From Lacibacter sp. H407 (GTDB lineage: Bacteria; Bacteroidota; Bacteroidia; Chitinophagales; Chitinophagaceae): a stretch of DNA of 64,000 nucleotides. The notes under the pieces were generated by a model, which ran no database searches, had not been told where the DNA came from, and saw only the letters and a program-made list of their open reading frames with translations. The DNA lies in assembly GCF_037892605.1 (NCBI RefSeq), contig NZ_JBBKTU010000001.1, positions 248,001 through 312,000 of the forward strand. The letters run 5' to 3'. A program made the translations under genes and the position numbers. Shown here in pieces: positions 1 to 64,000 of the stretch. Each line of letters starts with the position of its first letter. The stretch's first letter is position 1.

Positions 1-2031
1 TAAACCAACAATGTATCGGCCATAGGTATCAAATATGTCGCCGGTAGGTTTAATGTTACGTCCCCACGAAACCTTTGCAGACCCATAACTTAACCAGGAA
101 ACTTTTTCCAGCCATTTTTCCCGGTTAAAGTTCCAGCGTGCACTCACAGCAGGATTTTTTGAATAAGGTTGTTTCGAACCAATATTTGATAACCCATCAA
201 AACGGAAATTGAAATCAATTACATATTTACGATCGAAGTTGTATGAAAAAGATCCGCCATAACCATGCTGTCTTCTTTCAAAAATATTATCTAATGTACC
301 TCCACGTGTAGCTGCCCATCCATAACCGATAGGTCCTGTTATCTGATCATTTGCGGTACGAACTAACCGAACAGCATTTGCACGAAACCCATTTGAAGTG
401 ATCTCATTAAATACAAACGCATTAAAATTGTGCAGATTATTTATACTCTTTGTAAAATTTATATTCGAACGATTGTTTAACTGATAGGACCTGCTGTTAA
501 AACTAAATGACTGTGATGAACCATTGCTGAGAAACGATGGTGTAAACCTGTCTTCTGTACCTGAATTAAAATTGTAACTGAGCAGGTTGCCAACACGAAG
601 TCCTCTTACCGGCTCGTATGAAATATCAAGACTGGTAAGAATATTTGCTGTTTTATTATTATTGGTAACTCTTGCTGTAGCAAGGGCACTGTTATTTTCA
701 GAGAACAATGATGGTGATGGAAGTAAGGAAGAAGCTGATCCGCCACTTGCCAACCCTGTTTGTATCAACCCTACACCGCTACCGTTTTGTTTTTGTCCAA
801 GCTGGCTTGAAAGATTCATTTGTACACGCAACTGATTGGTAGGTGCATATTGTGCATTCATGCTGAGACCATAACGTTTAAATCCTGTATTCTGCACAAT
901 CCCATTTTCCTGGTAATAGTTCAGGTTGGTTTTGTAGTTGAAACGGTCATCACCACCACGTATGCTTAGGTTGTGCTGCTGGTTAGAAGTAGAACGGAAA
1001 AAATAATCCTGCCAGTTGGTAGAGTTGTTGTAGTAAGGATTAAGGCTATCGGATAAAAACGGGGTTTGATTGATCAGCGCCTGTGCTGCTGTAGCAGAAG
1101 TATCATAATCAAGAATGGTACGTATACGGAACAAACGTTCTTCCTTACCACCAAGTACTTCACGTAAACGTGGAGGTGATTTTACAAAGTAGCTGGATGA
1201 GTATTGTACAATCGGTACTTTTGATTTACCTCTTCTTGTGGTAACAATAATAACACCGTACGCTGCTCTTGCTCCGTATACAGATGTTGCTGCTGCATCA
1301 CGCAACACTTCCATCTGTTCAATATCTTCCGGCGGTATCAATGCCAATGGATTGATACCTGAGCCACCACTTTGAAATCCATATTCAAAATTTGTATTTA
1401 CATCAACCGGAACACCATCTATCACAAACAAAGGAGATGTGGGTGTTAAGAAACCATCACTGCTGATGTTGATACTTGATATACCACGTAAGTTAATGGT
1501 GCCCATACCACCCGGAGAACCTGAGTTATTCTGTACGTTCAATCCGGCCACTTTACCCTGCAACAGTTCCACCACATTCGATACAGGAACATCCTGTAAT
1601 GCTTTACCATTGATAACGGTGCTTGATCCGGTTGCAGTTTCTTTTGTTTTTTGACGGAAGCCCTGGATCACTACTTCCTGCATGGTGTTATCCTTTACAG
1701 AAAGTGATATTTCAACGGATGAAGTACTTGAGAGAAATGTTTTGCGTGAAGCTGTATAACCTGAGTGCGAAAACACAAGTTCAGTTCCTGCATCAATGGT
1801 TACTGTAAACGCACCATTTGCATCTGTAGTTGCAATTGTTTTGGAAGGCTTGGTAGTAGATACTGTTACACCCTGCATAGCTGTTTGCTGTGCATTGTCT
1901 TTTACAACACCTTTCACAGTTATCTTGTTTTGTGCCTTCGCATTCACAGCAAAAAGAAGTGCAAGTGCCATTATCCCGATACAGGGTAACAATCTCATAG
2001 CCGTTAATTTTTTTGGTTTTATACTTAACAT
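1..2031 (-). CDS. SusC-like TonB-dependent receptor, C-terminus cut by window edge
   Basis: This is an outer-membrane receptor of the SusC/RagA type that would take up a ligand with a SusD-like partner, powered by TonB. About 677 codons are open to the left edge without a stop. A signal peptide occupies about residues 1-34 and ends AVNAKAQ. It is followed by a CarboxypepD_reg-like domain, then a motif VVIQGF near the TonB-box position, then a plug containing LQGKVAGLNV and VIDGVPVDV, and the start of the barrel. I chose the ATG at 2031 because AGGA lies about 8 nt before it. The in-frame ATG at 1998 has no such site. The gene is 12 nt downstream of the lipoprotein gene before it, so it is probably the fifth gene of the operon. 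Its SusD partner would lie outside the window. The ligand cannot be told from the sequence. Confidence 0.93.
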   Translation of the reverse strand, partial: MLSIKPKKLTAMRLLPCIGIMALALLFAVNAKAQNKITVKGVVKDNAQQTAMQGVTVSTTKPSKTIATTDANGAFTVTIDAGTELVFSHSGYTASRKTFLSSTSSVEISLSVKDNTMQEVVIQGFRQKTKETATGSSTVINGKALQDVPVSNVVELLQGKVAGLNVQNNSGSPGGMGTINLRGISSINISSDGFLTPTSPLFVIDGVPVDVNTNFEYGFQSGGSGINPLALIPPEDIEQMEVLRDAAATSVYGARAAYGVIIVTTRRGKSKVPIVQYSSSYFVKSPPRLREVLGGKEERLFRIRTILDYDTSATAAQALINQTPFLSDSLNPYYNNSTNWQDYFFRSTSNQQHNLSIRGGDDRFNYKTNLNYYQENGIVQNTGFKRYGLSMNAQYAPTNQLRVQMNLSSQLGQKQNGSGVGLIQTGLASGGSASSLLPSPSLFSENNSALATARVTNNNKTANILTSLDISYEPVRGLRVGNLLSYNFNSGTEDRFTPSFLSNGSSQSFSFNSRSYQLNNRSNINFTKSINNLHNFNAFVFNEITSNGFRANAVRLVRTANDQITGPIGYGWAATRGGTLDNIFERRQHGYGGSFSYNFDRKYVIDFNFRFDGLSNIGSKQPYSKNPAVSARWNFNREKWLEKVSWLSYGSAKVSWGRNIKPTGDIFDTYGRYIVGL

Positions 2032-2043
2032 GTGCGTCCTGTA

Positions 2044-3096
2044 TTAATCGTTGATAAATTTTGGATTATCGTTTTTGAATGCAAACACGATCTCCCAATC
2101 GCCGGCTTCATAAATAGCGAAGTCGAGTCCCAGTAATGCATATTCTCTTGCGCCATTAAAACCTATGCGGGAATAACCAAAGACAGCTCTTGCACGTCGC
2201 CCGTCGGATGATGTGTAGCGTGTTGGTATTTCAACAGCAGGAATTGGATATGCCATTTTATAAGTAACACCGGTTGTGGTCATTGTTTTTTCAAACCCAT
2301 GCACGAGATTATCCCAATCGGTTAGAGAAAACCTTGCAGGATCGATCGGATTATATAACGTATCCAAAAAACGGAAGGTCAATGTATTGGTTGCAGGTAC
2401 ACCCGCTTTTTCAATTTTGCGGATATATACATCAATATCGTTGTAAGAGAGATAGCGGTTTGTATTTGCACCTTTGATATTTAAAATTGCAGAAGCATAT
2501 ACGCCGTTTGTTGTTGGCTGACCAGTTGATGAATTATAATTTGATGGTTCATAGGGACGCTCTTTCAATGGCATCAGTTTTAGATTGCGATAGAATCTAC
2601 GACCACCTGAGTTCGATAGTTCCACATCAAACAAATAACCGGAATCGGGTTGTGATCTGATAAAAGCTGATTTCGCTTCAGCCCACAATGTTAATGCACC
2701 AGAGTGTGGCCCTATTTCAAGTAGTGTACGATATTGTTTTTCACGCTTCGCTTCAATTTCGGCAACTGATTGCTCATTGCCGGTGTATGCTTTTTTCCAA
2801 ACAAGCACAGGAAAAACATCGGTAAGCTCAGGTGCAGGATCACCATTTCTTCTGCGTGGGTTCACGATCTTGAAATCGGATGGATATGTAGTGCTGCCTT
2901 GATAGAAATTATCAGTAAAGAAAGTAGTGCGGCCTAGCACCGGTTGATAGGTATCAATGGTGTATTGCGAATCGGCACCAACTGTTTCCCGTTCTTTCGG
3001 CAGGTATTTTTTGCAGGCACTTACTGCCAGCACCACTACAACTGCTACCAGATAATAACGGCGGCTATGTACTAAATTTTTTATGCTCTTGTTCAT
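2044..3096 (-). CDS. Lipoprotein of a SusCD operon (DUF5007-like)
   Basis: The product is a 350-residue predicted lipoprotein. The N-terminus has a hydrophobic stretch and a lipobox ending at Cys28 (LAVSACKK). The rest is a soluble domain rich in aromatic residues and beta-prone segments. The pattern resembles accessory lipoproteins of Bacteroidota Sus-type operons of the DUF5007 kind, but that family name is from memory and not proven. It sits between a fasciclin lipoprotein gene and a second SusC gene on the same strand with short gaps, so it is probably a surface-exposed ligand-binding or scaffold component. No catalytic motif was recognised. Confidence 0.75.
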   Translation of the reverse strand: MNKSIKNLVHSRRYYLVAVVVVLAVSACKKYLPKERETVGADSQYTIDTYQPVLGRTTFFTDNFYQGSTTYPSDFKIVNPRRRNGDPAPELTDVFPVLVWKKAYTGNEQSVAEIEAKREKQYRTLLEIGPHSGALTLWAEAKSAFIRSQPDSGYLFDVELSNSGGRRFYRNLKLMPLKERPYEPSNYNSSTGQPTTNGVYASAILNIKGANTNRYLSYNDIDVYIRKIEKAGVPATNTLTFRFLDTLYNPIDPARFSLTDWDNLVHGFEKTMTTTGVTYKMAYPIPAVEIPTRYTSSDGRRARAVFGYSRIGFNGAREYALLGLDFAIYEAGDWEIVFAFKNDNPKFIND

Positions 3097-3136
3097 CGTT
3101 ATCTTCTTTTTATAGAAAATGAGAGATTGCTGAAAC

Positions 3137-3823
3137 CTATCGTTTATTCACTCGTTTAATAAAATCGTTTCCAAAACCAAAGTCGTGACCGGGCGGTAGC
3201 AGATGCACCATTCCGTTTGATGTTTTAATATCAACCGTAATTGTATTTACTCTTACCCAGTTGCGTGTAAAAATGGAATTCCGTGGATCGCTGAACGAAA
3301 TGGCTTTAGGACCACCGCCTACATAACCCGATGCATTGGTAGCAACATATTGCAATTGCATATTGTAATTGTGACGATACGATGTGTACAGTTTACCATC
3401 TGTAAACCCTTTCAAACTATCTGTATGTTGTAATCCCGGAATAATATAGCGGCACACAATAGTATCTAGTGTTGCAGAATCAATCGTAGCCAATGATACC
3501 TGCGGCATGGCAGGAATCGAATCTTTCCGGGCCTGATTAATATTAAAGAGAGCCAGTTCAAAACTCCTGTTATTAGCTGCAAACAATGTAACGTTACCTG
3601 TTTTCAAAACGTCAGTTAATCCCGTTAATCGACTTGCAACAAACAGCAGCGAATCATACAAACCTGTTTGTGCAGAGAGGTACTCGTAGGTTGTTCCTTT
3701 AAAAACACCCGCAGTGTTTTTGTAATCGTAATAAGCTTTGTCGGTTTTGCTGCAGCTTGTTAATGCTATTACGATCAACACGCCTGCTGCAATCAACAAA
3801 TAATTTTTTCTGATAAAACTCAT
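3137..3823 (-). CDS. Fasciclin (FAS1)-domain lipoprotein
   Basis: The product is a 228-residue lipoprotein with the lipobox ending at Cys24 (IALTSCSK). The body matches a single fasciclin-type domain: an N-terminal helix region with SLLFVASRL and LTDVL, the typical segment VTLFAANNRSFELAL, and a C-terminal HLLPPGHDFGFG in place of the usual end motif. FAS1 domains mediate adhesion or carbohydrate and protein contacts. In Bacteroidota they often sit in SusCD operons. It lies 40 nt from the next gene and 50 nt after susD on the same strand, so co-transcription is likely. The ligand is unknown. Confidence 0.8.
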   Translation of the reverse strand: MSFIRKNYLLIAAGVLIVIALTSCSKTDKAYYDYKNTAGVFKGTTYEYLSAQTGLYDSLLFVASRLTGLTDVLKTGNVTLFAANNRSFELALFNINQARKDSIPAMPQVSLATIDSATLDTIVCRYIIPGLQHTDSLKGFTDGKLYTSYRHNYNMQLQYVATNASGYVGGGPKAISFSDPRNSIFTRNWVRVNTITVDIKTSNGMVHLLPPGHDFGFGNDFIKRVNKR

Positions 3824-3873
3824 TCTGTACGTTTTTACTTTTATGAAGAAGTTTCTGTTGTGTAAGCAATCGA

Positions 3874-5451
3874 TTATTGCCAGTAACTGTTTTGTGTGAT
3901 CTTCGAATTTCTGTTCAACACTTCCTGTGCTATTGGCCAGTAAATACCGCCTCTGTCGATCAACTCATTAAAAGCAGGGTTTGTACGTTTCAACCGGTTA
4001 AACCTCACCAGGTCATACCATCTCCATCCTTCGCCCATTAATTCTCTTCTCCTCTCTGCAAACACTTCAGTTAACAGATCTCTTGATGGTGCCGGAGAAA
4101 TAGAAGCCAGCCCTCTGATACTTCTGATGCCATTTAATTCCTGGTACGAAGCATCTGTTTGTCCTAATACAGCCAATGCTTCCGCACGCAATAATTTTAT
4201 TTCTTCGAGGCGTGTAAAAACAATCGATGAATTGAATACTGCAAACTGTCCTGCGTTACCCACGTTGCCATCCACCACTCTTATCTTTTTGAACACAGGA
4301 ACTGCTGCACTATAGTTTTCAAAGTAATTGGTATAAATTGTTTGCTGCACAGATGCCGGATCAACACCAAAACGCTGATCGGTACCACCATTGCTTCTTG
4401 GAAATGCTGCAGCAATAGAATCTTTTGAAACATATATTTCAGGCAACTGCTTCGACATTGGATAAAGTGTTGTAGTTGCCAATGTGAGTTGCTCTAAATG
4501 ACCTTCGGAAGTTGTTTCGCCCATGTTGCGGTTAAAGCTGAAACCAATCAGCTGGTTATAGTTATTACTTACACCACTGTTAAATAATGTTGAAACAAGA
4601 TTTGCAGTTGTTACCAGCGACAGGTTGCTTTTTGTTGCATTGTTTACCACAAACTCAGTATAAACAGCCACATCAATGTAACGGCCCTGCCATGCAGCAA
4701 TATGTGAAAGCATTGCATAAGCAGCCAATCTTGTAATTGGCGCATTTAACCATTGAGAAGAATTATAACCGTAATAATTATTTGGAAATATCTGTGCCGG
4801 ATCAATACCTGAATACAGGAACGGAAGATTAGGCGCTACCTGGATCAATTCCTGCTCAGCAAATGAAAGTACTGTTGATTGACTGGTGCGTGGCAGTTCA
4901 TCAAAGCTTCCTTCTTTTGTATTAATGATAAGCGGAACATCGCCCCAGATCCTTGCAATGTAGAAATATGTGAATGCACGAATGGCCCTTGCCTGTGCAA
5001 CATCAAGTTTATAATACGATTCAGTATAACGTTGATCGGCTTTGCAACCTGCCACACGTTCAATAAACAGATTACTTGCATTGATCACTGCATAAAAACG
5101 ACGCCAGTTTGTAACCGCTTCAATTGTTGGAAACGATGCATTGAGGTTTCCTTCAATCACTGCTTTCAGATCGGGACGTGAAACTGACTGAAAATCGCCG
5201 TTCCTTAATTCGCCCCACATCCAATGTGCATTGTTATCCGCAACTGCTGCACGCAGCAATCCATATAATCCAATGAGTCCGCTTCGTGCATCTTCGTACG
5301 AATCCCAATGGCCCAACTCATCTGCCTGGCGTGATGATTGAATATCCAATTGCTTGTTACAAGCTCCCATGAAAAGCACCAACGCTGTTGCAAGCACCAG
5401 TTTCTTTCCAATGCTTATCAGCTTGTTTGTTGTTACTGACATAATCTTCAT
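3874..5451 (-). CDS. SusD/RagB-like outer-membrane lipoprotein
   Basis: This is the surface lipoprotein that captures ligand and forms the lid of the neighbouring SusC-like barrel. It has 525 residues, normal for the family. The lipobox ends at Cys31 (LFMGACNK). The N-terminal half is helical with TPR-like segments (YYKLDVAQARAIRAFTYFY, a typical SusD motif). The C-terminal end has the usual RRRELMGEGWRWYDLVRFN motif. The start at 5451 is supported by AGGA just upstream; a second ATG at 5442 is possible. It lies 35 nt downstream of the SusC-like gene. The substrate is not deducible. Confidence 0.95.
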   Translation of the reverse strand: MKIMSVTTNKLISIGKKLVLATALVLFMGACNKQLDIQSSRQADELGHWDSYEDARSGLIGLYGLLRAAVADNNAHWMWGELRNGDFQSVSRPDLKAVIEGNLNASFPTIEAVTNWRRFYAVINASNLFIERVAGCKADQRYTESYYKLDVAQARAIRAFTYFYIARIWGDVPLIINTKEGSFDELPRTSQSTVLSFAEQELIQVAPNLPFLYSGIDPAQIFPNNYYGYNSSQWLNAPITRLAAYAMLSHIAAWQGRYIDVAVYTEFVVNNATKSNLSLVTTANLVSTLFNSGVSNNYNQLIGFSFNRNMGETTSEGHLEQLTLATTTLYPMSKQLPEIYVSKDSIAAAFPRSNGGTDQRFGVDPASVQQTIYTNYFENYSAAVPVFKKIRVVDGNVGNAGQFAVFNSSIVFTRLEEIKLLRAEALAVLGQTDASYQELNGIRSIRGLASISPAPSRDLLTEVFAERRRELMGEGWRWYDLVRFNRLKRTNPAFNELIDRGGIYWPIAQEVLNRNSKITQNSYWQ

Positions 5452-5486
5452 GTTTCCTGATTATTTTGAATGATTTCTGTTTGAGA

Positions 5487-8414
5487 TTATAAACCAAGTC
5501 TTACACCTGTAATGAATGTGCGTGAAAACGGCAAGCCATAACCAGTATAAATGCCGTTGTAGTTCACGAGTTCGGGATCATCACCTTTAAATGGTGTAAG
5601 TGTAAAGAGGTTTGTACCTGTTACATAAAATACACAACTGGTGATACCCTTATCTTTTTTCGGTTTTAAACTGTAGCTGAGAGAAAGCGAACGGAGTTTT
5701 AAAAATGATGCATCATCAAGAAAAAGATCCTGTTCAAGACGGTAAGGAACAACCGCACTCCATGGATTATACATGGGGTAAGATGACAGATCCATTTTCT
5801 TTTCCCAGAATGTAATTTCCTTTACTGAGTTAATATTGTTGCTTGCCTCGACGTTTATAAAATTGAGACGAGATGATGCATACTGGTTCATTACTTTGCG
5901 GCCGAGTGCAAAATAAAACTGCGCATCAAGTGTAAATGATTTGAACCCGATCGAGTTATTGAATCCGCCACTTACTTTTGGAATATAATTTCCTCTTAAA
6001 ACTTTATCATCATCATTAATTACACCATCACTTGTAACATCAACCCATCGTGGATCTCCTGCTTTGAACGGAACGCCTCTGTAACTTAGCACCGGTCCTG
6101 TTGGAGGATAGGCTGTTCCGTTGTTGTTATTTAAGAGTACCCAAAACGCATCAATACGACGGCCAACAGACAGTTTGTTATTTCCAATGATCACCTCCTG
6201 CAATCCATCAGGTAAAGCAATCAGTTTATTATTATTTTGAGATATGTTGAGTGCAAAATTCCAACTTACTGCATTTGATTCAGCAGGCAACAGATCAGCA
6301 ACCACCGTAAGTTCCACTCCATTGTTGCGAACATGCATACCATTTTTATATGCACTTGTATAACCCCATTCAACAGGAACCGGAACAGGTAAAAGCATTT
6401 GCTTATCATCCCTGTTATAAATATCGAGTGCAAATTTTAAGCGGTTGTTCAATGTGGCTAAACGAACACCGATATTCAACTGATCACTGTACGCCCATGG
6501 AATACCATAACCGATCCATCCGCTTGTATAAGGTCTTGAAATGCCTGGCATGCCAACATACGATCCCAATGTTGGTTCACTTCCCCAGCCCATATCTACA
6601 CGATATTGTGCACCTGCATTAAACCTGTCATCACTCAACAGTCTGCCTAAACGTGCCCATGATGCAGTTGCTGTAAATGCATTGATACGTTTTAATTTTG
6701 TTTCAAATTGTTTTTTGATATCCCATTCTGCACCGCCGGAGAAATTAGTTGTCCAGCGATTATCTGGTTGCATGTTCGATGAACCATCTCTGCTTACAAC
6801 CGCACTCAGTTTCAAAACATCGTTAAATGAGTAGGTAGCGTTGCCCGAAAAAGATGCTAATGCCGAACGCATTTTACTTGGAAAGTAATTCACTCTGAAA
6901 GCGGTTGGCAATAAATAATCAGCTGCATTGGGATCTCCATTCACTACATTGATCTTCACGAAATCGTTAGGGCCATTGTATGCATATGCATAATCATACT
7001 TGTAAGTATCGGCCATAAAATTCTGCCCGGCTTCCAGTACTAATTTCTGTCTTTCATTTACGTTTACTTTATAAGACAGTGTATTGCTGATTACCACCCG
7101 TTGGTTGTACCCGAAATAATTCGATACAAAATTATTCTTCTCTAATAACGTGGTTGGCCAGAATGCATCACGGATACCTTCGTTGTAATCGAATGCAATA
7201 CGACCGTTGTAAGCAAACTTGTTAAGATCGGCCGATAAAGCAAAGTAACCTTGTATTACGTTTGATGTGTTATCATCAATGGCTTTATTAAACTCATTGA
7301 GATAAGAACCGTAAAGACTTTTATTTGGCGTAAGCGGATTGGTAAGATCAGGAATGTAACGCTGCTCAGCAAGCCTGTCACGTATATTAAGGTTGCGTGT
7401 ACGTTCTAACCGGGTATAGTTGATCATACTTGATACCATCAACCATTTAATAGGAGCAGCATTAATAAAGAAGGATCCTGTATAACGGTTGATCGCTGTT
7501 TCATCTGCACTTGATGCATTTTTAGTAGCACCACCAAAAAAGCGGAAGTTGGCACGTTCAGATCCACCAGTTAAACTCAGGTCAACATTATACAACGGTG
7601 TATTCTTATAATAATTATCGCTCCAGTTTGCCGGGCCATAATAATCTGCATTGGTCGAATCTCTTAAATATGGTGGATAGTTCAACCTGTCGGCAACAGT
7701 TCCGAACCTGTCGTAAAACGGCTTGCGGAAATTATTTTCGTATGCAGCATTTACAGGAGTAATCGAAGGGCTTTGTGCAAAACCATAATAACTATTGATC
7801 GATATTTCTCTGTAACCCGAATGTGCATTTTTTGTTGTGATCCAGATAGCACCATTTGTTGCAATGGGACCAAGTTTTGCAAGCATCACCGGATCTTTAA
7901 TTACTTCGATCGATTCAATGTTATCTAAGTTAATGGCAGCAAGTAAGTTGGTGGCAGGTCCAATACGGTTGAAATCGTATTTCTGAATTTCGTATGCAAA
8001 CGGATTATCCTGTACAAGTGGAATACCGTTCAGATAAACAGCCGCCTGCTGATCAAACAATTCACGCTTGCTTAAAAGAGGCGAAGAAATACCACGAACA
8101 AATATATTCTGTTCTGTACCCGGTTCGCCACTTGGCTCCTGTACATAAACAGCAGCCAAATTACCTTTTACGATTTGTTGTAAAGAAATGTATGGTTGAG
8201 TAGTTGCATATTTTAAAGGCACCTGGTTGATCCCTTTTACACCGGCAGACATTTGCTGTATCTTAACCCCGTTTGTTGCAATCACTAAAATGGAATCGTC
8301 TGTTGCCTGTGCAGACGTATCAGTTTGTGCGTTTCCGTTAATAGCAGAAAAAAGTACGAAAGCAAAAAAAATAAGCCGTTGTTTAGCCGTGGCTAATGAC
8401 AATCGTGTACTCAT
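5487..8414 (-). CDS. SusC-like TonB-dependent receptor lacking the N-terminal regulatory domain
   Basis: This is an outer-membrane receptor of about 975 residues and probably the first gene of the Sus-type operon. A signal peptide of about 30 residues ends AINGNAQ. Unlike most SusC proteins it has no CarboxypepD_reg domain: after about 50 residues it goes straight into the plug (ISLQQIVKGNLAAVYVQEPS, IFVRGISS, VYLNGIPLV, IESIEVIKD). A long barrel follows with the usual SusC end motifs (FLKLRSLSLSYSL, FTLTPFKGDDPE). The ATG at 8414 begins a clean signal peptide. The frame also opens from a TTG at 8456, which I did not use. The partner SusD gene follows directly. Confidence 0.93.
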   Translation of the reverse strand: MSTRLSLATAKQRLIFFAFVLFSAINGNAQTDTSAQATDDSILVIATNGVKIQQMSAGVKGINQVPLKYATTQPYISLQQIVKGNLAAVYVQEPSGEPGTEQNIFVRGISSPLLSKRELFDQQAAVYLNGIPLVQDNPFAYEIQKYDFNRIGPATNLLAAINLDNIESIEVIKDPVMLAKLGPIATNGAIWITTKNAHSGYREISINSYYGFAQSPSITPVNAAYENNFRKPFYDRFGTVADRLNYPPYLRDSTNADYYGPANWSDNYYKNTPLYNVDLSLTGGSERANFRFFGGATKNASSADETAINRYTGSFFINAAPIKWLMVSSMINYTRLERTRNLNIRDRLAEQRYIPDLTNPLTPNKSLYGSYLNEFNKAIDDNTSNVIQGYFALSADLNKFAYNGRIAFDYNEGIRDAFWPTTLLEKNNFVSNYFGYNQRVVISNTLSYKVNVNERQKLVLEAGQNFMADTYKYDYAYAYNGPNDFVKINVVNGDPNAADYLLPTAFRVNYFPSKMRSALASFSGNATYSFNDVLKLSAVVSRDGSSNMQPDNRWTTNFSGGAEWDIKKQFETKLKRINAFTATASWARLGRLLSDDRFNAGAQYRVDMGWGSEPTLGSYVGMPGISRPYTSGWIGYGIPWAYSDQLNIGVRLATLNNRLKFALDIYNRDDKQMLLPVPVPVEWGYTSAYKNGMHVRNNGVELTVVADLLPAESNAVSWNFALNISQNNNKLIALPDGLQEVIIGNNKLSVGRRIDAFWVLLNNNNGTAYPPTGPVLSYRGVPFKAGDPRWVDVTSDGVINDDDKVLRGNYIPKVSGGFNNSIGFKSFTLDAQFYFALGRKVMNQYASSRLNFINVEASNNINSVKEITFWEKKMDLSSYPMYNPWSAVVPYRLEQDLFLDDASFLKLRSLSLSYSLKPKKDKGITSCVFYVTGTNLFTLTPFKGDDPELVNYNGIYTGYGLPFSRTFITGVRLGL

Positions 8415-8600
8415 AATTATAATAGTTAGTTTAAGCTTTACTTCAAACGACAACAACTCTTCCGTTATCAGATCTTACATTTTTTGTTTCTTAAAAACAT
8501 ATCATTTGTAAAATCAATCGCTATACATTATCCCGTTTAAAGCAAGACCAAGTTAGAAGGAATTATTAATGATTTAACAGCGGCAATTTTCCAAAACGCA

Positions 8601-8639
8601 TGCGCAAACGGTTGCGCAGGGGTTTCAACCGTTTGCGCA
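8601..8639. promoter_or_regulatory. Paired LacI-family-type operator palindromes
   Basis: The sequence TGCGCAAACGGTTGCGCA at 8601-8618 has perfect 7-bp outer arms around a 4-bp centre. An inverted, partly degenerate copy, CAACCGTTTGCGCA, lies at 8626-8639, so 8601-8614 and 8626-8639 form a perfect 14-bp inverted repeat. The form, with a CG at the centre and GCGCAA arms, is like LacI-family operators. It lies about 190 bp upstream of the SusC-like receptor gene. A run of T follows on the plus strand, so a plus-strand hairpin terminator is the alternative reading. No regulator gene is in the window. Confidence 0.5.
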
Positions 8640-8931
8640 ATTTTTTAAAAAGGGAAAAACCTGTATGAAGAAAAATGCATGTTCTACTACTCACTACAGC
8701 AGATTCAATTGATCTTTTATACACGCAATATGAATGCTAAAAAAGAAGAATAAAAAACAAGAATTTTATTCCACTTGATAATTATACGATTGGAAACTGT
8801 ACTTGATATGAATCAGTGAGCAAGATTACCATTGTCATGAAATCAGCTTATACTTAGTGCTACCTTTCATCTTTCAACAACAGTAAAAAAAATTGATTCT
8901 AGTTTTCTTATGTTTAAGGTTTAAGCAAAAC

Positions 8932-8960
8932 AAAGCCCCGCTTTTTAAGGCGGGGCTTTT
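8932..8960 (-). terminator. Intrinsic terminator after ftsZ
   Basis: The 10-bp stem AAAGCCCCGC (8932-8941) pairs with GCGGGGCTTT (8950-8959) around an 8-nt loop. On the minus strand the stem is followed by a T-rich stretch (TTTGTTTTG). It lies about 90 bp beyond the ftsZ stop, so it probably ends the dcw transcript. It could also work on the plus strand. Confidence 0.8.
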
Positions 8961-9046
8961 ACACAACTAATAAAACTTACGATTCTAAAATTCAACTTAC
9001 AACTATAAAACAAAGATGTCTCTGTGTTGAAACACAGAGCAATTCA

Positions 9047-10873
9047 TTAATCGGGTTTTTTACCATCTAAGAATGTGTTGATGGTATTGATCTGTGCCTG
9101 GTTATTTTCATCACTTTGCACCGTGTAATTGCTGTAAAAATTTTCAGCCGGTGAAATCGTGTTGTACAATTCTAAATTACGGCGGAGATAAGCCGGCACA
9201 GTTTCAAACTCATTATTCGGATCCGGTGCATTGATGTTGAACGAGAGGTTTCTCAACTTCTGTAAACGATCGGCTGCCTTCTTCCGTTGCTCTTCTGCCT
9301 CATCCGTTACCGGAGGCTCTTCCGAAGAAGCAAGATGAACATTTTGATCGGCCCGAAGCTCTTTCTCCGCCGTTGGTTGATCTGTTTTTTCCACCAGCTG
9401 CATGTCAAACGATTCTTCATCGTCTTTCACAATTTGCAACTGAGCAGGAATCGCAACCGGTTTTTCTTCGGCTATTTTTTCCGGAATGGATTCTTCTCTT
9501 TCCTCGGTGTAAATAATGGCGGGCTTGGCTAAATAGCCCCCGCTTACAGGCCGGGAAACAGGTTCGTTTGTATATGTGTCAATACTTTTCTGTTGAACGG
9601 GTACCGGTGTTGGCTCATGCACTACTTGTTTCTCTTCTGCAACCGGCATTGGTGCTGGTGCTGTTGGTTCCAATGTAAATTCAATACGTGCTGTTTCAAC
9701 TTTTGGTGCAGCAGGCGTTTGCATTACAGGTACCTCTACCTTCTTTACTTCTTCCACAATACTCGGCGCAATCGGATCTTTGATCTCTTCTGCAAACAAT
9801 GCCGGTTGTGAATATTCTTTCTTCTCCGGTTCACCAAGTGTCATCACAATTTTTTCAACCTTTGGTTTTACCTCTTCAACAACAGCAGGCTTTTTATCAA
9901 ACGGATCTTTTGCTTCAAAACCTGTTGCGATCAATGTAATACCGATCTTATCGCCTAACGTACTATCATAACCTAAACCAAGGATCACATCTGTGTTTTC
10001 ACCAGCTTGTGATAACAAATGGTTTTGAATGATCTCTACTTCATCCATTGTAAATTCATGATCACCTTCTGCACTGTTGATATTAATTAGGATCCATTTT
10101 GCACCTTTAATATCGTTATCATTCAACAATGGTGAATTCAATGCTTCTTCAATGGCACGCTGTGCACGGTTGTCACCGTTTGCACTTGCATTACCAAGAA
10201 TAGCTACACCTCCGTTTTTCATTACAGTACATACATCGGCAAAATCCACATTGATCTGGCCGGTGCTGTTGATCACATCGGTAATACATTTGGCAGCAGT
10301 AGCCAATACATTATCTGCTTTTGAAAATGCTTCTTTCATTTTCAAATTACCAAACTGATGACGCAATTTATCATTGCTGATCACGAGCAATGTATCAACA
10401 TAGTCTTTCAAACGGTTGATACCATCTTCTGCCTGTTGAATACGTTTCTTTCCTTCGTATCCAAACGGTGTGGTAACAATGCCAACGGTGAGGATGCCAA
10501 GATCTTTACAAATTTTTGCAATGATGGGAGCACCACCTGTGCCTGTTCCACCACCCATACCTGCTGTAATAAACGCCATTTTGGTATTTACTTCCAACAT
10601 GGTTTTTAATTCCTCTAAACTTTCTTCGGTTGCCTGCCTTCCAATTTCAGGATTGGCGCCTGCACCAAGGCCCTGCGTTAAATGCGGACCTAACTGCACT
10701 TTATTCGGCACCATGCTTTGTGCAATGGCTTGTGCATCTGTATTACAAATAATAAAATTTACGCCTTCAATAATCTGAGCATGCATGTGATTTACTGCAT
10801 TGCTACCACCGCCACCTACACCAATTACTTTAATGATGGATGACTTTTCCTTTGGCAGATCAAAATGTATCAT
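9047..10873 (-). CDS. ftsZ: Cell division protein FtsZ with a long C-terminal linker
   Basis: FtsZ is the tubulin-like GTPase that assembles the division ring at mid-cell. The GTP-binding core is clear: GVGGGGSNAVNHM near residues 18-30 and the tubulin signature GGGTGTGG at 107-114. The core ends near residue 320. It is followed by about 240 residues rich in Pro, Glu and Val, which looks like an intrinsically disordered linker. The conserved C-terminal peptide appears as VPAYLRRN at 559-566 and not at the very end, since 42 more residues follow. At 608 residues the protein is much longer than the usual 350-400. It is the last gene of the dcw cluster and is followed by a terminator. Confidence 0.98.
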   Translation of the reverse strand: MIHFDLPKEKSSIIKVIGVGGGGSNAVNHMHAQIIEGVNFIICNTDAQAIAQSMVPNKVQLGPHLTQGLGAGANPEIGRQATEESLEELKTMLEVNTKMAFITAGMGGGTGTGGAPIIAKICKDLGILTVGIVTTPFGYEGKKRIQQAEDGINRLKDYVDTLLVISNDKLRHQFGNLKMKEAFSKADNVLATAAKCITDVINSTGQINVDFADVCTVMKNGGVAILGNASANGDNRAQRAIEEALNSPLLNDNDIKGAKWILININSAEGDHEFTMDEVEIIQNHLLSQAGENTDVILGLGYDSTLGDKIGITLIATGFEAKDPFDKKPAVVEEVKPKVEKIVMTLGEPEKKEYSQPALFAEEIKDPIAPSIVEEVKKVEVPVMQTPAAPKVETARIEFTLEPTAPAPMPVAEEKQVVHEPTPVPVQQKSIDTYTNEPVSRPVSGGYLAKPAIIYTEEREESIPEKIAEEKPVAIPAQLQIVKDDEESFDMQLVEKTDQPTAEKELRADQNVHLASSEEPPVTDEAEEQRKKAADRLQKLRNLSFNINAPDPNNEFETVPAYLRRNLELYNTISPAENFYSNYTVQSDENNQAQINTINTFLDGKKPD

Positions 10874-10910
10874 AACTTTCCGGGTTTGCTGGGTTAGTAA
10901 GTTTTTTATT

Positions 10911-10974
10911 AGCCGATAGCCTGTAGTCTTAAATCATTAGTAGTCCCTATACTATCTACTAAAAACTATCGGCT
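10911..10974. repeat. Nested inverted repeat between ftsA and ftsZ
   Basis: AGCCGATAG at 10911-10919 pairs with CTATCGGCT at 10966-10974, and inside it TAGTAG (10938-10943) pairs with CTACTA (10956-10961). The element fills most of the 113-bp gap between ftsA and ftsZ. It looks like a small REP or MITE-type insertion, or an mRNA structure that could tune ftsZ relative to ftsA. No terminator-like T-run was seen. Confidence 0.6.
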
Positions 10975-10986
10975 ACAGACTTTCTT

Positions 10987-12387
10987 TTAAAGTTTCCTGT
11001 CTTCTTCTTCGTTAAACAGATCGATCAAACCATCTTTTATACTGTCCATAAATCCTTTCAGGCTCTTGCGTTTTTTCACACGTACCACATGTGTTTCTGT
11101 CTGGTCGTCGTATTCATTTACCACTTCTGCTACAGGCTCTTCTTTTATTTCGATGCCTTTCAGTTTGTTTTGTGTGTTCTCAAATACGTTGTATCCTTTT
11201 AAGATCAAACCAATACAGGTTGAATACATTGGCTTCGCCAATTCATCAATATGCCCGGATGATAGATGCTCGTTCGGAAAACCAATACGTGCATTTAATC
11301 CTGTAACATATTCAGTTAACTGAATAAGATGTTTCAATTGTGATCCACCACCTGTTAATACGATACCACCATTGAGCATGCGGTTATCTAAACCAACCTG
11401 CTTTAAATGATAGGTTACAAAATCCATGATCTCGCTCATGCGTGCCTGGATAATGTGCGACAGATTTTTTACACTGATCTCTTTGGGTGCCATTCCACGA
11501 ATACCCGGAATGGTAATAAATGCATTTGATTTTGCTTCATCGGCCAACGCACTTCCAAACTGTACTTTCATTTGTTCAGCCTGTGTACGTAACACGCCCA
11601 ATCCCATTTTAATATCATTGGTAATGTTCTCACCACCAAAAGGAATTACGGCTGTATGTTTTAAAATGCCTTCATAAAAAACAGCAAGATCAGTTGTGCC
11701 ACCACCAATATCCACAATGGCAACACCCGCTTCCAGATCATGCTCACACATAACTGCTGCTGCTGAAGCCAGTGGTTGCAGTACCAGGTCCTTCACTTTC
11801 AAATTACTTTTTTCAACACTGCGGTTAATATTGCGGATCGCATTTTTATCGCCGGTGATGATATGAAAGTTAGCACCAACTTTCACGCCACTATAGCCGA
11901 TCGGGTTGGGAATATTCTGAAAATTATCCACCGTAAACTCCTGCGGTATCACATCAATGATCTGATCGCCTGCAGGAATATAGGTTTTGTATTGATCGCC
12001 GATGAGTTGATCAATTTCACGTTGTGCAATTTCCTCTTCGTTGTTCTGGCGAACAATATCGCCACGTGTTTGCAACGATTTAATGTGATGACCTGCAATA
12101 CCCACATACACTTCGTTGATCTCTAAGTTGGGATTGCTGGCATAACAATTCTGCAATGCCTGTTCAATGGCTTTAATGGTTTGATCAATATTCAATACCA
12201 TTCCATGCTGCACACCACTGGAGTTTGCCCGGCCAAAGCCGAGAATTTCCAGTTTGCCAAATTCGTTTTTTCGTCCGGCAATTGCTGCAATCTTTGTGGT
12301 ACCAATATCCAACCCCACAATAATGGGATTGTTGTTCACAGCCTGTGCGGTCGATGTGGCTCCGTTTGTTGGTAATTCCGATGTCAT
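10987..12387 (-). CDS. ftsA: Cell division protein FtsA
   Basis: FtsA is the actin-like ATPase that anchors FtsZ filaments to the membrane and recruits later division proteins. It has 466 residues. The actin-fold motifs are visible: the phosphate-1 loop VGLDIGTTKIAAIAG near 24-38, the phosphate-2 motif IVDIGGGTTDLAVF in the middle, and the adenosine motif GGIVLTGGGSQLKHL later. The C-terminus (KGFMDSIKDGLIDLFNEEE) is the expected amphipathic membrane-targeting helix. It lies upstream of ftsZ in the usual order. Confidence 0.97.
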   Translation of the reverse strand: MTSELPTNGATSTAQAVNNNPIIVGLDIGTTKIAAIAGRKNEFGKLEILGFGRANSSGVQHGMVLNIDQTIKAIEQALQNCYASNPNLEINEVYVGIAGHHIKSLQTRGDIVRQNNEEEIAQREIDQLIGDQYKTYIPAGDQIIDVIPQEFTVDNFQNIPNPIGYSGVKVGANFHIITGDKNAIRNINRSVEKSNLKVKDLVLQPLASAAAVMCEHDLEAGVAIVDIGGGTTDLAVFYEGILKHTAVIPFGGENITNDIKMGLGVLRTQAEQMKVQFGSALADEAKSNAFITIPGIRGMAPKEISVKNLSHIIQARMSEIMDFVTYHLKQVGLDNRMLNGGIVLTGGGSQLKHLIQLTEYVTGLNARIGFPNEHLSSGHIDELAKPMYSTCIGLILKGYNVFENTQNKLKGIEIKEEPVAEVVNEYDDQTETHVVRVKKRKSLKGFMDSIKDGLIDLFNEEEDRKL

Positions 12388-12550
12388 AGTTGTATGTTGT
12401 TTTTAGTTGTGTGCTTTTTTGTTTTTATGGTTATCAACTGTTGTGCTTAGCTGTTCTTCGTTGTGTCACTCACTTCATCTTTTCTTTTTACTTCAACTTC
12501 TTATCCATTCATTACTCTCTTAGACAAGTTGGCCTTTGTGCCTTGCAAAG

Positions 12551-12580
12551 CCCCTCTGCCGGAGGGGTTTGGGGGAGGCC
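12551..12580. repeat. REP-like GC-rich hairpin between ftsQ and ftsA
   Basis: CCCCTC (12551-12556) pairs with GAGGGG (12562-12567), followed by TTTGGGGGAGGCC. The block abuts the ftsQ stop codon within the otherwise T-rich 195-bp gap to ftsA. Similar 'cccctc..gaggggtttgggggaggc' blocks are, from memory, common intergenic repeats in Bacteroidota genomes. That this is one of them is an inference. A structural role in ftsQ-ftsA readthrough is possible. Confidence 0.55.
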
Positions 12581-12582
12581 GT

Positions 12583-13740
12583 TTAATCTTTCTTCTTCAT
12601 CACTGCTTTCGGTTGTTTTTTCACAGGTTGGCTCTTCGCCTCATTTAACACTGCTTCTTCTTCATTCACGGGCTTAGGTTTTTGTTCAATGGATGTTGGT
12701 GTTGGTGCTTTTCCTTTAGGGGTAGGGAATTGGTTTTTCATCGCATTGCGACTTTCCGTTGGTTCTGGTTTCACAGTAGCGGACTTTAAAACGGGCTCTG
12801 CGGATGTTGGTTCTCTCTTATAGGGCCCAGAGGTAAGCAAACTGTTATTGGATTCGTTTGTATTACCGATCAATGAATCGTTCGGTATATAACTGCTGTC
12901 TATTGTTGTATTGATCTTATAGTTATTTTGTTCTACTACAAAACTTTTGAATAAGCTTACACTGTCTCTGCGTAATGCCACCAATTGTTTATCGTAACGT
13001 ACATCCAGTGTGCTGTAATAATTCCATCCTGTTTTGTGCATGATCTTTTTATAGAACAATAACAGGCGGTCAAATTTTGGTGCGATCTTTTCCGCATTTC
13101 CAAACTGAATAATATGGTTACCCAACTTCGGCATCAATTCAAATTCATAGTTGTTGATATTCACCTGATCGATCTGCGCCATCCAGAATTCATCTTTTAA
13201 AATGAACTGTCCCATTTCTCTTACCTGCTGTTTCAACACACTATCCTTTGTACGTGCAGCCGTTGTTTCATTTGGAAATGATGTAAACACGGGCACACGT
13301 GCCACCTGATCGTTGGTGATCGGTAATTCATCGCCCAACTCATCGATATAAAACGATTCACCATCTACACGAAACACTCTTGCCACGGGCTCACGCTCCG
13401 TAACATCTACATGTAACACATCATTGTTATCAAAGAACAGTTCGGCATTCCGTATCCATAAGTTGCGTTCCAGTAATTTTTCCAATTGCTGCAGATCAAA
13501 TGTTTTAATAAGCTGCCCCGGCATCAGATCGGGTCGACCACCGGAAATTGTTTGCAGTATATGTTGCTTGCTTACATACCCCACCGCATTTGCACCTTTG
13601 ATCTTTACCACCACTTCCTTACACAACTTTCCATTCTGGTTACGGGTAGCAGCGATCAGCAGCACAATTGTGGCTGAACTTACCAACAACCAAACGGTTG
13701 CCGTTACTAACTTTTTCCATGAAAATTTCTTACTGCTCAT
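12583..13740 (-). CDS. ftsQ: Cell division protein FtsQ with an extended C-terminal tail
   Basis: FtsQ is the bitopic division protein that links the early ring to FtsL/FtsB and FtsW/FtsI. One membrane helix lies near residues 11-28 (TVWLLVSSATIVLLIAATR). A POTRA-type region and a beta domain follow (LLERNLWIRNAELFF, VDVTEREPVARVF). Up to about residue 270 the protein is of normal size. The last 110 or so residues are a Pro, Lys and Glu-rich tail of low complexity, outside the membrane by topology. It starts immediately after the murC stop. Confidence 0.9.
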   Translation of the reverse strand: MSSKKFSWKKLVTATVWLLVSSATIVLLIAATRNQNGKLCKEVVVKIKGANAVGYVSKQHILQTISGGRPDLMPGQLIKTFDLQQLEKLLERNLWIRNAELFFDNNDVLHVDVTEREPVARVFRVDGESFYIDELGDELPITNDQVARVPVFTSFPNETTAARTKDSVLKQQVREMGQFILKDEFWMAQIDQVNINNYEFELMPKLGNHIIQFGNAEKIAPKFDRLLLFYKKIMHKTGWNYYSTLDVRYDKQLVALRRDSVSLFKSFVVEQNNYKINTTIDSSYIPNDSLIGNTNESNNSLLTSGPYKREPTSAEPVLKSATVKPEPTESRNAMKNQFPTPKGKAPTPTSIEQKPKPVNEEEAVLNEAKSQPVKKQPKAVMKKKD

Positions 13741-15114
13741 TTATTTCTGTTCGATCTTCTTTTTTAATTCGGGCAGCATTGCATCAATATCGCCTGCACC
13801 TGCTGTTACAAACACTGTATCCTTATCTACTTTATTCTTTACCTCATTCAACAACTCTTCTTTTGTTACGATCTGTTTCTTCACCAACTTCATCTTATTT
13901 AAAATAAGTTCGCTTGTTACTCCCTCAATGGGTAATTCTCTTGCCGGATAAATGGGCAGCAGCATTACTTCATCAGCCATATCTAAACTTTCTGCAAATC
14001 CATCTGCCAGATCTCTTGTGCGTGTAAACAGATGTGGCTGAAAAACCAATACCAGCTTCTTATCTGCAAACATGCTTCGTGCACCGCTGATCAACGCTCT
14101 CAATTCTTCCGGATGATGTGCATAGTCATCAACAAATGTTACATCCGCTTCACCTGGCGCTATCACATATTCAAACCTGCGCTTCACTCCTTTGAACGAT
14201 TTCACTGATTCTCTGATCTTGTCGTCATCGATCTTTAGTATATGTGCAACAGCGATCGCTGCTAAAACATTTTCTACATTGTGTAATCCACCCACATTCA
14301 ACTGTACATCGTTCAACACCCACTCATTCATTACCGCATCAAACAAATAACTTCCGTTTTGTACTTTCAGATTTTTTGAATGAACGGTTGCCTGTGCATC
14401 ATTCAAATGATAGGTAATATGATTTTCTGCAACGAGATCATTCTTTCTTTCCAATCCATGTTTGCTGATGAGCCAGCCACCGGGTTTAATTTTTCGTGTA
14501 AACTCGATGAAGGCTTCTTCCATTGCTTCGGCTGTTCCGTAGATATCTAAATGATCCGCATCCATTGCAGTGATCACAGCGATATCGGGGCTCAGCTTAT
14601 GAAAAGAACGATCGTACTCATCTGCTTCCACCACACACACATTGTTCTCACTACTCCAGAAGTTTCGATTGTAGTTCACTGCAATTCCTCCAAGAAATGC
14701 ATTGCAACCAAAACCACTGTGGCGCAACAAATGACCCGTCATTGTACTGATGGTTGTTTTACCATGCGTACCTGCCACACATATATTCAAAGAACTTTGT
14801 GTAATGATCTGCAGTACATCACTTCGCTTTACCACGCTGTATCCGTTCTGCAAATAATACTGATACTCTTTATGCTCCTTCGGAATGGCCGGTGTATACA
14901 CTACCAGTTGCACATTCTTCGGAATACGTTCTACTTCTTCTTTATAATGAACTTCAATTCCTTCGGCTTCCAGTTGCGATGTAAGCGGTGTAACTGTTTT
15001 ATCGTAACCACTCACCTTCACTCCTTTTTCGTTAAAGAACCTTGCGATTGCACTCATTCCAATGCCGCCTATTCCTACGAAATACACTTCTTTTATATCG
15101 TTCAACTGAATCAT
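13741..15114 (-). CDS. murC: UDP-N-acetylmuramate--L-alanine ligase MurC
   Basis: MurC adds L-Ala to UDP-MurNAc in the cytoplasm, the first step of the peptidoglycan stem peptide. The start MIQLNDIKEVYFVGIGGIGM at 15114 places the nucleotide-binding motif GIGGIGMSAIA near residues 14-24, as in the family. The ATP P-loop GTHGKTT is at 115-121. Later motifs include VVEADEYDRSF and VDDYAHHPEE. The frame remains open to 15216, but the extra 34 residues are translated from an inverted-repeat region and are not family-like. It has 457 residues. Confidence 0.97.
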   Translation of the reverse strand: MIQLNDIKEVYFVGIGGIGMSAIARFFNEKGVKVSGYDKTVTPLTSQLEAEGIEVHYKEEVERIPKNVQLVVYTPAIPKEHKEYQYYLQNGYSVVKRSDVLQIITQSSLNICVAGTHGKTTISTMTGHLLRHSGFGCNAFLGGIAVNYNRNFWSSENNVCVVEADEYDRSFHKLSPDIAVITAMDADHLDIYGTAEAMEEAFIEFTRKIKPGGWLISKHGLERKNDLVAENHITYHLNDAQATVHSKNLKVQNGSYLFDAVMNEWVLNDVQLNVGGLHNVENVLAAIAVAHILKIDDDKIRESVKSFKGVKRRFEYVIAPGEADVTFVDDYAHHPEELRALISGARSMFADKKLVLVFQPHLFTRTRDLADGFAESLDMADEVMLLPIYPARELPIEGVTSELILNKMKLVKKQIVTKEELLNEVKNKVDKDTVFVTAGAGDIDAMLPELKKKIEQK

Positions 15115-15126
15115 TCTTGTTGTCAG

Positions 15127-15203
15127 GTCAGACGCCCTCGTCGGACCGATTCTTATTATTCGTTTTGTTCTTCCTGTTGTCCCGTCCGACGAGGGCGTCT
15201 GAC
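15127..15203. repeat. 20-bp perfect inverted repeat between murG and murC
   Basis: The 20-nt arm at 15127-15146 (core GACGCCCTCGTCGGAC) is repeated as an exact reverse complement at 15184-15203, with a 37-nt spacer. The arms are GC-rich in an AT-rich gap. This looks like a REP or small mobile palindrome inserted between murG and murC. The murC mRNA leader would fold into a long hairpin ending about 13 nt before the murC start. Confidence 0.75.
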
Positions 15204-15232
15204 GGAGCATGATCATTATTCGTTCAGGCCGC

Positions 15233-16330
15233 TTAGAGCGTCCCGATCGTATTCAATACTTCATTTGCAATTACCAGATCAGCATCACCCACGCCCAGCT
15301 TTGCGATCTGCTGTTTCAATTCATTTTGTTTTGCTTCATCTTTCGCCAACTCAATGATGGCGTTCACCAGCTTTTCTTTTGCTTCACTATCCTTCACCAT
15401 CAGTCCTGCATTTTTCTGCACCAAGTGTTTTGCATTGACCGTTTGATGATCTTCAGCCGCATGCGGGTAAGGAACAAATACAGCCGGCTTTGCAATCAAA
15501 CAGATCTCTGCAATGGCCATGGCACCTGCTCTTGAAATCACCACATCAGCAGCAGCATAGGCATTCTCCATTTCTTTTATAAAATCATTCACCCACACAT
15601 TTGCTTTTCCGTTTGCTCTTGCTTTGCCTTGTGCTGCATACGGTTTCCCGGTTTGCCAAATCAGCTGCAAATTATTTTTTTCAAACGCATCAATCCCTGC
15701 ATCTATGGCTTCGTTGATACTTTTTGCACCAAGGCTTCCACCAACAACCAATACTGTTTTTTTATCTGTATTCAATCCAAAGAACTTCAACCCTTCTTCC
15801 CGAGTAACTTTTGTATGTGCAATGGCTGCACGTACAGGATTACCGGTGATAATGATCTTTTGTGCAGGAAAAAACTTTTCCATTCCATCGCTGGCTACAA
15901 ATACTTTTTTCGCCTGGCGACCCAACATCATATTTGCTTTGCCTGCAAACGAATTGCTTTCATGAATAAAGGTTGCAATGCCTTTGCTCTGTGCAAAACG
16001 CAACACCGGAAAACTGGAATAACCACCTACACCAATCACTGCATCGGGTTTAAATTGATTAACGATCGAACGCACCTGCACAAAGCTTCGTATCAACTTA
16101 AACGGCAAACCAATGTTTTTTATCAAAGAACTTCTGTTAAAACCGATAATGTCGATCCCTTTTATTTCATAACCGGCCTGCGGCACTTTTTCCATTTCCA
16201 TTCTGCCCTTTGCTCCCACAAACAAGATCTCTGCATCGGGTTGCAATTTTTTGATCGCATTGGCAATGGCAATGGCCGGAAAAATATGTCCGCCCGTACC
16301 TCCACCTGCCATTATAATTTTCACACTCAT
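15233..16330 (-). CDS. murG: Lipid II synthase MurG
   Basis: MurG transfers GlcNAc from UDP-GlcNAc to lipid I on the inner face of the membrane, making lipid II. It has 365 residues. The N-terminal glycine-rich motif GGGTGGHIFPAIAIA is at residues 9-23. The second conserved segment is VVGGSLGAKSINEAI, and the UDP-GlcNAc-side motif is FVPYPHAAEDHQTVNAKHL. The start overlaps the end of ftsW by 4 nt, which points to translational coupling. Confidence 0.98.
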   Translation of the reverse strand: MSVKIIMAGGGTGGHIFPAIAIANAIKKLQPDAEILFVGAKGRMEMEKVPQAGYEIKGIDIIGFNRSSLIKNIGLPFKLIRSFVQVRSIVNQFKPDAVIGVGGYSSFPVLRFAQSKGIATFIHESNSFAGKANMMLGRQAKKVFVASDGMEKFFPAQKIIITGNPVRAAIAHTKVTREEGLKFFGLNTDKKTVLVVGGSLGAKSINEAIDAGIDAFEKNNLQLIWQTGKPYAAQGKARANGKANVWVNDFIKEMENAYAAADVVISRAGAMAIAEICLIAKPAVFVPYPHAAEDHQTVNAKHLVQKNAGLMVKDSEAKEKLVNAIIELAKDEAKQNELKQQIAKLGVGDADLVIANEVLNTIGTL

Positions 16331-17568
16331 GCCGCTACTGCTTTTGCGTTTGCTGCATCACCCTCCGCTTCTTCCACATTCCTTGCTACACTTAAAATAA
16401 TTCCAATGGATAAACAGGTAAACAGAAAGCTACTGCCACCCATACTCACCAATGGAAGTGTTACACCTGTTACCGGAAACAAACCCACATTCACTGCCAT
16501 ATTCGTCATGGCCTGTATCACCAATGTAAAACTGAGTGCCAATGCCAGGAAGGCGCCGAATGCAAACGGACATTTCCGGAACAAACGAATACTCCTGAAC
16601 AAAAACACCATGTAGATAAAGATGATAAAGGCTGCACCGATCAAACCGTATTCTTCAATGATGATCGCATAGATATAATCGGAATACGGATGCGGTAAAA
16701 AATTACGCTGCTCACTGTTACCCGGGCCTAAACCAAACAAGCCTCCTTTAGCAACAGCAATTTTTGCCTGTTGTACCTGGTACGGTGCTTCCGATTTATT
16801 AGCATACATAAAATCCTGTACACGTTTGATCCATGTTGGTACACGACCGGCAGAAAGAACTGCCGGCAACTCTTTTGCTTTTCCTTCTTCTTTGTCGTAA
16901 TAACTGCCGGCAATGGCAATTAAAATAATCACGGGTATTGCAATCACGGCCGCAACAATACCAATGTGTTTCATGCTTACCCGTCCGATAAACAACAACA
17001 ACATACTGGTTGCGCCTGTTAACAATGCGGTTGAAAGATTGGCAGGCGCAATGAGTAAACAAATAATAACGATCGGTGCCATCAACGGAAGAAATCCTTT
17101 CTTAAAATCTTTGATCACATGTTGTTTCTTCGACAATAAACGTGATATGTACATGAACAACGCCAGCTTTGCAATGTCGGATGTTTGTACTGTAAGATTG
17201 ATGATGGGCAATTTGATCCATCTGCTTCCATCGTTAATGGTTGCACCGAAAAAGAATGTATAGATCAACAGTACAATGGAGATATAAAACAGCAATTTCG
17301 CTACACGTGAATAAATGGTATAGTTTACCCGATGCGCAAAATAAACAATGATGATACCGAGCGTGATGAATGCAATTTGCTTGAACAAATACACAAACGT
17401 ATTTCCCTTGTATAGTTTATACGCCAATGAATTGGTAGCACTATATACTACGAGTAAGCTCACCAGCGACAGAACAATGACGATTGCCCAGATCACTTTA
17501 TCGCCTTTGGTTTTATCCCGAAAGCCGCTTGGTGAAAACTTCGCTGATATGTCGGTTAATTGACTCAT
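16327..17568 (-). CDS. ftsW: Septal SEDS glycosyltransferase FtsW
   Basis: FtsW is the SEDS-family peptidoglycan polymerase of the division septum and works with the FtsI transpeptidase. It has 413 residues and about ten hydrophobic helices. The SEDS signature is visible near the end: NVGLFPVTGVTLPLVSMGGSS. The long extracytoplasmic loop between the seventh and eighth helices is present (about 225-275). It lies between murD and murG in the normal order. Confidence 0.97.
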   Translation of the reverse strand: MSQLTDISAKFSPSGFRDKTKGDKVIWAIVIVLSLVSLLVVYSATNSLAYKLYKGNTFVYLFKQIAFITLGIIIVYFAHRVNYTIYSRVAKLLFYISIVLLIYTFFFGATINDGSRWIKLPIINLTVQTSDIAKLALFMYISRLLSKKQHVIKDFKKGFLPLMAPIVIICLLIAPANLSTALLTGATSMLLLFIGRVSMKHIGIVAAVIAIPVIILIAIAGSYYDKEEGKAKELPAVLSAGRVPTWIKRVQDFMYANKSEAPYQVQQAKIAVAKGGLFGLGPGNSEQRNFLPHPYSDYIYAIIIEEYGLIGAAFIIFIYMVFLFRSIRLFRKCPFAFGAFLALALSFTLVIQAMTNMAVNVGLFPVTGVTLPLVSMGGSSFLFTCLSIGIILSVARNVEEAEGDAANAKAVAA

Positions 17569-17609
17569 TTATTTTTCTTTCTTCTTACCTCGTATTTCTT
17601 ACTTCGTAT

Positions 17610-18956
17610 TTATAATTCTCTTACCGCTTTCTTAAATTGATCGCCTCTGTCTTCATAATTTTTGAACAGATCAAAACTTGCACAGGCAGGACTTAATAAA
17701 ACTGAATCGCCTTTTTCTGCAAAATGATAAGCAGCACGTACGGCATCTTCTGCACTCGTTGTATTCACGATCAGTGAAACAGAATCGCCAAACGCTTCAT
17801 GAATTTTACGGTTATCCAAACCGAGGCACACTATGGCTTTTACTTTTTCTTTCACCAGTTCTTTCAATACCTCGTAATCATTGCCTTTATCAACACCACC
17901 TAAGATCAAAATGGTTGGTCTCGACATGCTCTCCAATGCATACCAGGTAGAATTGATATTAGTTGCTTTACTATCGTTGATGTATTCCACACCTTTTACC
18001 ATTGCCACCATTTCCATCCGGTGCTCAAGGCTTTCGAACGTGGTAACGGCCTCTCTGATCTTTTCCTTGCGGATACCTAATGTAGCCGCTGCAATACCTG
18101 CTGCCATGGTGTTGTACTGGTTGTGTTTACCCTTGATCTTAAAATCGTCTACGCTCATTGTTACTTTGTCGTCGTTCACTGCAATCGTCATGGTGCCGTC
18201 TTTGATGATTGCGCCTTTTTGTGGTTCCTGTTTCATGGTGAATGGTAATGGGGTTGAATGGAGAGTAAGTTTTTTTAAATACGTTGCTGTTACCGGATCA
18301 TCGGCACAGTAAATGAAATAATCGTCTTTCGTTTGATTTTGGATGATCTTAAATTTTGCGTTGATGTAGTTTTCAAATTTGTAATCGTACCGGTCTAAAT
18401 GATCTTCTGTAATGTTGGTGAGTACCGCAATTTCTGCTCTGAAATCTTTGATATCATCCAATTGAAAACTGCTGATCTCTGCTACGTACACTTCTTTTGG
18501 ATCCAACGCAACTTGTTTGGCAATGCTGATGCCGATGTTTCCAACCATTGCACAATCCAATCCTGCATGTTTGCAGATGTGATAGGTTAATGCGGTAGTG
18601 GTTGTTTTTCCATTGCTGCCGGTAATGCCAACAATTTTACTATTGCCTTTAAATCGCCACGCCAGTTCAATTTCACTGATCACAGGAATTCCTTTTTTGC
18701 GGATCTGCTTCATCATGTCGCTCTTTTCAGGAATACCGGGGCTTTTCACAATTTCATCGGCCTGTAAAATGAGATCGGCCGAATGCATACTTTCCTCAAA
18801 TGCAATTCCATACTCATTCAACTCATCTTTATACAAGGATTTCACAGGTCCTGCATCGCTCACAAATACATCATACCCTTGCTTTTTTGCAAGAATAGCT
18901 GCGCCCGTTCCGCTCTCGCCGCTACCAAGTATGTAACATTTGTGTGCCATGTTCAT
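17610..18956 (-). CDS. murD: UDP-N-acetylmuramoyl-L-alanine--D-glutamate ligase MurD
   Basis: MurD adds D-Glu to UDP-MurNAc-L-Ala. It has 448 residues. The N-terminal domain begins ILGSGESGTGAAILAKKQG. The ATP-binding P-loop is GITGSNGKTTTTAL, and the central domain has LTNITEDHLDRY. The C-terminal domain begins around ILGGVDKGNDYE. Two start codons, 18956 and 18950, are both plausible. The leader just upstream holds overlapping hairpins (see 18961-19007). Confidence 0.97.
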   Translation of the reverse strand: MNMAHKCYILGSGESGTGAAILAKKQGYDVFVSDAGPVKSLYKDELNEYGIAFEESMHSADLILQADEIVKSPGIPEKSDMMKQIRKKGIPVISEIELAWRFKGNSKIVGITGSNGKTTTTALTYHICKHAGLDCAMVGNIGISIAKQVALDPKEVYVAEISSFQLDDIKDFRAEIAVLTNITEDHLDRYDYKFENYINAKFKIIQNQTKDDYFIYCADDPVTATYLKKLTLHSTPLPFTMKQEPQKGAIIKDGTMTIAVNDDKVTMSVDDFKIKGKHNQYNTMAAGIAAATLGIRKEKIREAVTTFESLEHRMEMVAMVKGVEYINDSKATNINSTWYALESMSRPTILILGGVDKGNDYEVLKELVKEKVKAIVCLGLDNRKIHEAFGDSVSLIVNTTSAEDAVRAAYHFAEKGDSVLLSPACASFDLFKNYEDRGDQFKKAVREL

Positions 18957-18960
18957 TCAA

Positions 18961-19007
18961 GTTTCCAGTTGCTTGATAAATGTTACCGGTTACTGGAAAC
19001 CGGTAAC
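18961..19007. promoter_or_regulatory. Overlapping alternative hairpins in the murD leader
   Basis: GTTTCCAGT (18961-18969) can pair with ACTGGAAAC (18992-19000), while GTTACCGGT (18982-18990) can pair with ACCGGTAAC (18999-19007). The two stems share bases 18999-19000 and interleave, so full forms of both cannot exist at the same time. The structure ends about 5 nt before the murD start on the minus strand. It could be an attenuator-like switch or a decayed mobile palindrome; the sequence alone does not decide. Confidence 0.4.
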
Positions 19008-19185
19008 GTTTTCTTTTTTGGTTTTTCTACTTTTTCTATTTCTCACAGAGAAATAAAAAAGGCTCTTCACAAGTATGGGTTAGTACAGGATCTCAGAGGT
19101 GCTACATAGATGGTTTGTCATTTAGTCTTACATAGGATTGGTTGGGTAAGGATTGAAAACCAGGGGTGGTTTTTCAATAACCTCT

Positions 19186-20463
19186 TTAGCGAATTTTGAG
19201 TGTTACGATCGCCATCACCACACAAAGGATCGTAACGATCCAGAAGCGGGTAACGATCTTACTCTCATGAAATCCTTTCTTTTGATAGTGATGATGCAGC
19301 GGACTCATTAAAAAGATCCTTCTGCCTTCACCATACTTTTTCTTTGTGTATTTAAAGTAGCCGACCTGCAGCACCACACTCAGGTTTTCCACTAAAAACA
19401 CGCCACAGAAAATGGGTATCAACAATTCCTTTCTTACTAAAAATGCAAGTGATGCAATAATTCCTCCCAGCATTAAACTTCCTGTATCGCCCATGAACAC
19501 TTGCGCCGGATAAGAATTGTACCAGAGGAAACCGATACATGCGCCTACCATTGCCGCAATGAAAATGGATAACTCACCAATGCCGGGTATATATAATATG
19601 TTGAGATAATCTGCTAAGCGAACGTTACCACTTGCATACGCAAATATGCCCAACCCTATACCGATCACTGCTGATACACCTGTTGCCAACCCATCGATAC
19701 CATCGGTAATATTTGCACCGTTTGATACTGCTGTTACAATAAACACAACGATCATTACATACAGTACCCAGGTGGCTCCACGGATCGCTTTCGGCAATAG
19801 TTTTGAATAATTAAATTCATGCCCTTTTACAAATGGAATTGTGGTAATAGGTCCATCTGCTTTGATCATTGTTTTTTCAACACCATCCATTTTCACAATT
19901 TTCACATTTGCATCTGCCGGCAATTCAGTTCCCACAAACTCACGGTAAGCACTAACCGAATCGTTAAACATCAATGTAGTTGCAACGGCAACACCCAATA
20001 CAACCTGCCCAAGAATTTTAAACCAACCTGCCAATCCATCTTTATCGCCTTTCTTATAATTTACTCCCTGCTGTTGTGCCATGCGCTTGGCACGGAGCTT
20101 TAAATAATCATCAATAAAACCGATCATGCCCATCCAGATGGTTGCAAACAACATCAGCAGGATATACACTTTGCTTACATCGGCTAACAATAATGTAGGA
20201 ACTACAATGGCAACAATGATGATGAGTCCACCCATGGTTGGTGTTCCTTTCTTTTGTTGCTCTCCTGCCAAACCAAGATCACGAACTGTTTCGCCTACTT
20301 GTCGCTTACGCAGATAGTTGATCAACTTTTTACCGAATACGGCTGAGATCACCAACGACAGTACCATTGCCAGCATCACCCTGCTTGTGATGAACTGAAA
20401 CAGATTGTCGCCAGGGAATTGAATCCCAATGCTGTTCAACCAATCGATCAAGTTTTTTAACAT
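19186..20463 (-). CDS. mraY: Phospho-MurNAc-pentapeptide translocase MraY
   Basis: MraY attaches phospho-MurNAc-pentapeptide to undecaprenyl phosphate, making lipid I at the inner membrane. Conserved motifs are present: the Asp pair [33 protein letters not shown] and [10 protein letters not shown]. At 425 residues it is longer than the E. coli enzyme (360). The extra length is mainly an extracytoplasmic segment of about 60 residues after the fifth helix (about 165-225), which I recall as common in Bacteroidota. Confidence 0.98.
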
Positions 20464-20526
20464 ACGTTTTCTATTTGTTGTGAATGGTCAGTGGCGAATA
20501 GTTACTCATCACTGATTACTCATCAC

Positions 20527-21996
20527 TCATCTCTCTAATAATTCAAACATTTCTTCCAATACTTTCTTATCATCAAAAGAGTATTTCACTCCTTTTATAT
20601 CCTGATATTTTTCATGACCCTTACCTGCAATCAAAATAATATCCTCATGCTTCGCAATGCTTACTGCGGTTTTGATGGCTTCTTTACGATCAGCAATAGA
20701 AATAAATTTTCTCCTTGCAGCAGAGCTTAATCCGAACTCCATGTCAGCCAAAATTTCCAATGGATCTTCACTGCGTGGATTATCACTTGTAAAAATTACC
20801 CGGTCACTTAATTCACATGCCACTTCACCCATTACCGGGCGTTTGGTTTTATCTCTGTCGCCACCACAACCAACTACGGTGATAATCTGCTCATGGCCTC
20901 TTCTTAATTTCTTAATAGTTGCCAATACATTTTCCAATGCATCGGGTGTATGTGCATAGTCAACAATACCAAGAATTAGATCATTGGGTGAAATGATATA
21001 ATCAAAGCGACCCTCTGCTCCTGTTACACTGCTCAATACCTGCAACACTTTATGTTTGTCTTCTCCTAACGAAACTGCCGCACCAAAAACGGCCAACAGA
21101 TTATATGCATTGAACTCACCAATCAACCGAAAATGCACTTCATCATTATTGACCATCATCTGCAAACCGGTGAGACTGTTCTCCAATATCTTTCCTTTGT
21201 AATCAGCAATATTCTTCAACCCATAATATTGCTTCTTTGCTTTGCAGTTTTGCAACATCACTTCACCACGCTTATCATCTTTGTTGCTGATAGCAAATGC
21301 ATCGGCTGTTAATCCATCAAAAAAACGTTTCTTCACTTTGATGTATTCATCAAAGGTTTTGTGATAATCAAGATGATCGTGTGTGATATTGCTGAACAAT
21401 GCACCGGTAAAATGAATACCTGTAATGCGATGCTGATGAATGGCATGACTGCTGCATTCCATAAATACATAAGTGCAACCGGCATCATACATTTCTTTGA
21501 GCAAACGATTCAAATTGATCACATCCGGTGTTGTATGTGTTGATGGAACTACTTTATCGCCGATATGATATTCTACAGTTGAAACCAATCCGCACCGGTA
21601 ACCCAATCCGCTGAATACTTTGAACAGCAATGTTGCGATCGTTGTTTTTCCGTTGGTGCCGGTAACACCCACCACTTTCATTTGCTCCGTTACATTTCCA
21701 AAGAACTGGTTCGCCATAAAACCTGCTGCCTCTGCACTGTTCGCTACCTGTATATAAGTAACATTCTCATTCAACTGCTGCGGCAATTCTTCGCAGATCA
21801 CTGCAACAGCGCCTTGCTCAATTGCATTTGAGATAAATGCATGCCCGTCAACAGCTACTCCCTTGATGGCAATAAAACAAGTGCCCGGCTTCACAAAACG
21901 TGAATCGATCTGCAGATCACTTACTTCCAGAGCAGTTGATCCGTGAACGCTGCGTAGATGCACTTTGTACAATATGTCTTTCAATACTGCCATCAA
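20527..21996 (-). CDS. murE: UDP-MurNAc-tripeptide synthetase MurE, meso-DAP type
   Basis: MurE adds the third residue of the stem peptide. It has 489 residues. The ATP motif is GVTGTNGKTTIATLL. The substrate-specificity motif reads DNPRSEDP, and the DNPR form is the signature of meso-diaminopimelate ligases, so the peptidoglycan is probably DAP type. The start overlaps the ftsI stop by 4 nt. The intergenic gap to mraY carries repeated 'actcatcac' words but nothing clearly functional. Confidence 0.97.
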   Translation of the reverse strand: MMAVLKDILYKVHLRSVHGSTALEVSDLQIDSRFVKPGTCFIAIKGVAVDGHAFISNAIEQGAVAVICEELPQQLNENVTYIQVANSAEAAGFMANQFFGNVTEQMKVVGVTGTNGKTTIATLLFKVFSGLGYRCGLVSTVEYHIGDKVVPSTHTTPDVINLNRLLKEMYDAGCTYVFMECSSHAIHQHRITGIHFTGALFSNITHDHLDYHKTFDEYIKVKKRFFDGLTADAFAISNKDDKRGEVMLQNCKAKKQYYGLKNIADYKGKILENSLTGLQMMVNNDEVHFRLIGEFNAYNLLAVFGAAVSLGEDKHKVLQVLSSVTGAEGRFDYIISPNDLILGIVDYAHTPDALENVLATIKKLRRGHEQIITVVGCGGDRDKTKRPVMGEVACELSDRVIFTSDNPRSEDPLEILADMEFGLSSAARRKFISIADRKEAIKTAVSIAKHEDIILIAGKGHEKYQDIKGVKYSFDDKKVLEEMFELLER

Positions 21997-24101
21997 TTGA
22001 GATATAATGTTATTTCCTGTCCCTTTGCTACCGGCGCACCGGCAGCGATGGACTGATCATTAATTTTTCCTTTTCCTGTTACCTGCACTTTCATACCGGC
22101 TGTTTCCAATACATACAGTGCATCTTTCAATCCCATACCTTTTACATTCGGCATCACTTTCCCATTGGTTGCATAGGTTTGTGATTGAACGGTATTATTT
22201 TTCAAGAACGATATCCGCCAGTTACCCACTAACTGATCCGTATAACTGAAACCAAACTGTTTTGAGATCTGTTGCACTTCCTGTTTCATTCCACTGAAAC
22301 TGTACAGCATTGAATCCGCAAACGGTTTTGCCATTGTGTATGGCTGTTGTTCCTGACTGTATTTATATAAGTGATCTGCAATTTCTCTGAACACCGGCCC
22401 TGCTACTGAACCACCATAATAGTTGGCGGCATGTGGCTTGTTCTTTACCACAACTATGATGGAATATTTCGGCGCTTCGCTTGGGAAGTAACCGGCAAAC
22501 GCTGATTGATATACACCATCTCTGTATTTATAAGTACCATCATTTACTTTCGCTGTTCCTGTTTTACCCGATGCTCTGTACGGCGCTGTTTCAAATTGTT
22601 TACGTGCTGTACCTTCTGTACACACAGCAGCTAAACATTCCTGTAATTGTTTGATGGTTGATTCGCTTGCAATTTCTTCGTTCAATACCACCGGTTCATT
22701 TTTGCGGATCACTGTTCCGAAATTTCTGATCTCATTCAGCAAATAGGGCTTCATCATCTTCCCATTATTCGCCACAGCATTGTACACCATTAATAATTGT
22801 AAAGGCGATACCATCAACTCATAACCAAAACCCCACGAAGCCAATGTTTGCGGATGCCATTGTTTTGGTTTTACCTTATTCGGATTTCTGATCAACGGAT
22901 TAAATTCTTCGTTCAACTCAATTCCTGTTTTGGTGGTGAGATGAAGATTGGTGAAATGCTTGTAGTATTTTTTTGGATCAGCTGTGTAATACTGATAGGC
23001 CAGTTTACTCATTGCCACATTCGAGCTTTGTGTAAAGGCTGTTTTAATAGTTGTTACTTCAGGACCATGATGATCATCCACAATATTTCGGCCGTTCAAA
23101 TTCCATCGACCACCGTGAATGGTGATGTTATCATTGATGGTTACATGCTTATCTTCCAACGCAGCCAGTAAGGTTACCAGCTTAATGGTTGAACCCGGTT
23201 CTGCTGTACGCAATGCATAATTGTCGGTTTCGAAATAAGTTCCGTCTTTTGTGCGACCAAGGTTTGCAATGGCCTTGATCTTTCCGGTTGCCACTTCCAT
23301 TACAATGCAGGTACCTTCCAAAGCTTCGTTCGTAGTCATGGTGCGCATCAATGCACGTTCGGTTATATCCTGAATATTTACATCGATCGTAGTGTACACA
23401 TCATCTCCATTTTCCGGTTCTACTTCGTATCCTTCAACCGGCATCAATACGCCACCTGACACATAGCGAACCAAACGCTTGCCGGTAGTACCACGTAAAA
23501 CACTGTCGAACGAACGCTCAAGCCCAACGAGTTTTGAATTTTCTCTGTACAATCCAATTGTTCTGAAACCCAACTCACCAAACGGATTCAACCGTTTGGT
23601 TTTTACCTCTGCAATAAAACCACTTTTGTTTTTACCAAGACGTACCAATGGAAACTCACGTAACTGTTTGTACTCTTCAAACGATACTTTCTTCTTCAAA
23701 GAATAATAGCGTGACTTTGATTTATACGCCTGCTTCAATTCCTTTTTATAGGTAGCGGCAGTTTTATCTTTAAATAAACCAGCCAATTCAATTGACAAAG
23801 AGTCGATGTTCTCATTAAATCGTAATCCGTTCTTGTAACGTAATCCTTCAGCAGCAAAATCAATGTAAACATCAAACTGTGGTAACGATGTACTGAGCAT
23901 ACTTCCGTCTTCACTGTAAATAGTACCACGCTCAGCCGCCAGATCAAGAATGCGGGTGTGCATACTATCACCCATACTTTTCCAATAGCTCCCTTCAATA
24001 CTTTGGGTATAAAATGCCTTACCGAGTATGAGTATACCCAGCAGCATCAACCCCAGGAAACCCAGGTACACTCTCCATAATATGTCGTTCTTTACTTCCA
24101 T
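21993..24101 (-). CDS. ftsI: Septal transpeptidase FtsI (PBP3) with PASTA domain
   Basis: FtsI cross-links septal peptidoglycan. One N-terminal membrane helix (about 11-30) is followed by the pedestal domain and the transpeptidase domain. The active-site motifs are AEPGSTIKLVTLLAAL (SxxK), TQSSNVAMSKLA (SxN) and ASGKTGTAKV (KTG). The C-terminus has a single PASTA domain beginning MPNVKGMGLKDALYVL. It has 702 residues. It shares one base with the end of ftsL and overlaps murE, so this part of the operon is tightly coupled. Confidence 0.97.
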   Translation of the reverse strand: MEVKNDILWRVYLGFLGLMLLGILILGKAFYTQSIEGSYWKSMGDSMHTRILDLAAERGTIYSEDGSMLSTSLPQFDVYIDFAAEGLRYKNGLRFNENIDSLSIELAGLFKDKTAATYKKELKQAYKSKSRYYSLKKKVSFEEYKQLREFPLVRLGKNKSGFIAEVKTKRLNPFGELGFRTIGLYRENSKLVGLERSFDSVLRGTTGKRLVRYVSGGVLMPVEGYEVEPENGDDVYTTIDVNIQDITERALMRTMTTNEALEGTCIVMEVATGKIKAIANLGRTKDGTYFETDNYALRTAEPGSTIKLVTLLAALEDKHVTINDNITIHGGRWNLNGRNIVDDHHGPEVTTIKTAFTQSSNVAMSKLAYQYYTADPKKYYKHFTNLHLTTKTGIELNEEFNPLIRNPNKVKPKQWHPQTLASWGFGYELMVSPLQLLMVYNAVANNGKMMKPYLLNEIRNFGTVIRKNEPVVLNEEIASESTIKQLQECLAAVCTEGTARKQFETAPYRASGKTGTAKVNDGTYKYRDGVYQSAFAGYFPSEAPKYSIIVVVKNKPHAANYYGGSVAGPVFREIADHLYKYSQEQQPYTMAKPFADSMLYSFSGMKQEVQQISKQFGFSYTDQLVGNWRISFLKNNTVQSQTYATNGKVMPNVKGMGLKDALYVLETAGMKVQVTGKGKINDQSIAAGAPVAKGQEITLYLN

Positions 24102-24427
24102 TAATTTCCTTTCAGCTTGGTGCTGTCAGTTAGTTTGATGGGTTGTTGAATATTTTCTTTTAAACCAATTGGCTCTACTGCTTTTGCCACTTCACTCAGG
24201 CGGTTCTGAAACATCAGTTTCCCGTTGAGCGTTTTGTATTCATACTCCTGCTCCTTTAGTTCTTTGGTTGTACGATTGATGTTGCGGATGGTATTGTCGG
24301 CGTAATGGCCATTGGCGATGTAGATGATCGCCAGCACAGAGAGAAAGAGGAAGTATGGAACGTTGCGTACGATCCACTGGTAATTGAACCACTTTTTTAA
24401 ATCAATCTTCGGCTCTTTTACTGCCAT
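24101..24427 (-). CDS. ftsL: FtsL-like small division protein
   Basis: The product is a 108-residue bitopic protein with a cytoplasmic N-terminus, one membrane helix (about 20-40, VPYFLFLSVLAIIYIANG) and a coiled-coil-prone extracytoplasmic part (TTKELKEQEYEYKTLNGKLM). The size, topology and position between rsmH and ftsI are those of FtsL, which bridges FtsQ and the FtsW/FtsI pair. Sequence conservation in this family is low, so the call rests mostly on context. Confidence 0.85.
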   Translation of the reverse strand: MAVKEPKIDLKKWFNYQWIVRNVPYFLFLSVLAIIYIANGHYADNTIRNINRTTKELKEQEYEYKTLNGKLMFQNRLSEVAKAVEPIGLKENIQQPIKLTDSTKLKGN

Positions 24428-24481
24428 TGGTTTGTTTGTAATTTCCGTTTGTAATGCTGTTCGTTTGTTTTACAATGGGTT

Positions 24482-25438
24482 TTAAATTTTTTCGGCTACA
24501 CGTAACCGTGCGCTTCTTGATCTTGGATTTTTTTTCTGTTCTTCAGGTGTTGCTTCAACAGGTTTTTTACTGATAATATGAAATACCTTTTCTTTTTCTT
24601 CCCGATCGAATGGGTTATACGCCTCCTCTTCAAAACTTCCTTTTTTAAAAAAGTTTTTTACCAATCTGTCTTCCAGCGAATGAAAGGAAATGATCGCCAC
24701 CCGTGCGTGGGGTTTCAATACTCCCGGCAATTGCTGTAACAATTCTTTCAACACATTCAGTTCCTGGTTCACTTCAATACGCAAGGCCTGGAATACCTGG
24801 GCAAAGTATTTATTGGGATTCCCTTTCACGACTGATTGCAATGCCTGTTTCAACTGTTCAATGGTTTGAAACGGATTGGTAGTGCGTTGCTGAACGATGG
24901 TAGCGGCCAATGTTTTGGAATTGGTTACTTCACCATACAACTCGAACAGTTTATGCAACTGTTGTTGCGAATAAGTTTGCAGAATGATAGCGGCTGTTAA
25001 TGGCTGCATGGGATCCATGCGCATATCCAACGGGCCATCAAACCTGGTAGAGAAACCTCTTGCACCTTCATCGAACTGGTGACTGGACACGCCCAGATCG
25101 GCCAGCACGCCATCCACTTTTTCAAAACGGTTGAGTTTTAAAAAACGGCTGATGTGTTTGAAGTTGTGCGGCACAAAAACAATGCGTTCATCGTCGGGCA
25201 GATTTCGTTTGGCGTCGGGGTCCTGGTCAAATGCAACCAGTCGGCCCTCCGGCCCCAATCGTTTTAAAATCTCCCGGCTATGCCCGCCACCACCAAATGT
25301 GCAATCAACATAAACGCCACTTGGCTCAATGTTCAATGCATCCACTGCTTCCGTGAGCATTACCGGAATGTGATATACATCCGCTTGCTCACCGTTCGCT
25401 CCATCTTCCGCAGGCAGTATCGTTTTCTTTTTTGCCAT
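24482..25438 (-). CDS. rsmH: 16S rRNA m4C1402 methyltransferase RsmH (MraW)
   Basis: RsmH methylates N4 of C1402 in 16S rRNA using SAM. It has 318 residues from the ATG at 25438. The SAM-binding motif DCTFGGGGHSREIL lies in the first 60 residues. Further conserved parts are DLGVSSHQFDEGARGFS, RMDPMQPLTA and VAIISFHSLEDRLVK. It starts 6 nt after the mraZ stop, in the standard mraZ-rsmH pair. Confidence 0.98.
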   Translation of the reverse strand: MAKKKTILPAEDGANGEQADVYHIPVMLTEAVDALNIEPSGVYVDCTFGGGGHSREILKRLGPEGRLVAFDQDPDAKRNLPDDERIVFVPHNFKHISRFLKLNRFEKVDGVLADLGVSSHQFDEGARGFSTRFDGPLDMRMDPMQPLTAAIILQTYSQQQLHKLFELYGEVTNSKTLAATIVQQRTTNPFQTIEQLKQALQSVVKGNPNKYFAQVFQALRIEVNQELNVLKELLQQLPGVLKPHARVAIISFHSLEDRLVKNFFKKGSFEEEAYNPFDREEKEKVFHIISKKPVEATPEEQKKNPRSRSARLRVAEKI

Positions 25439-25444
25439 GCACAA

Positions 25445-25900
25445 TTACTGCAATGGTTTCGCCATTACCTCATTCGCCAGACTACTGAAATCGTCGGCTG
25501 AAAGGGTGTCAAAGAACTGTTTGTACTTATTACTATCCCAAATTTCAATTTTGTCGCCCTTGGCGAATAACACCATGTCTTTCCCCAGCCCGGCATACTC
25601 TTTCAACTGTTGCGGTACCAACAATCGACCTGCAGAATCAAGCTCCACTACGGTTGCACCGTTCAAAAAGTAGCGTTGGAATTGGCGTACCTTCGGATCA
25701 AAATCATTCAACTGACTGATGCGGGCAAATATGGGTTCCCACTGTTTCATATGGTATAAACTGAGACATGCGTCCAGACCACGGCTCACCACAAACTGGG
25801 TGTTCCAATCTTCCGGCAACTGCTTTTTAAAGCCAGCCGGGAGCAGGAATCGACCTTTTGCGTCGAGCGTAACCTCATATTCTCCCAGAAAACCAATCAT
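25445..25900 (-). CDS. mraZ: Transcriptional regulator MraZ
   Basis: MraZ is the DNA-binding repressor that, in other bacteria, binds repeats upstream of its own gene and controls the dcw operon. It has 151 residues with two AbrB-like halves, each with the DxKGR-type motif: TLDAKGRFLLPAGFKKQL near 11-28 and ELDSAGRLLVPQQLKEY in the second half. It is the first gene of the dcw cluster. A phased GTG array directly upstream is a candidate binding site. Confidence 0.97.
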   Translation of the reverse strand: MIGFLGEYEVTLDAKGRFLLPAGFKKQLPEDWNTQFVVSRGLDACLSLYHMKQWEPIFARISQLNDFDPKVRQFQRYFLNGATVVELDSAGRLLVPQQLKEYAGLGKDMVLFAKGDKIEIWDSNKYKQFFDTLSADDFSSLANEVMAKPLQ

Positions 25901-26211
25901 TTAGAATGAATTAATTCGTTTTAAACACAATTACACACAAAATAACACTTTTTCCCACTTTCAACACAAATGGTAGAAGTTTTATTTTTTCCACACGACC
26001 CAAAGCCAATGCAGGCAAGCATTACAGCGCCGTTTTGGTGATTTTTTTGTGAAGTGGGTGTGAATAGAACTGTATTACCTGTGGAAAACCGACGGGTGGG
26101 TGTGAATTAAGGAGATAACTCAGCAGTATAGTATGTTATTTCATTGACGAAGGGTATGTAACCTTGCAATGGTGAGGGTTGAAGTTGGCAACAACAATAA
26201 TGAGGAAATAA
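25901..26211. other. dcw promoter region
   Basis: This 311-bp gap lies between mraZ and the secreted-protein gene. Read on the minus strand, it contains the phased GTG array next to mraZ. Further upstream are two 12-bp direct repeats GTGGGTGTGAAT (26054-26065 and 26096-26107, 42 bp apart) and two inverted DnaA-box-like words TTTTCCACA (25987-25995 and, reversed, 26080-26088). No ORF is convincing. Confidence 0.6.
25919..25967 (-). promoter_or_regulatory. Candidate MraZ operator: 10-bp-phased GTG repeats
   Basis: On the minus strand, GTG triplets occur at 25967-25965, 25958-25956, 25948-25946, 25938-25936 and 25928-25926, so four are spaced exactly 10 bp apart. The best unit reads GTGGGAAAAA, followed by GTGTTATTTT, GTGTGTAATT and GTGTTTAAAA. 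Known MraZ sites are direct TGGG-type repeats with 10-bp periodicity in front of mraZ. Position and phasing match; only one unit has the full GTGGGA. Confidence 0.65.
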
Positions 26212-26721
26212 TTATCGGCCTACCGTATAGATATAATTCAACTGCTTTGAAACGATTAATGTTTTGAGGTCGGCATTCTTTTCAAAAAATGCACCCGTAG
26301 GGACATTAGTGATTGTATAAAACTCGGGATCAATAACATGTCTATCAATTTCCCTTGTCCTGCCAAACAGTAACGGTTGAATAAAGTAGGTACCAGTTTG
26401 AGAACTACTAAGCTTTTGCAAAACAATATTTTCGAAAAAAGATGTACCGTATAAGCGTTCGGGTTTATTTAATGAACTATCTAGAATACCACTCTGAGAC
26501 ACGAGGAAAGTATGTATGAGAGGCTGAGTATTCTGCCTGACTTGAAAAACTAAAAAAACTTCGATAAATCGGGTAGAATCTTGATCAAAATCGGTGATTG
26601 TTTTAAAAACAACTTTTTCAACCTCTTGCTTCCAGATCGTGTATTCTAAATCTTTTTTTTGCGTTACTCCATTCTTGTGAAACAGCAGAAACAAGAAAAT
26701 AAAGTAGGTGAGTTGCTTCAT
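26212..26721 (-). CDS. Small secreted protein of unknown function
   Basis: The product has 169 residues with a hydrophobic N-terminus (about 3-15, LTYFIFLFLLFH), probably a signal peptide. The remainder has no motif I recognise. Composition is AT-rich compared with neighbours. It follows the histidine kinase gene on the same strand with a 49-nt gap and precedes the dcw promoter region. No function is proposed. Confidence 0.55.
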   Translation of the reverse strand: MKQLTYFIFLFLLFHKNGVTQKKDLEYTIWKQEVEKVVFKTITDFDQDSTRFIEVFLVFQVRQNTQPLIHTFLVSQSGILDSSLNKPERLYGTSFFENIVLQKLSSSQTGTYFIQPLLFGRTREIDRHVIDPEFYTITNVPTGAFFEKNADLKTLIVSKQLNYIYTVGR

Positions 26722-26770
26722 AGTTAATCTTGCATTAATGAACAGTATAAAAATAGAAATCCGCTTAGTC

Positions 26771-28099
26771 CTATTTCTTCAACGGCAGATCAACCGTAAA
26801 TGTGCTGCCTTTGCCTAACACACTATCTACTTTTACTTTGCCGCCATGGGCTTCCACCATTGTTTTTACATAACTCAAACCAAGACCAAAGCCTTTTACA
26901 TTGTGTACATTTCCGGTGTGGGCACGATAAAACTTTTCAAACACACGGGCCAGTGTTTCTTTATTCATACCAATACCATGATCTTCCACCGTAATACGAA
27001 TGGACTTGCCGATATTTTTTGTAGAAATATTTAATTGAAACGAATCATCTTTTGAATACTTCAATGCATTGTCAACAAGGTTGTTGATGAGATTGGTTAG
27101 ATGCACTTCATCTGCATCCATCAAATCATTACTTGCATTCAACTGCACATCTACTTTTCCCTGCTTTTCTTCAATTTGTAATTGCAAGTTGTTCAATACA
27201 TTTTTGATGATCTGGTGCACATGCAATTCACGCAAACTCAACTGCACTTCCTGCCGCTCCATTTGTGCTGCCTGCAGAATGGATTCCACATGCTTGTTCA
27301 TGCGTTTGTTTTCATCTTTGATCATGTTGGTAAAGTAGCTCATCTTCTCGGGGTTGCTGAGTACTTTCTCATTCTTGAGCGCATCTACTGCCAGCGAAAT
27401 AGTAGCCAGTGGCGTTTTCAATTCATGCGTCATGTTATTGATGAAATCATTTTTCATGTCGCCCAGTTTTTTCTGTCGCAACAATGTTCTTACAGTAAGA
27501 AAAAACGCAGTGACGATGATCAATGTAAACAAAACAGAACCGGCGATCATCCAACCGAGCGATTGGATCACATAACTTTTTACATCGGGCACCACAATTA
27601 CAAAGACTTCATCGGGCGCAAGACTTTCCAATATGCTGCCACTGCTGGCTACCAACGGATACCATGCTTTTAAATTATGCACAGTATCAGCCGCCATTTC
27701 CATAAAGCGAGGCGATTTCAATTCATAATGACCAAACACATTATCGCTTGCTACTGCAAACTCAAACTCCGTGTCTTTTAAATTCTGCCGCAGAAATGCT
27801 TTTTGCAGTTTCTCTTTTATTTCAAAAATGGTGAACCGGTTGGTAACTGAAAATTGTTTGTAAATATCATAGCCGTCGCCCGGAAATTTCATGCCCGGCA
27901 TGCGGCCAAGGTTATTGAACGCATCGCTTCGCTGCATCACCAATTCTTCGCCCACACCCTGAATAACTGCTGATAATTTTTCCTTCAACTGCTCTTCCCG
28001 CAACAATGCCAGATTGCGTAGCCAGGATACCTGCACGTAGATAATACCCAACAACGACAATGTGATCAATGCAATGATGACCGGGAAAATCTTTTTCAT
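26771..28099 (-). CDS. Sensor histidine kinase
   Basis: This is a membrane-bound two-component sensor of 442 residues. Two membrane helices (about 5-25 and 181-205) enclose a periplasmic sensor region of roughly 155 residues with no recognised domain. The HisKA H-box is NNMTHELKTPLATISLA with the phospho-acceptor His at about 225. The ATPase domain has the N-box LVDNALKY, the G1 motif VEDHGIGM and the G2 motif GFGLGLSYVK. There is no response regulator next to it, so its partner must be elsewhere. The signal is not deducible. Confidence 0.93.
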   Translation of the reverse strand: MKKIFPVIIALITLSLLGIIYVQVSWLRNLALLREEQLKEKLSAVIQGVGEELVMQRSDAFNNLGRMPGMKFPGDGYDIYKQFSVTNRFTIFEIKEKLQKAFLRQNLKDTEFEFAVASDNVFGHYELKSPRFMEMAADTVHNLKAWYPLVASSGSILESLAPDEVFVIVVPDVKSYVIQSLGWMIAGSVLFTLIIVTAFFLTVRTLLRQKKLGDMKNDFINNMTHELKTPLATISLAVDALKNEKVLSNPEKMSYFTNMIKDENKRMNKHVESILQAAQMERQEVQLSLRELHVHQIIKNVLNNLQLQIEEKQGKVDVQLNASNDLMDADEVHLTNLINNLVDNALKYSKDDSFQLNISTKNIGKSIRITVEDHGIGMNKETLARVFEKFYRAHTGNVHNVKGFGLGLSYVKTMVEAHGGKVKVDSVLGKGSTFTVDLPLKK

Positions 28100-28268
28100 G
28101 CCTACTGTTTACAATTGAGTTGGTTAAGGAACCTGCAATGTCTGCAAAAATACCCGTGAAAGTAACAGGAAATAACTGTTTTAAAAAGACCTGCTCTTTT
28201 TAACGTGGTTTTGACAGAAGCCTGCTAAAAAACATGAAAAATTGAAATTTCCGATGTAAATTAATTCT

Positions 28269-28820
28269 ATGATTGAACCGGGTACAGGCATATTATTGAT
28301 TTCCGATCCATTTTTAAAAGATCCCAACTTTATGCGTACGGTTGTGTTGCTTTGTGAACACAAAGACGAAGGCAGTTTTGGGCTGGTGATCAACCGTACA
28401 TTTGAACAAACACTCGATCAATTGATCACGGAACTGGAGGGCTATTCTGTTCCCGTACATTATGGCGGTCCAGTTCAAATGGATACGCTGCATTTTTTGC
28501 ATCAACTGCCCGATGAAATTCCCGGCGGACAAGCCATTACAAAAGACATTTATTGGGGAGGCGATTTTGAAATGGTGATCAGCATGTTGAAAAAAGGTAC
28601 ACTCGACCTTGGCAAGATCCGTTTTTATCTTGGCTACAGCGGCTGGGGCAATGGACAACTCACTGATGAGATGAAAGAAAAAAGCTGGCTAACGGCAAAC
28701 GCTACCCGAAAACTCGTGTTTCAAACCGATATCGATCATATCTGGAAAGAATCCGTTAAATCAATGGGCGGTGAATTTGAACAATTGATCCACTACCCCA
28801 TCGACCCGCAGTTAAACTAA
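28269..28820 (+). CDS. YqgE/AlgH family protein
   Basis: The product is a 183-residue protein of the YqgE/AlgH (DUF179) family. Typical segments are GTGILLISDPFLKDPNFMRT at the N-terminus, SFGLVINRTFEQTL, HYGGPVQMDTLHFLH and FYLGYSGWGNGQL. The family has a conserved fold, but its biochemical role is not settled. The 3' end overlaps the 3' end of the phosphorylase gene on the other strand by 9 nt. Confidence 0.93.
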   Translation: MIEPGTGILLISDPFLKDPNFMRTVVLLCEHKDEGSFGLVINRTFEQTLDQLITELEGYSVPVHYGGPVQMDTLHFLHQLPDEIPGGQAITKDIYWGGDFEMVISMLKKGTLDLGKIRFYLGYSGWGNGQLTDEMKEKSWLTANATRKLVFQTDIDHIWKESVKSMGGEFEQLIHYPIDPQLN

Positions 28821-29639
28821 GCCTTCAATTAACGATGCAAACAAGGTACTGAGTTTTTCGTCCGCCTTACCTGCCACTTCAATGATCTCGGCAATATTTA
28901 CCGGCTTTAAATTTTCGGGATCACATTCATCTGTAATCACACTTACTGCCAAACATTTTAAACCGATCTGGTTGGCAACAATTACTTCCGGTACCGTACT
29001 CATGCCCACCATATCTGCACCGGTGCTGCGCAACCATCTGTACTCTGCTCTTGTTTCCAGGTTTGGCCCCATCACTGCAACATAAGTCCCTTTGTGTAAT
29101 GGAATATTTTGCTCCGTTGCTTTTTGTAACATGCGTTGTTGTAATGAAGCATCATACGGCGCACTCATATCAACAAATCGTTCACCCAACGAAGGATCGC
29201 TCAATCCACGCAATGGATTATCAGGAAGCATATTGATATGATCATCGATGAGAATAAGATCGCCTTTTTTGTAATGGAGATTCATACCACCGGCAGCGTT
29301 ACTCAACAGCAGTGTTTCAACACCCAATGCTTTCATTACACGAATAGGGAACGTAACCTGTTGCATACTATACCCTTCATAATAATGAAACCTTCCCTGC
29401 ATGGCAATTACCTGCACACCTCCAATTTTGCCGTATAATAAATTTCCTTTGTGAAACTCAACGGTAGCTTGTGGAAAATGAGGGATATCGGTATAAGGAA
29501 TCGTGAGCTCCACCTCTATTTTATTAACCAATGCTCCAAGCCCGGTACCAAGTACAATACCCACCACCGGCTTTGCTTTCATACCCCGTTCTGCTAAAAA
29601 AGAAGCTGATTCCTGAATTGCTGCAACAATATTGTTCAT
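28812..29639 (-). CDS. punA: Purine nucleoside phosphorylase, possibly adenine-nucleoside type
   Basis: This is a trimeric-type purine nucleoside phosphorylase of 275 residues, which cleaves purine nucleosides with phosphate. Landmarks are VLGTGLGAL (29-37), RFHYYEGY (83-90), GPNLETRAEY with Glu195 and VGMSTVPEVIVA (211-222). The base-site residue that is Asn243 in mammalian PNP is Asp237 here (SVITDEC). In known enzymes Asn favours 6-oxopurines, while Asp at this site (MTA phosphorylase, or the engineered N243D human enzyme) accepts adenine nucleosides. The gene is divergent from the arsenosugar operon with only 56 bp between them. It might remove adenine from the ArsS product, or simply serve purine salvage. 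Confidence 0.93.
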   Translation of the reverse strand: MNNIVAAIQESASFLAERGMKAKPVVGIVLGTGLGALVNKIEVELTIPYTDIPHFPQATVEFHKGNLLYGKIGGVQVIAMQGRFHYYEGYSMQQVTFPIRVMKALGVETLLLSNAAGGMNLHYKKGDLILIDDHINMLPDNPLRGLSDPSLGERFVDMSAPYDASLQQRMLQKATEQNIPLHKGTYVAVMGPNLETRAEYRWLRSTGADMVGMSTVPEVIVANQIGLKCLAVSVITDECDPENLKPVNIAEIIEVAGKADEKLSTLFASLIEGLV

Positions 29640-29651
29640 TCGTTGTATTAA

Positions 29652-29679
29652 TTGAGTTATTTATTAATCTATAATTTTC
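29652..29679 (+). promoter_or_regulatory. Possible Bacteroidota-type promoter of the arsenosugar operon
   Basis: TTG at 29652-29654 and TAATTTTC at 29672-29679 are 17 bp apart, close to the Bacteroidota form TTTG, about 19 bp, TAnnTTTG with one mismatch in the -7 element. It lies 16 bp before the first ATG of the operon. The 56-bp region must also hold the divergent punA promoter. The match is weak. Confidence 0.3.
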
Positions 29680-29695
29680 CCACTTACGTATATCC

Positions 29696-30970
29696 ATGAA
29701 AATAGGTTTTTTGCGATTACGACCCTTCTTCATACTGTTTCTTTTTCCGGCATCCCTTGTATCGGCTCAGAACGGATACAAAACGGGTGATGCTGTGCAA
29801 AACTTTCCCATCAACAAAACACTGAACCAGGAAAAACCTGCCACGAACTTCAATTCGTTACAGGATGACATTACGATTCTTGACTTTTTTGGCACATGGT
29901 GTGTTCCCTGTATCAAAGCAATACCACAGCTTGTAAAAATCCAGGAGAAGTTTAAAGATAAGCTGACGGTTGTTCTGGTATCAAATGAAGAAGAAGCAAG
30001 ATTACAGAAGTTCCTTGCGGCAAGAAAAGATTTTGCTTTCCCGATTGTTTCGGATGCAGATAACAGCATTACCAATTTATTTCAGCCGCCAGCCTACCCC
30101 TATACCATCATTTTGAAAGATGGAAAGATCATTGCCATTACAGAAGCTGAAAAAATTACAGAGGAAGCAGTTGCTAACTGGATGAAAGGAGAAAAGCAAC
30201 CGATCGAAGAACAGAAAACGACAAGTGTACCAACCACGAATTACAATGAAGTGATGAATACAAAAACACGCAGCAAAAATGTGTTAGTAAAACTGTCGCA
30301 GGATTATATCTATGCTGCAAAAACAGGCGAAAGCACTGCGGCATTGGAAGAACAACTCCGGTCGATCACAATCACTGATCTGCAAAACAAATTAAGTACG
30401 GATGATGAGAAGAAAGCATTCTGGATCAATCTTTATAACGGTTATGTACAGGCTGCTTTGCAAAAGAATCCTGATGCTTACAAAAGCAGAAGTGCATTCT
30501 TCAAAAGCAAGCAAATCACTATTGCAGGATTGCAGTTAAGTCTTGATGATATTGAACATGATTTTCTACGTCGTTCAAAAATTAAATGGAGCGGCGGCTA
30601 TCTTAATAAACTTTTTCCCGGTAAAACTGAAAAGGAATTACGTGTAAAGAAATTAGACTATCGTTTACACTTTTCGCTGAATTGTGGAGCGAAAAGTTGT
30701 CCGCCGATTGCTTTTTATAATCCTGAAAACTTACATCAACAATTGGATATTGCAGCAACTGCTTACTTAACCGGCGAAGCGGAATATGATAAGCAAGCAA
30801 ATACCATGAAGCTTCCTGCTATTATGGGATGGTTCCGGAAAGACTTTGGCGGCAAGAAAGGAATGATCCGTTTGCTGAAAGAAAAAGCGATTATACCAAC
30901 TGATGTGAATCCGAAAATCAAATTCAAATCATACGACTGGACATTATACTTAAACAATTATCAGAACTAA
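29696..30970 (+). CDS. Secreted thioredoxin-like/DUF547 fusion protein
   Basis: The product has 424 residues and two modules behind a signal peptide (about 1-25, ending VSAQN). The first is a TlpA-like thioredoxin domain (about 30-165) with the active-site motif GTWCVPC and the cis-Pro segment PPAYPYTIIL. The second is a DUF547 domain (about 190-410) with AFWINLYNGYV, LDDIEHDFLR and HFSLNCGAKSCPPIAFY. DUF547 resembles cysteine-peptidase or transglutaminase folds but its activity is not established. It heads the arsenosugar operon, 10 nt before the AhpD-like gene. A role in periplasmic thiol or arsenical redox chemistry is an inference. Confidence 0.9.
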   Translation: MKIGFLRLRPFFILFLFPASLVSAQNGYKTGDAVQNFPINKTLNQEKPATNFNSLQDDITILDFFGTWCVPCIKAIPQLVKIQEKFKDKLTVVLVSNEEEARLQKFLAARKDFAFPIVSDADNSITNLFQPPAYPYTIILKDGKIIAITEAEKITEEAVANWMKGEKQPIEEQKTTSVPTTNYNEVMNTKTRSKNVLVKLSQDYIYAAKTGESTAALEEQLRSITITDLQNKLSTDDEKKAFWINLYNGYVQAALQKNPDAYKSRSAFFKSKQITIAGLQLSLDDIEHDFLRRSKIKWSGGYLNKLFPGKTEKELRVKKLDYRLHFSLNCGAKSCPPIAFYNPENLHQQLDIAATAYLTGEAEYDKQANTMKLPAIMGWFRKDFGGKKGMIRLLKEKAIIPTDVNPKIKFKSYDWTLYLNNYQN

Positions 30971-30980
30971 AACCAACATC

Positions 30981-31316
30981 ATGCACAATCATTATTACAA
31001 CGCAGAAGATCTCGGCAAATTTGGAAAGATCGGTGAATACCAAAAAGACCTGGCAGATAAATTCTTCGCATGGTACGGCGCCACATTTGCAGACAGTGCT
31101 CTAACAGCAAAAGAAAAATCATTGATCGCTTTGGCAGTAGCACATGCCGTGCAATGTCCCTATTGTATTGATGCATACAGCAGCGATGCATTTGAAAAGG
31201 GTTGGGATGAAGCGCAAATGATGGAAGCAGTGCATGTAGCGGCAGCCATTAAAGGCGGTGCAGCATTGGTGCATGGTGTGCAAATGATGAACAAGGTGAA
31301 AGAGATCGCTATGTAA
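30981..31316 (+). CDS. AhpD-like arsenosugar biosynthesis-associated protein
   Basis: The product is a 111-residue protein of the carboxymuconolactone decarboxylase/AhpD fold. The redox motif is CPYC (Cys59 and Cys62) in VAHAVQCPYCIDAYSS, as in alkylhydroperoxidase AhpD. It corresponds to the 'arsenosugar biosynthesis-associated peroxidase-like' family, in which some members carry selenocysteine; here both residues are Cys codons. It lies between the thioredoxin-DUF547 gene and arsS. It could reduce pentavalent arsenicals or protect the radical SAM enzyme, but the substrate is unproven. Confidence 0.9.
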   Translation: MHNHYYNAEDLGKFGKIGEYQKDLADKFFAWYGATFADSALTAKEKSLIALAVAHAVQCPYCIDAYSSDAFEKGWDEAQMMEAVHVAAAIKGGAALVHGVQMMNKVKEIAM

Positions 31317-31357
31317 AACCAGACCCAACGAATTACCAACCATCAATTACTCAACAG

Positions 31358-32425
31358 ATGAGCAGCAACACGAAATCATTAAAGGCACAGGGAAACAGTT
31401 TGGCAGATGTACATGAGCAGATCGAGATTTTAGAACATGGTTATAACGGCAACGAATATCGTCTGGTACCTTTTCAGCAAAAACTAGAGAGCATTGGTCT
31501 GTATCCATTACTGTCAACACAATTGGAAATATTCCAGATCAACGTTGGTAAAATGTGTAACCAGGTGTGCAAACATTGCCATGTGGATGCAGGCCCCGAC
31601 CGTAAAGAGATCATGACCCGTGAAACCATGCAGTTGTGTCTGGATATACTTGCAGCCAATCCTTCATTTAAAACAGTTGACCTTACAGGCGGTGCACCGG
31701 AATTGAATCCGGATTTCCGTTGGTTTGTGGAAGAGATCAAAAAGCTTGGGAAGCATATCATCGTCCGTTGTAATCTCACCATCATTCTGGCAAATAAACG
31801 TTTTCATGACCTGCCTGATTTTTTCAAACAGCATCAAATAGAAGTTGCCTCATCTCTTCCCTCCTATTCAAAAGACCGTACAGACCGTCAGCGTGGTGAT
31901 GGTGTATTTGAAGATTCGGTGAAAGCATTACAAATGTTAAATGCAGTTGGTTATGGAGTGGAAGGCACGGGGTTAATTCTGAACCTTGTTTACAATCCCG
32001 CCGGAGCTTTTTTACCGGCACCACAAAACGCTTTGGAAAAAGAATACAAAGCAGCGTTGAAAAAAGATTTCAATATCGTTTTCAATTCGTTGTTTACGAT
32101 TACAAACATGCCTATCAGCCGTTATCTCGATTACCTGTTGCAAACAGAAAACTACGAGAAGTATATGGAAAAACTGATCGCTGCATTTAATCCGGCTGCT
32201 GCTTCAAACGTGATGTGCCGAACAACACTTTCCATTGGCTGGGATGGTTATATCTATGATTGTGATTTCAACCAGATGCTGGAAATGAAAGTATCGTGTA
32301 AAGGATCGCAGCATTTATCAACCTTTAATGCAGCAGCATTAACTAACAGAGAAATTATCATCAACCAGCATTGCTATGGCTGCACAGCCGGTATGGGCAG
32401 TAGTTGTGGAGGCGCTGTAGCCTAA
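31358..32425 (+). CDS. arsS: Arsenosugar biosynthesis radical SAM protein ArsS
   Basis: ArsS is the radical SAM enzyme that joins a 5'-deoxyadenosyl group to dimethylarsinous acid, the committed step to arsenosugars. It has 355 residues. The iron-sulfur motif CNQVCKHC has Cys67, Cys71 and Cys74. VDLTGGAPELNP is the SAM-side GGE-like segment. The C-terminal DUF3641 region ends in HCYGCTAGMGSSCGGAVA with Cys339, Cys342 and Cys350, probably extra cluster or substrate ligands. Some relatives have selenocysteine in this tail; here it is Cys. The order arsS followed within the operon by arsM supports the call. Confidence 0.95.
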   Translation: MSSNTKSLKAQGNSLADVHEQIEILEHGYNGNEYRLVPFQQKLESIGLYPLLSTQLEIFQINVGKMCNQVCKHCHVDAGPDRKEIMTRETMQLCLDILAANPSFKTVDLTGGAPELNPDFRWFVEEIKKLGKHIIVRCNLTIILANKRFHDLPDFFKQHQIEVASSLPSYSKDRTDRQRGDGVFEDSVKALQMLNAVGYGVEGTGLILNLVYNPAGAFLPAPQNALEKEYKAALKKDFNIVFNSLFTITNMPISRYLDYLLQTENYEKYMEKLIAAFNPAAASNVMCRTTLSIGWDGYIYDCDFNQMLEMKVSCKGSQHLSTFNAAALTNREIIINQHCYGCTAGMGSSCGGAVA

Positions 32426-32505
32426 TTGAAAACCGTTTATATAGTTGATTTTTAAAAACCGCATGCACAATTATTTCGTTTATACGTAGGCGTAATAACT
32501 GTGGT

Positions 32506-35500
32506 ATGGCGAAACAATTTTCGGTAATTCATTATAATAAATCATTCCTGCTTATTCTCACAAAGCGATTTGTTGTTGTAACTGTATTATCGTTTCTTTT
32601 TGTTTTACCAACAATTGCGCAGGTTACAAGTGCCGGTATACGTGGTACTGTAAAAGCGGAAAATGGTGAAGAGCTTGAAAAGATCACGGTGCAGGCAATT
32701 CATGAACCAACAAGATCAATTTATACAACCGCTTCGCAAAAAGGCGGTACGTACAACTTACCCAACCTCAAAAGCGGTGGTCCTTATACACTCATTTTTT
32801 CCTATATCGGTTTTGCGGGTGATACACTTACAGATATTCAATTAAGTTTAGGCAACACCGAAACTATCAACACTGTGTTGCAACCACTTGCTACAACATT
32901 AGACGATATTATTATCAGAAGTAATAAAAAAATCATTCGCAGAACCGGTGCCGGCACTTCTATTTCAAAAAGCCAGATTGAAAATTTTCCTACCATCAGC
33001 AGAAGCCTGCAGGATTTTACACGGTTAAGTCCGCAGGCAAATGGTAACAGTTTAAGCGGCACCAATTACCGATACAATAATTTAAGTATTGATGGCGCTG
33101 CATTGAACGATGCTTTTGGTTTTACTGAACCTGCAAGCGGTGCAGGTGGATCATTGGCATCGGGCACGCCGGGTGGTTTAGCAAAAACACAACCGATCAG
33201 TTTAGAAGCCATACAGGAAGTACAGGTAGAAGTATCGCCTTACACCGTTACATTGGGGAATTTTACAGGCGGCAGTATCAACGCTGTTACAAGAAGTGGT
33301 ACGAATCAATTTTCAGGTTCTACATTTTTCTCCGGAAGAAATCAATGGTTAACGGGACCTACTGCAGATGCAAAACGTCAACGCATTGAAAACTTTTCTG
33401 ATTATCAAACCGGCTTTCGTTTAGGCGGCCCCATTGTGAAGAATAAACTTTTCTATTTTACAGCTATTGAAATTGCCAGAAGAAACGAACCTGTTGCATT
33501 TGCACCAGGCAGCGATGGATCAGCGATACCGTTTGCACTTGCAAAAGCATTGTACGATACGGTTCTATCCCGTTACAATTATGATCTTGGCTCTTATGAA
33601 GATGTCACCTTAAAGATCAACAGCGATAAATTTTTTATGAAGCTGGATTGGAATGTGAACAGTGTACATAAGCTGAGCATCCGGCATAATTATGTACAGG
33701 CATTTGCAGATAACAATGAACGTTCAGCCAATATTCTCAACTTCGGCAGCCAGGGCTTTCGGCACAACAGTAAAACGCATAGTGCCGTGTTTGAAGCAAA
33801 ATCAAATTTCTCCGACCGTTTGTCCAATAACCTGATCATCGGATTTACAAATACAAAAGATGAGCGCCAAATCAAAGGAGATCTGTTCCCACATATTGAA
33901 ATTACTTACAACACTGCCAACACTATTTACCTGGGTGCTTACCGTGAAGCAGCGGTATATGGATTGAATTTAAAAACACTTGAACTTACGGATAACCTTA
34001 CGTTCTACCGAAGAAAACAAACGATCACCATTGGCACGCACAATGAATTTTACAATATCGACTATCGCTTTCTTACAGCTTTTAACGGAAGATGGGCTTA
34101 CAGAAGTGTAGATGATTTTTATGCCGATAAGCCAAGCCGCATACGTGGCGTGTACAACTTGCAGAATAACGATTATGAATTCAACCGCAACAATCCATCA
34201 GCCAGTTTTCGTGTGTTTTTATTGAGTCAATACATACAGGATGAAATTGCGGTAACAAAAAACTTACGTGTAACAGCAGGCATCCGTTTTGATTTTACAG
34301 CTTACCCCGACAGGCCTAATGTAAATCCCGATGTAACAAAAACAAAAGGATTCGAAAACTTTTCAAACAGTAACAACCCATATCCGCAAATTGCACCAAG
34401 AATCGGTTTCAACTGGAATATTAATGGAACGCAACAACTTGTTGTAAGAGGTGGAAGCGGCATCTTCAATGGTCGTATGCCATTTGCATGGCTTGCCTAT
34501 CCGTATTACAACAGTGGTACAACATATGGCAATGTAGATTTTCGTCCAACAACAAATGTTCCGTTGATCAACGATGTATCACAGATCGCTGCCACGTATC
34601 AGCCCGGCATACGGGAGATCAATTTGCTTGATAACAATTACAAACTGCCACAGGTATTCCGTAACAGTTTAGGGATTGATTTCAAAACTGAAAATGGATG
34701 GTCAATATCTGCTGAAGCTGTTTATACAAAAACATTGAATGATGTTTTGTATAAAACCATCAATCTCAAAGACAGCACCGCCAGCTTAACCGGAGCAGGT
34801 GATAACAGAACGGTGTATCTTGGAAATGGAAATGCACAAAAGCTGAATCCTTCATTCACCAATGTATTCCTGCTCACCAATACCAACCAAGGTTACCGCT
34901 ATCAACTTTCTGTTACAGCTGGAAAGCGCATCAAAGCATTTCAATTTTTTACTGCTTACACTTATGGCGTATCAAAAGATGTTTCCAATGGTGTGCGTGT
35001 TTCACCACAAGCGAATTGGGAATTCAATCAAACGATTTTACCGAATGCCCCGCAGTTATCTTATTCTAACTTCGATCTGCGTCATCGAAGCATCAGCAAT
35101 CTTCAATACAATCAAAAATGGAAACACAGCAGTGTAAATGTGATCTTTGTTTACACGCTGCAATCCGGCAGTCCGTTTACCTATACCTATATTGGCGACA
35201 TAAACCGTGATGGTTCGCCCAATAACGATCTGATCTATATTCCACGCAATCAAATTGAAAGTAACCTGGTTGATATAAAAGATGCAGCCGGAACTATTGT
35301 AACAACTGCTGCTGCACAATGGGAACAGTTGAATAACTATATCGAACGTGATCGCTATCTCAGGAAACGAAGAGGCCAGTATGCAGAGCGAAATGGAGCC
35401 CGCACTCCCTGGAATCAGCAACTTGATATGAAGGTTACGTATTCGATACAATTAGGTTCCGAAGAACAAAAGCATACACTTGGCTTTTCACTGGATGTAT

Positions 35501-35712
35501 TTAATCTTTCCAATCTTATTTCGAGAAACTGGGGACGGCAATATTATGTGCCCAATATTTTAAACAGCAGTTACCAATTACTCACTGTTGCAAGAGTGAA
35601 CAGTTCATTACAACCGGAATTAAATTTTTCGAATCCGCAAACAACAGCCTGGCAATACGATGCACTGATCTCCAGAGCGCAGGGGTTATTCAGTATTCGT
35701 TACAGCTTTTAA
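32506..35712 (+). CDS. TonB-dependent outer-membrane receptor in the arsenosugar operon
   Basis: This is an outer-membrane receptor of 1068 residues. A signal peptide ends near residue 38 (VLPTIAQ). A carboxypeptidase-regulatory-like domain follows (about 46-120, IRGTVKAENGEELEKITV), then a plug with TGAGTSISKSQIENFPTIS and VSPYTVTLGNFTGGSINAVT, and a barrel of the 'Oar-like' type ending in IRYSF. It is not a SusC/SusD pair, since no SusD gene is nearby. An 80-bp gap separates it from arsS, and the PiT permease gene begins 9 nt after it. The ligand could be a phosphorylated or arsenic compound; nothing in the sequence proves this. Confidence 0.93.
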   Translation: MAKQFSVIHYNKSFLLILTKRFVVVTVLSFLFVLPTIAQVTSAGIRGTVKAENGEELEKITVQAIHEPTRSIYTTASQKGGTYNLPNLKSGGPYTLIFSYIGFAGDTLTDIQLSLGNTETINTVLQPLATTLDDIIIRSNKKIIRRTGAGTSISKSQIENFPTISRSLQDFTRLSPQANGNSLSGTNYRYNNLSIDGAALNDAFGFTEPASGAGGSLASGTPGGLAKTQPISLEAIQEVQVEVSPYTVTLGNFTGGSINAVTRSGTNQFSGSTFFSGRNQWLTGPTADAKRQRIENFSDYQTGFRLGGPIVKNKLFYFTAIEIARRNEPVAFAPGSDGSAIPFALAKALYDTVLSRYNYDLGSYEDVTLKINSDKFFMKLDWNVNSVHKLSIRHNYVQAFADNNERSANILNFGSQGFRHNSKTHSAVFEAKSNFSDRLSNNLIIGFTNTKDERQIKGDLFPHIEITYNTANTIYLGAYREAAVYGLNLKTLELTDNLTFYRRKQTITIGTHNEFYNIDYRFLTAFNGRWAYRSVDDFYADKPSRIRGVYNLQNNDYEFNRNNPSASFRVFLLSQYIQDEIAVTKNLRVTAGIRFDFTAYPDRPNVNPDVTKTKGFENFSNSNNPYPQIAPRIGFNWNINGTQQLVVRGGSGIFNGRMPFAWLAYPYYNSGTTYGNVDFRPTTNVPLINDVSQIAATYQPGIREINLLDNNYKLPQVFRNSLGIDFKTENGWSISAEAVYTKTLNDVLYKTINLKDSTASLTGAGDNRTVYLGNGNAQKLNPSFTNVFLLTNTNQGYRYQLSVTAGKRIKAFQFFTAYTYGVSKDVSNGVRVSPQANWEFNQTILPNAPQLSYSNFDLRHRSISNLQYNQKWKHSSVNVIFVYTLQSGSPFTYTYIGDINRDGSPNNDLIYIPRNQIESNLVDIKDAAGTIVTTAAAQWEQLNNYIERDRYLRKRRGQYAERNGARTPWNQQLDMKVTYSIQLGSEEQKHTLGFSLDVFNLSNLISRNWGRQYYVPNILNSSYQLLTVARVNSSLQPELNFSNPQTTAWQYDALISRAQGLFSIRYSF

Positions 35713-35721
35713 ATCCACCAC

Positions 35722-36702
35722 ATGACGATCCTCTTATTTCTTGCTGTGCTTTTACTTACATACGCCAATGGTGCGAATGATAATTTTAAAGGAACTGCTA
35801 CTTTATGGGGAAGTGGTACGTTGAATTACAAGCAAGCACTGTTACTTGCCACACTATTTACATTTGCCGGATCGATCTGTTCCTATTTCCTGGCAAACGG
35901 TTTGGTAAAAAATTTTTCGGGTAAAGGTTTGGTGCCCGATGAAATATTACAAACGAAAGAATTTGTATTAGCCGTTGCAGGCGGCACCGGCATTACTATT
36001 TTACTGGCAACGTTTTTAGGTTTTCCTGTTTCAACCACACATGGGTTAGTAGGTGCATTGGTTGGTGCAGGTATTGTAGCAGCAGGCAGCAAGGTTGATC
36101 TGAGTGTATTGGGCAAAACATTTTTTCTTCCCTTACTATTCAGTCCGTTGATCGCCATTCTTATAACAGGCATTCTGCATAAAATCATTTCCACAACAAA
36201 GAAAACCGACTATACTGTTGCTGGATTATCCATAACAGGCAACGGATCGTTTCTTAACCCGCTTCACTATGTCAGCGCAGGCGTTGTAAGTTTTGCAAGA
36301 GGGTTGAACGATACACCTAAACTCATTTCACTGCTATTACTTTCAACATATTTCAGTATGCCCATCAACTTTTTACTACTTGCAGTTGTAATGGCAATCG
36401 GAGGATTGATCAATGCACGCAAAATTGCTGAGACCATGAGTAAAAAAATTACAAGGCTTTCACCCCAACAGGGATTATTGGCGAATATGGTTACCGGCAC
36501 AATGGTGATCATGGCCAGTAAGTTTGGGTTACCCGTTTCTACCACACATGTATCTGTTGGTAGTATTTATGGCATTGGTCTTTCTGCAAAAACTGCCGAT
36601 AACAAAGAAATAGCGAAGATCGGATTATCATGGCTACTCACATTGCCAATTGCAGCCATCATCAGTGCAACCATTTATTTTATTATATCGTATATCAACT
36701 AA
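35722..36702 (+). CDS. PiT-family anion permease
   Basis: This is an inner-membrane permease of the PHO4/PiT family with 326 residues and about nine to ten hydrophobic helices. It shows the two inverted family halves: YANGANDNFKG with FPVSTTHGLVGALVGAG in the first and SFARGLNDTPKLISLL with LPVSTTHVSVGSIYG in the second. The signatures differ from classical PitA, which has GANDVANAFG, and the protein is shorter, since PitA is near 500 residues. Its place 9 nt after the TonB receptor and 24 nt before arsM suggests transport of phosphate, arsenate or an arsenosugar-related anion. Confidence 0.93.
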   Translation: MTILLFLAVLLLTYANGANDNFKGTATLWGSGTLNYKQALLLATLFTFAGSICSYFLANGLVKNFSGKGLVPDEILQTKEFVLAVAGGTGITILLATFLGFPVSTTHGLVGALVGAGIVAAGSKVDLSVLGKTFFLPLLFSPLIAILITGILHKIISTTKKTDYTVAGLSITGNGSFLNPLHYVSAGVVSFARGLNDTPKLISLLLLSTYFSMPINFLLLAVVMAIGGLINARKIAETMSKKITRLSPQQGLLANMVTGTMVIMASKFGLPVSTTHVSVGSIYGIGLSAKTADNKEIAKIGLSWLLTLPIAAIISATIYFIISYIN

Positions 36703-36726
36703 ACTCACCATCAAATAAAAAAGACA

Positions 36727-37701
36727 ATGAGCACTACTTATCTCGAAACAACAAAAAATGTTTACAAAGAAGCCGCTGAAAACCCGCAAGTTGGTTTGTG
36801 CTGCACCACTACACCCATTTGGCAATTGCCAGGATTAGATATTCCGGTGCGTATGCAACAGATGAATTACGGATGTGGCAGTACCGTTCATCCAAGAGAT
36901 CTCGTAAAGAATCCACGAATACTGTATGTTGGCGTTGGCGGAGGAATGGAGTTGTTGCAGTTTGCCTATTTCAGTCGCCAGTTGAACGGTGTTATTGGTG
37001 TTGATGTAGTGGATGAAATGTTGCAGGCGAGCCGTGATAATTTTGTGGAGGCTGAACGTTTGAATCCGTGGTTCCGTTCAGAGTTTGTAGATCTGCGTAA
37101 AGGTGATGCATTGAATTTGCCGGTTGAAGACAACAGTATTGATGTGGCTGCACAAAATTGCCTCTTCAATATTTTTAAACAGGAAGAATTGAAACTGGCA
37201 TTAGAAGAAATGTATCGTGTGTTGAAACCAAGAGGCCGTTTGGTGATGAGTGATCCAACCTGTGAGCAGGATATACCGGAGAACCTCCGTGAAGATGAAC
37301 GTTTGCGTGCTTTGTGTTTGAGTGGTTCTTTACCATTGTGGGATTATGTGAAGATGATCACTGATGCTGGATTTGGTACTGTTGAAATAAGAGCGAAGCG
37401 TCCGTATCGTATTCTTGATCCAAAGAATTATGATACCAATGAATTGCTCTTTATTGAAAGTGTGGAAGTGTGTGCCATTAAAGATCCGATGCCTGCTGAT
37501 GGACCTTGTGTGTTTACCGGTAAAACAGCAATTTATTTTGGAAATGAAGAATGCTTTGATGATGACAATGGACATGTCTTGTTGCCCAACCAGCCGTTGG
37601 CGGTGTGCGATAAAACTGCGGCAGCATTGGCTTCATTAAACCGTGAAGATATTTATATTTCAGGATCTACCTGGTTTTACGACGGTGGTGGATGCTGCTA
37701 A
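36727..37701 (+). CDS. arsM: Arsenosugar-type arsenite methyltransferase ArsM
   Basis: This is a SAM-dependent methyltransferase of 324 residues that methylates arsenite to mono- and dimethylarsenicals, the feedstock for ArsS. The SAM motif is LYVGVGGGMELLQFA (67-80), followed by IGVDVVDEML. Candidate arsenic-binding cysteines are Cys25-Cys26 (VGLCCTTTP), Cys50 (MNYGCGSTVHP), the Cys in AAQNCLFNIF, and the C-terminal GGGCC. The N-terminal layout differs from the eukaryote-like ArsM and matches the form found with arsS. The glycosyltransferase gene starts 13 nt downstream. Confidence 0.92.
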   Translation: MSTTYLETTKNVYKEAAENPQVGLCCTTTPIWQLPGLDIPVRMQQMNYGCGSTVHPRDLVKNPRILYVGVGGGMELLQFAYFSRQLNGVIGVDVVDEMLQASRDNFVEAERLNPWFRSEFVDLRKGDALNLPVEDNSIDVAAQNCLFNIFKQEELKLALEEMYRVLKPRGRLVMSDPTCEQDIPENLREDERLRALCLSGSLPLWDYVKMITDAGFGTVEIRAKRPYRILDPKNYDTNELLFIESVEVCAIKDPMPADGPCVFTGKTAIYFGNEECFDDDNGHVLLPNQPLAVCDKTAAALASLNREDIYISGSTWFYDGGGCC

Positions 37702-37714
37702 TGCGAAAACTTAC

Positions 37715-38341
37715 ATGACGAAAAAAGCGATTATTGTATTTGTAAAAAATCCCGAACCGGGAAAAGTAAAAACAAGATTAGCAAAGGATATCGGCGATGC
37801 TGCAGCGGTTGACGTTTACCGTCAGTTGCTGCGGCATACGCATGATGTACTGGTACCAGTTTCTGCAGGTAAATTTATTTTCTATGCAGATGAGATCAAC
37901 CGTCTAGATCTGTGGGAAACAAATTCGTTTTACAAACAACTGCAGCATGGAAATGATTTGGGCGAACGGATGCAACACGCTTTTTCATTTTTGTTTGAAC
38001 TAGGCTATGAGCGTGTGCTCATTATTGGCAGCGATTGTCCACAACTTTCCACCGTACATCTGAACCATGCATTTGAATTGTTAGAAACACATGATGTTTG
38101 TATTGGCCCTGTTGATGATGGTGGTTATTATTTACTCGGCTTGCGTGCTGTTCATCTGCCTTTCTTCAGTAACAAAGCATGGAGTACCGACAGTGTTTAC
38201 AGCAGCACCATCAACGATGCAACAGAAGCAGGATTAACGGTTGCTGTAACCGAACAGTTAAGAGATGTAGATACGCTTACTGATTGGGAAGAGTTGAAAG
38301 AATTGCTTGATTATCAGAAAGCTTCGCCAATAGTAAAATAA
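37715..38341 (+). CDS. TIGR04282-type arsenosugar biosynthesis glycosyltransferase
   Basis: The product has 208 residues and a nucleotidyl/glycosyltransferase-like fold (DUF2064, CofC-like). Landmarks are IIVFVKNPEPGKVKTRLAK at the N-terminus, LIIGSDCPQLS in the middle and IGPVDDGGYYLLGL near the acceptor side. The family co-occurs with ArsS and is thought to act on the sugar part of arsenosugars. The ATG at 37715 gives the family-like N-terminus; an upstream in-frame start at 37643 would overlap arsM. Its 3' end overlaps the convergent gene by 28 nt. Confidence 0.92.
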   Translation: MTKKAIIVFVKNPEPGKVKTRLAKDIGDAAAVDVYRQLLRHTHDVLVPVSAGKFIFYADEINRLDLWETNSFYKQLQHGNDLGERMQHAFSFLFELGYERVLIIGSDCPQLSTVHLNHAFELLETHDVCIGPVDDGGYYLLGLRAVHLPFFSNKAWSTDSVYSSTINDATEAGLTVAVTEQLRDVDTLTDWEELKELLDYQKASPIVK

Positions 38342-39390
38342 AAAGCGGTTGAATTTTTCCCGAAACCTGCATCTAAACGCAGGTTTATTTTTTCGGCAGG
38401 GTTTAATGCAAATCGAAGTCCGGCACCGTACGTTGTACGAATCTTTTCAGCCATATTTTTCAGTTGATCATTTACTGCACCTGCATTGGCGAACACCGTT
38501 CCCCCAAATCGTTTGTAGATCTTAAAACGATATTCTGTTCCAGCTGCCAGGAGATTTTTATCCCGGTAGCGCCCTTCATAAAACCCACGCATTTTTTTAT
38601 TACCACCCAGCAATGCCAGTTGACTGAACGGTACATTTCCATCAACCATATCTGCAAACAGATTAAAGGCCCACACATTTTTTCGTTTGGTTGAAAGATA
38701 TGTAGATGCATCAAGTGTATATCGGTTGTATTGATAATTGCTGCCTGTTGCATTGCCATAAAACTGTGCACCTGCATCAACAAACACCCCTGAGCCGGCA
38801 TAGAAAATATTATCACGGGTATCGTAATTCAATGCGGGGCCAATACCTGAAATAAAGCTTCGTGTACTTCCTTCGATTGTACCAGATGAAAGTTGCTTGC
38901 CCGGTTCTGTTTCCACCACACGATAATCTTCCAACCAATAACGTAAGCCTGCATATAGCTTTGGATTGATCTTACGCAACACATTCAATCGCACTCTTGG
39001 ATAGTTTACTTTGTATAATTCTTTGTAATCAGCTGGCTGATCATTTCCAATGCCGAAAAAATAATAAGAGTATTTATAATAACCTATTTCGCCATAAGCA
39101 GTGAACTTGCTTCCAGGTGTGTAAATACGAAACGGTGCATACAATAACAGTTGTTTATTAAATGTGTAAGCAGCCCCAAACTGCACTTGAGAAGGATAAC
39201 GTTGTGCCGTATCTTTTTTATTCCGGAATGTATAGGCTGCAAATCCACCAACAGCCACACTTGTTTCAGGTGAATAGAACACAACAGGAAACGCCGTTAA
39301 ACGACGAGGTTTATTTTTTCTGCTGCTGTCTTGCGAAAAAACATTTGCTGTAAAGAAGAAGACGATGACTGCAGAAAAAATAAACCTCAT
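38314..39390 (-). CDS. Omp85/BamA-like outer-membrane barrel protein
   Basis: The product is a 358-residue outer-membrane protein with a signal peptide (about 1-20, ending ANVFSQ). The rest is a beta-barrel of the bacterial surface antigen (Omp85 C-terminal) type, with PALNYDTRDNIFYAGSGVFVD, LLGGNKKMRGFYEGRYRDKN and a C-terminal FYFTIGEAF ending in an aromatic residue. POTRA domains are absent, so it is not a full BamA or TamA. It overlaps tail to tail with the glycosyltransferase gene of the arsenosugar operon and is followed upstream by the VOC gene on the same strand. Confidence 0.85.
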   Translation of the reverse strand: MRFIFSAVIVFFFTANVFSQDSSRKNKPRRLTAFPVVFYSPETSVAVGGFAAYTFRNKKDTAQRYPSQVQFGAAYTFNKQLLLYAPFRIYTPGSKFTAYGEIGYYKYSYYFFGIGNDQPADYKELYKVNYPRVRLNVLRKINPKLYAGLRYWLEDYRVVETEPGKQLSSGTIEGSTRSFISGIGPALNYDTRDNIFYAGSGVFVDAGAQFYGNATGSNYQYNRYTLDASTYLSTKRKNVWAFNLFADMVDGNVPFSQLALLGGNKKMRGFYEGRYRDKNLLAAGTEYRFKIYKRFGGTVFANAGAVNDQLKNMAEKIRTTYGAGLRFALNPAEKINLRLDAGFGKNSTAFYFTIGEAF

Positions 39391-39406
39391 AATTGTGTTG
39401 CGCCTG

Positions 39407-40465
39407 CTACACTTTTACCCTCGAGAAACTGAGACTTTTTACCATCCAGTTGGGTAACGGTTTTTCAGGCTTCCTGTTTTTTAAGTTTAAATACCATCCT
39501 ATTTTTTTCAGGATCGGCACACGATGTGTTTCCACATATTCGATCCATGTACCATCCGGATCTTCATTGTATGAAAAGTGACCGGCTGCTTCGCCCATAT
39601 CAAAACTGTTGGCACTGTCAACAGTGAATGGAAAACCATTTTCATTGCAGATGCGTTCATGTTCTTCGTAACCATTAATATCAAAGCACACATGAATATA
39701 TCCCTGATCGCCCCATAAACGATTTTCAAAAATTTGTTTTGGTGTGCGGTCTGTTACTTCAATCAACTCAACATAGGTTGGGCCGAGTAATTTTGAAAAT
39801 GCGCCTTCCTGTTTACGTGTATGTCCGAGCATCACACGTTTGAAATTGTGTTGCCCGCCGGGTATGTTGCTGAACTCGTCGTAATGTCCTTCATCCAAAA
39901 ACAATTGCTTATCGTAACCCAATACTTTTTCATAAAACGGAATTGCTTTCGCTATTGAAATAACGCCGATGGTTACGCCACAAACACCACCTGTATGTCG
40001 TCCTGTATCGCTGAACCAGTTCTCATCCGCCATTACTTCAAAGATGTTGCCGTATGGATCTTTCAGAAAGAATGATTCAATGCCACCCGGATTTTCTTTT
40101 GGTGCACTCAACAGATTTAAACCTGCTTTCTGATATTCAGCATAGGCAGCCTTTACATTTTTACATTTGATCTTGATCACGAAAATGCCTGTGTCGCCCA
40201 ACTGCACTTCAAATGCTGCCGGTTGCGATTTACGGCTGCGGTATTCCCAAATTTCGAAACCGCCTCCACCCTGCATATTCAATGCAAGAATTGCATAACG
40301 CTCATGTCCTTCGCCACCGGTATAACGCTTCATCAACTCTGCACGGGCAGCATCTTTAAACACCACCACATCGGTGCCGAAATGTTTGTTATACCAGATA
40401 AATGCTTCATCCGCATTTGTTACACCGATTCCTACCTGCTGAATACCACTGATGATCCGTTTCAT
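39407..40465 (-). CDS. Two-domain VOC (glyoxalase/dioxygenase-like) protein
   Basis: The product has 352 residues and two vicinal-oxygen-chelate modules. The first begins QVGIGVTNADEAFIWYNKHFG and ends SFFLKDPYGNIFEVMAD. The second begins GVTIGVISIAKAIPFYEKVLG and ends HFSYNEDPDGTWIEYVETH. The layout resembles 4-hydroxyphenylpyruvate dioxygenase and related enzymes, but the HPPD C-terminal signature is missing. VOC proteins include the C-As lyase ArsI, though ArsI is smaller with a thiol pair not seen here. Its position between the barrel gene and a TIGR04283 glycosyltransferase gene hints at the same pathway; the substrate is unknown. Confidence 0.85.
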   Translation of the reverse strand: MKRIISGIQQVGIGVTNADEAFIWYNKHFGTDVVVFKDAARAELMKRYTGGEGHERYAILALNMQGGGGFEIWEYRSRKSQPAAFEVQLGDTGIFVIKIKCKNVKAAYAEYQKAGLNLLSAPKENPGGIESFFLKDPYGNIFEVMADENWFSDTGRHTGGVCGVTIGVISIAKAIPFYEKVLGYDKQLFLDEGHYDEFSNIPGGQHNFKRVMLGHTRKQEGAFSKLLGPTYVELIEVTDRTPKQIFENRLWGDQGYIHVCFDINGYEEHERICNENGFPFTVDSANSFDMGEAAGHFSYNEDPDGTWIEYVETHRVPILKKIGWYLNLKNRKPEKPLPNWMVKSLSFSRVKV

Positions 40466-40513
40466 TGAACTTATTTTTATTTACGAAAGCGTGAAGATAT
40501 TAGTTTTTTGTAT

Positions 40514-41200
40514 TTACCAATTCAGTAAGCGTTTGTAGGCAACAGCCATCTCTTCCTGCGAGGCTCCCTTTCGATACATGGCTATGATTTTGCGATGGGC
40601 CGTTTGCACTTTCCACCAACTGTTCTTATCGTATTTGCGGGCTGAGATCAGCGCAGATTTACGGAGAATTTTATAGCGCCCCTGTTGCCTCGCCCGTTTT
40701 ACAAACTCATAATCTTCCATAACCCGCATATCATTTCGATAACCACCAGTAGACTGGAATAGTTCTTTTGTAATAAACAAGGTCTGGTCACCGCCATAAC
40801 AAATAAACCAATCGAACCGGGTAAACCATGCGTTGATTGATAAAAACCATTTGTTGCTGTTGAATTTTGTTCGGTAACGCCCGAGTGCAAATCCATCCCG
40901 GATTGCCTGTTGAATATCGGCTGCAAAACTTTGCGGAGGAAACACATCAGCATGTACAAAATAAAAGACTGAACCACTTGCTCTTGATGCACCATAGTTT
41001 AACTGGGCACCTCTGCCCTTTTGTGGCGATACAACAACCGTTGCTCCTGCTTTCGCTGCTTCGTCTTTTGTTGCATCGGTACTGGCAGCATCACATACAA
41101 TGATTTCCTCCAGCAAAGAGCCGCCATGCTGCTTCAGGTAAGTTACCAGCGCTGCAATGGTTTGTTCTTCGTTGTAAACAGGAATGATAACTGAGATCAT
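40514..41200 (-). CDS. TIGR04283-type arsenosugar biosynthesis glycosyltransferase
   Basis: The product is a 228-residue family 2 glycosyltransferase of GT-A fold. The N-terminus ISVIIPVYNEEQTIAALV is typical. The acceptor/donor region has VCDAASTDATKDEA, QLNYGASRASGSVFYFVHAD and a later VMEDYEFVKRARQQGRYK. This family co-occurs with ArsS and the TIGR04282 transferase. The ATG at 41200 gives the family N-terminus; a longer form would need a TTG at 41230. It is on the strand opposite to the arsS operon, 48 nt upstream of the VOC gene. Confidence 0.9.
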   Translation of the reverse strand: MISVIIPVYNEEQTIAALVTYLKQHGGSLLEEIIVCDAASTDATKDEAAKAGATVVVSPQKGRGAQLNYGASRASGSVFYFVHADVFPPQSFAADIQQAIRDGFALGRYRTKFNSNKWFLSINAWFTRFDWFICYGGDQTLFITKELFQSTGGYRNDMRVMEDYEFVKRARQQGRYKILRKSALISARKYDKNSWWKVQTAHRKIIAMYRKGASQEEMAVAYKRLLNW

Positions 41201-41240
41201 GCAAACAAAATTGGGGATGAAGATAGGCAAGGCGCAGAAA

Positions 41241-41267
41241 AAAACCGCAGTGATTTGCTGCGGTTTT
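41241..41267 (-). terminator. Intrinsic terminator after the DUF4139 gene
   Basis: AAAACCGCAG (41241-41250) pairs with CTGCGGTTTT (41258-41267) around a 7-nt loop, and on the minus strand a run of T follows. It begins just beyond the stop of the DUF4139 gene and separates that transcript from the glycosyltransferase gene. Confidence 0.85.
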
Positions 41268-41274
41268 TGATTCT

Positions 41275-43167
41275 TTAGTCGAGTTGTAATTTCTTTTCCT
41301 TTGGGTATTTTACGTTGTACTTCATTTCCATTTTCTTCAATTGCTTTGGATCAATGGTATAAGTCCAAGTGATGATCTTTGTCTCGTCATTTAACTTTCC
41401 TCCATCATATTTCAGATCACCCACTTCAATTTCTTTGATTGTTGAAATAGGGAACTGATCTTCCACAATAATATTCACCGGCACATTCTTGTTATTGCGA
41501 ACAGTTATTTCATAATGCTTGGTATCGGTACGATTGCTACCGAGGAATTTCTTGTTGCTGAATTCTTTCAACAACGTTCGTTTAACGGTGATACCCTTAT
41601 CAACTCCCAATGAAAGTGATAACGTATCAGAATCGGTTGACAGATCGAGGTAGGATTTACCAAGGAATGTTCCTTCAAAAAACAAATTGGTTTCGCCGGG
41701 AATTAAATTAAGATCCTGCCAATTAATAAGCTTGGCTGTGAGGTATGCAGCTTCATCCAGTTTTGGTGCAGCGTAGTATTCATAATATGCTTCAATACTT
41801 TTATCATTGATGCTCATCGTATTTACTTTGCCATCGTTATTCACCGTTGCGATTTCCTGTATTTCGTATTGTGTAGTGATGGGTTGAAAAGTAGTAATAA
41901 CCTGCAAAGGGGTTGATTTGTTTTCCATTTTCAATGATGTTTTTCCTCTTACTTGTATACCCGGAACTGCCCCAGCCAAATCATTTGAAGTTCCATAGCC
42001 AACCACAACTACTTCCTGCAGATTATTATTCATAGGTTTCATAGCCACACTAACAAAACTTCTTCCTGCTGCAAATTCATAAGCTTCATACCCAACTGAT
42101 GATACAACTAATGATTGTGTATTTCCATTTGCTTTGATGCGGTAAAATCCATTCGCATCCGTTGTGGTGTTTTGTGTTGTTCCTTTCACTGTTACGATTG
42201 CACCCGGGACTGGTATTCCTTTATCATCCGTTACTCTTCCCATTAACATTTGATCGCTGCCGCTGATGGTCCATTGCTTCATATAATTACTCATCTGTGC
42301 ATCTACATAAGATATAAACCATGGATTGATCAATGGTTTTGAATTATTATCATTCGGATTACCGGTTGATAAAACCAGTTTGATGTTGTTCCAGTTCTCA
42401 CCGCTTGTTTGATACACATTCGCATTCATTTCAAGTTGCAGCTTGCTCACCACATCTTTCACACGGATATTATAAGTAGGATACCAGCCAGCTTTTTGCA
42501 CGAGATAAGTTATTTCAAACGGAACGGTTGCTGTTTCCTTTACATCAACGAGAATGACAATTTCATTGGTAGAGAGATCGATCTTTCTGCTCATTTCTGC
42601 CAGTTGATTCGAAAGTTTGTTTCGTTCCTTGTTCATCTCTTCGATCTCTTTTTGCAACGTCAGTTCTTGTTTCAATACTTCGGTTAATCGTGTTCTTTGA
42701 AAATCGAGTGATTGTCTTAATTCTTCTGGCTTCAATGTAACAGTTGATCCTGCTATCTGCTGGTTCTTGATCAGCATTGCTTCTTCCTGTTTAAATACTT
42801 CCAGCACTTTAGATGTAAGACTGATCTTGTCATTCAGCTGAAAGAATTTCTCTTGCGTTGTTTTGATCTCTTCCCGTACTTCCTGTTCTTTTAAATAATC
42901 ACGTTGAACACGCACCGATAAAATAGTGAGTCTGCCATCGGCTTTCACCTGCACACTTTGCTTTTCAATATCGGTGGAGATACCGGTGAACACGATCTCC
43001 TGCTTACCTGCAGAGATGGATTGTTTCACGGTTCGCTTTACCTGTGCCCCTTTCGTAAACACAGTTACCTGTTCCATTTTTGTTTCAACAGGAACACGTT
43101 TTACTGATTGAGCAACTACTGTAATTGGAAGAACATAAAGAAGAAATTGCAGCCATTTCGTTTTCAT
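41275..43167 (-). CDS. DUF4139 (mucoidy-inhibitor-like) protein with a SusC-like insert
   Basis: The product has 630 residues and a signal peptide (ending ITVVAQS). The N-terminal DUF4140 part has VTVFTKGAQVKRTV; a coiled-coil follows (about 95-200), and then DUF4139 with VPFEITYLVQKAGWYPTYNIR and the end QFPISTIKEIEVGDLKYD. Between about 310 and 430 an insert looks like a CarboxypepD_reg domain (LMGRVTDDKGIPVPGAIVTV), followed by the SusC-type motif EVVVVGYG. The start at 43167 is an ATG; the frame opens further only from a TTG. The family is linked to envelope or exopolysaccharide traits, but its activity is unknown. Confidence 0.88.
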   Translation of the reverse strand: MKTKWLQFLLYVLPITVVAQSVKRVPVETKMEQVTVFTKGAQVKRTVKQSISAGKQEIVFTGISTDIEKQSVQVKADGRLTILSVRVQRDYLKEQEVREEIKTTQEKFFQLNDKISLTSKVLEVFKQEEAMLIKNQQIAGSTVTLKPEELRQSLDFQRTRLTEVLKQELTLQKEIEEMNKERNKLSNQLAEMSRKIDLSTNEIVILVDVKETATVPFEITYLVQKAGWYPTYNIRVKDVVSKLQLEMNANVYQTSGENWNNIKLVLSTGNPNDNNSKPLINPWFISYVDAQMSNYMKQWTISGSDQMLMGRVTDDKGIPVPGAIVTVKGTTQNTTTDANGFYRIKANGNTQSLVVSSVGYEAYEFAAGRSFVSVAMKPMNNNLQEVVVVGYGTSNDLAGAVPGIQVRGKTSLKMENKSTPLQVITTFQPITTQYEIQEIATVNNDGKVNTMSINDKSIEAYYEYYAAPKLDEAAYLTAKLINWQDLNLIPGETNLFFEGTFLGKSYLDLSTDSDTLSLSLGVDKGITVKRTLLKEFSNKKFLGSNRTDTKHYEITVRNNKNVPVNIIVEDQFPISTIKEIEVGDLKYDGGKLNDETKIITWTYTIDPKQLKKMEMKYNVKYPKEKKLQLD

Positions 43168-43279
43168 AAACAATTGTTTTATGAACGATGGATGCAGGAA
43201 AAAGGACAATTACATAACCTAAACACAAGCCTTGTTAAACAACAAAATACTTTAGCTGAATTTAATTCGTTAAACCAAC

Positions 43280-43963
43280 ATGAACAAAGTTAAAAAAGTC
43301 AGCCTTGGCTTTATTCTAATAATACTAGGTTGCAGTTCTCAAAAAGAAAACGAGTTCCAATTTTACCCGAATTTAAACGATACTTCTTTGCATAAGAAAC
43401 AGTTGTTAAATTTCCGACGATCCCTATATGGCTATTTTGATTTACCAGATATCACTGTGGGAACTTCTGACTCACTGGAAATAAGGATTTGGCCCAATCA
43501 TGCATTCGATATCACCAAAAATGTCTTAATTTTTAAATTAGGTAATGGTACAGCCAGTGGCCACCATTACAACTCTTTTATGTTACCAATTACTAATGCT
43601 GATGGAAATGTATTTACCCTAACTGATTTAACAGGGCTGGGCGACAGTGTATTTGTTGTAAAAAAGATTGTACCGTATTGCGGCTGGAAACTGTTTCGTG
43701 ACAGCATAAATTATTTCAGCTTATTGCAGTTACCCACCCAAGGAGACATTAAAAACTTTAAAATAAAGCCAGTACTTGATGGTTATGGCTATGATTTCGA
43801 GATTGCAACGCCACATTCATATCGATACATCTCTTACTGGTTACCCCAGATTTACGATTATAAAGAGTGTCAGAAAATCGTTGGACTTGTTGAAATGCTC
43901 AAACGTCAATTAGGAGATAATTTCAGTTGGCCACTAAATAAAAAAGTCCCGACAAAAAATTGA
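43280..43963 (+). CDS. Predicted lipoprotein of unknown function
   Basis: The product has 227 residues with a lipobox ending at Cys18 (IIILGCSSQ-type N-terminus). The body has no recognised domain; it contains several Tyr, Trp and Phe-rich segments (HSYRYISYWLPQIYDY). It stands alone on the plus strand, divergent from the DUF4139 gene, and ends in a bidirectional terminator shared with atpC. Base composition is more AT-rich than its neighbours, which could mean recent acquisition. Confidence 0.65.
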   Translation: MNKVKKVSLGFILIILGCSSQKENEFQFYPNLNDTSLHKKQLLNFRRSLYGYFDLPDITVGTSDSLEIRIWPNHAFDITKNVLIFKLGNGTASGHHYNSFMLPITNADGNVFTLTDLTGLGDSVFVVKKIVPYCGWKLFRDSINYFSLLQLPTQGDIKNFKIKPVLDGYGYDFEIATPHSYRYISYWLPQIYDYKECQKIVGLVEMLKRQLGDNFSWPLNKKVPTKN

Positions 43964-43971
43964 CGGGACTT
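43944..43971. terminator. Bidirectional terminator between the lipoprotein gene and atpC
   Basis: AAGTCCCG (43944-43951) pairs with CGGGACTT (43964-43971), with A-rich flanks giving a T-run on both strands. The stem includes the last codons of the plus-strand gene and lies 22 bp beyond the atpC stop on the minus strand. Confidence 0.75.
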
Positions 43972-43992
43972 GCAAAACTTATCTAAATCTGT

Positions 43993-44244
43993 TTACACAG
44001 CTTCGCTTCCTTCAATCAGTACTGTTACTTTATTGTTCAGCACTTCTACAAAACCACCCTGGATCTTAAACAGTTCGTTACGGTTTTTTTCAACCAGTAT
44101 CTTTAACTGTCCGGCTTTCAACGCACTTACTAACGGAGCATGGTTATCCAATACTTCAAAGCTACCGTCGATACCCGGCAACTGTACACCAATTACATCG
44201 CCGCTGTATGTCTTTCCGAGTGGAGTTAATATTTCTAAATTCAT
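43993..44244 (-). CDS. atpC: ATP synthase epsilon subunit, short form
   Basis: Epsilon is the F1 stalk subunit that contacts gamma and the c-ring. At 83 residues only the N-terminal beta-sandwich is present (MNLEILTPLGKTYSGDV, LPGIDGSFEVLDNHAPLVSAL, GGFVEVLNNKVTVLIE). The C-terminal helical hairpin, which inhibits ATP hydrolysis in many bacteria, is missing. Short forms are, as I recall, usual in Bacteroidota, so this is not a truncation by mutation. It follows atpD by 16 nt. Confidence 0.95.
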   Translation of the reverse strand: MNLEILTPLGKTYSGDVIGVQLPGIDGSFEVLDNHAPLVSALKAGQLKILVEKNRNELFKIQGGFVEVLNNKVTVLIEGSEAV

Positions 44245-44260
44245 ACAATTTTCAAATTAG

Positions 44261-46079
<1,819 letters not shown>

Positions 46080-46916
46080 ATGAAACGTATGTCTCTCCGC
46101 TTTTTGTTACCAGTTTTAGCAATTGCAGCATTTGCTGCCTGTAACAACGAAGAAGCCACAACAACAACTGAAACGAAAGAACCTGTTCTGAAAGAAGAAA
46201 GCATCACGTATACCGGCGACAGTATTACCATGAATGGCTTTGTGGTGTACGATGAAAATATTGAAGGTGCCCGCCCGGCTGTATTGGTAGTTCCGGAATG
46301 GTGGGGATTGACTGACTATGGAATGATGCGTGCCCGTGAACTTGCGAAGCTTGGCTATATTGCTATGGCCATTGATATGTATGGCAATGGTAAAACAGCC
46401 GATAACCCGGATAGTGCCGGAGCGTTTGCAACTCCTTTTTATCAAAACCCACAAATGGCAAAAACCCGTATTGAAGCGGCCATTGCTAAAATCAAAACCT
46501 ATCCGCAAACCGATGCAGCCAATGTTGCAGCTATCGGTTATTGCTTTGGCGGAGCAATGGTATTGAATACTGCCCGCATGGGTATCGACTTAAAAGGCGT
46601 GGTAAGCTTTCATGGAAATTTAGTTGGCACTCCACTTAATAAGGACTTGTTGAAATCAAAGATCCTTGTTTGTCATGGTGCGGCCGATCCATTTGTACCG
46701 GTTGAAGAAGTGGCCAAATTCAAAAAAGAGATGGATTCAACAGGCATTGCTTATACATTTGAAGAATATGCAGATGCGGTGCACGCATTCACCAATCCCA
46801 ACGCAACAGCAATGGGCGAAAAATTTAAAATTCCAATCAAGTATAACGCAGCAGCTGATACAGCCAGCTGGAAGGATATGAACGAATTCTTTACCTCGCT
46901 GTTCCAACAACAGTAA
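46080..46916 (+). CDS. Dienelactone-hydrolase-family lipoprotein
   Basis: The product is a 278-residue alpha/beta hydrolase of the dienelactone hydrolase family. The catalytic nucleophile is Cys in AIGYCFGGAMVLN, with Asp in CHGAADPFVP and His in DAVHAFTNP. The oxyanion and substrate-side segment is VPEWWGLTDYG. A signal sequence with a lipobox (IAAFAACNN) precedes it, so it is exported and lipid-anchored. The ATG at 46080 fits the signal sequence. A terminator follows. The natural substrate is unknown. Confidence 0.92.
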   Translation: MKRMSLRFLLPVLAIAAFAACNNEEATTTTETKEPVLKEESITYTGDSITMNGFVVYDENIEGARPAVLVVPEWWGLTDYGMMRARELAKLGYIAMAIDMYGNGKTADNPDSAGAFATPFYQNPQMAKTRIEAAIAKIKTYPQTDAANVAAIGYCFGGAMVLNTARMGIDLKGVVSFHGNLVGTPLNKDLLKSKILVCHGAADPFVPVEEVAKFKKEMDSTGIAYTFEEYADAVHAFTNPNATAMGEKFKIPIKYNAAADTASWKDMNEFFTSLFQQQ

Positions 46917-46934
46917 TTACTATTCAATTAGTGG

Positions 46935-46964
46935 AAGGGCTTTCGAAAGAAAGCCCTTTTTTTA
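46935..46964 (+). terminator. Intrinsic terminator after the hydrolase gene
   Basis: AAGGGCTTT (46935-46943) pairs with AAAGCCCTT (46950-46958) around CGAAAG, followed by TTTTTTT. It starts 19 bp after the stop codon. Confidence 0.9.
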
Positions 46965-47115
46965 TTGCAGGCAGTTTTACTGCAACTTCATCAGTTCCTC
47001 ATTTGAGTAAATAGGTTATTCTGCATGAAACACATTTCTACGCACTCGTTTTCGTAAAAAAGATTGGTTTATAACTTCATATAAAATAAATTGAGGCACC
47101 AAAAACAACCAACTC

Positions 47116-47835
47116 ATGGCGCTTCAACCCTGGCGTACCGGCAAGATCATTCGTATTGTTGACGAAACGCCCAATACAAAACGTTACTGGATCCAGCTTT
47201 CAGAACTGGATGTATTTGATTTTAAGCCCGGTCAATTTGTGCAGCTCGAATTTCCGATTCACGAACAGCAAAGCAAACGCCTACGCAGTTACAGCATTGC
47301 ATCATGGCCCGATGGTACCAATGTATTTGAACTGCTCATTGTATTAAATGAAGCAGGTGCAGGCACCACCTGGTTATTTAATAACGCAACTGTAGGAACC
47401 GAATTTCCTGTACGTGGTGCTATGGGTGTGTTTACGTTGCCCGACCCAATTGAAAAAGATCTCTTCTTTATTTGTACAGGAACAGGTATTGCACCATTCC
47501 GCAGTATGGCACATTATATTAAGTTGCATAATCTTCCGCATAAAAATATTTATCTGTTGTTTGGCACACGCAAAAAAACAGACCTTCTTTATTACGAAGA
47601 ATTAACACAGCTGCAGAAAGAACTTCCGGGCTTTCATTATGTACCCACGCTTTCACGGGAAGAATGGGAGGGTCGCACCGGTTATGTACATCCTATCTAC
47701 GAAGAGTTATGCAGCAGCAGACAAGAAGCAAGTTTTTATCTCTGCGGATGGAAAGCCATGATCGATGAAACAAAGAAGCGCATTATGGAAATGGGCTACG
47801 ATAAGAAAGCGATTCATCAGGAGTTATATGGATAA
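47116..47835 (+). CDS. Ferredoxin--NADP reductase-type flavoprotein
   Basis: The product is a 239-residue FNR-family oxidoreductase that would move electrons between NAD(P)H and ferredoxin or flavodoxin. The FAD-binding motif is RLRSYSIAS (RxYS type). The nucleotide-binding part has FFICTGTGIAPFRSM, LLFGTRKKTDLLY and FYLCGWKAMIDETK. The length is typical for the short bacterial class. It lies about 210 bp upstream of the nuo operon on the same strand, which may not be chance, since that operon lacks the NADH module. Confidence 0.9.
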   Translation: MALQPWRTGKIIRIVDETPNTKRYWIQLSELDVFDFKPGQFVQLEFPIHEQQSKRLRSYSIASWPDGTNVFELLIVLNEAGAGTTWLFNNATVGTEFPVRGAMGVFTLPDPIEKDLFFICTGTGIAPFRSMAHYIKLHNLPHKNIYLLFGTRKKTDLLYYEELTQLQKELPGFHYVPTLSREEWEGRTGYVHPIYEELCSSRQEASFYLCGWKAMIDETKKRIMEMGYDKKAIHQELYG

Positions 47836-48047
47836 TGTTCATCATTACAACAGATGAGAGGAAACAGTTTTTTTGATGACGATCATCAATTGATGTCATT
47901 CATTCAACTGCGACCTTTCGCCTTTCAAAAGAAAAGCATTTGTCGAAATCATTTTCTGAAAAAAGATTCTGAATAACTTTTTATATGATAACGACAGGTG
48001 GAAGAGAATAATGATGTAATTTAAACCACAAACAAACCAATCTGTTT

Positions 48048-48398
48048 ATGGGTGCTGCCTCACTCATCCTGTTAATACTTGCTGCCATTGCCTTTTCGGC
48101 CGGCGCTATTCTTATCGCAAAAGTGGTGACCAAGGCCACAAAGAACAAGCAAAAATCTGAGCCTTACGAATGCGGTATACCAACCGTTGGCCCCAGCTGG
48201 ATCCAATTTAATGTAGGTTATTATTTATTCGCTCTCATCTTTTTAATTTTTGATGTGGAGCTCATCTTTTTATATCCATGGGCCGTTGCAGCGAAACAAA
48301 CTGGCTGGCTGGCGCTCATTGAAATTGTGATCTTCTTCTTCATTTTATTTATGGGCTTTTTATATGCACATAAAAAAGGCGCATTAAAATGGAAATAA
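48048..48398 (+). CDS. nuoA: NADH-quinone oxidoreductase subunit A
   Basis: NuoA is a small membrane subunit of complex I near the quinone channel. It has 116 residues and three membrane helices. The conserved loop SEPYECGIPTVGPSW with its Cys and the segment FNVGYYLFALIFLIFDVELIFLYPW are typical. It opens the nuo operon; nuoB begins 35 nt later. Confidence 0.97.
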   Translation: MGAASLILLILAAIAFSAGAILIAKVVTKATKNKQKSEPYECGIPTVGPSWIQFNVGYYLFALIFLIFDVELIFLYPWAVAAKQTGWLALIEIVIFFFILFMGFLYAHKKGALKWK

Positions 48399-48433
48399 AA
48401 TAATCGTAAACAACACCCAACCAAAAGTACCAG

Positions 48434-48976
48434 ATGACAGAACAACAACATACCGCAACAGATTTTCCCGGACAGATCCACGAAACACCGGGCGGTGGTA
48501 TTGTCCTCAGCAAATTGGATGATGTGATCAACTGGGCACGTTCCAATTCATTATGGCCGCTTACGTTCGCCACAAGTTGTTGTGGTATTGAAATGATGAG
48601 TACTGCAGGTGCCAAATATGATTTCTCCCGTTTTGGTTTTGAAGTAGCACGTGCCACACCACGTCAGGCCGATGTAATTATTATAGCTGGTACCATCGTA
48701 AATAAAATGGCACCGGTGCTGAAACGTTTGTACGATCAAATGGCCGATCCAAAATATGTGATTGCAATGGGTGCCTGCGCTATCAGCGGAGGCCCTTTCT
48801 TTTATAATACATACTCGGTTGTAAAAGGTGCAGACCATGTTATACCGGTTGATGTGTATGTGGCCGGTTGTCCGCCACGCCCGGAAGCATTATTACATGC
48901 GTTGATCTCATTGCAGGAAAAGATCAAAAGTGGTTTAACAAGAGAACAAATAAAGGAAGGAAAAGAAAGTATATGA
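48434..48976 (+). CDS. nuoB: NADH-quinone oxidoreductase subunit B
   Basis: NuoB carries cluster N2, the last iron-sulfur cluster before quinone. It has 180 residues. The ligands are visible as the Cys pair in [11 protein letters not shown], Cys in [11 protein letters not shown] and Cys in [17 protein letters not shown]. Its stop codon overlaps the nuoC start (ATGA), so the two are translationally coupled. Confidence 0.98.
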
Positions 48977-49431
48977 CGAACGAAGAATTAAAGACAAGCA
49001 TCGGAATACGGCTACCTTCCGCAGTAATGGAAGATGGCAGCGATTTCCTAACTATCAACATCGAAGCAACTGATTGGGTATCCTTTGCTCAACATTTACG
49101 CAATGATGCTTCACTGCAATTCAATTTTCTTTTTTGTTTGACCTGTGTTGATTGGAAAACGCATTTAACAATGGTGTATCATCTGCGTTCAACCATTCAT
49201 CGTCACGAACTGGTGGTAAAAGCAAAAGTCGACAGAATAAATCCTGAAATCGAAACCGTAAGCCATATTTGGCGCACGGCAGAATTTCACGAACGTGAAG
49301 TATATGAAATGTTTGGTGTGAAATTTCTGAACCATCCCGATCTGCGTTTGCTGATATTACCCGATGGATGGGAAGGAAAGAAACCAATGCTGAAAGATTT
49401 TGAAGATCCGATTAACATGATCAGACTCTAA
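48973..49431 (+). CDS. nuoC: NADH-quinone oxidoreductase subunit C
   Basis: NuoC is a peripheral subunit that packs against NuoD. It has 152 residues from ATG 48973. The family segment [21 protein letters not shown] and the tail [15 protein letters not shown] are clear. The gene is separate from nuoD, unlike the fused nuoCD of E. coli. The frame is open further upstream inside nuoB, but the overlapping ATGA start fits best. Confidence 0.96.
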
Positions 49432-49434
49432 TTT

Positions 49435-50550
49435 ATGTTTGAAGAAGTAGGTACAACAACAGAAGGCGATTTAATCATTAACGTAGGACCACAGCACCCT
49501 GCCACACATGGCGTATTGCATTTGGTAATTACGCTAAACGGCGAGACCATTAAGAATGTAGAACCGCATCTCGGTTATATTCATCGCTCAATTGAAAAGA
49601 TGTGCGAAAGCCTTACCTACCGCCAGTTTATTTATGTAACCAGTCGCATGGATTATCTTTCTGCACACATCAACAATCATGCATGTGCCATGTGTGTAGA
49701 GAAAGGAATGCAAATAGAAGTTCCGGCAAGAGCACAAGTGATCCGTGTGTTGATGGATGAGCTTACACGTATTGCTTCACATGAATTATGGTGGGGAGCA
49801 ATGGCGATGGATCTTGGTGCCTTCACTCCTTTCTTTCATGCATTTCGTGAAAGGGAAAGCATCAATGATATTATGGAAGAAACATGTGGTGCACGACTTA
49901 CCATGAACTACATGGTACCCGGTGGTGTAATGCATGATCTTCATCCCAACTTTCAAAAACGGGTGAAGGATTTCATACAACTATACAAAAGTAAAATTCA
50001 CGAATACGATGAAATGGTAACCGGCAATATCATTTTCCAGAACAGAATGAAAGCTGTTGGTTATATTTCTCCCGAAGATGCCATCTCCTACGGTTGTACG
50101 GGACCGGTAGCAAGAGGAAGCGGAGTAAGTTGTGATACACGTAAGCACTATCCGTATGAAATTTATGATAAGCTTGAATTTGATGAAGTGCTGGAGACAG
50201 GTGGCGATTCGTTCGCTCGGTATATGGTAAGGCTTCGTGAAATGCAACAATCGATCCGCATTATTGAACAATTAATTGATAATATTCCGGAAGGTGATTT
50301 TCAGGCAAAAACAAAAGCTGTGTTGAAATTACCCAAAGGTGAATTCTATACAAAAGCAGAAACAGCACGTGGCGAGTTGGGTGTGTACATTGTGAGCGAA
50401 GGTGGAACAACTCCTTACCGTATTAAATTCCGTTCACCAGGATTCTCCAATTTATCGGCATTGAATCATTTGGTGAAAGGTGGAAAGATCGGCGATTTGA
50501 TTGCCGCAATGGGGACATTGGATCTGGTGATACCGGATATTGATAGATAA
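49435..50550 (+). CDS. nuoD: NADH-quinone oxidoreductase subunit D
   Basis: NuoD forms the quinone-binding cavity with NuoB. It has 371 residues. Conserved parts are INVGPQHPATHGVLHLV at the N-terminus, EPHLGYIHRSIEKMCE, the middle MDLGAFTPFFHAFRERE, and the end IGDLIAAMGTLDLVIPDIDR. It is followed not by nuoE but by an ExbD-like gene 85 nt downstream. Confidence 0.98.
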   Translation: MFEEVGTTTEGDLIINVGPQHPATHGVLHLVITLNGETIKNVEPHLGYIHRSIEKMCESLTYRQFIYVTSRMDYLSAHINNHACAMCVEKGMQIEVPARAQVIRVLMDELTRIASHELWWGAMAMDLGAFTPFFHAFRERESINDIMEETCGARLTMNYMVPGGVMHDLHPNFQKRVKDFIQLYKSKIHEYDEMVTGNIIFQNRMKAVGYISPEDAISYGCTGPVARGSGVSCDTRKHYPYEIYDKLEFDEVLETGGDSFARYMVRLREMQQSIRIIEQLIDNIPEGDFQAKTKAVLKLPKGEFYTKAETARGELGVYIVSEGGTTPYRIKFRSPGFSNLSALNHLVKGGKIGDLIAAMGTLDLVIPDIDR

Positions 50551-50635
50551 GAAGACCACCAAAACACAGGGCTCACTTATTTGTAGACACTTACTAATTT
50601 ATAAAACACTATAACACATCTATAAAACGCAAACT

Positions 50636-51067
50636 ATGAAACGTAAAAAAGTGATTTTACTTATAGCGGTGCTACTGCTATTTGTGATTGCAACACCTGT
50701 TGTGTTCTTTTATATAACAACAAGGATGTCAAGCCCGAAAACGGTAGTAGTAAATGCTGACAAAACAAAGGGAGAACTGATAAGTCCGGATTCGACTGTA
50801 ACGGTTTTGATTAGTGGCGTAAATGAATTTATTTATTATAAAAACAATACTGAAGCAAAAAAGGGATCACTTGAGGACGTTAGAACTTTTCTGGTAAAAG
50901 AAGAAGTAGCAAAGAATTCTTTTACCGTTCTTATTGTTCCGTTAGAAACAACAGCTTACAAAAACACAGTAGATATTTTAGATGAAATGCAGATTAACAA
51001 GATCATGAAATACGCAATCGTAGATGTTAAGAAGGAAGACATCGACTTAGCTAATAAGCTGAAGTAA
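50636..51067 (+). CDS. ExbD-like small membrane protein inside the nuo operon
   Basis: The product has 143 residues: one N-terminal membrane helix (about 6-28) and an extracytoplasmic domain. The C-terminal part (TVLISGVNEFIYYKN, then FTVLIVPLETTAYKNTVDI, LDEMQINKIMKYAIVD) looks like the periplasmic domain of Bacteroidota ExbD proteins. The helix lacks the Asp that carries protons in ExbD and TolR, and no ExbB partner is nearby, so it is not an ordinary energiser subunit. It sits between nuoD and nuoH, where nuoE, nuoF and nuoG normally lie. A structural or regulatory link to complex I is an inference. Confidence 0.75.
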   Translation: MKRKKVILLIAVLLLFVIATPVVFFYITTRMSSPKTVVVNADKTKGELISPDSTVTVLISGVNEFIYYKNNTEAKKGSLEDVRTFLVKEEVAKNSFTVLIVPLETTAYKNTVDILDEMQINKIMKYAIVDVKKEDIDLANKLK

Positions 51068-51095
51068 AACAATGAAGAAGAATAAACAAATATAA

Positions 51096-52172
51096 ATGTG
51101 GAGCTTAAGTAACATAGCAACAAGCATTGATCAATGGCTCAATGAAACCTTAAATCCAACATTAGCACTCATTATTGAAATGCTGATAGCAGGTGTGGCA
51201 GTGATTGGCTTATTTGCAATGCTCGGATTAATATTGGTGATCATGGAACGCAAAGTATCTGCATGGATACAAATCCGTTTAGGACCAAATCGTGTGGGTC
51301 CGAAGGGAATGTTTCAATCATTAGCAGATACCTTAAAGTTATTGGTGAAAGAAGGAATGACACCCGGTGGCGCTGATAAATTATTATTTAATGTAGCACC
51401 GTTTGTGGCCATGATTGTTGCCATGTTGTTGATGGCGCCCATCGCCTTTGCCAAAGATTTTCAACTATGGGATCTCAACATTGGTGTATTGTATATTACT
51501 GCAGTATCATCTATCTCAGTAATCAGCATTTTAATGGCAGGCTGGGCCAGCAACAATAAATACTCGTTGCTTGGTGCAATGCGCAGCGGTGCTCAGATTG
51601 TGAGTTATGAATTATCTGCCGGTCTTGCTATCCTTGCCATTGTTGTATTAACAGGAAGTTTGCGTATAAGCGATATTATCAATGCACAGGCTGATGGCTG
51701 GTGGATATTTAAAGGACATATCCCTGCTATTATTTCCTTTATCATTTTCATTATCGCTGTAACAGCAGAAACGAACCGTGCTCCATTTGATATGGCAGAA
51801 GCAGAAAGTGAATTAACAGCAGGTTTTCATACAGAATATTCAGGGATGAAATTCGCACTCTTTTTCCTGGCTGAATATGTGAATGTGTTTATTGTTTGTG
51901 CGATCGGTGCAACATTATTTTTAGGTGGATGGATGCCGTTTCACATTGGTAACTGGGATGCATTCAATCATGTGATGGATTATATTCCATCGAGTATATG
52001 GTTCTTTGGAAAAACATTCTTTTTAATATTTCTGATCATGTGGTTCCGCTGGACGTTCCCACGGTTACGTATTGATCAGTTATTGAATCTTGAGTGGAAA
52101 TATTTATTACCGATCAGCATGTTTAATTTATTGCTGGTAACGTTGATCGCCATATTGGGTTGGCATTTTTAA
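51096..52172 (+). CDS. nuoH: NADH-quinone oxidoreductase subunit H
   Basis: NuoH is the membrane subunit that forms the quinone entry site. It has 358 residues and eight or more hydrophobic helices. Typical segments are MERKVSAWIQIRLGPNRVGP, VSYELSAGLAILA, ETNRAPFDMAEAESELTAG and FRWTFPRLRIDQLL. It begins 28 nt after the ExbD-like gene. Confidence 0.98.
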   Translation: MWSLSNIATSIDQWLNETLNPTLALIIEMLIAGVAVIGLFAMLGLILVIMERKVSAWIQIRLGPNRVGPKGMFQSLADTLKLLVKEGMTPGGADKLLFNVAPFVAMIVAMLLMAPIAFAKDFQLWDLNIGVLYITAVSSISVISILMAGWASNNKYSLLGAMRSGAQIVSYELSAGLAILAIVVLTGSLRISDIINAQADGWWIFKGHIPAIISFIIFIIAVTAETNRAPFDMAEAESELTAGFHTEYSGMKFALFFLAEYVNVFIVCAIGATLFLGGWMPFHIGNWDAFNHVMDYIPSSIWFFGKTFFLIFLIMWFRWTFPRLRIDQLLNLEWKYLLPISMFNLLLVTLIAILGWHF

Positions 52173-52181
52173 TGTAGCATT

Positions 52182-52661
52182 ATGTTTTTAAAACAATACA
52201 TAAAAGACGTCTGGGGTGCAATGAAATCACTAGCAACAGGTATGAAACGTACCGGCTATTATTTCACACACCACAAAGAGATCATTACTGAACAATATCC
52301 TGATAACAGGGATACGTTGGTATTGCCCGAACGCTTCAAAGGCGAAGTGGTAATGATACATGATGAGAACAATGAACATGCGTGTACCGGTTGTACTGCT
52401 TGTGAATTGGCTTGCCCGAATGCAACCATCAAGATCATTACCAAGTTTGATGTGGATGCAGAAACAGGCAAGAAGAAAAAAGCAATCGACACATTTGTTT
52501 ATCATCTTGAATTATGCACCATGTGCAATTTATGTGTGGAGGCTTGCCCTACAGGTGCAATTAAGATGGCGCAAACATTTGAACACAGTGTGTTCGACAG
52601 AAGTAAACTGACAAAGACATTGAACCAACCCGGATCGAAGATCAGGGAGGGTGTTGAATAA
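52182..52661 (+). CDS. nuoI: NADH-quinone oxidoreductase subunit I
   Basis: NuoI carries two [4Fe-4S] clusters (N6a and N6b) that pass electrons to NuoB. It has 159 residues. The ligands are Cys68, 71, 74 and 78 in ACTGCTACELACP and Cys112, 115, 118 and 122 in LCTMCNLCVEACP. In a complex without NuoEFG this subunit would be the natural docking point for ferredoxin. Confidence 0.97.
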   Translation: MFLKQYIKDVWGAMKSLATGMKRTGYYFTHHKEIITEQYPDNRDTLVLPERFKGEVVMIHDENNEHACTGCTACELACPNATIKIITKFDVDAETGKKKKAIDTFVYHLELCTMCNLCVEACPTGAIKMAQTFEHSVFDRSKLTKTLNQPGSKIREGVE

Positions 52662-52689
52662 TTGAATATTGGTTTTATAACGAACTGAA

Positions 52690-53205
52690 ATGACTGCATC
52701 ACAAATTATATTTTATCTCATCTCAGCTTTTATTCTGAGCATGGGTGTTTTATCAGTAACTACGAGAAAAATTTTCCGTTCGGCTATCTGGCTTTTGTTT
52801 TCATTAGTTGGCATAGCCGGTCTTTATTTCTGGATGGATGTGCAGTTTATTGCTGCGGTGCAAATTGTTGTGTACGTAGGCGGCATTGTTGTACTCATTA
52901 TCTTTTCAATTTTTCTAACGCAGCAATCAGGCAAGGAAATGCCCAAAGCGCCACTGGTAAGAACCATTGCAGGAGCCTTGGCCGTATTGTTTGGCTTTGC
53001 GTTTACCTATTTATTAATTGATCAATATGGCTTTGTCACCATTGATCAGCCGTTTGATAATGATGTTGCACGCATTGGTAAAGCAATGTTGAATACAGAG
53101 CAAGGTGGTTATTCTTTGCCATTTGAAGTAGTGAGTATGTTATTACTGGCAGCCATGGTTGGTTGTATTGTTATTGCATTAAAAACAAAACCTGAAGAAA
53201 AATGA
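52690..53205 (+). CDS. nuoJ: NADH-quinone oxidoreductase subunit J
   Basis: NuoJ is a membrane subunit with five hydrophobic helices. It has 171 residues. The segment GLYFWMDVQFIAAVQIVVYV with GGIVVLIIFSIFL is characteristic. The stop overlaps the nuoK start by 4 nt. Confidence 0.96.
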   Translation: MTASQIIFYLISAFILSMGVLSVTTRKIFRSAIWLLFSLVGIAGLYFWMDVQFIAAVQIVVYVGGIVVLIIFSIFLTQQSGKEMPKAPLVRTIAGALAVLFGFAFTYLLIDQYGFVTIDQPFDNDVARIGKAMLNTEQGGYSLPFEVVSMLLLAAMVGCIVIALKTKPEEK

Positions 53206-53516
53206 GCGACATTCCTGTTTCAAATATTCTATTCGTCAGCACGGCCCTGTTCTTCATTGGCATGTATGGTTTGTTTACAAGAAGAAACATGATCACCATG
53301 CTCATGGCCATTGAATTAATGCTGAACAGTGTCAACATCAACTTTGTTGCATTCAATAAATATTTGTATCCCGATAAATTAGACGGCATCTTCTTTACCA
53401 TCTTCATTATTACGATTGCAGCTGCAGAAGCAGCTGTAGCGATTGCCATCATCATCAATCTCTACCGCAGTCATAATTCCATTGATGTGGAAGACGCCAC
53501 TGAAATGAAATACTAA
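53202..53516 (+). CDS. nuoK: NADH-quinone oxidoreductase subunit K
   Basis: NuoK is a small proton-pumping-related subunit of 104 residues with three helices. The conserved membrane Glu residues appear in MAIELMLNSVNINFVAF and in ITIAAAEAAVAIAIIINLYR. It overlaps nuoJ and ends 3 nt before nuoL. Confidence 0.97.
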   Translation: MSDIPVSNILFVSTALFFIGMYGLFTRRNMITMLMAIELMLNSVNINFVAFNKYLYPDKLDGIFFTIFIITIAAAEAAVAIAIIINLYRSHNSIDVEDATEMKY

Positions 53517-53519
53517 GAC

Positions 53520-55451
53520 ATGAATTACTCTTCATACATCGCATTGATTCCTTTACTACCGCTTGCAGCATTTGTACTGCTGGGTATGTTTGGCAGGAAA
53601 TACATGAATCAGTCAGCAGGCATTATAGGAACAGGTTTGCTGTTGATCTCAACTGTGCTTTCCATCTACACTGCTTATCAGTATTTTTTTGTTGATGGAA
53701 AGGTGGGTGACACTTATCAAACCATCACTGCATTTAAATTCACCTGGTTATCGTTTTCTGAAAATGTTTCCATCGACATGGGTATCATTCTCGACCCAAT
53801 TTCGGTGATGATGTTGGTGGTGGTAACATTTGTTTCGCTAATGGTGCACATCTTCAGCCTTGGATATATGAAAGGCGAAGAACGCTTTGCAACTTACTAT
53901 GCATTCCTCGGCCTGTTTACCTTTTCAATGTTGGGATTGGTGGTGTCATCTAATCTCTTCCAGATATACATGTTCTGGGAATTGGTAGGCGCATCATCTT
54001 ATTTACTCATTGGTTATTATTTTCAGAAACCATCAGCAGTGGCTGCATCAAAAAAAGCATTCATTGTCACACGCTTTGCTGATCTTGGTTTTCTCATCGG
54101 CATTTTAGTATTGGCATTCTATGGCGAAAGTTTAGACTTCAACACCATTATACAAAATTTAACGGCGCAGCAATCATCACAGTTTGTTACCATCACATCT
54201 GCATCATTCATTGGCGTATCGGCCTTAACATGGGGATTAACCCTCGTGTTCATGGGTGGAGCCGGCAAAAGTGCCATGTTCCCACTGCATATCTGGTTAC
54301 CCGATGCAATGGAAGGCCCTACACCTGTTTCTGCATTGATCCATGCTGCAACAATGGTGGTGGCCGGTGTTTATTTAGTTGCAAGATTATTCCCTTTGTT
54401 CGCTGTGAATGAAGAAGCATTATCCATTGTTACAATTGTTGGTTTAGTGTCTGCCTTATTTGCTGCAGTGATCGCCTGTACCCAAACAGATATTAAACGT
54501 GTACTCGCCTACTCTACCATGAGCCAGATCGGTTACATGATGTTTGCATTAGGTGTAAGTGGCACAGGTGGTGAAAACGGTTTGGGCTACACTGCTTCTA
54601 TGTTTCATTTGTTTACACATGCATTTTTCAAATCATTATTGTTCCTCGGAGCAGGTGCTGTTATTCATTTAGTACACAGCAACAATATGAAAGATATGGG
54701 CGGCCTGCGCAAATACATGCCCATTTCACATATCAGCTTTTTAATTGCTTGTCTTGCGATTGCAGGTGTTCCTCCATTTGCAGGCTTCTTCAGTAAAGAA
54801 GAAATTTTGTTGGCTGCTTACAATTCAAGCATGATCGTGTACGTGATCGCATTGCTCACATCGGGGCTAACTGCTTTCTATATGTTCCGTTTGTATTTTT
54901 CTATTTTCTGGAATAAACAAACAGACGTCCACAACAACCATGGTGAAGGAACATTCTCCATGAAACTTCCGTTGATCCTTTTAGCAGTATGTACACTTGC
55001 TGCAGGCTTTATTCCATTTGGCGAATTTGTTTCTGCAGATGGCAAAGCACTCGAATCGCATTTTCATTTAAGTTTCTCTATTGCACCTGTGGCACTTGGT
55101 CTTGCAGGTATTTTAATTGCAATGCTGATGTACAAAAATGAAAACAACAAACCGCAACAGGTTGCAACAGCACTCGGCGGATTGTACAAAGCAGCATATA
55201 AGAAATTTTATATTGATGAATTGTACCTGTTCATTACAAAGAAAGTCATCTTCAATTTTATTGGCCGGCCCGCTGCATGGATCGATCGCAACATAGTTGA
55301 TGGGTTGATGAATGGTATTGCAACAGGTACAGGAAAAATTTCAAGTCTCATCAAAAATCTGCAATCCGGCAAAATACAGAACTACACGTTGTATTTCTTT
55401 GGTGGACTGGCTGCATTCTTAATCATATTTATTTATTTCTGGAAACCATAA
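53520..55451 (+). CDS. nuoL: NADH-quinone oxidoreductase subunit L
   Basis: NuoL is an antiporter-like proton-pumping subunit. It has 643 residues and about 16 helices. Landmarks are MFWELVGASSYLLIGYYF, KSAMFPLHIWLPDAMEGPTP, TDIKRVLAYSTMSQIGYM, and PPFAGFFSKEEIL before the C-terminal lateral helix region. It is followed by an inserted REP/RAYT element rather than directly by nuoM. Confidence 0.98.
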   Translation: MNYSSYIALIPLLPLAAFVLLGMFGRKYMNQSAGIIGTGLLLISTVLSIYTAYQYFFVDGKVGDTYQTITAFKFTWLSFSENVSIDMGIILDPISVMMLVVVTFVSLMVHIFSLGYMKGEERFATYYAFLGLFTFSMLGLVVSSNLFQIYMFWELVGASSYLLIGYYFQKPSAVAASKKAFIVTRFADLGFLIGILVLAFYGESLDFNTIIQNLTAQQSSQFVTITSASFIGVSALTWGLTLVFMGGAGKSAMFPLHIWLPDAMEGPTPVSALIHAATMVVAGVYLVARLFPLFAVNEEALSIVTIVGLVSALFAAVIACTQTDIKRVLAYSTMSQIGYMMFALGVSGTGGENGLGYTASMFHLFTHAFFKSLLFLGAGAVIHLVHSNNMKDMGGLRKYMPISHISFLIACLAIAGVPPFAGFFSKEEILLAAYNSSMIVYVIALLTSGLTAFYMFRLYFSIFWNKQTDVHNNHGEGTFSMKLPLILLAVCTLAAGFIPFGEFVSADGKALESHFHLSFSIAPVALGLAGILIAMLMYKNENNKPQQVATALGGLYKAAYKKFYIDELYLFITKKVIFNFIGRPAAWIDRNIVDGLMNGIATGTGKISSLIKNLQSGKIQNYTLYFFGGLAAFLIIFIYFWKP

Positions 55452-55464
55452 TAAATGAAGAAAA

Positions 55465-55531
55465 GCCCTGTAAGGGCGTAATATTAGTAGAACATAAAGA
55501 CACAATAAAAGGCCAAGCTCCGTAGGAGCGA
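55465..55531 (+). repeat. Left REP-like module
   Basis: Two short hairpins are separated by 38 bases: GCCCT-GTA-AGGGC and GCTCC-GTA-GGAGC, with ATATTAGTAG after the first. The module begins 13 nt after the nuoL stop codon and ends 17 nt before the transposase start. Folded in RNA, it could also affect readthrough from nuoL to nuoM. Confidence 0.75.
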
Positions 55532-55548
55532 CATGTAAATCAACCGAA

Positions 55549-56010
55549 ATGCCAAACACCTACACACAGATATACATACAAATTGTGTTTGCTGTAAAAG
55601 GCAGAGAGCATTTTATAAAAGAACCGTTTAGAGAAGAACTGCAAAAGTATATGACAGGTATTATAAACAATAAGAAGCAAAAATTATATGCAATCTATTG
55701 CATGCCTGATCATACGCATTTGCTTGTGAGCATGAAGCCCGATTTATCTATATCAGACTTAGCAAGAGATATTAAATCAAATTCTTCTTCTTTCCTCAAA
55801 GACAAAAAAATTGTTCCGGAGTCATTTAGCTGGCAAGAAGGGTTTGGAGCTTTCAGTTATTCAAAATCACAGGCACCTACTGTTGTAAACTATATTCTGA
55901 ATCAGCCTGAACATCATACAAGAAAAACCTTTCAACAGGAATACGTGGAATTTCTGGAAAAATTTGAAATTGATTTCAGCCCAAAATATCTATTTGAATT
56001 CTATGACTGA
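55549..56010 (+). CDS. REP-associated tyrosine transposase (RAYT, IS200-like)
   Basis: The product is a 153-residue Y1 (HUH) single-strand transposase. The metal-binding motif is DHTHLL with His55 and His57. The probable nucleophile is Tyr115 in VVNYILNQPEHHTRKTF, a segment typical of REP-associated transposases. The N-terminus YTQIYIQIVFAVKGRE is also family-like. Proteins of this type act on the palindromic repeats around them. Composition is AT-rich relative to the nuo genes. Full length, so possibly active. Confidence 0.92.
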   Translation: MPNTYTQIYIQIVFAVKGREHFIKEPFREELQKYMTGIINNKKQKLYAIYCMPDHTHLLVSMKPDLSISDLARDIKSNSSSFLKDKKIVPESFSWQEGFGAFSYSKSQAPTVVNYILNQPEHHTRKTFQQEYVEFLEKFEIDFSPKYLFEFYD

Positions 56011-56023
56011 CAAATTCAACATA

Positions 56024-56089
56024 TCGCTCCTACGGAGCTCAACAACCCCTGTACAATTTGGGGCTACTAATATGGCGTGCCGATGGCAC
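56024..56089 (-). repeat. Right REP-like module, inverted
   Basis: Read on the minus strand, it has the same order as the left module: a hairpin (GTGCC..GGCAC), ATATTAGTAG, a spacer with an extra CCCC..GGGG hairpin (56046-56049 with 56060-56063), and AGCTCCGTAGGAGCGA. The first hairpin has different bases but the same fold, a sign of compensating change. Confidence 0.75.
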
Positions 56090-56112
56090 TTCACTAAAAC
56101 GAATAACAGAAT

Positions 56113-57603
56113 ATGAACCTCACGTTACTACTCATATTACCACTTGTATTTTCGCTGCTGTTATTAGTAGTGAAAGGACAAAAACAGGTACGCCTCGTTG
56201 CTTTAGTTGCTGCCGTTGTACAATTGGGCGCAGGTTTATTCCTGTTGATGCAGTTCCTTGCAGAACGGGCAACGAACAATGCTGCGTTCTTGTTTGAACA
56301 GAATCATACATGGTACAAAGCACTCAATATAGGTTATCATGTTGGCGTAGATGGTATTTCAGTAGCGATGATTCTCTTAACAGCATTTGTGGTATTAGCT
56401 GGTGTGTTGGTTTCATGGAAGCAGGAAACCATGCATAAGGAATTTTTCTTTTTGTTGCTCTTCTTAAGTTTAGGAGCATACGGATTCTTCATATCTCTCG
56501 ATCTCTTTACCATGTTCTTCTTCCTGGAAGTAGCAGTGATACCAAAGTTTTTATTGATCGGTATCTGGGGAAGTGGCAAGAAAGAATACAGTGCCCTGAA
56601 ACTGGCGTTGATGTTGATGGCCGGTTCTGCATTAGTGTTTGTGGGACTCTCCGGTTTATATTATAATACCAGCATCAACGGCGTTCATTCATTTGATCTC
56701 TTGGAGATTTCAAAACAGAATATTTCGCCTGCCTTGCAAAACTTATTCTTCCCGTTTGCATTTATTGGGTTTGGTATTTTCACTGCACTCTTTCCCTTTC
56801 ATACATGGGTGCCCGATGGTCACTCAAGTGCACCAACAGCAGCATCGATGTTTTTGGCGGGTATCTCTATGAAACTCGGCGGTTATGGTTGCCTGCGTGT
56901 TGCAACGTATTTAATGCCTGATGCAGCCGAATATTATTCAACCATCATTATCATCTTATCCTGCATTGCAATTTTATATGGCGCCTTTGCGACAATGATG
57001 CAGACCGATCTTAAATACATCAACGCTTACTCTTCCGTGAGCCATTGTGGTTTTGTATTGCTGGGTATTGGTATGTTAACGAAAACGTCCATCAACGGTG
57101 CTGTGTTGCAAATGGTAAGTCATGGTTTAATGACGGCCCTTTTCTTCGCTGTCATCGGCATGATTTACGATCGAACACATACAAGACAGGTTGCACAACT
57201 TGGCGGCTTATTAAAAGTAATGCCGTTCATTTCTTCTGTATTTGTAATTGCAGGTTTGTGTTCACTTGGCTTACCCGGCTTAAGTGGATTTGTTGCAGAG
57301 ATGACGGTGTTTATGGGTAGCTGGCAACGTGCAGGCGCATTCTATCACACGGCTACCATTGTTGCCTGTGCTTCCATTGTAGTAACAGCGGTTTATATTT
57401 TAAGAGCAGTTGGTTCATCGATCATGGGACCAATAAAAAATAATGAACATCTGCAATTAGGTGACGCCGGCTGGAATGAAAAAACAGCGGCCGTTGTTCT
57501 ATTAGTTGGAATATTAGTGATGGGTATTGTGCCGTTCTGGTTAACAGATCTTATCAACCCCGGGACAGAAGTAATTATACAAAAGTTAGGATCGATAAAG
57601 TAA
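56113..57603 (+). CDS. nuoM: NADH-quinone oxidoreductase subunit M
   Basis: NuoM is the second antiporter-like pumping subunit. It has 496 residues and about 14 helices. Landmarks are LEVAVIPKFLLIGIWG (with the conserved Glu), ALFPFHTWVPDGHSSAPTAAS, TDLKYINAYSSVSHCGFV and LPGLSGFVAEMTVFMG. It begins 24 nt after the right REP module, so its expression now depends on reading through the inserted element or on a new promoter. Confidence 0.97.
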   Translation: MNLTLLLILPLVFSLLLLVVKGQKQVRLVALVAAVVQLGAGLFLLMQFLAERATNNAAFLFEQNHTWYKALNIGYHVGVDGISVAMILLTAFVVLAGVLVSWKQETMHKEFFFLLLFLSLGAYGFFISLDLFTMFFFLEVAVIPKFLLIGIWGSGKKEYSALKLALMLMAGSALVFVGLSGLYYNTSINGVHSFDLLEISKQNISPALQNLFFPFAFIGFGIFTALFPFHTWVPDGHSSAPTAASMFLAGISMKLGGYGCLRVATYLMPDAAEYYSTIIIILSCIAILYGAFATMMQTDLKYINAYSSVSHCGFVLLGIGMLTKTSINGAVLQMVSHGLMTALFFAVIGMIYDRTHTRQVAQLGGLLKVMPFISSVFVIAGLCSLGLPGLSGFVAEMTVFMGSWQRAGAFYHTATIVACASIVVTAVYILRAVGSSIMGPIKNNEHLQLGDAGWNEKTAAVVLLVGILVMGIVPFWLTDLINPGTEVIIQKLGSIK

Positions 57604-57612
57604 AACGAAGCA

Positions 57613-59016
57613 ATGAGTAACTTTTTTCTTTTGATGCAACAGGAATTGCTGTTAACGGCAATCATCTTTATTTTACTATTCATGAAGCTGAGTACAGTGG
57701 AATGGAAGACAAAGAATGTGTTGCTGGTAGTGAATGTTTTATTAGCGATCAACCTTGCTGCCGGATTTTTCTTTCAAGGAAAAGGAAGTTTATTTGGCGA
57801 TATGTTTCAACAAAATGATCTGCTTCGATTGGAAAAAAATATTCTCAACCTCGGAACGCTTCTTATCTCCTTACAATCGTACAACTGGTTACTGAAACAT
57901 AAACATGCAACAGAATTTTATTTGCTGATGCTCTCTACATTGCTGGGCATGTTCTTTATGCTGAGCAGCAGTAATCTTTTGATGTTCTATGTAGGATTGG
58001 AACTGGCAAGTATTCCATTGGCAGCATTGGCCAATTTTGATCTGGAGAAAAGACGTTCATCTGAAGCAGCCATGAAATACATCATGTCGTCTGCATTTGC
58101 ATCAGGTTTGTTATTATTTGGCATTTCGATGATGTATGGGGTTACCGGCACGGTGAGTTTTGCGGAATTACAGACAGCAGCATCTGATCAACCACTATTC
58201 TTATTTTCTTTTATACTCATTTTAGCGGGCTTTGGTTTTAAGATATCAGCAGTACCTTTTCATTTGTGGACAGCCGATGTGTACGAAGGTTCGCCGATTG
58301 CTGTTACTTCATATTTATCCGTGATCTCCAAAGGCAGTATGATCTTTGCGATGACTACGGTACTTTTTTCTGTGTTTGCTCAACTAATATTTCATTGGTA
58401 CAATATCATTGCAGTGCTGGCAGTTTTATCAATGATCGTTGGTAATCTCTTTGCCATACGTCAACAAAATGTAAAGCGATTCCTCGCCTTCTCTTCGATT
58501 TCGCAGGTTGGTTTTATTTTGATCGGTGTAACCGGTGCAAATTCCATCGGACAGAGTTCGGTTATTTATTTTGTGCTCATTTATATATTCTCTAATCTTG
58601 CAGCGTTTGGCGTGTTGAGTTTGGTAAGTTCAGAAAAAGGGAAAGAGACGATTGATGATTTCAAAGGCTTTTATAAAACCAATCCATTGCTGACATGGGT
58701 ATTAGCAATTGCTTTGTTTTCATTGGCAGGTATTCCACCGACAGCCGGTTTCTTTGGAAAATTCTTTTTGATACTAGCAGGTGCTGGAAAAAATAATTAC
58801 CCGTTGATCACTATTGCTGCATTGAACATGGTGGTATCGCTCTATTATTATCTGCGTATCATCAAAGCCATGTTTATGGATGCCAATGAAACGCCGATTG
58901 AAAAAGTAGAGATAACATGGGCACCAAAACTTTCAATGGCCATTTGTGTTGCAGGTATTGTGATCACCGGCATTGTAAGCGGTGCTTATGAATATATTTA
59001 TTCATTGGTGAAATAA
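57613..59016 (+). CDS. nuoN: NADH-quinone oxidoreductase subunit N
   Basis: NuoN is the third antiporter-like subunit. It has 467 residues and about 14 helices. Landmarks are MFYVGLELASIPLAALA, VPFHLWTADVYEGSPIAVTSY, NVKRFLAFSSISQVGFI and IPPTAGFFGKFFL. It is the last recognised nuo gene; no nuoE, nuoF or nuoG follows. Confidence 0.97.
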   Translation: MSNFFLLMQQELLLTAIIFILLFMKLSTVEWKTKNVLLVVNVLLAINLAAGFFFQGKGSLFGDMFQQNDLLRLEKNILNLGTLLISLQSYNWLLKHKHATEFYLLMLSTLLGMFFMLSSSNLLMFYVGLELASIPLAALANFDLEKRRSSEAAMKYIMSSAFASGLLLFGISMMYGVTGTVSFAELQTAASDQPLFLFSFILILAGFGFKISAVPFHLWTADVYEGSPIAVTSYLSVISKGSMIFAMTTVLFSVFAQLIFHWYNIIAVLAVLSMIVGNLFAIRQQNVKRFLAFSSISQVGFILIGVTGANSIGQSSVIYFVLIYIFSNLAAFGVLSLVSSEKGKETIDDFKGFYKTNPLLTWVLAIALFSLAGIPPTAGFFGKFFLILAGAGKNNYPLITIAALNMVVSLYYYLRIIKAMFMDANETPIEKVEITWAPKLSMAICVAGIVITGIVSGAYEYIYSLVK

Positions 59017-59056
59017 ATTCGTGTAATTCGATTAATTCGTGTTTAACTTTTCGTGT

Positions 59057-59464
59057 ATGGCTATTAATAAAAATCATGAATTCGAAGACCTTGATGGAGT
59101 GAAATGTGCCATCGTGGAAAAGAATGCTTCAAAAGAACGTGTTGCGTTTTTAAAAGACTTGCTTGAATTCAATCGCTATAAAGTAATTGTTGTTCCATCT
59201 CCTCCGCCAAAATCAGCGCCAGCTCCTAAACCGGTTGAAGGTGAAGCTCCGGTTGAAGCAGCTCCTGCCCCACCGCCACCTGAAACATTTACAGTTGGTG
59301 TTACCGATGTTACATTCAATGCAACGAATGCGATTTTTGGTCGGTTGTTGAAAACAAAAGATAACCGTGTTGTTACATTGGCTTACTGGCAACAGGAAGA
59401 AGCGACAAGCAGCGATAATATCCCTTACTTTTCTCTAGACGAAAACAGTCATCAATGGAAGTAA
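59057..59464 (+). CDS. Pro/Ala-rich small protein of unknown function
   Basis: The product has 135 residues from ATG 59057. An N-terminal segment (DGVKCAIVEKNASKERVAFLKDLLEFN) is followed by a linker rich in Pro, Ala and Glu (about 45-80) and a C-terminal segment with TVGVTDVTFNATNAIFGRLL. The arrangement suggests two small modules joined by a flexible link. It has no signal peptide. It starts 40 nt after nuoN and overlaps the DUF1569 gene by 10 nt. I do not recognise a family; a function with complex I is only suggested by position. Confidence 0.75.
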   Translation: MAINKNHEFEDLDGVKCAIVEKNASKERVAFLKDLLEFNRYKVIVVPSPPPKSAPAPKPVEGEAPVEAAPAPPPPETFTVGVTDVTFNATNAIFGRLLKTKDNRVVTLAYWQQEEATSSDNIPYFSLDENSHQWK

Positions 59465-59907
59465 AGAATTTGTTTGATCAGCAGGCCTATGAAGAGATCA
59501 TCATTCGTTTGCAAAACCTAACGGCAACCAGTGAACGTCAATGGGGAAAGATGACTGCAGCACAAATGCTGGCCCATTGCAAAGAAGCCTACAAAGTTCC
59601 ACTCACCAGTAAAAAATTAAAGCGACTTCCCATCAGTTATATCGGCTGGATCTTTCGTCCTGTGTTGTATAATTCAAGACCTTACCGGAAAAGTTTACCT
59701 ACTGCCCCAAACTTTATTATTAAAGACGATCGTGATTTTGAAAAAGAAAAAGCAGAAATGCTTTCCATCGTAAAAGCTTTTCACGAAAGAGGTGCAAGTG
59801 GTATCGGCGATAAAATGCATCCCACCTTCGGCCCCATGAAAGCAGAGCAATGGGGCAGGAGTATGTGGAAACATCTCGATCATCATCTGCGGCAGTTTGG
59901 AGTGTAA
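59455..59907 (+). CDS. DUF1569 (DinB-fold) protein
   Basis: The product has 150 residues and matches the DUF1569/DinB-like helical fold, with ERQWGKMTAAQMLAHCKEAY and the C-terminal WGRSMWKHLDHHLRQFGV. The His residues in these segments sit where DinB-like proteins bind metal. The enzymatic role is unknown. It overlaps the preceding gene by 10 nt, so the two are probably co-translated. Confidence 0.85.
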   Translation: MEVKNLFDQQAYEEIIIRLQNLTATSERQWGKMTAAQMLAHCKEAYKVPLTSKKLKRLPISYIGWIFRPVLYNSRPYRKSLPTAPNFIIKDDRDFEKEKAEMLSIVKAFHERGASGIGDKMHPTFGPMKAEQWGRSMWKHLDHHLRQFGV

Positions 59908-59925
59908 TCAATTATCTTCACTACT

Positions 59926-60885
59926 ATGTTTAAGCGTAAAACATACAAAAGGCTTTTATGGCTTTTCGTTATTGCATTTCTCTTCATGAATGCAGTGGCA
60001 TATTTCCATGCATATAAATTCACACATTTTTCAGAAGCAGCCGTTGAAAAAACAAAAAGCCCGGAAAAACTTTCGTCACTTGATAAGATCAAAACATTAC
60101 TTACAGGTGTAAACAATCCCCGACCAAACAATAAAACGGATACAGGAAAGACCGTGGAAGTTGTAACACTCCAAAGCAATAAGCGAATTGAATGCTGGTA
60201 TATGAAGTCTCATTACAACAGAGATTCAGCAAAAGGTACTGTTTCCATCTTTCATGGATACAGTGGTGAAAAATCTTCCATGATGGATAAGGCGGAAGAA
60301 TTTCAAAAGCTTGGCTACAATACAATACTTGTGGACTTTATGGGAAGCGGTGGCTCCGAAGGAAATCAAACCACACTTGGTTACAAAGAAGCCGAGCAGG
60401 TCAAAACCGTTTATGATTATTTAAAAACGAAAGGAGAACAAAATATTTATCTATTCGGGACTTCAATGGGTGCCGTCGCCATACTTAAATCGATCAGCGA
60501 TCACGACCTAACTCCAAAGTCAATCATCATTGAATGTCCATTTGGATCCATGTATCAAACTACATGTGCACGGTTCCGAATCATGAATGCGCCTGTTTTT
60601 CCGATGGCGGGATTGCTGGTTTTTTGGGGTGGCGTGCAAAATGGATTCTGGGCGTTTGGTCACAATCCGGTTAAATATTCTTTGAAAGTAAATTGTCCAA
60701 CCTTACTTTTATATGGTGAGAAAGACAGAAACGTAAGTCGTGAAGAAATTGATGCGATCTTTAAAAACATTAAAGGCAAAAAAGAATTGAAAACATATCA
60801 ACTTGCAGGACATGAAAATTACCTGCTGAAATATCAAGAGGAATGGGTAGCGGATGTATCTCGTTTCCTGCAACAAGCAAACTAA
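59926..60885 (+). CDS. Membrane-anchored alpha/beta hydrolase
   Basis: The product has 319 residues. One N-terminal hydrophobic helix (about 8-28) probably anchors it. The hydrolase core has the oxyanion-side SIFHGYSGEKSSMMD, the nucleophile elbow LFGTSMGAVAIL, the Asp region LLYGEKDRNVSREE and the His in LAGHENYLLK. It resembles BAAT/ABHD-like or prolyl-oligopeptidase-related serine hydrolases of unknown substrate. It lies 18 nt after the DUF1569 gene on the same strand. Confidence 0.88.
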   Translation: MFKRKTYKRLLWLFVIAFLFMNAVAYFHAYKFTHFSEAAVEKTKSPEKLSSLDKIKTLLTGVNNPRPNNKTDTGKTVEVVTLQSNKRIECWYMKSHYNRDSAKGTVSIFHGYSGEKSSMMDKAEEFQKLGYNTILVDFMGSGGSEGNQTTLGYKEAEQVKTVYDYLKTKGEQNIYLFGTSMGAVAILKSISDHDLTPKSIIIECPFGSMYQTTCARFRIMNAPVFPMAGLLVFWGGVQNGFWAFGHNPVKYSLKVNCPTLLLYGEKDRNVSREEIDAIFKNIKGKKELKTYQLAGHENYLLKYQEEWVADVSRFLQQAN

Positions 60886-60904
60886 AAAATACAAATCAAG
60901 ACTT

Positions 60905-61147
60905 ATGGCGCAAAAGCAACTTTCAGAAATGACAGACGAAGAGTTAAAGAAAAGACAGAAAGAATTAACTTTCGCAGTCGTTCTGATGGCAGTTGCGGTT
61001 TTGGTAATGACGATATCTGCCATCATTGGCTATTCAAAAAAAGGATTTTCAACTACCACTATTCTTCCGCTCTTGTTTACGCCACTCGCTATTAGCAACT
61101 TATTGAATCTTAAAAAGATCAAAGCAGAATTAGCTTTGAGAAAGTAA
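60905..61147 (+). CDS. Small two-helix membrane protein, copy 1
   Basis: The product has 80 residues: a charged N-terminus MAQKQLSEMTDEEL, then two hydrophobic segments (about 23-45 and 51-66) and a Lys-rich C-terminus (LKKIKAELALRK). The ATG at 60905 matches the start of the downstream paralogue, so the longer frame is not used. It starts 19 nt after the hydrolase stop. The family and function are unknown. Confidence 0.75.
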   Translation: MAQKQLSEMTDEELKKRQKELTFAVVLMAVAVLVMTISAIIGYSKKGFSTTTILPLLFTPLAISNLLNLKKIKAELALRK

Positions 61148-61212
61148 TAAAACATTTTTTGAACAATCAGGTGTCGAATATTCATCTTTCAACTAAACCA
61201 ACTACTCAATAC

Positions 61213-61458
61213 ATGGCACAAAAGCAACTTTCAGAAATGACAGATGAAGAATTAAAGAAAAACATGCGGATAATGACCATCGCAGTCACAGTTATTATTG
61301 CATCCATCATCATCATGTTTATTTCTGCTGTTTTTTCCTACATGAAGAAAGGTTTCAGCGTTACAGCTATTTTACCTTTTGCCTTCATGCCTATTGCAAT
61401 CATTAACTTCATGAATCTGAAAAAAATTAAAGCAGAGTTGGATTCGAGAAAGAAATAA
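61213..61458 (+). CDS. Small two-helix membrane protein, copy 2
   Basis: The product has 81 residues and is a tandem paralogue of the gene just upstream. The first 14 residues, MAQKQLSEMTDEEL, are identical, and the end MNLKKIKAELDSRKK is nearly so. The membrane segments differ more. Conservation of the soluble ends with drift in the helices suggests the ends make functional contacts. Followed by a terminator. Confidence 0.75.
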   Translation: MAQKQLSEMTDEELKKNMRIMTIAVTVIIASIIIMFISAVFSYMKKGFSVTAILPFAFMPIAIINFMNLKKIKAELDSRKK

Positions 61459-61484
61459 ATCAAGCATTGAATACCAAAAACAAC

Positions 61485-61516
61485 AAAGGGAGCTTCTCAC
61501 GAAACTCCCTTTTCTT
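61485..61516. terminator. Bidirectional terminator between the small membrane protein and nifJ
   Basis: AAAGGGAG (61485-61492) pairs with CTCCCTTT (61505-61512), extended inward by TTC with GAA after one mismatch. A T-rich stretch follows on the plus strand and on the minus strand. It serves both the plus-strand gene ending at 61458 and nifJ ending at 61537. Confidence 0.75.
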
Positions 61517-61536
61517 TATTCATATGGGTCAATATG

Positions 61537-64000
61537 CTATAATCCTTTTAATGTTTCCAATCGTTCCCATCTGCTCACTTTTGCATCCTGTGCCTGTTCC
61601 ATAAAACGTGCAGCGAGTTCAGGATCTTTTGCTTTAATAATGTTGAAACGGTTTTCATGATACATAAACTCAGCCAGGTCGAGTGAAGGATCTTTTGAAT
61701 CAACCACAAAGCGTTGACCTTTTGGTTTCATTGGATTGTAATGGAACAATGGCCAGTAACCGCTCTTCACTGCAAAGTCTTGTTCTTCTGCGCCATGAGC
61801 CATATCAATACCATGCGCAATACAATGACTGTATGCAATGATCAACGATGGACCCGGATATGCTTCTGCTTCAAGAATTGTTCTGATGGTATGCATATCA
61901 TTTCCACCCATCGCAATTTGCGCAACATATGCTGTACCATGTGCAATGGCCTGCATCGCCAGATCTTTCTTACCGGTAGTTTTTCCATTCACACTAAACT
62001 TCGCACTGGAACCTAACGGAGTTGATTTTGATTTTTGTCCACCGGTATTGCTGTACACTTCGGTATCCAATACCATGATGTTTACATTTTCACCTGTACT
62101 CAGTACATGATCCAATCCACCATAACCAATATCATAAGCCCAACCATCACCACCAATGATCCAGATCGATTTCTCTGCAAGAAAATCTGCAAGATGGTAC
62201 AGGTTCAACGCAGCCATGGATCGTTCATGCTTCAAACGGTTTTTCAGTTCAAGTACCAATTCATGTTTTTCATGAATGCCTGCTTCTGTTGTTTCATTGG
62301 TATTGATAATTTTATCAACCAGCTCTTCACCAATCATCGGCCGTAATTCATCCATCAATTGCAACGCCATTTCTTTCTTCTTTTCACTCGCCATACGGAT
62401 ACCCAAACCAAACTCTGCATTATCTTCAAATAAACTGTTGGCCCATGCCGGTCCAACACCTGCTTTATTCGTTGTCCATGGTGTGGTGGGAAGATTACCG
62501 CCAAAGATGGAAGAACAACCTGTTGCATTGGCAACGATCATACGTTCACCAAACAATTGAGTGAGTAATTTCAAGTAAGGTGTTTCACCGCAACCGGCGC
62601 ATGCACCGCTAAACTCAAACAACGGTTGAAAAAACTGTGAACCTTTCACAGTATTCTTATTCACTCTTGTACGGTCTACTTCAGGAATGCTCAGGAAGAA
62701 ATCCCAATTCTCTTTTTCTTTTTCCTGAATCGGTGTTTTATCCATCATGTTGATGGCTTTATGACCGGGATCGGTTTTACTGGTAATGGGACAGAACTCC
62801 ACACACAATGTACAACCGGTGCAATCTTCTGTTGATACCTGCAACGTGTATGCTTCTATTTCTTTGTTCCATTCTTTACCAATCGGATCTACATGTTGAA
62901 AACCTGCAGGTGCATTTTCCAATAATGATTTGTCGTACACTTTCGGACGAATGGCTGCATGCGGACAAATGATAAAACATTTACCACATTGTGTACACAA
63001 CGATGTATCCCAAACCGGCACGGCATCAGCGATGTTGCGTTTCTCCCATTTGGTTGTACCACTTGGGAATGTACCATCAATCGGGAACGCACTCACCGGT
63101 AATTCATCACCTTCGCCTGCAATAATTTTACCCAATACTTCTTTTACAAAGTCCGGTGCAGAATCAGGAACAGCATCACCAATTGGTCTGTTGCCGATTA
63201 AATATTTTGAATAATCAACTTCATATAAATTCGCCAGTGTTTGATCTACTGCTTCATAGTTCTTCTGCACCACTGCTTCACCTTTCTTCCAATACGTATC
63301 ATAAATCGCTTCTTTAATTTTTGCAATGGCTTCTTCTCTCGGCAATACATTACTGATGGCGAAGAAACAGGTTTGCAGAATGGTATTGATACGGTTGCCC
63401 ATACCGGCTTCTTTTGCTACAGTGTATGCGTTAATGCCATAGAATTTTAATTTCTTATGAACGATCTCTTCCTGAATTTTCTTCGGCAACATAGTCCACA
63501 ATTCATCCTGATCATATGGCGCATTCAATAAAAACACTGCACCTTCTTCTGCATCTTTCAAAATATCATACTTCGTGAGATAATTGAAGTGATGACAAGC
63601 AACAAAATTTGCAGATTGCACTAAGTAAGTTGAATGAATCGGGTTTTCACCAAAACGTAAATGCGATACCGTTAACGATCCTGATTTTTTTGAATCGTAC
63701 ACAAAGTATCCCTGCACATGATCGTTGGTTTTATCACCAATAATTTTGATGGAGTTTTTATTTGCACTCACTGTTCCATCGGCACCTAATCCAAAAAACA
63801 AACCACGGAACTTATGTTGTGTTTCCAGGTTAAATGTTTTGTCGTACTCTAAACTTGTATGCGTAACATCATCATCAATACCAATAGTAAAGTGATTTTT
63901 TGGTTTGTCTTTTTTCAATTCACGGAACACTGCTTTCACCATCGCCGGTGTAAATTCTTTGCTTGATAAACCATAACGTCCGCCAATCACATGTGCATGA
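61537..64000 (-). CDS. nifJ: Pyruvate:ferredoxin (flavodoxin) oxidoreductase, N-terminus cut by window edge
   Basis: This enzyme oxidises pyruvate to acetyl-CoA and reduces ferredoxin or flavodoxin. The visible 821 codons cover about the last 70% of a protein usually near 1,180 residues. The frame continues through 64000, so the Met at 63990 is internal (the segment MIGGRYGLSSKEFTP is mid-domain). Two [4Fe-4S] motifs are seen, CTQCGKCFIICP and CTGCTLCVEFCP. The TPP domain shows ACAGCGETPYLKL, GCSSIFGGNLPTTPW and GDGWAYDIGYGG with NTGGQKSKSTP. The presence of an oxygen-sensitive enzyme suggests anaerobic or microaerobic growth phases. Confidence 0.96.
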   Translation of the reverse strand, partial: HAHVIGGRYGLSSKEFTPAMVKAVFRELKKDKPKNHFTIGIDDDVTHTSLEYDKTFNLETQHKFRGLFFGLGADGTVSANKNSIKIIGDKTNDHVQGYFVYDSKKSGSLTVSHLRFGENPIHSTYLVQSANFVACHHFNYLTKYDILKDAEEGAVFLLNAPYDQDELWTMLPKKIQEEIVHKKLKFYGINAYTVAKEAGMGNRINTILQTCFFAISNVLPREEAIAKIKEAIYDTYWKKGEAVVQKNYEAVDQTLANLYEVDYSKYLIGNRPIGDAVPDSAPDFVKEVLGKIIAGEGDELPVSAFPIDGTFPSGTTKWEKRNIADAVPVWDTSLCTQCGKCFIICPHAAIRPKVYDKSLLENAPAGFQHVDPIGKEWNKEIEAYTLQVSTEDCTGCTLCVEFCPITSKTDPGHKAINMMDKTPIQEKEKENWDFFLSIPEVDRTRVNKNTVKGSQFFQPLFEFSGACAGCGETPYLKLLTQLFGERMIVANATGCSSIFGGNLPTTPWTTNKAGVGPAWANSLFEDNAEFGLGIRMASEKKKEMALQLMDELRPMIGEELVDKIINTNETTEAGIHEKHELVLELKNRLKHERSMAALNLYHLADFLAEKSIWIIGGDGWAYDIGYGGLDHVLSTGENVNIMVLDTEVYSNTGGQKSKSTPLGSSAKFSVNGKTTGKKDLAMQAIAHGTAYVAQIAMGGNDMHTIRTILEAEAYPGPSLIIAYSHCIAHGIDMAHGAEEQDFAVKSGYWPLFHYNPMKPKGQRFVVDSKDPSLDLAEFMYHENRFNIIKAKDPELAARFMEQAQDAKVSRWERLETLKGL

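What the first reader, a model, noticed from the sequence alone, without database searches (positions are those of the whole stretch)
28812..41200. Extended arsenosugar locus with dedicated envelope proteins
arsS and arsM lie in one operon with a thioredoxin-DUF547 protein, an AhpD-like protein, a TonB receptor, a PiT permease and a TIGR04282 transferase. A TIGR04283 transferase, a VOC protein and an Omp85-like barrel follow on the other strand. The sequence shows the order and tight spacing (9-80 nt). ArsM and ArsS making arsenosugar precursors is established. That the receptor, permease and barrel import precursors or export products is my inference, and would make this an uptake-to-export arsenosugar system rather than only a biosynthetic one.
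Basis: partly seen in the sequence, partly recalled or inferred. Interest (0 to 1): 0.85.

Follow-up and report, generated by a model that had tools for sequence, protein, structure and literature searches.

The report
Arsenosugar locus with linked uptake-type genes
This bacterium carries a gene cluster for making arsenic-containing sugars that also holds an outer-membrane receptor and a phosphate-type permease whose close relatives, where we could look, sit beside such genes or in genomes that have them, which suggests that the cell may deliberately take arsenic in rather than only get rid of it.

Summary
In detail: window 28812-41200 holds a tight + strand run (Trx-DUF547, TIGR04169, ArsS, Oar-like receptor, PiT permease, ArsM, TIGR04282; gaps 9-80 nt), a facing run (TIGR04283, VOC, Omp85-like barrel) and a divergent nucleoside phosphorylase. 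The PiT falls in one clade of 15 (support 100/100), 45-96% identical to the window's; other PiTs in the genomes searched are 26-35%. Twelve of the 15 adjoin arsM, two lie three genes from it, one adjoins the receptor. In a sample not chosen by locus it occurs in 5 of 395 Bacteroidota genomes, all 5 ArsS+. The receptor falls in a clade of 9 (100/99) beside arsS, arsM, TIGR04282 or the PiT, in four families. The barrel is linked more loosely, mainly to TIGR04283. Two proteobacterial plasmids carry a PiT inside arsenosugar clusters. An unrelated set (SusC-SusD-sodium symporter) shows the same link: symporter in 18 of 40 ArsS+ and 0 of 40 ArsS- genomes. These modules are optional (PiT at 10 of 189 arsS loci). 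Most likely receptor and permease import an arsenic oxyanion to feed ArsM. Substrate and direction are untested; export through the barrel is unsupported.

The parts
28812..29639 (-). Purine nucleoside phosphorylase (NF006054, TIGR01700), divergent from the run, 56 nt away; inferred to split adenine from the ArsS product
   Evidence: PNP in the DNA held around arsS in 49 of 189 loci
29696..30970 (+). Thioredoxin-like + DUF547 protein, first gene of the run; signal-peptide-like N terminus by eye
30981..31316 (+). AhpD-like arsenosugar-associated protein TIGR04169
   Evidence: AhpD-like protein in 174 of 189 loci
31358..32425 (+). ArsS, radical SAM enzyme (TIGR04167)
32506..35712 (+). Oar-like TonB-type outer-membrane receptor of an arsenosugar-linked clade
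35722..36702 (+). PiT permease of an arsenosugar-linked clade; predicted fold matches TmPiT 6l85
36727..37701 (+). ArsM of arsenosugar type (NF038099)
37715..38341 (+). TIGR04282 protein (also hits CofC nucleotidyltransferase models; named glycosyltransferase); longest frame begins at GTG 37643
38314..39390 (-). Omp85-superfamily barrel, recurrently next to TIGR04283
39407..40465 (-). Two-domain VOC/glyoxalase-fold protein; a relative in 18 of 189 arsS loci
40514..41200 (-). TIGR04283 glycosyltransferase; longest frame begins at TTG 41230

Best explanation
This is an arsenosugar biosynthesis locus that has recruited its own two-membrane uptake route. Shown here: the receptor and the PiT permease belong to clades whose members, where read, sit beside arsenosugar genes or in genomes that have them. 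Inferred: the receptor carries an arsenic compound, most likely an oxyanion such as arsenate (or a methylated arsenate), across the outer membrane; the PiT carries it across the inner membrane in the way PiT proteins carry phosphate; after reduction ArsM methylates it to dimethylarsenic, ArsS adds the 5'-deoxyadenosyl group, the phosphorylase removes adenine, the CofC-like TIGR04282 protein activates the arseno-ribose phosphate, and TIGR04283 transfers it to an acceptor. The barrel's role is unknown.
Against: No transport data. PiT at only 10 of 189 and the receptor clade at only 5 of 189 loci, so most arsenosugar loci do without. The two are separable: G088 and G758 have the receptor but no such PiT; L033, L043 and the Flavobacteriales loci have the PiT without it in view. 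In G072, G134 and G152 the PiT is not at the arsS place. 11 of the 15 PiTs and 7 of the 9 receptors entered the trees because they were found at arsS loci; only 4 and 2 came from searches blind to the locus. The nearest NCBIfam model to the PiT is a sulfate permease, far below its cut-off (96 of 400 bits), so the anion is open. An Oar receptor of Myxococcus is required for protein secretion (PMC6434023, passages). Four other receptors near arsS (L037, L097, L142, L148) fall outside the clade. Two other ArsS plasmid stretches read have no PiT.
Confidence: 0.55

Rival explanations
1. Phosphate supply or discrimination: the pair imports phosphate (and rejects arsenate), either to feed the phosphorolysis step or to keep phosphate flowing while arsenic is processed.
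For: PiT fold and motifs kept; sister receptors lie near DUF47-PiT genes; a nucleoside phosphorylase that would use phosphate is in the locus, and in the Acinetobacter plasmid the PiT adjoins a phosphorylase as well as the methyltransferase.
Against: The genome already has a housekeeping PiT next to a DUF47-like gene; the locus PiT has no DUF47 beside it; in Bacteroidota it adjoins ArsM in 12 of 15 cases and, as far as read, the phosphorylase in none of those 12.
Confidence: 0.16
2. Product traffic: receptor, permease or barrel export arsenosugars or arsenolipids, or re-import arsenosugars released by others (salvage).
For: An Oar receptor is required for secretion in Myxococcus (PMC6434023, passages); the barrel often pairs with the glycosyltransferase TIGR04283; SusCD and a sodium symporter at other arsS loci would suit an organic substrate.
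Against: PiT is an anion importer family and adjoins ArsM, the first step, rather than the last; no gene of a known export family was recognised in 28812-41230.
Confidence: 0.17
3. Other substrate: the permease carries sulfate, thiosulfate or another oxyanion for sulfur or redox supply to the pathway.
For: Best NCBIfam hit is the sulfate permease model, sub-threshold; rhodanese-like proteins stand near arsS in 24 loci, four of them with the PiT (L206, L211, L220, L229).
Against: The window operon has no recognised sulfur gene, and six of the ten PiT loci have no such rhodanese in view.
Confidence: 0.07
4. Chance neighbours without functional link.
For: TonB-type receptors are common in Bacteroidota; four receptors near arsS fall outside the clade.
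Against: A PiT is expected in about 1.5 of 189 loci and seen in 10; clade-specific linkage across families with changed order.
Confidence: 0.03

Closest known systems
Arsenosugar biosynthesis clusters (ArsM, ArsS, TIGR04169, TIGR04282, TIGR04283 of NCBIfam; ArsS chemistry of Cheng et al. 2021, seen only as a citation in PMC12159101)
   Same: All five families pass their curated cut-offs.
   Different: Added receptor and PiT permease of locus-linked clades; no paper in the held library has both words arsenosugar and TonB.
PiT phosphate transporters (TmPiT, 6l85) and bacterial DUF47-PiT pairs
   Same: Fold and motifs.
   Different: Own clade; invariant K23, R193, P199, N255; no DUF47 partner; adjoins ArsM.
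Oar-like TonB-type receptors (PF25183 with CarboxypepD_reg)
   Same: Domain make-up; 39-48% identity to receptors outside the own genus, in and out of the clade.
   Different: Locus-linked clade beside arsenosugar genes.
Arsenic resistance operon ArsR-(ArsC)-ACR3
   Same: Handles arsenic; present in this genome just past the window end.
   Different: Separate from this locus; the two congeners with the full arsenosugar operon have no ACR3 hit; relatives of these three genes are rare at arsS loci (6, 2 and 1 of 189). ArsB and ArsP were not searched.

Membership tests
Arsenosugar biosynthesis locus | ArsS over TIGR04167 cut-off | tested here: met
   447.2 against 300 bits
Arsenosugar biosynthesis locus | Arsenosugar-type ArsM over NF038099 cut-off | tested here: met
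   569.4 against 400 bits
Arsenosugar biosynthesis locus | TIGR04169, TIGR04282, TIGR04283 over cut-offs | tested here: met
   174.5/120, 205.3/134, 216.2/182
Arsenosugar biosynthesis locus | Arsenosugar actually made | not testable with these tools
   needs HPLC-ICP-MS
PiT (PF01384) permease | Pfam gathering score and TmPiT fold | tested here: met
PiT (PF01384) permease | Two GxND motifs and two STTH motifs | tested here: met
   present in 15 of 15 clade members; motif choice recalled
PiT (PF01384) permease | Phosphate or arsenate transport | not testable with these tools
   needs uptake assay
PitA (NF033774) or sulfate permease CysP (NF053884) | Curated cut-off | tested here: not met
   66 of 800 and 95.9 of 400 bits
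TonB-dependent receptor, Oar-like | PF25183 barrel and CarboxypepD_reg domain | tested here: met
   158.9/30 and 59.5/32.3 bits
TonB-dependent receptor, Oar-like | Separate plug-domain hit (PF07715) | tested here: inconclusive
   no hit at E 0.001; the structure job was never accepted
TonB-dependent receptor, Oar-like | TonB dependence | not testable with these tools
   -
SusC/RagA family (TIGR04056) | Curated cut-off | tested here: not met
   no NCBIfam hit for the receptor at E 0.001
Omp85 superfamily | PF01103 gathering score | tested here: met
   77.5 against 24; the NCBIfam subfamily NF047779 is not reached, 98 of 200
ars detoxification operon | ArsR, ArsC, ACR3 in the locus | tested here: not met
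   none in 28812-41230; own ACR3 lies at G000:C1:314490-315479, past the window end

The most novel reading that the evidence does not exclude
Some Bacteroidota actively scavenge trace arsenic. Arsenosugar loci have independently recruited unrelated outer-plus-inner-membrane import modules (Oar-type receptor with a specialised PiT; SusC-SusD with a divergent sodium symporter), which means arsenosugars are wanted products, not only a way to dispose of a poison.
Probability: 0.4. Interest if true: 0.88.

Novelty: new variant of a known kind. Interest (0 to 1): 0.72.

Why it matters
Why organisms make arsenosugars, for detoxification or for use, is a long-standing question (own knowledge). Classical detoxification loci carry efflux pumps; these loci carry importer families that are locus-linked by phylogeny, while relatives of this genome's ArsR and ACR3 are rare there (6 and 1 of 189). 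If the import reading holds, bacteria have a dedicated arsenic acquisition system, and deleting two genes would test it. The PiT clade, with invariant changes in a solved fold, would also be a place to learn how a transporter might tell arsenate from phosphate.

Tried and rejected
Chance neighbourhood was tested and disfavoured. Membership in the SusC/RagA family was tested and not met. A shared origin of all receptors near arsS was rejected: L037, L097, L142 and L148 branch elsewhere, and the group that I first labelled as linked (with L142 and L148) needs three changes on the tree. Whether the barrel is an exporter could not be addressed. A promoter of the Bacteroidota type was sought (pattern from memory) and not found between 29640 and 29695 (15 matches in the window, 39 expected by chance), so it led nowhere. 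A structure of the receptor could not be obtained because the machine was busy. The paper on TmPiT is not held, so which residues bind phosphate there is not cited. The sister-receptor link to DUF47-PiT is loose in three of five cases, with RND pump, SusCD, cytochrome bd and other genes in between; three further sister rows (G567, G703, G697) were not checked for it. I use it only as a hint. Plasmid search with the receptor gave no clade-like member (best 40%).

Rows dropped or chosen: the arsS loci were 120 regions that I chose from the places listed (mostly those with enough contig around them, and every listed one of the own family), the 80 kept out of 587 confirmed stretches, and the window; 201 were cut to 189 at 95% ArsS identity; 151 of 189 have at least 7.5 kb on both sides, so absences are lower bounds. 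Gene labels there are best phmmer hits to single window proteins (E 1e-5). The 23 'other' PiTs are those with 50-150 bits and over 300 aa among the loci; fragments and repeats were left out. The tree program warns that L266 (G152) is a long branch. The 12 non-linked receptors were picked by me from the hits listed, and only about 2 kb on each side was read at first. For the symporter test 80 of the 88 genomes first named were used.
Full report
WHAT IS THERE. The window lies at G000:C1:248001-312000 of a 4.87 Mb genome. Its family f1 is Chitinophagaceae by one shared contig length (2,260,640 bases: G623 of f1, Chitinophagaceae bacterium IBVUCB2). On the + strand follow, with gaps of 10, 41, 80, 9, 24 and 13 nt, Trx-DUF547, TIGR04169, ArsS, an Oar-like receptor, a PiT, ArsM and TIGR04282. 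On the minus strand follow TIGR04283, a two-domain VOC protein and an Omp85-superfamily barrel. A purine nucleoside phosphorylase points away at the left end.

HOW COMMON ARE THE PARTS. ArsS passes its cut-off in 156 of 395 sampled genomes of the phylum and 141 of 396 of the order. I read 201 arsS loci, 189 after removal of near-copies. Within the DNA held, the 189 loci show AhpD-like 174, TIGR04282 80, TIGR04283 64, ArsM 58, phosphorylase 49, Trx-DUF547 49, VOC 18, PiT 10, receptor of any clade 9 (5 of them in the clade below), Omp85 5. Relatives of this genome's own ArsR, ArsC-like and ACR3 proteins are at 6, 2 and 1 of 189 (the ArsC-like name is by eye, no Pfam hit; ArsB and ArsP were not looked for). 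So receptor, PiT and barrel are optional additions, yet a PiT is found at more of these arsS loci than ACR3.

THE PERMEASE IS LOCUS-LINKED. Searching 32 chosen genomes and the 395-genome phylum sample (which lists E up to 1e-25) gives two separate score ranges: locus-type PiTs at 278 bits or more and the others at about 100 bits or less. The tree of 38 PiTs puts the 15 locus-type ones on one side of one branch (100/100; 100% of 200 bootstrap trees). They come from families f1, f5, f9, f17, f35 and from named Hymenobacter, Gaetbulibacter, Kordia, Tenacibaculum and Vicingaceae records. Twelve of the 15 adjoin ArsM, the two named Hymenobacter ones lie three genes from it, and the one in G072 adjoins only the receptor. 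In the phylum sample 5 of 395 genomes have it, and all 5 are ArsS+ (156 of 395 are); Fisher p 0.009, or 0.023 without the own genome. Of those 5 it adjoins ArsM in 4 (window; G134 and G152; G019). Three of the 5 (G072, G134, G152) are not at the arsS place itself, a point against a strict operon view, although in G134 it lies in a run with TIGR04282, phosphorylase, ArsM, DUF547 and TIGR04283. Same-genus genomes without ArsS (G547, G601, G711, G727) lack it. Ten of 189 loci against about 1.5 expected for any PiT (two per genome) gives binomial p 3e-6.

OUTSIDE THE PHYLUM. Among 136 plasmid records with any PiT hit the two best are Acinetobacter portensis (41.8%) and Cupriavidus sp. KK10 (36.4%). 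Both carry ArsS, as do 52 of 72,556 records. The Acinetobacter stretch reads ArsS, TVP38/FAD oxidoreductase, DUF547, TIGR04283, TIGR04282, methyltransferase, PiT, then MTA phosphorylase and sterol desaturase on the other strand. In Cupriavidus the PiT precedes an ArsM-like gene and ArsS, with TIGR04283- and TIGR04282-like genes further on. The Acinetobacter PiT has the same motif letters as the window's (GANDNFKG, RGLNDTPK), the Cupriavidus one only in part. Priestia plasmids have PiTs of about 35% without ArsS, and two other ArsS plasmid stretches that I read have no PiT.

THE RECEPTOR IS LOCUS-LINKED TOO. In 396 order genomes four receptors score over 1000 bits (window, G583, G693, G758); the rest of the list starts at 859. 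G758's stands directly after ArsM. In 66 class genomes (26 ArsS+, 40 ArsS-) the three best (G072, G312, G088) are all ArsS+; G072's adjoins the PiT, the other two lie about 6 kb from arsS (places; for G088). From the fourth on, ArsS- genomes mix in. A tree of 26 receptors puts nine linked ones in one clade (100/99): three of the own genus, G758 (f2), two of Flavobacteriaceae type (G088 and L217) and three of Hymenobacter type (L172, L179, G072); twelve receptors from the own family, with no arsenosugar gene in the about 2 kb read on each side, fall outside. L217 reads ArsS, ArsM, receptor. Seven of the nine were found because they sit at arsS; G758 and G072 were not. Four more receptors near arsS (L037, L097, L142, L148) belong elsewhere and show that receptors can also be there by accident or by separate recruitment.

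SISTER RECEPTORS HINT AT AN OXYANION. Of a seven-member sister branch (G665, G747, G751, G253, G033, G516, G535), five lie in the same stretch as the genome's DUF47-PiT pair: G253 at 0.7 kb, G751 at about 1.5 kb with one gene between, G033, G747 and G516 at about 8 to 19 kb. The closer two are striking, the other three weak, as other genes stand between. Read together with the PiT, this suggests that the arsenic pair arose from a phosphate-type pair. That is inference.

THE BARREL. Among 56 chosen genomes 36 have a relative at E 1e-30. Of the 17 best hits 16 were read: three are the own genus, six stand directly beside TIGR04283 (L302-L306, L310), one beside Trx-DUF547 and TIGR04282 (L301), one beside ArsS (L313), one in an ArsS- genome near Trx-DUF547 (L312), and four have none of these neighbours (L307, L308, L309, L311). 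The link is therefore real but looser, and it is mostly to the late glycosyltransferase. A part in putting a product into the outer membrane is possible; nothing here tests it.

A SECOND IMPORT-TYPE SET. Twelve of the 189 loci have a divergent sodium:solute symporter (PF00474, 30.7 bits against 22.8) with SusC- or SusD-type genes near arsS, often directly before AhpD-ArsS. With the symporter of L048 as query, 18 of 40 ArsS+ and 0 of 40 ArsS- genomes have a relative (54-100% identity, the query's own genome included; Fisher 3e-7). Family f2 is over-represented among the positives; outside it the count is 7 of 23 against 0 of 38 (p 6e-4). In 12 of the 18 it lies within 6 kb of ArsS (places). So a second, unrelated outer-plus-inner-membrane set follows ArsS, which makes an uptake function at arsenosugar loci more likely in general.

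MECHANISM. Established: arsenic methyltransferases make methylarsenicals, and a radical SAM enzyme adenosylates arsenic in oxo-arsenosugar biosynthesis (PMC12159101, passages, citing Cheng et al. 2021 on ArsS). Arsenate enters cells through phosphate transporters (PMC6176005, passages; PMC12608789, passages, which calls uptake routes of small organic arsenicals largely unknown). Inferred: receptor and PiT bring in arsenate or a methylated arsenate; the phosphorylase, which also hits the MTA phosphorylase models below cut-off, splits the 5'-arsenic adenosine, and the Acinetobacter cluster indeed has an annotated MTA phosphorylase; TIGR04282, which also hits CofC nucleotidyltransferase models, may activate the sugar phosphate for TIGR04283. 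Confidence: that receptor and PiT are true members of the locus, about 0.9; that they import an arsenical, about 0.55.

KNOWN OR NEW. The biosynthetic genes are known families. In the held library no paper has both arsenosugar and TonB; 23 papers have arsenosugar and phosphate transporter, of which I read passages of one and the listing of the rest; 8 have arsenosugar and Bacteroid (listing only); on PiT and ars operons was read as a listing, apart from passages of PMC6176005. Subscription papers are mostly not held, so this is no proof of absence. I rate it a new variant of a known kind.

On re-reading the calls I narrowed the efflux statement to ACR3, corrected the sister distances and the receptor identity range, added the Pfam check of names given by eye and the recount of loci.

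Noticed in passing
L048:13390-19449 and 11 further arsS loci (L063, L076, L079, L091, L106, L107, L108, L116, L128, L213, L214): Divergent sodium symporter with SusC- or SusD-type genes near AhpD-ArsS; the symporter occurs in 18 of 40 ArsS+ and 0 of 40 ArsS- genomes.
   Followed up: partly
L224:11029-11547 and 23 other arsS loci: Rhodanese-like protein (PF00581), most often directly after ArsS (18 of 24), not in the window; may point to sulfur or redox steps, perhaps thio-arsenicals.
   Followed up: no
L127:6625-7506, also L211, L224, L226: Fatty acid hydroxylase-like protein (PF04116, tested on L127; the others by similarity) in or near the PiT position of Flavobacteriales clusters; a sterol desaturase family protein is also beside the Acinetobacter plasmid cluster. 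A link to arsenolipids is possible.
   Followed up: no
window 41275-43209 (-): MuiA-family protein (TIGR02231 in two stretches) with a stretch of about 110 residues that matches the N terminus of SusC/RagA receptors below cut-off.
   Followed up: no
window 55549-56010 (+): IS200-like Y1 transposase protein (PF01797) lying between two NADH:quinone oxidoreductase-type genes.
   Followed up: no
G000:C1:about 313442-315524 (L314), just past the window end: Separate ArsR, ArsC-like (by eye) and ACR3 genes, with a major-intrinsic-protein channel gene on the other strand; congeners G583 and G693 have no ACR3 hit.
   Followed up: partly
window 28812-29639 (-): Purine nucleoside phosphorylase divergent from the run; the same family is inside arsenosugar runs of Flavobacteriales, and an annotated MTA phosphorylase stands there in Acinetobacter.
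   Followed up: partly
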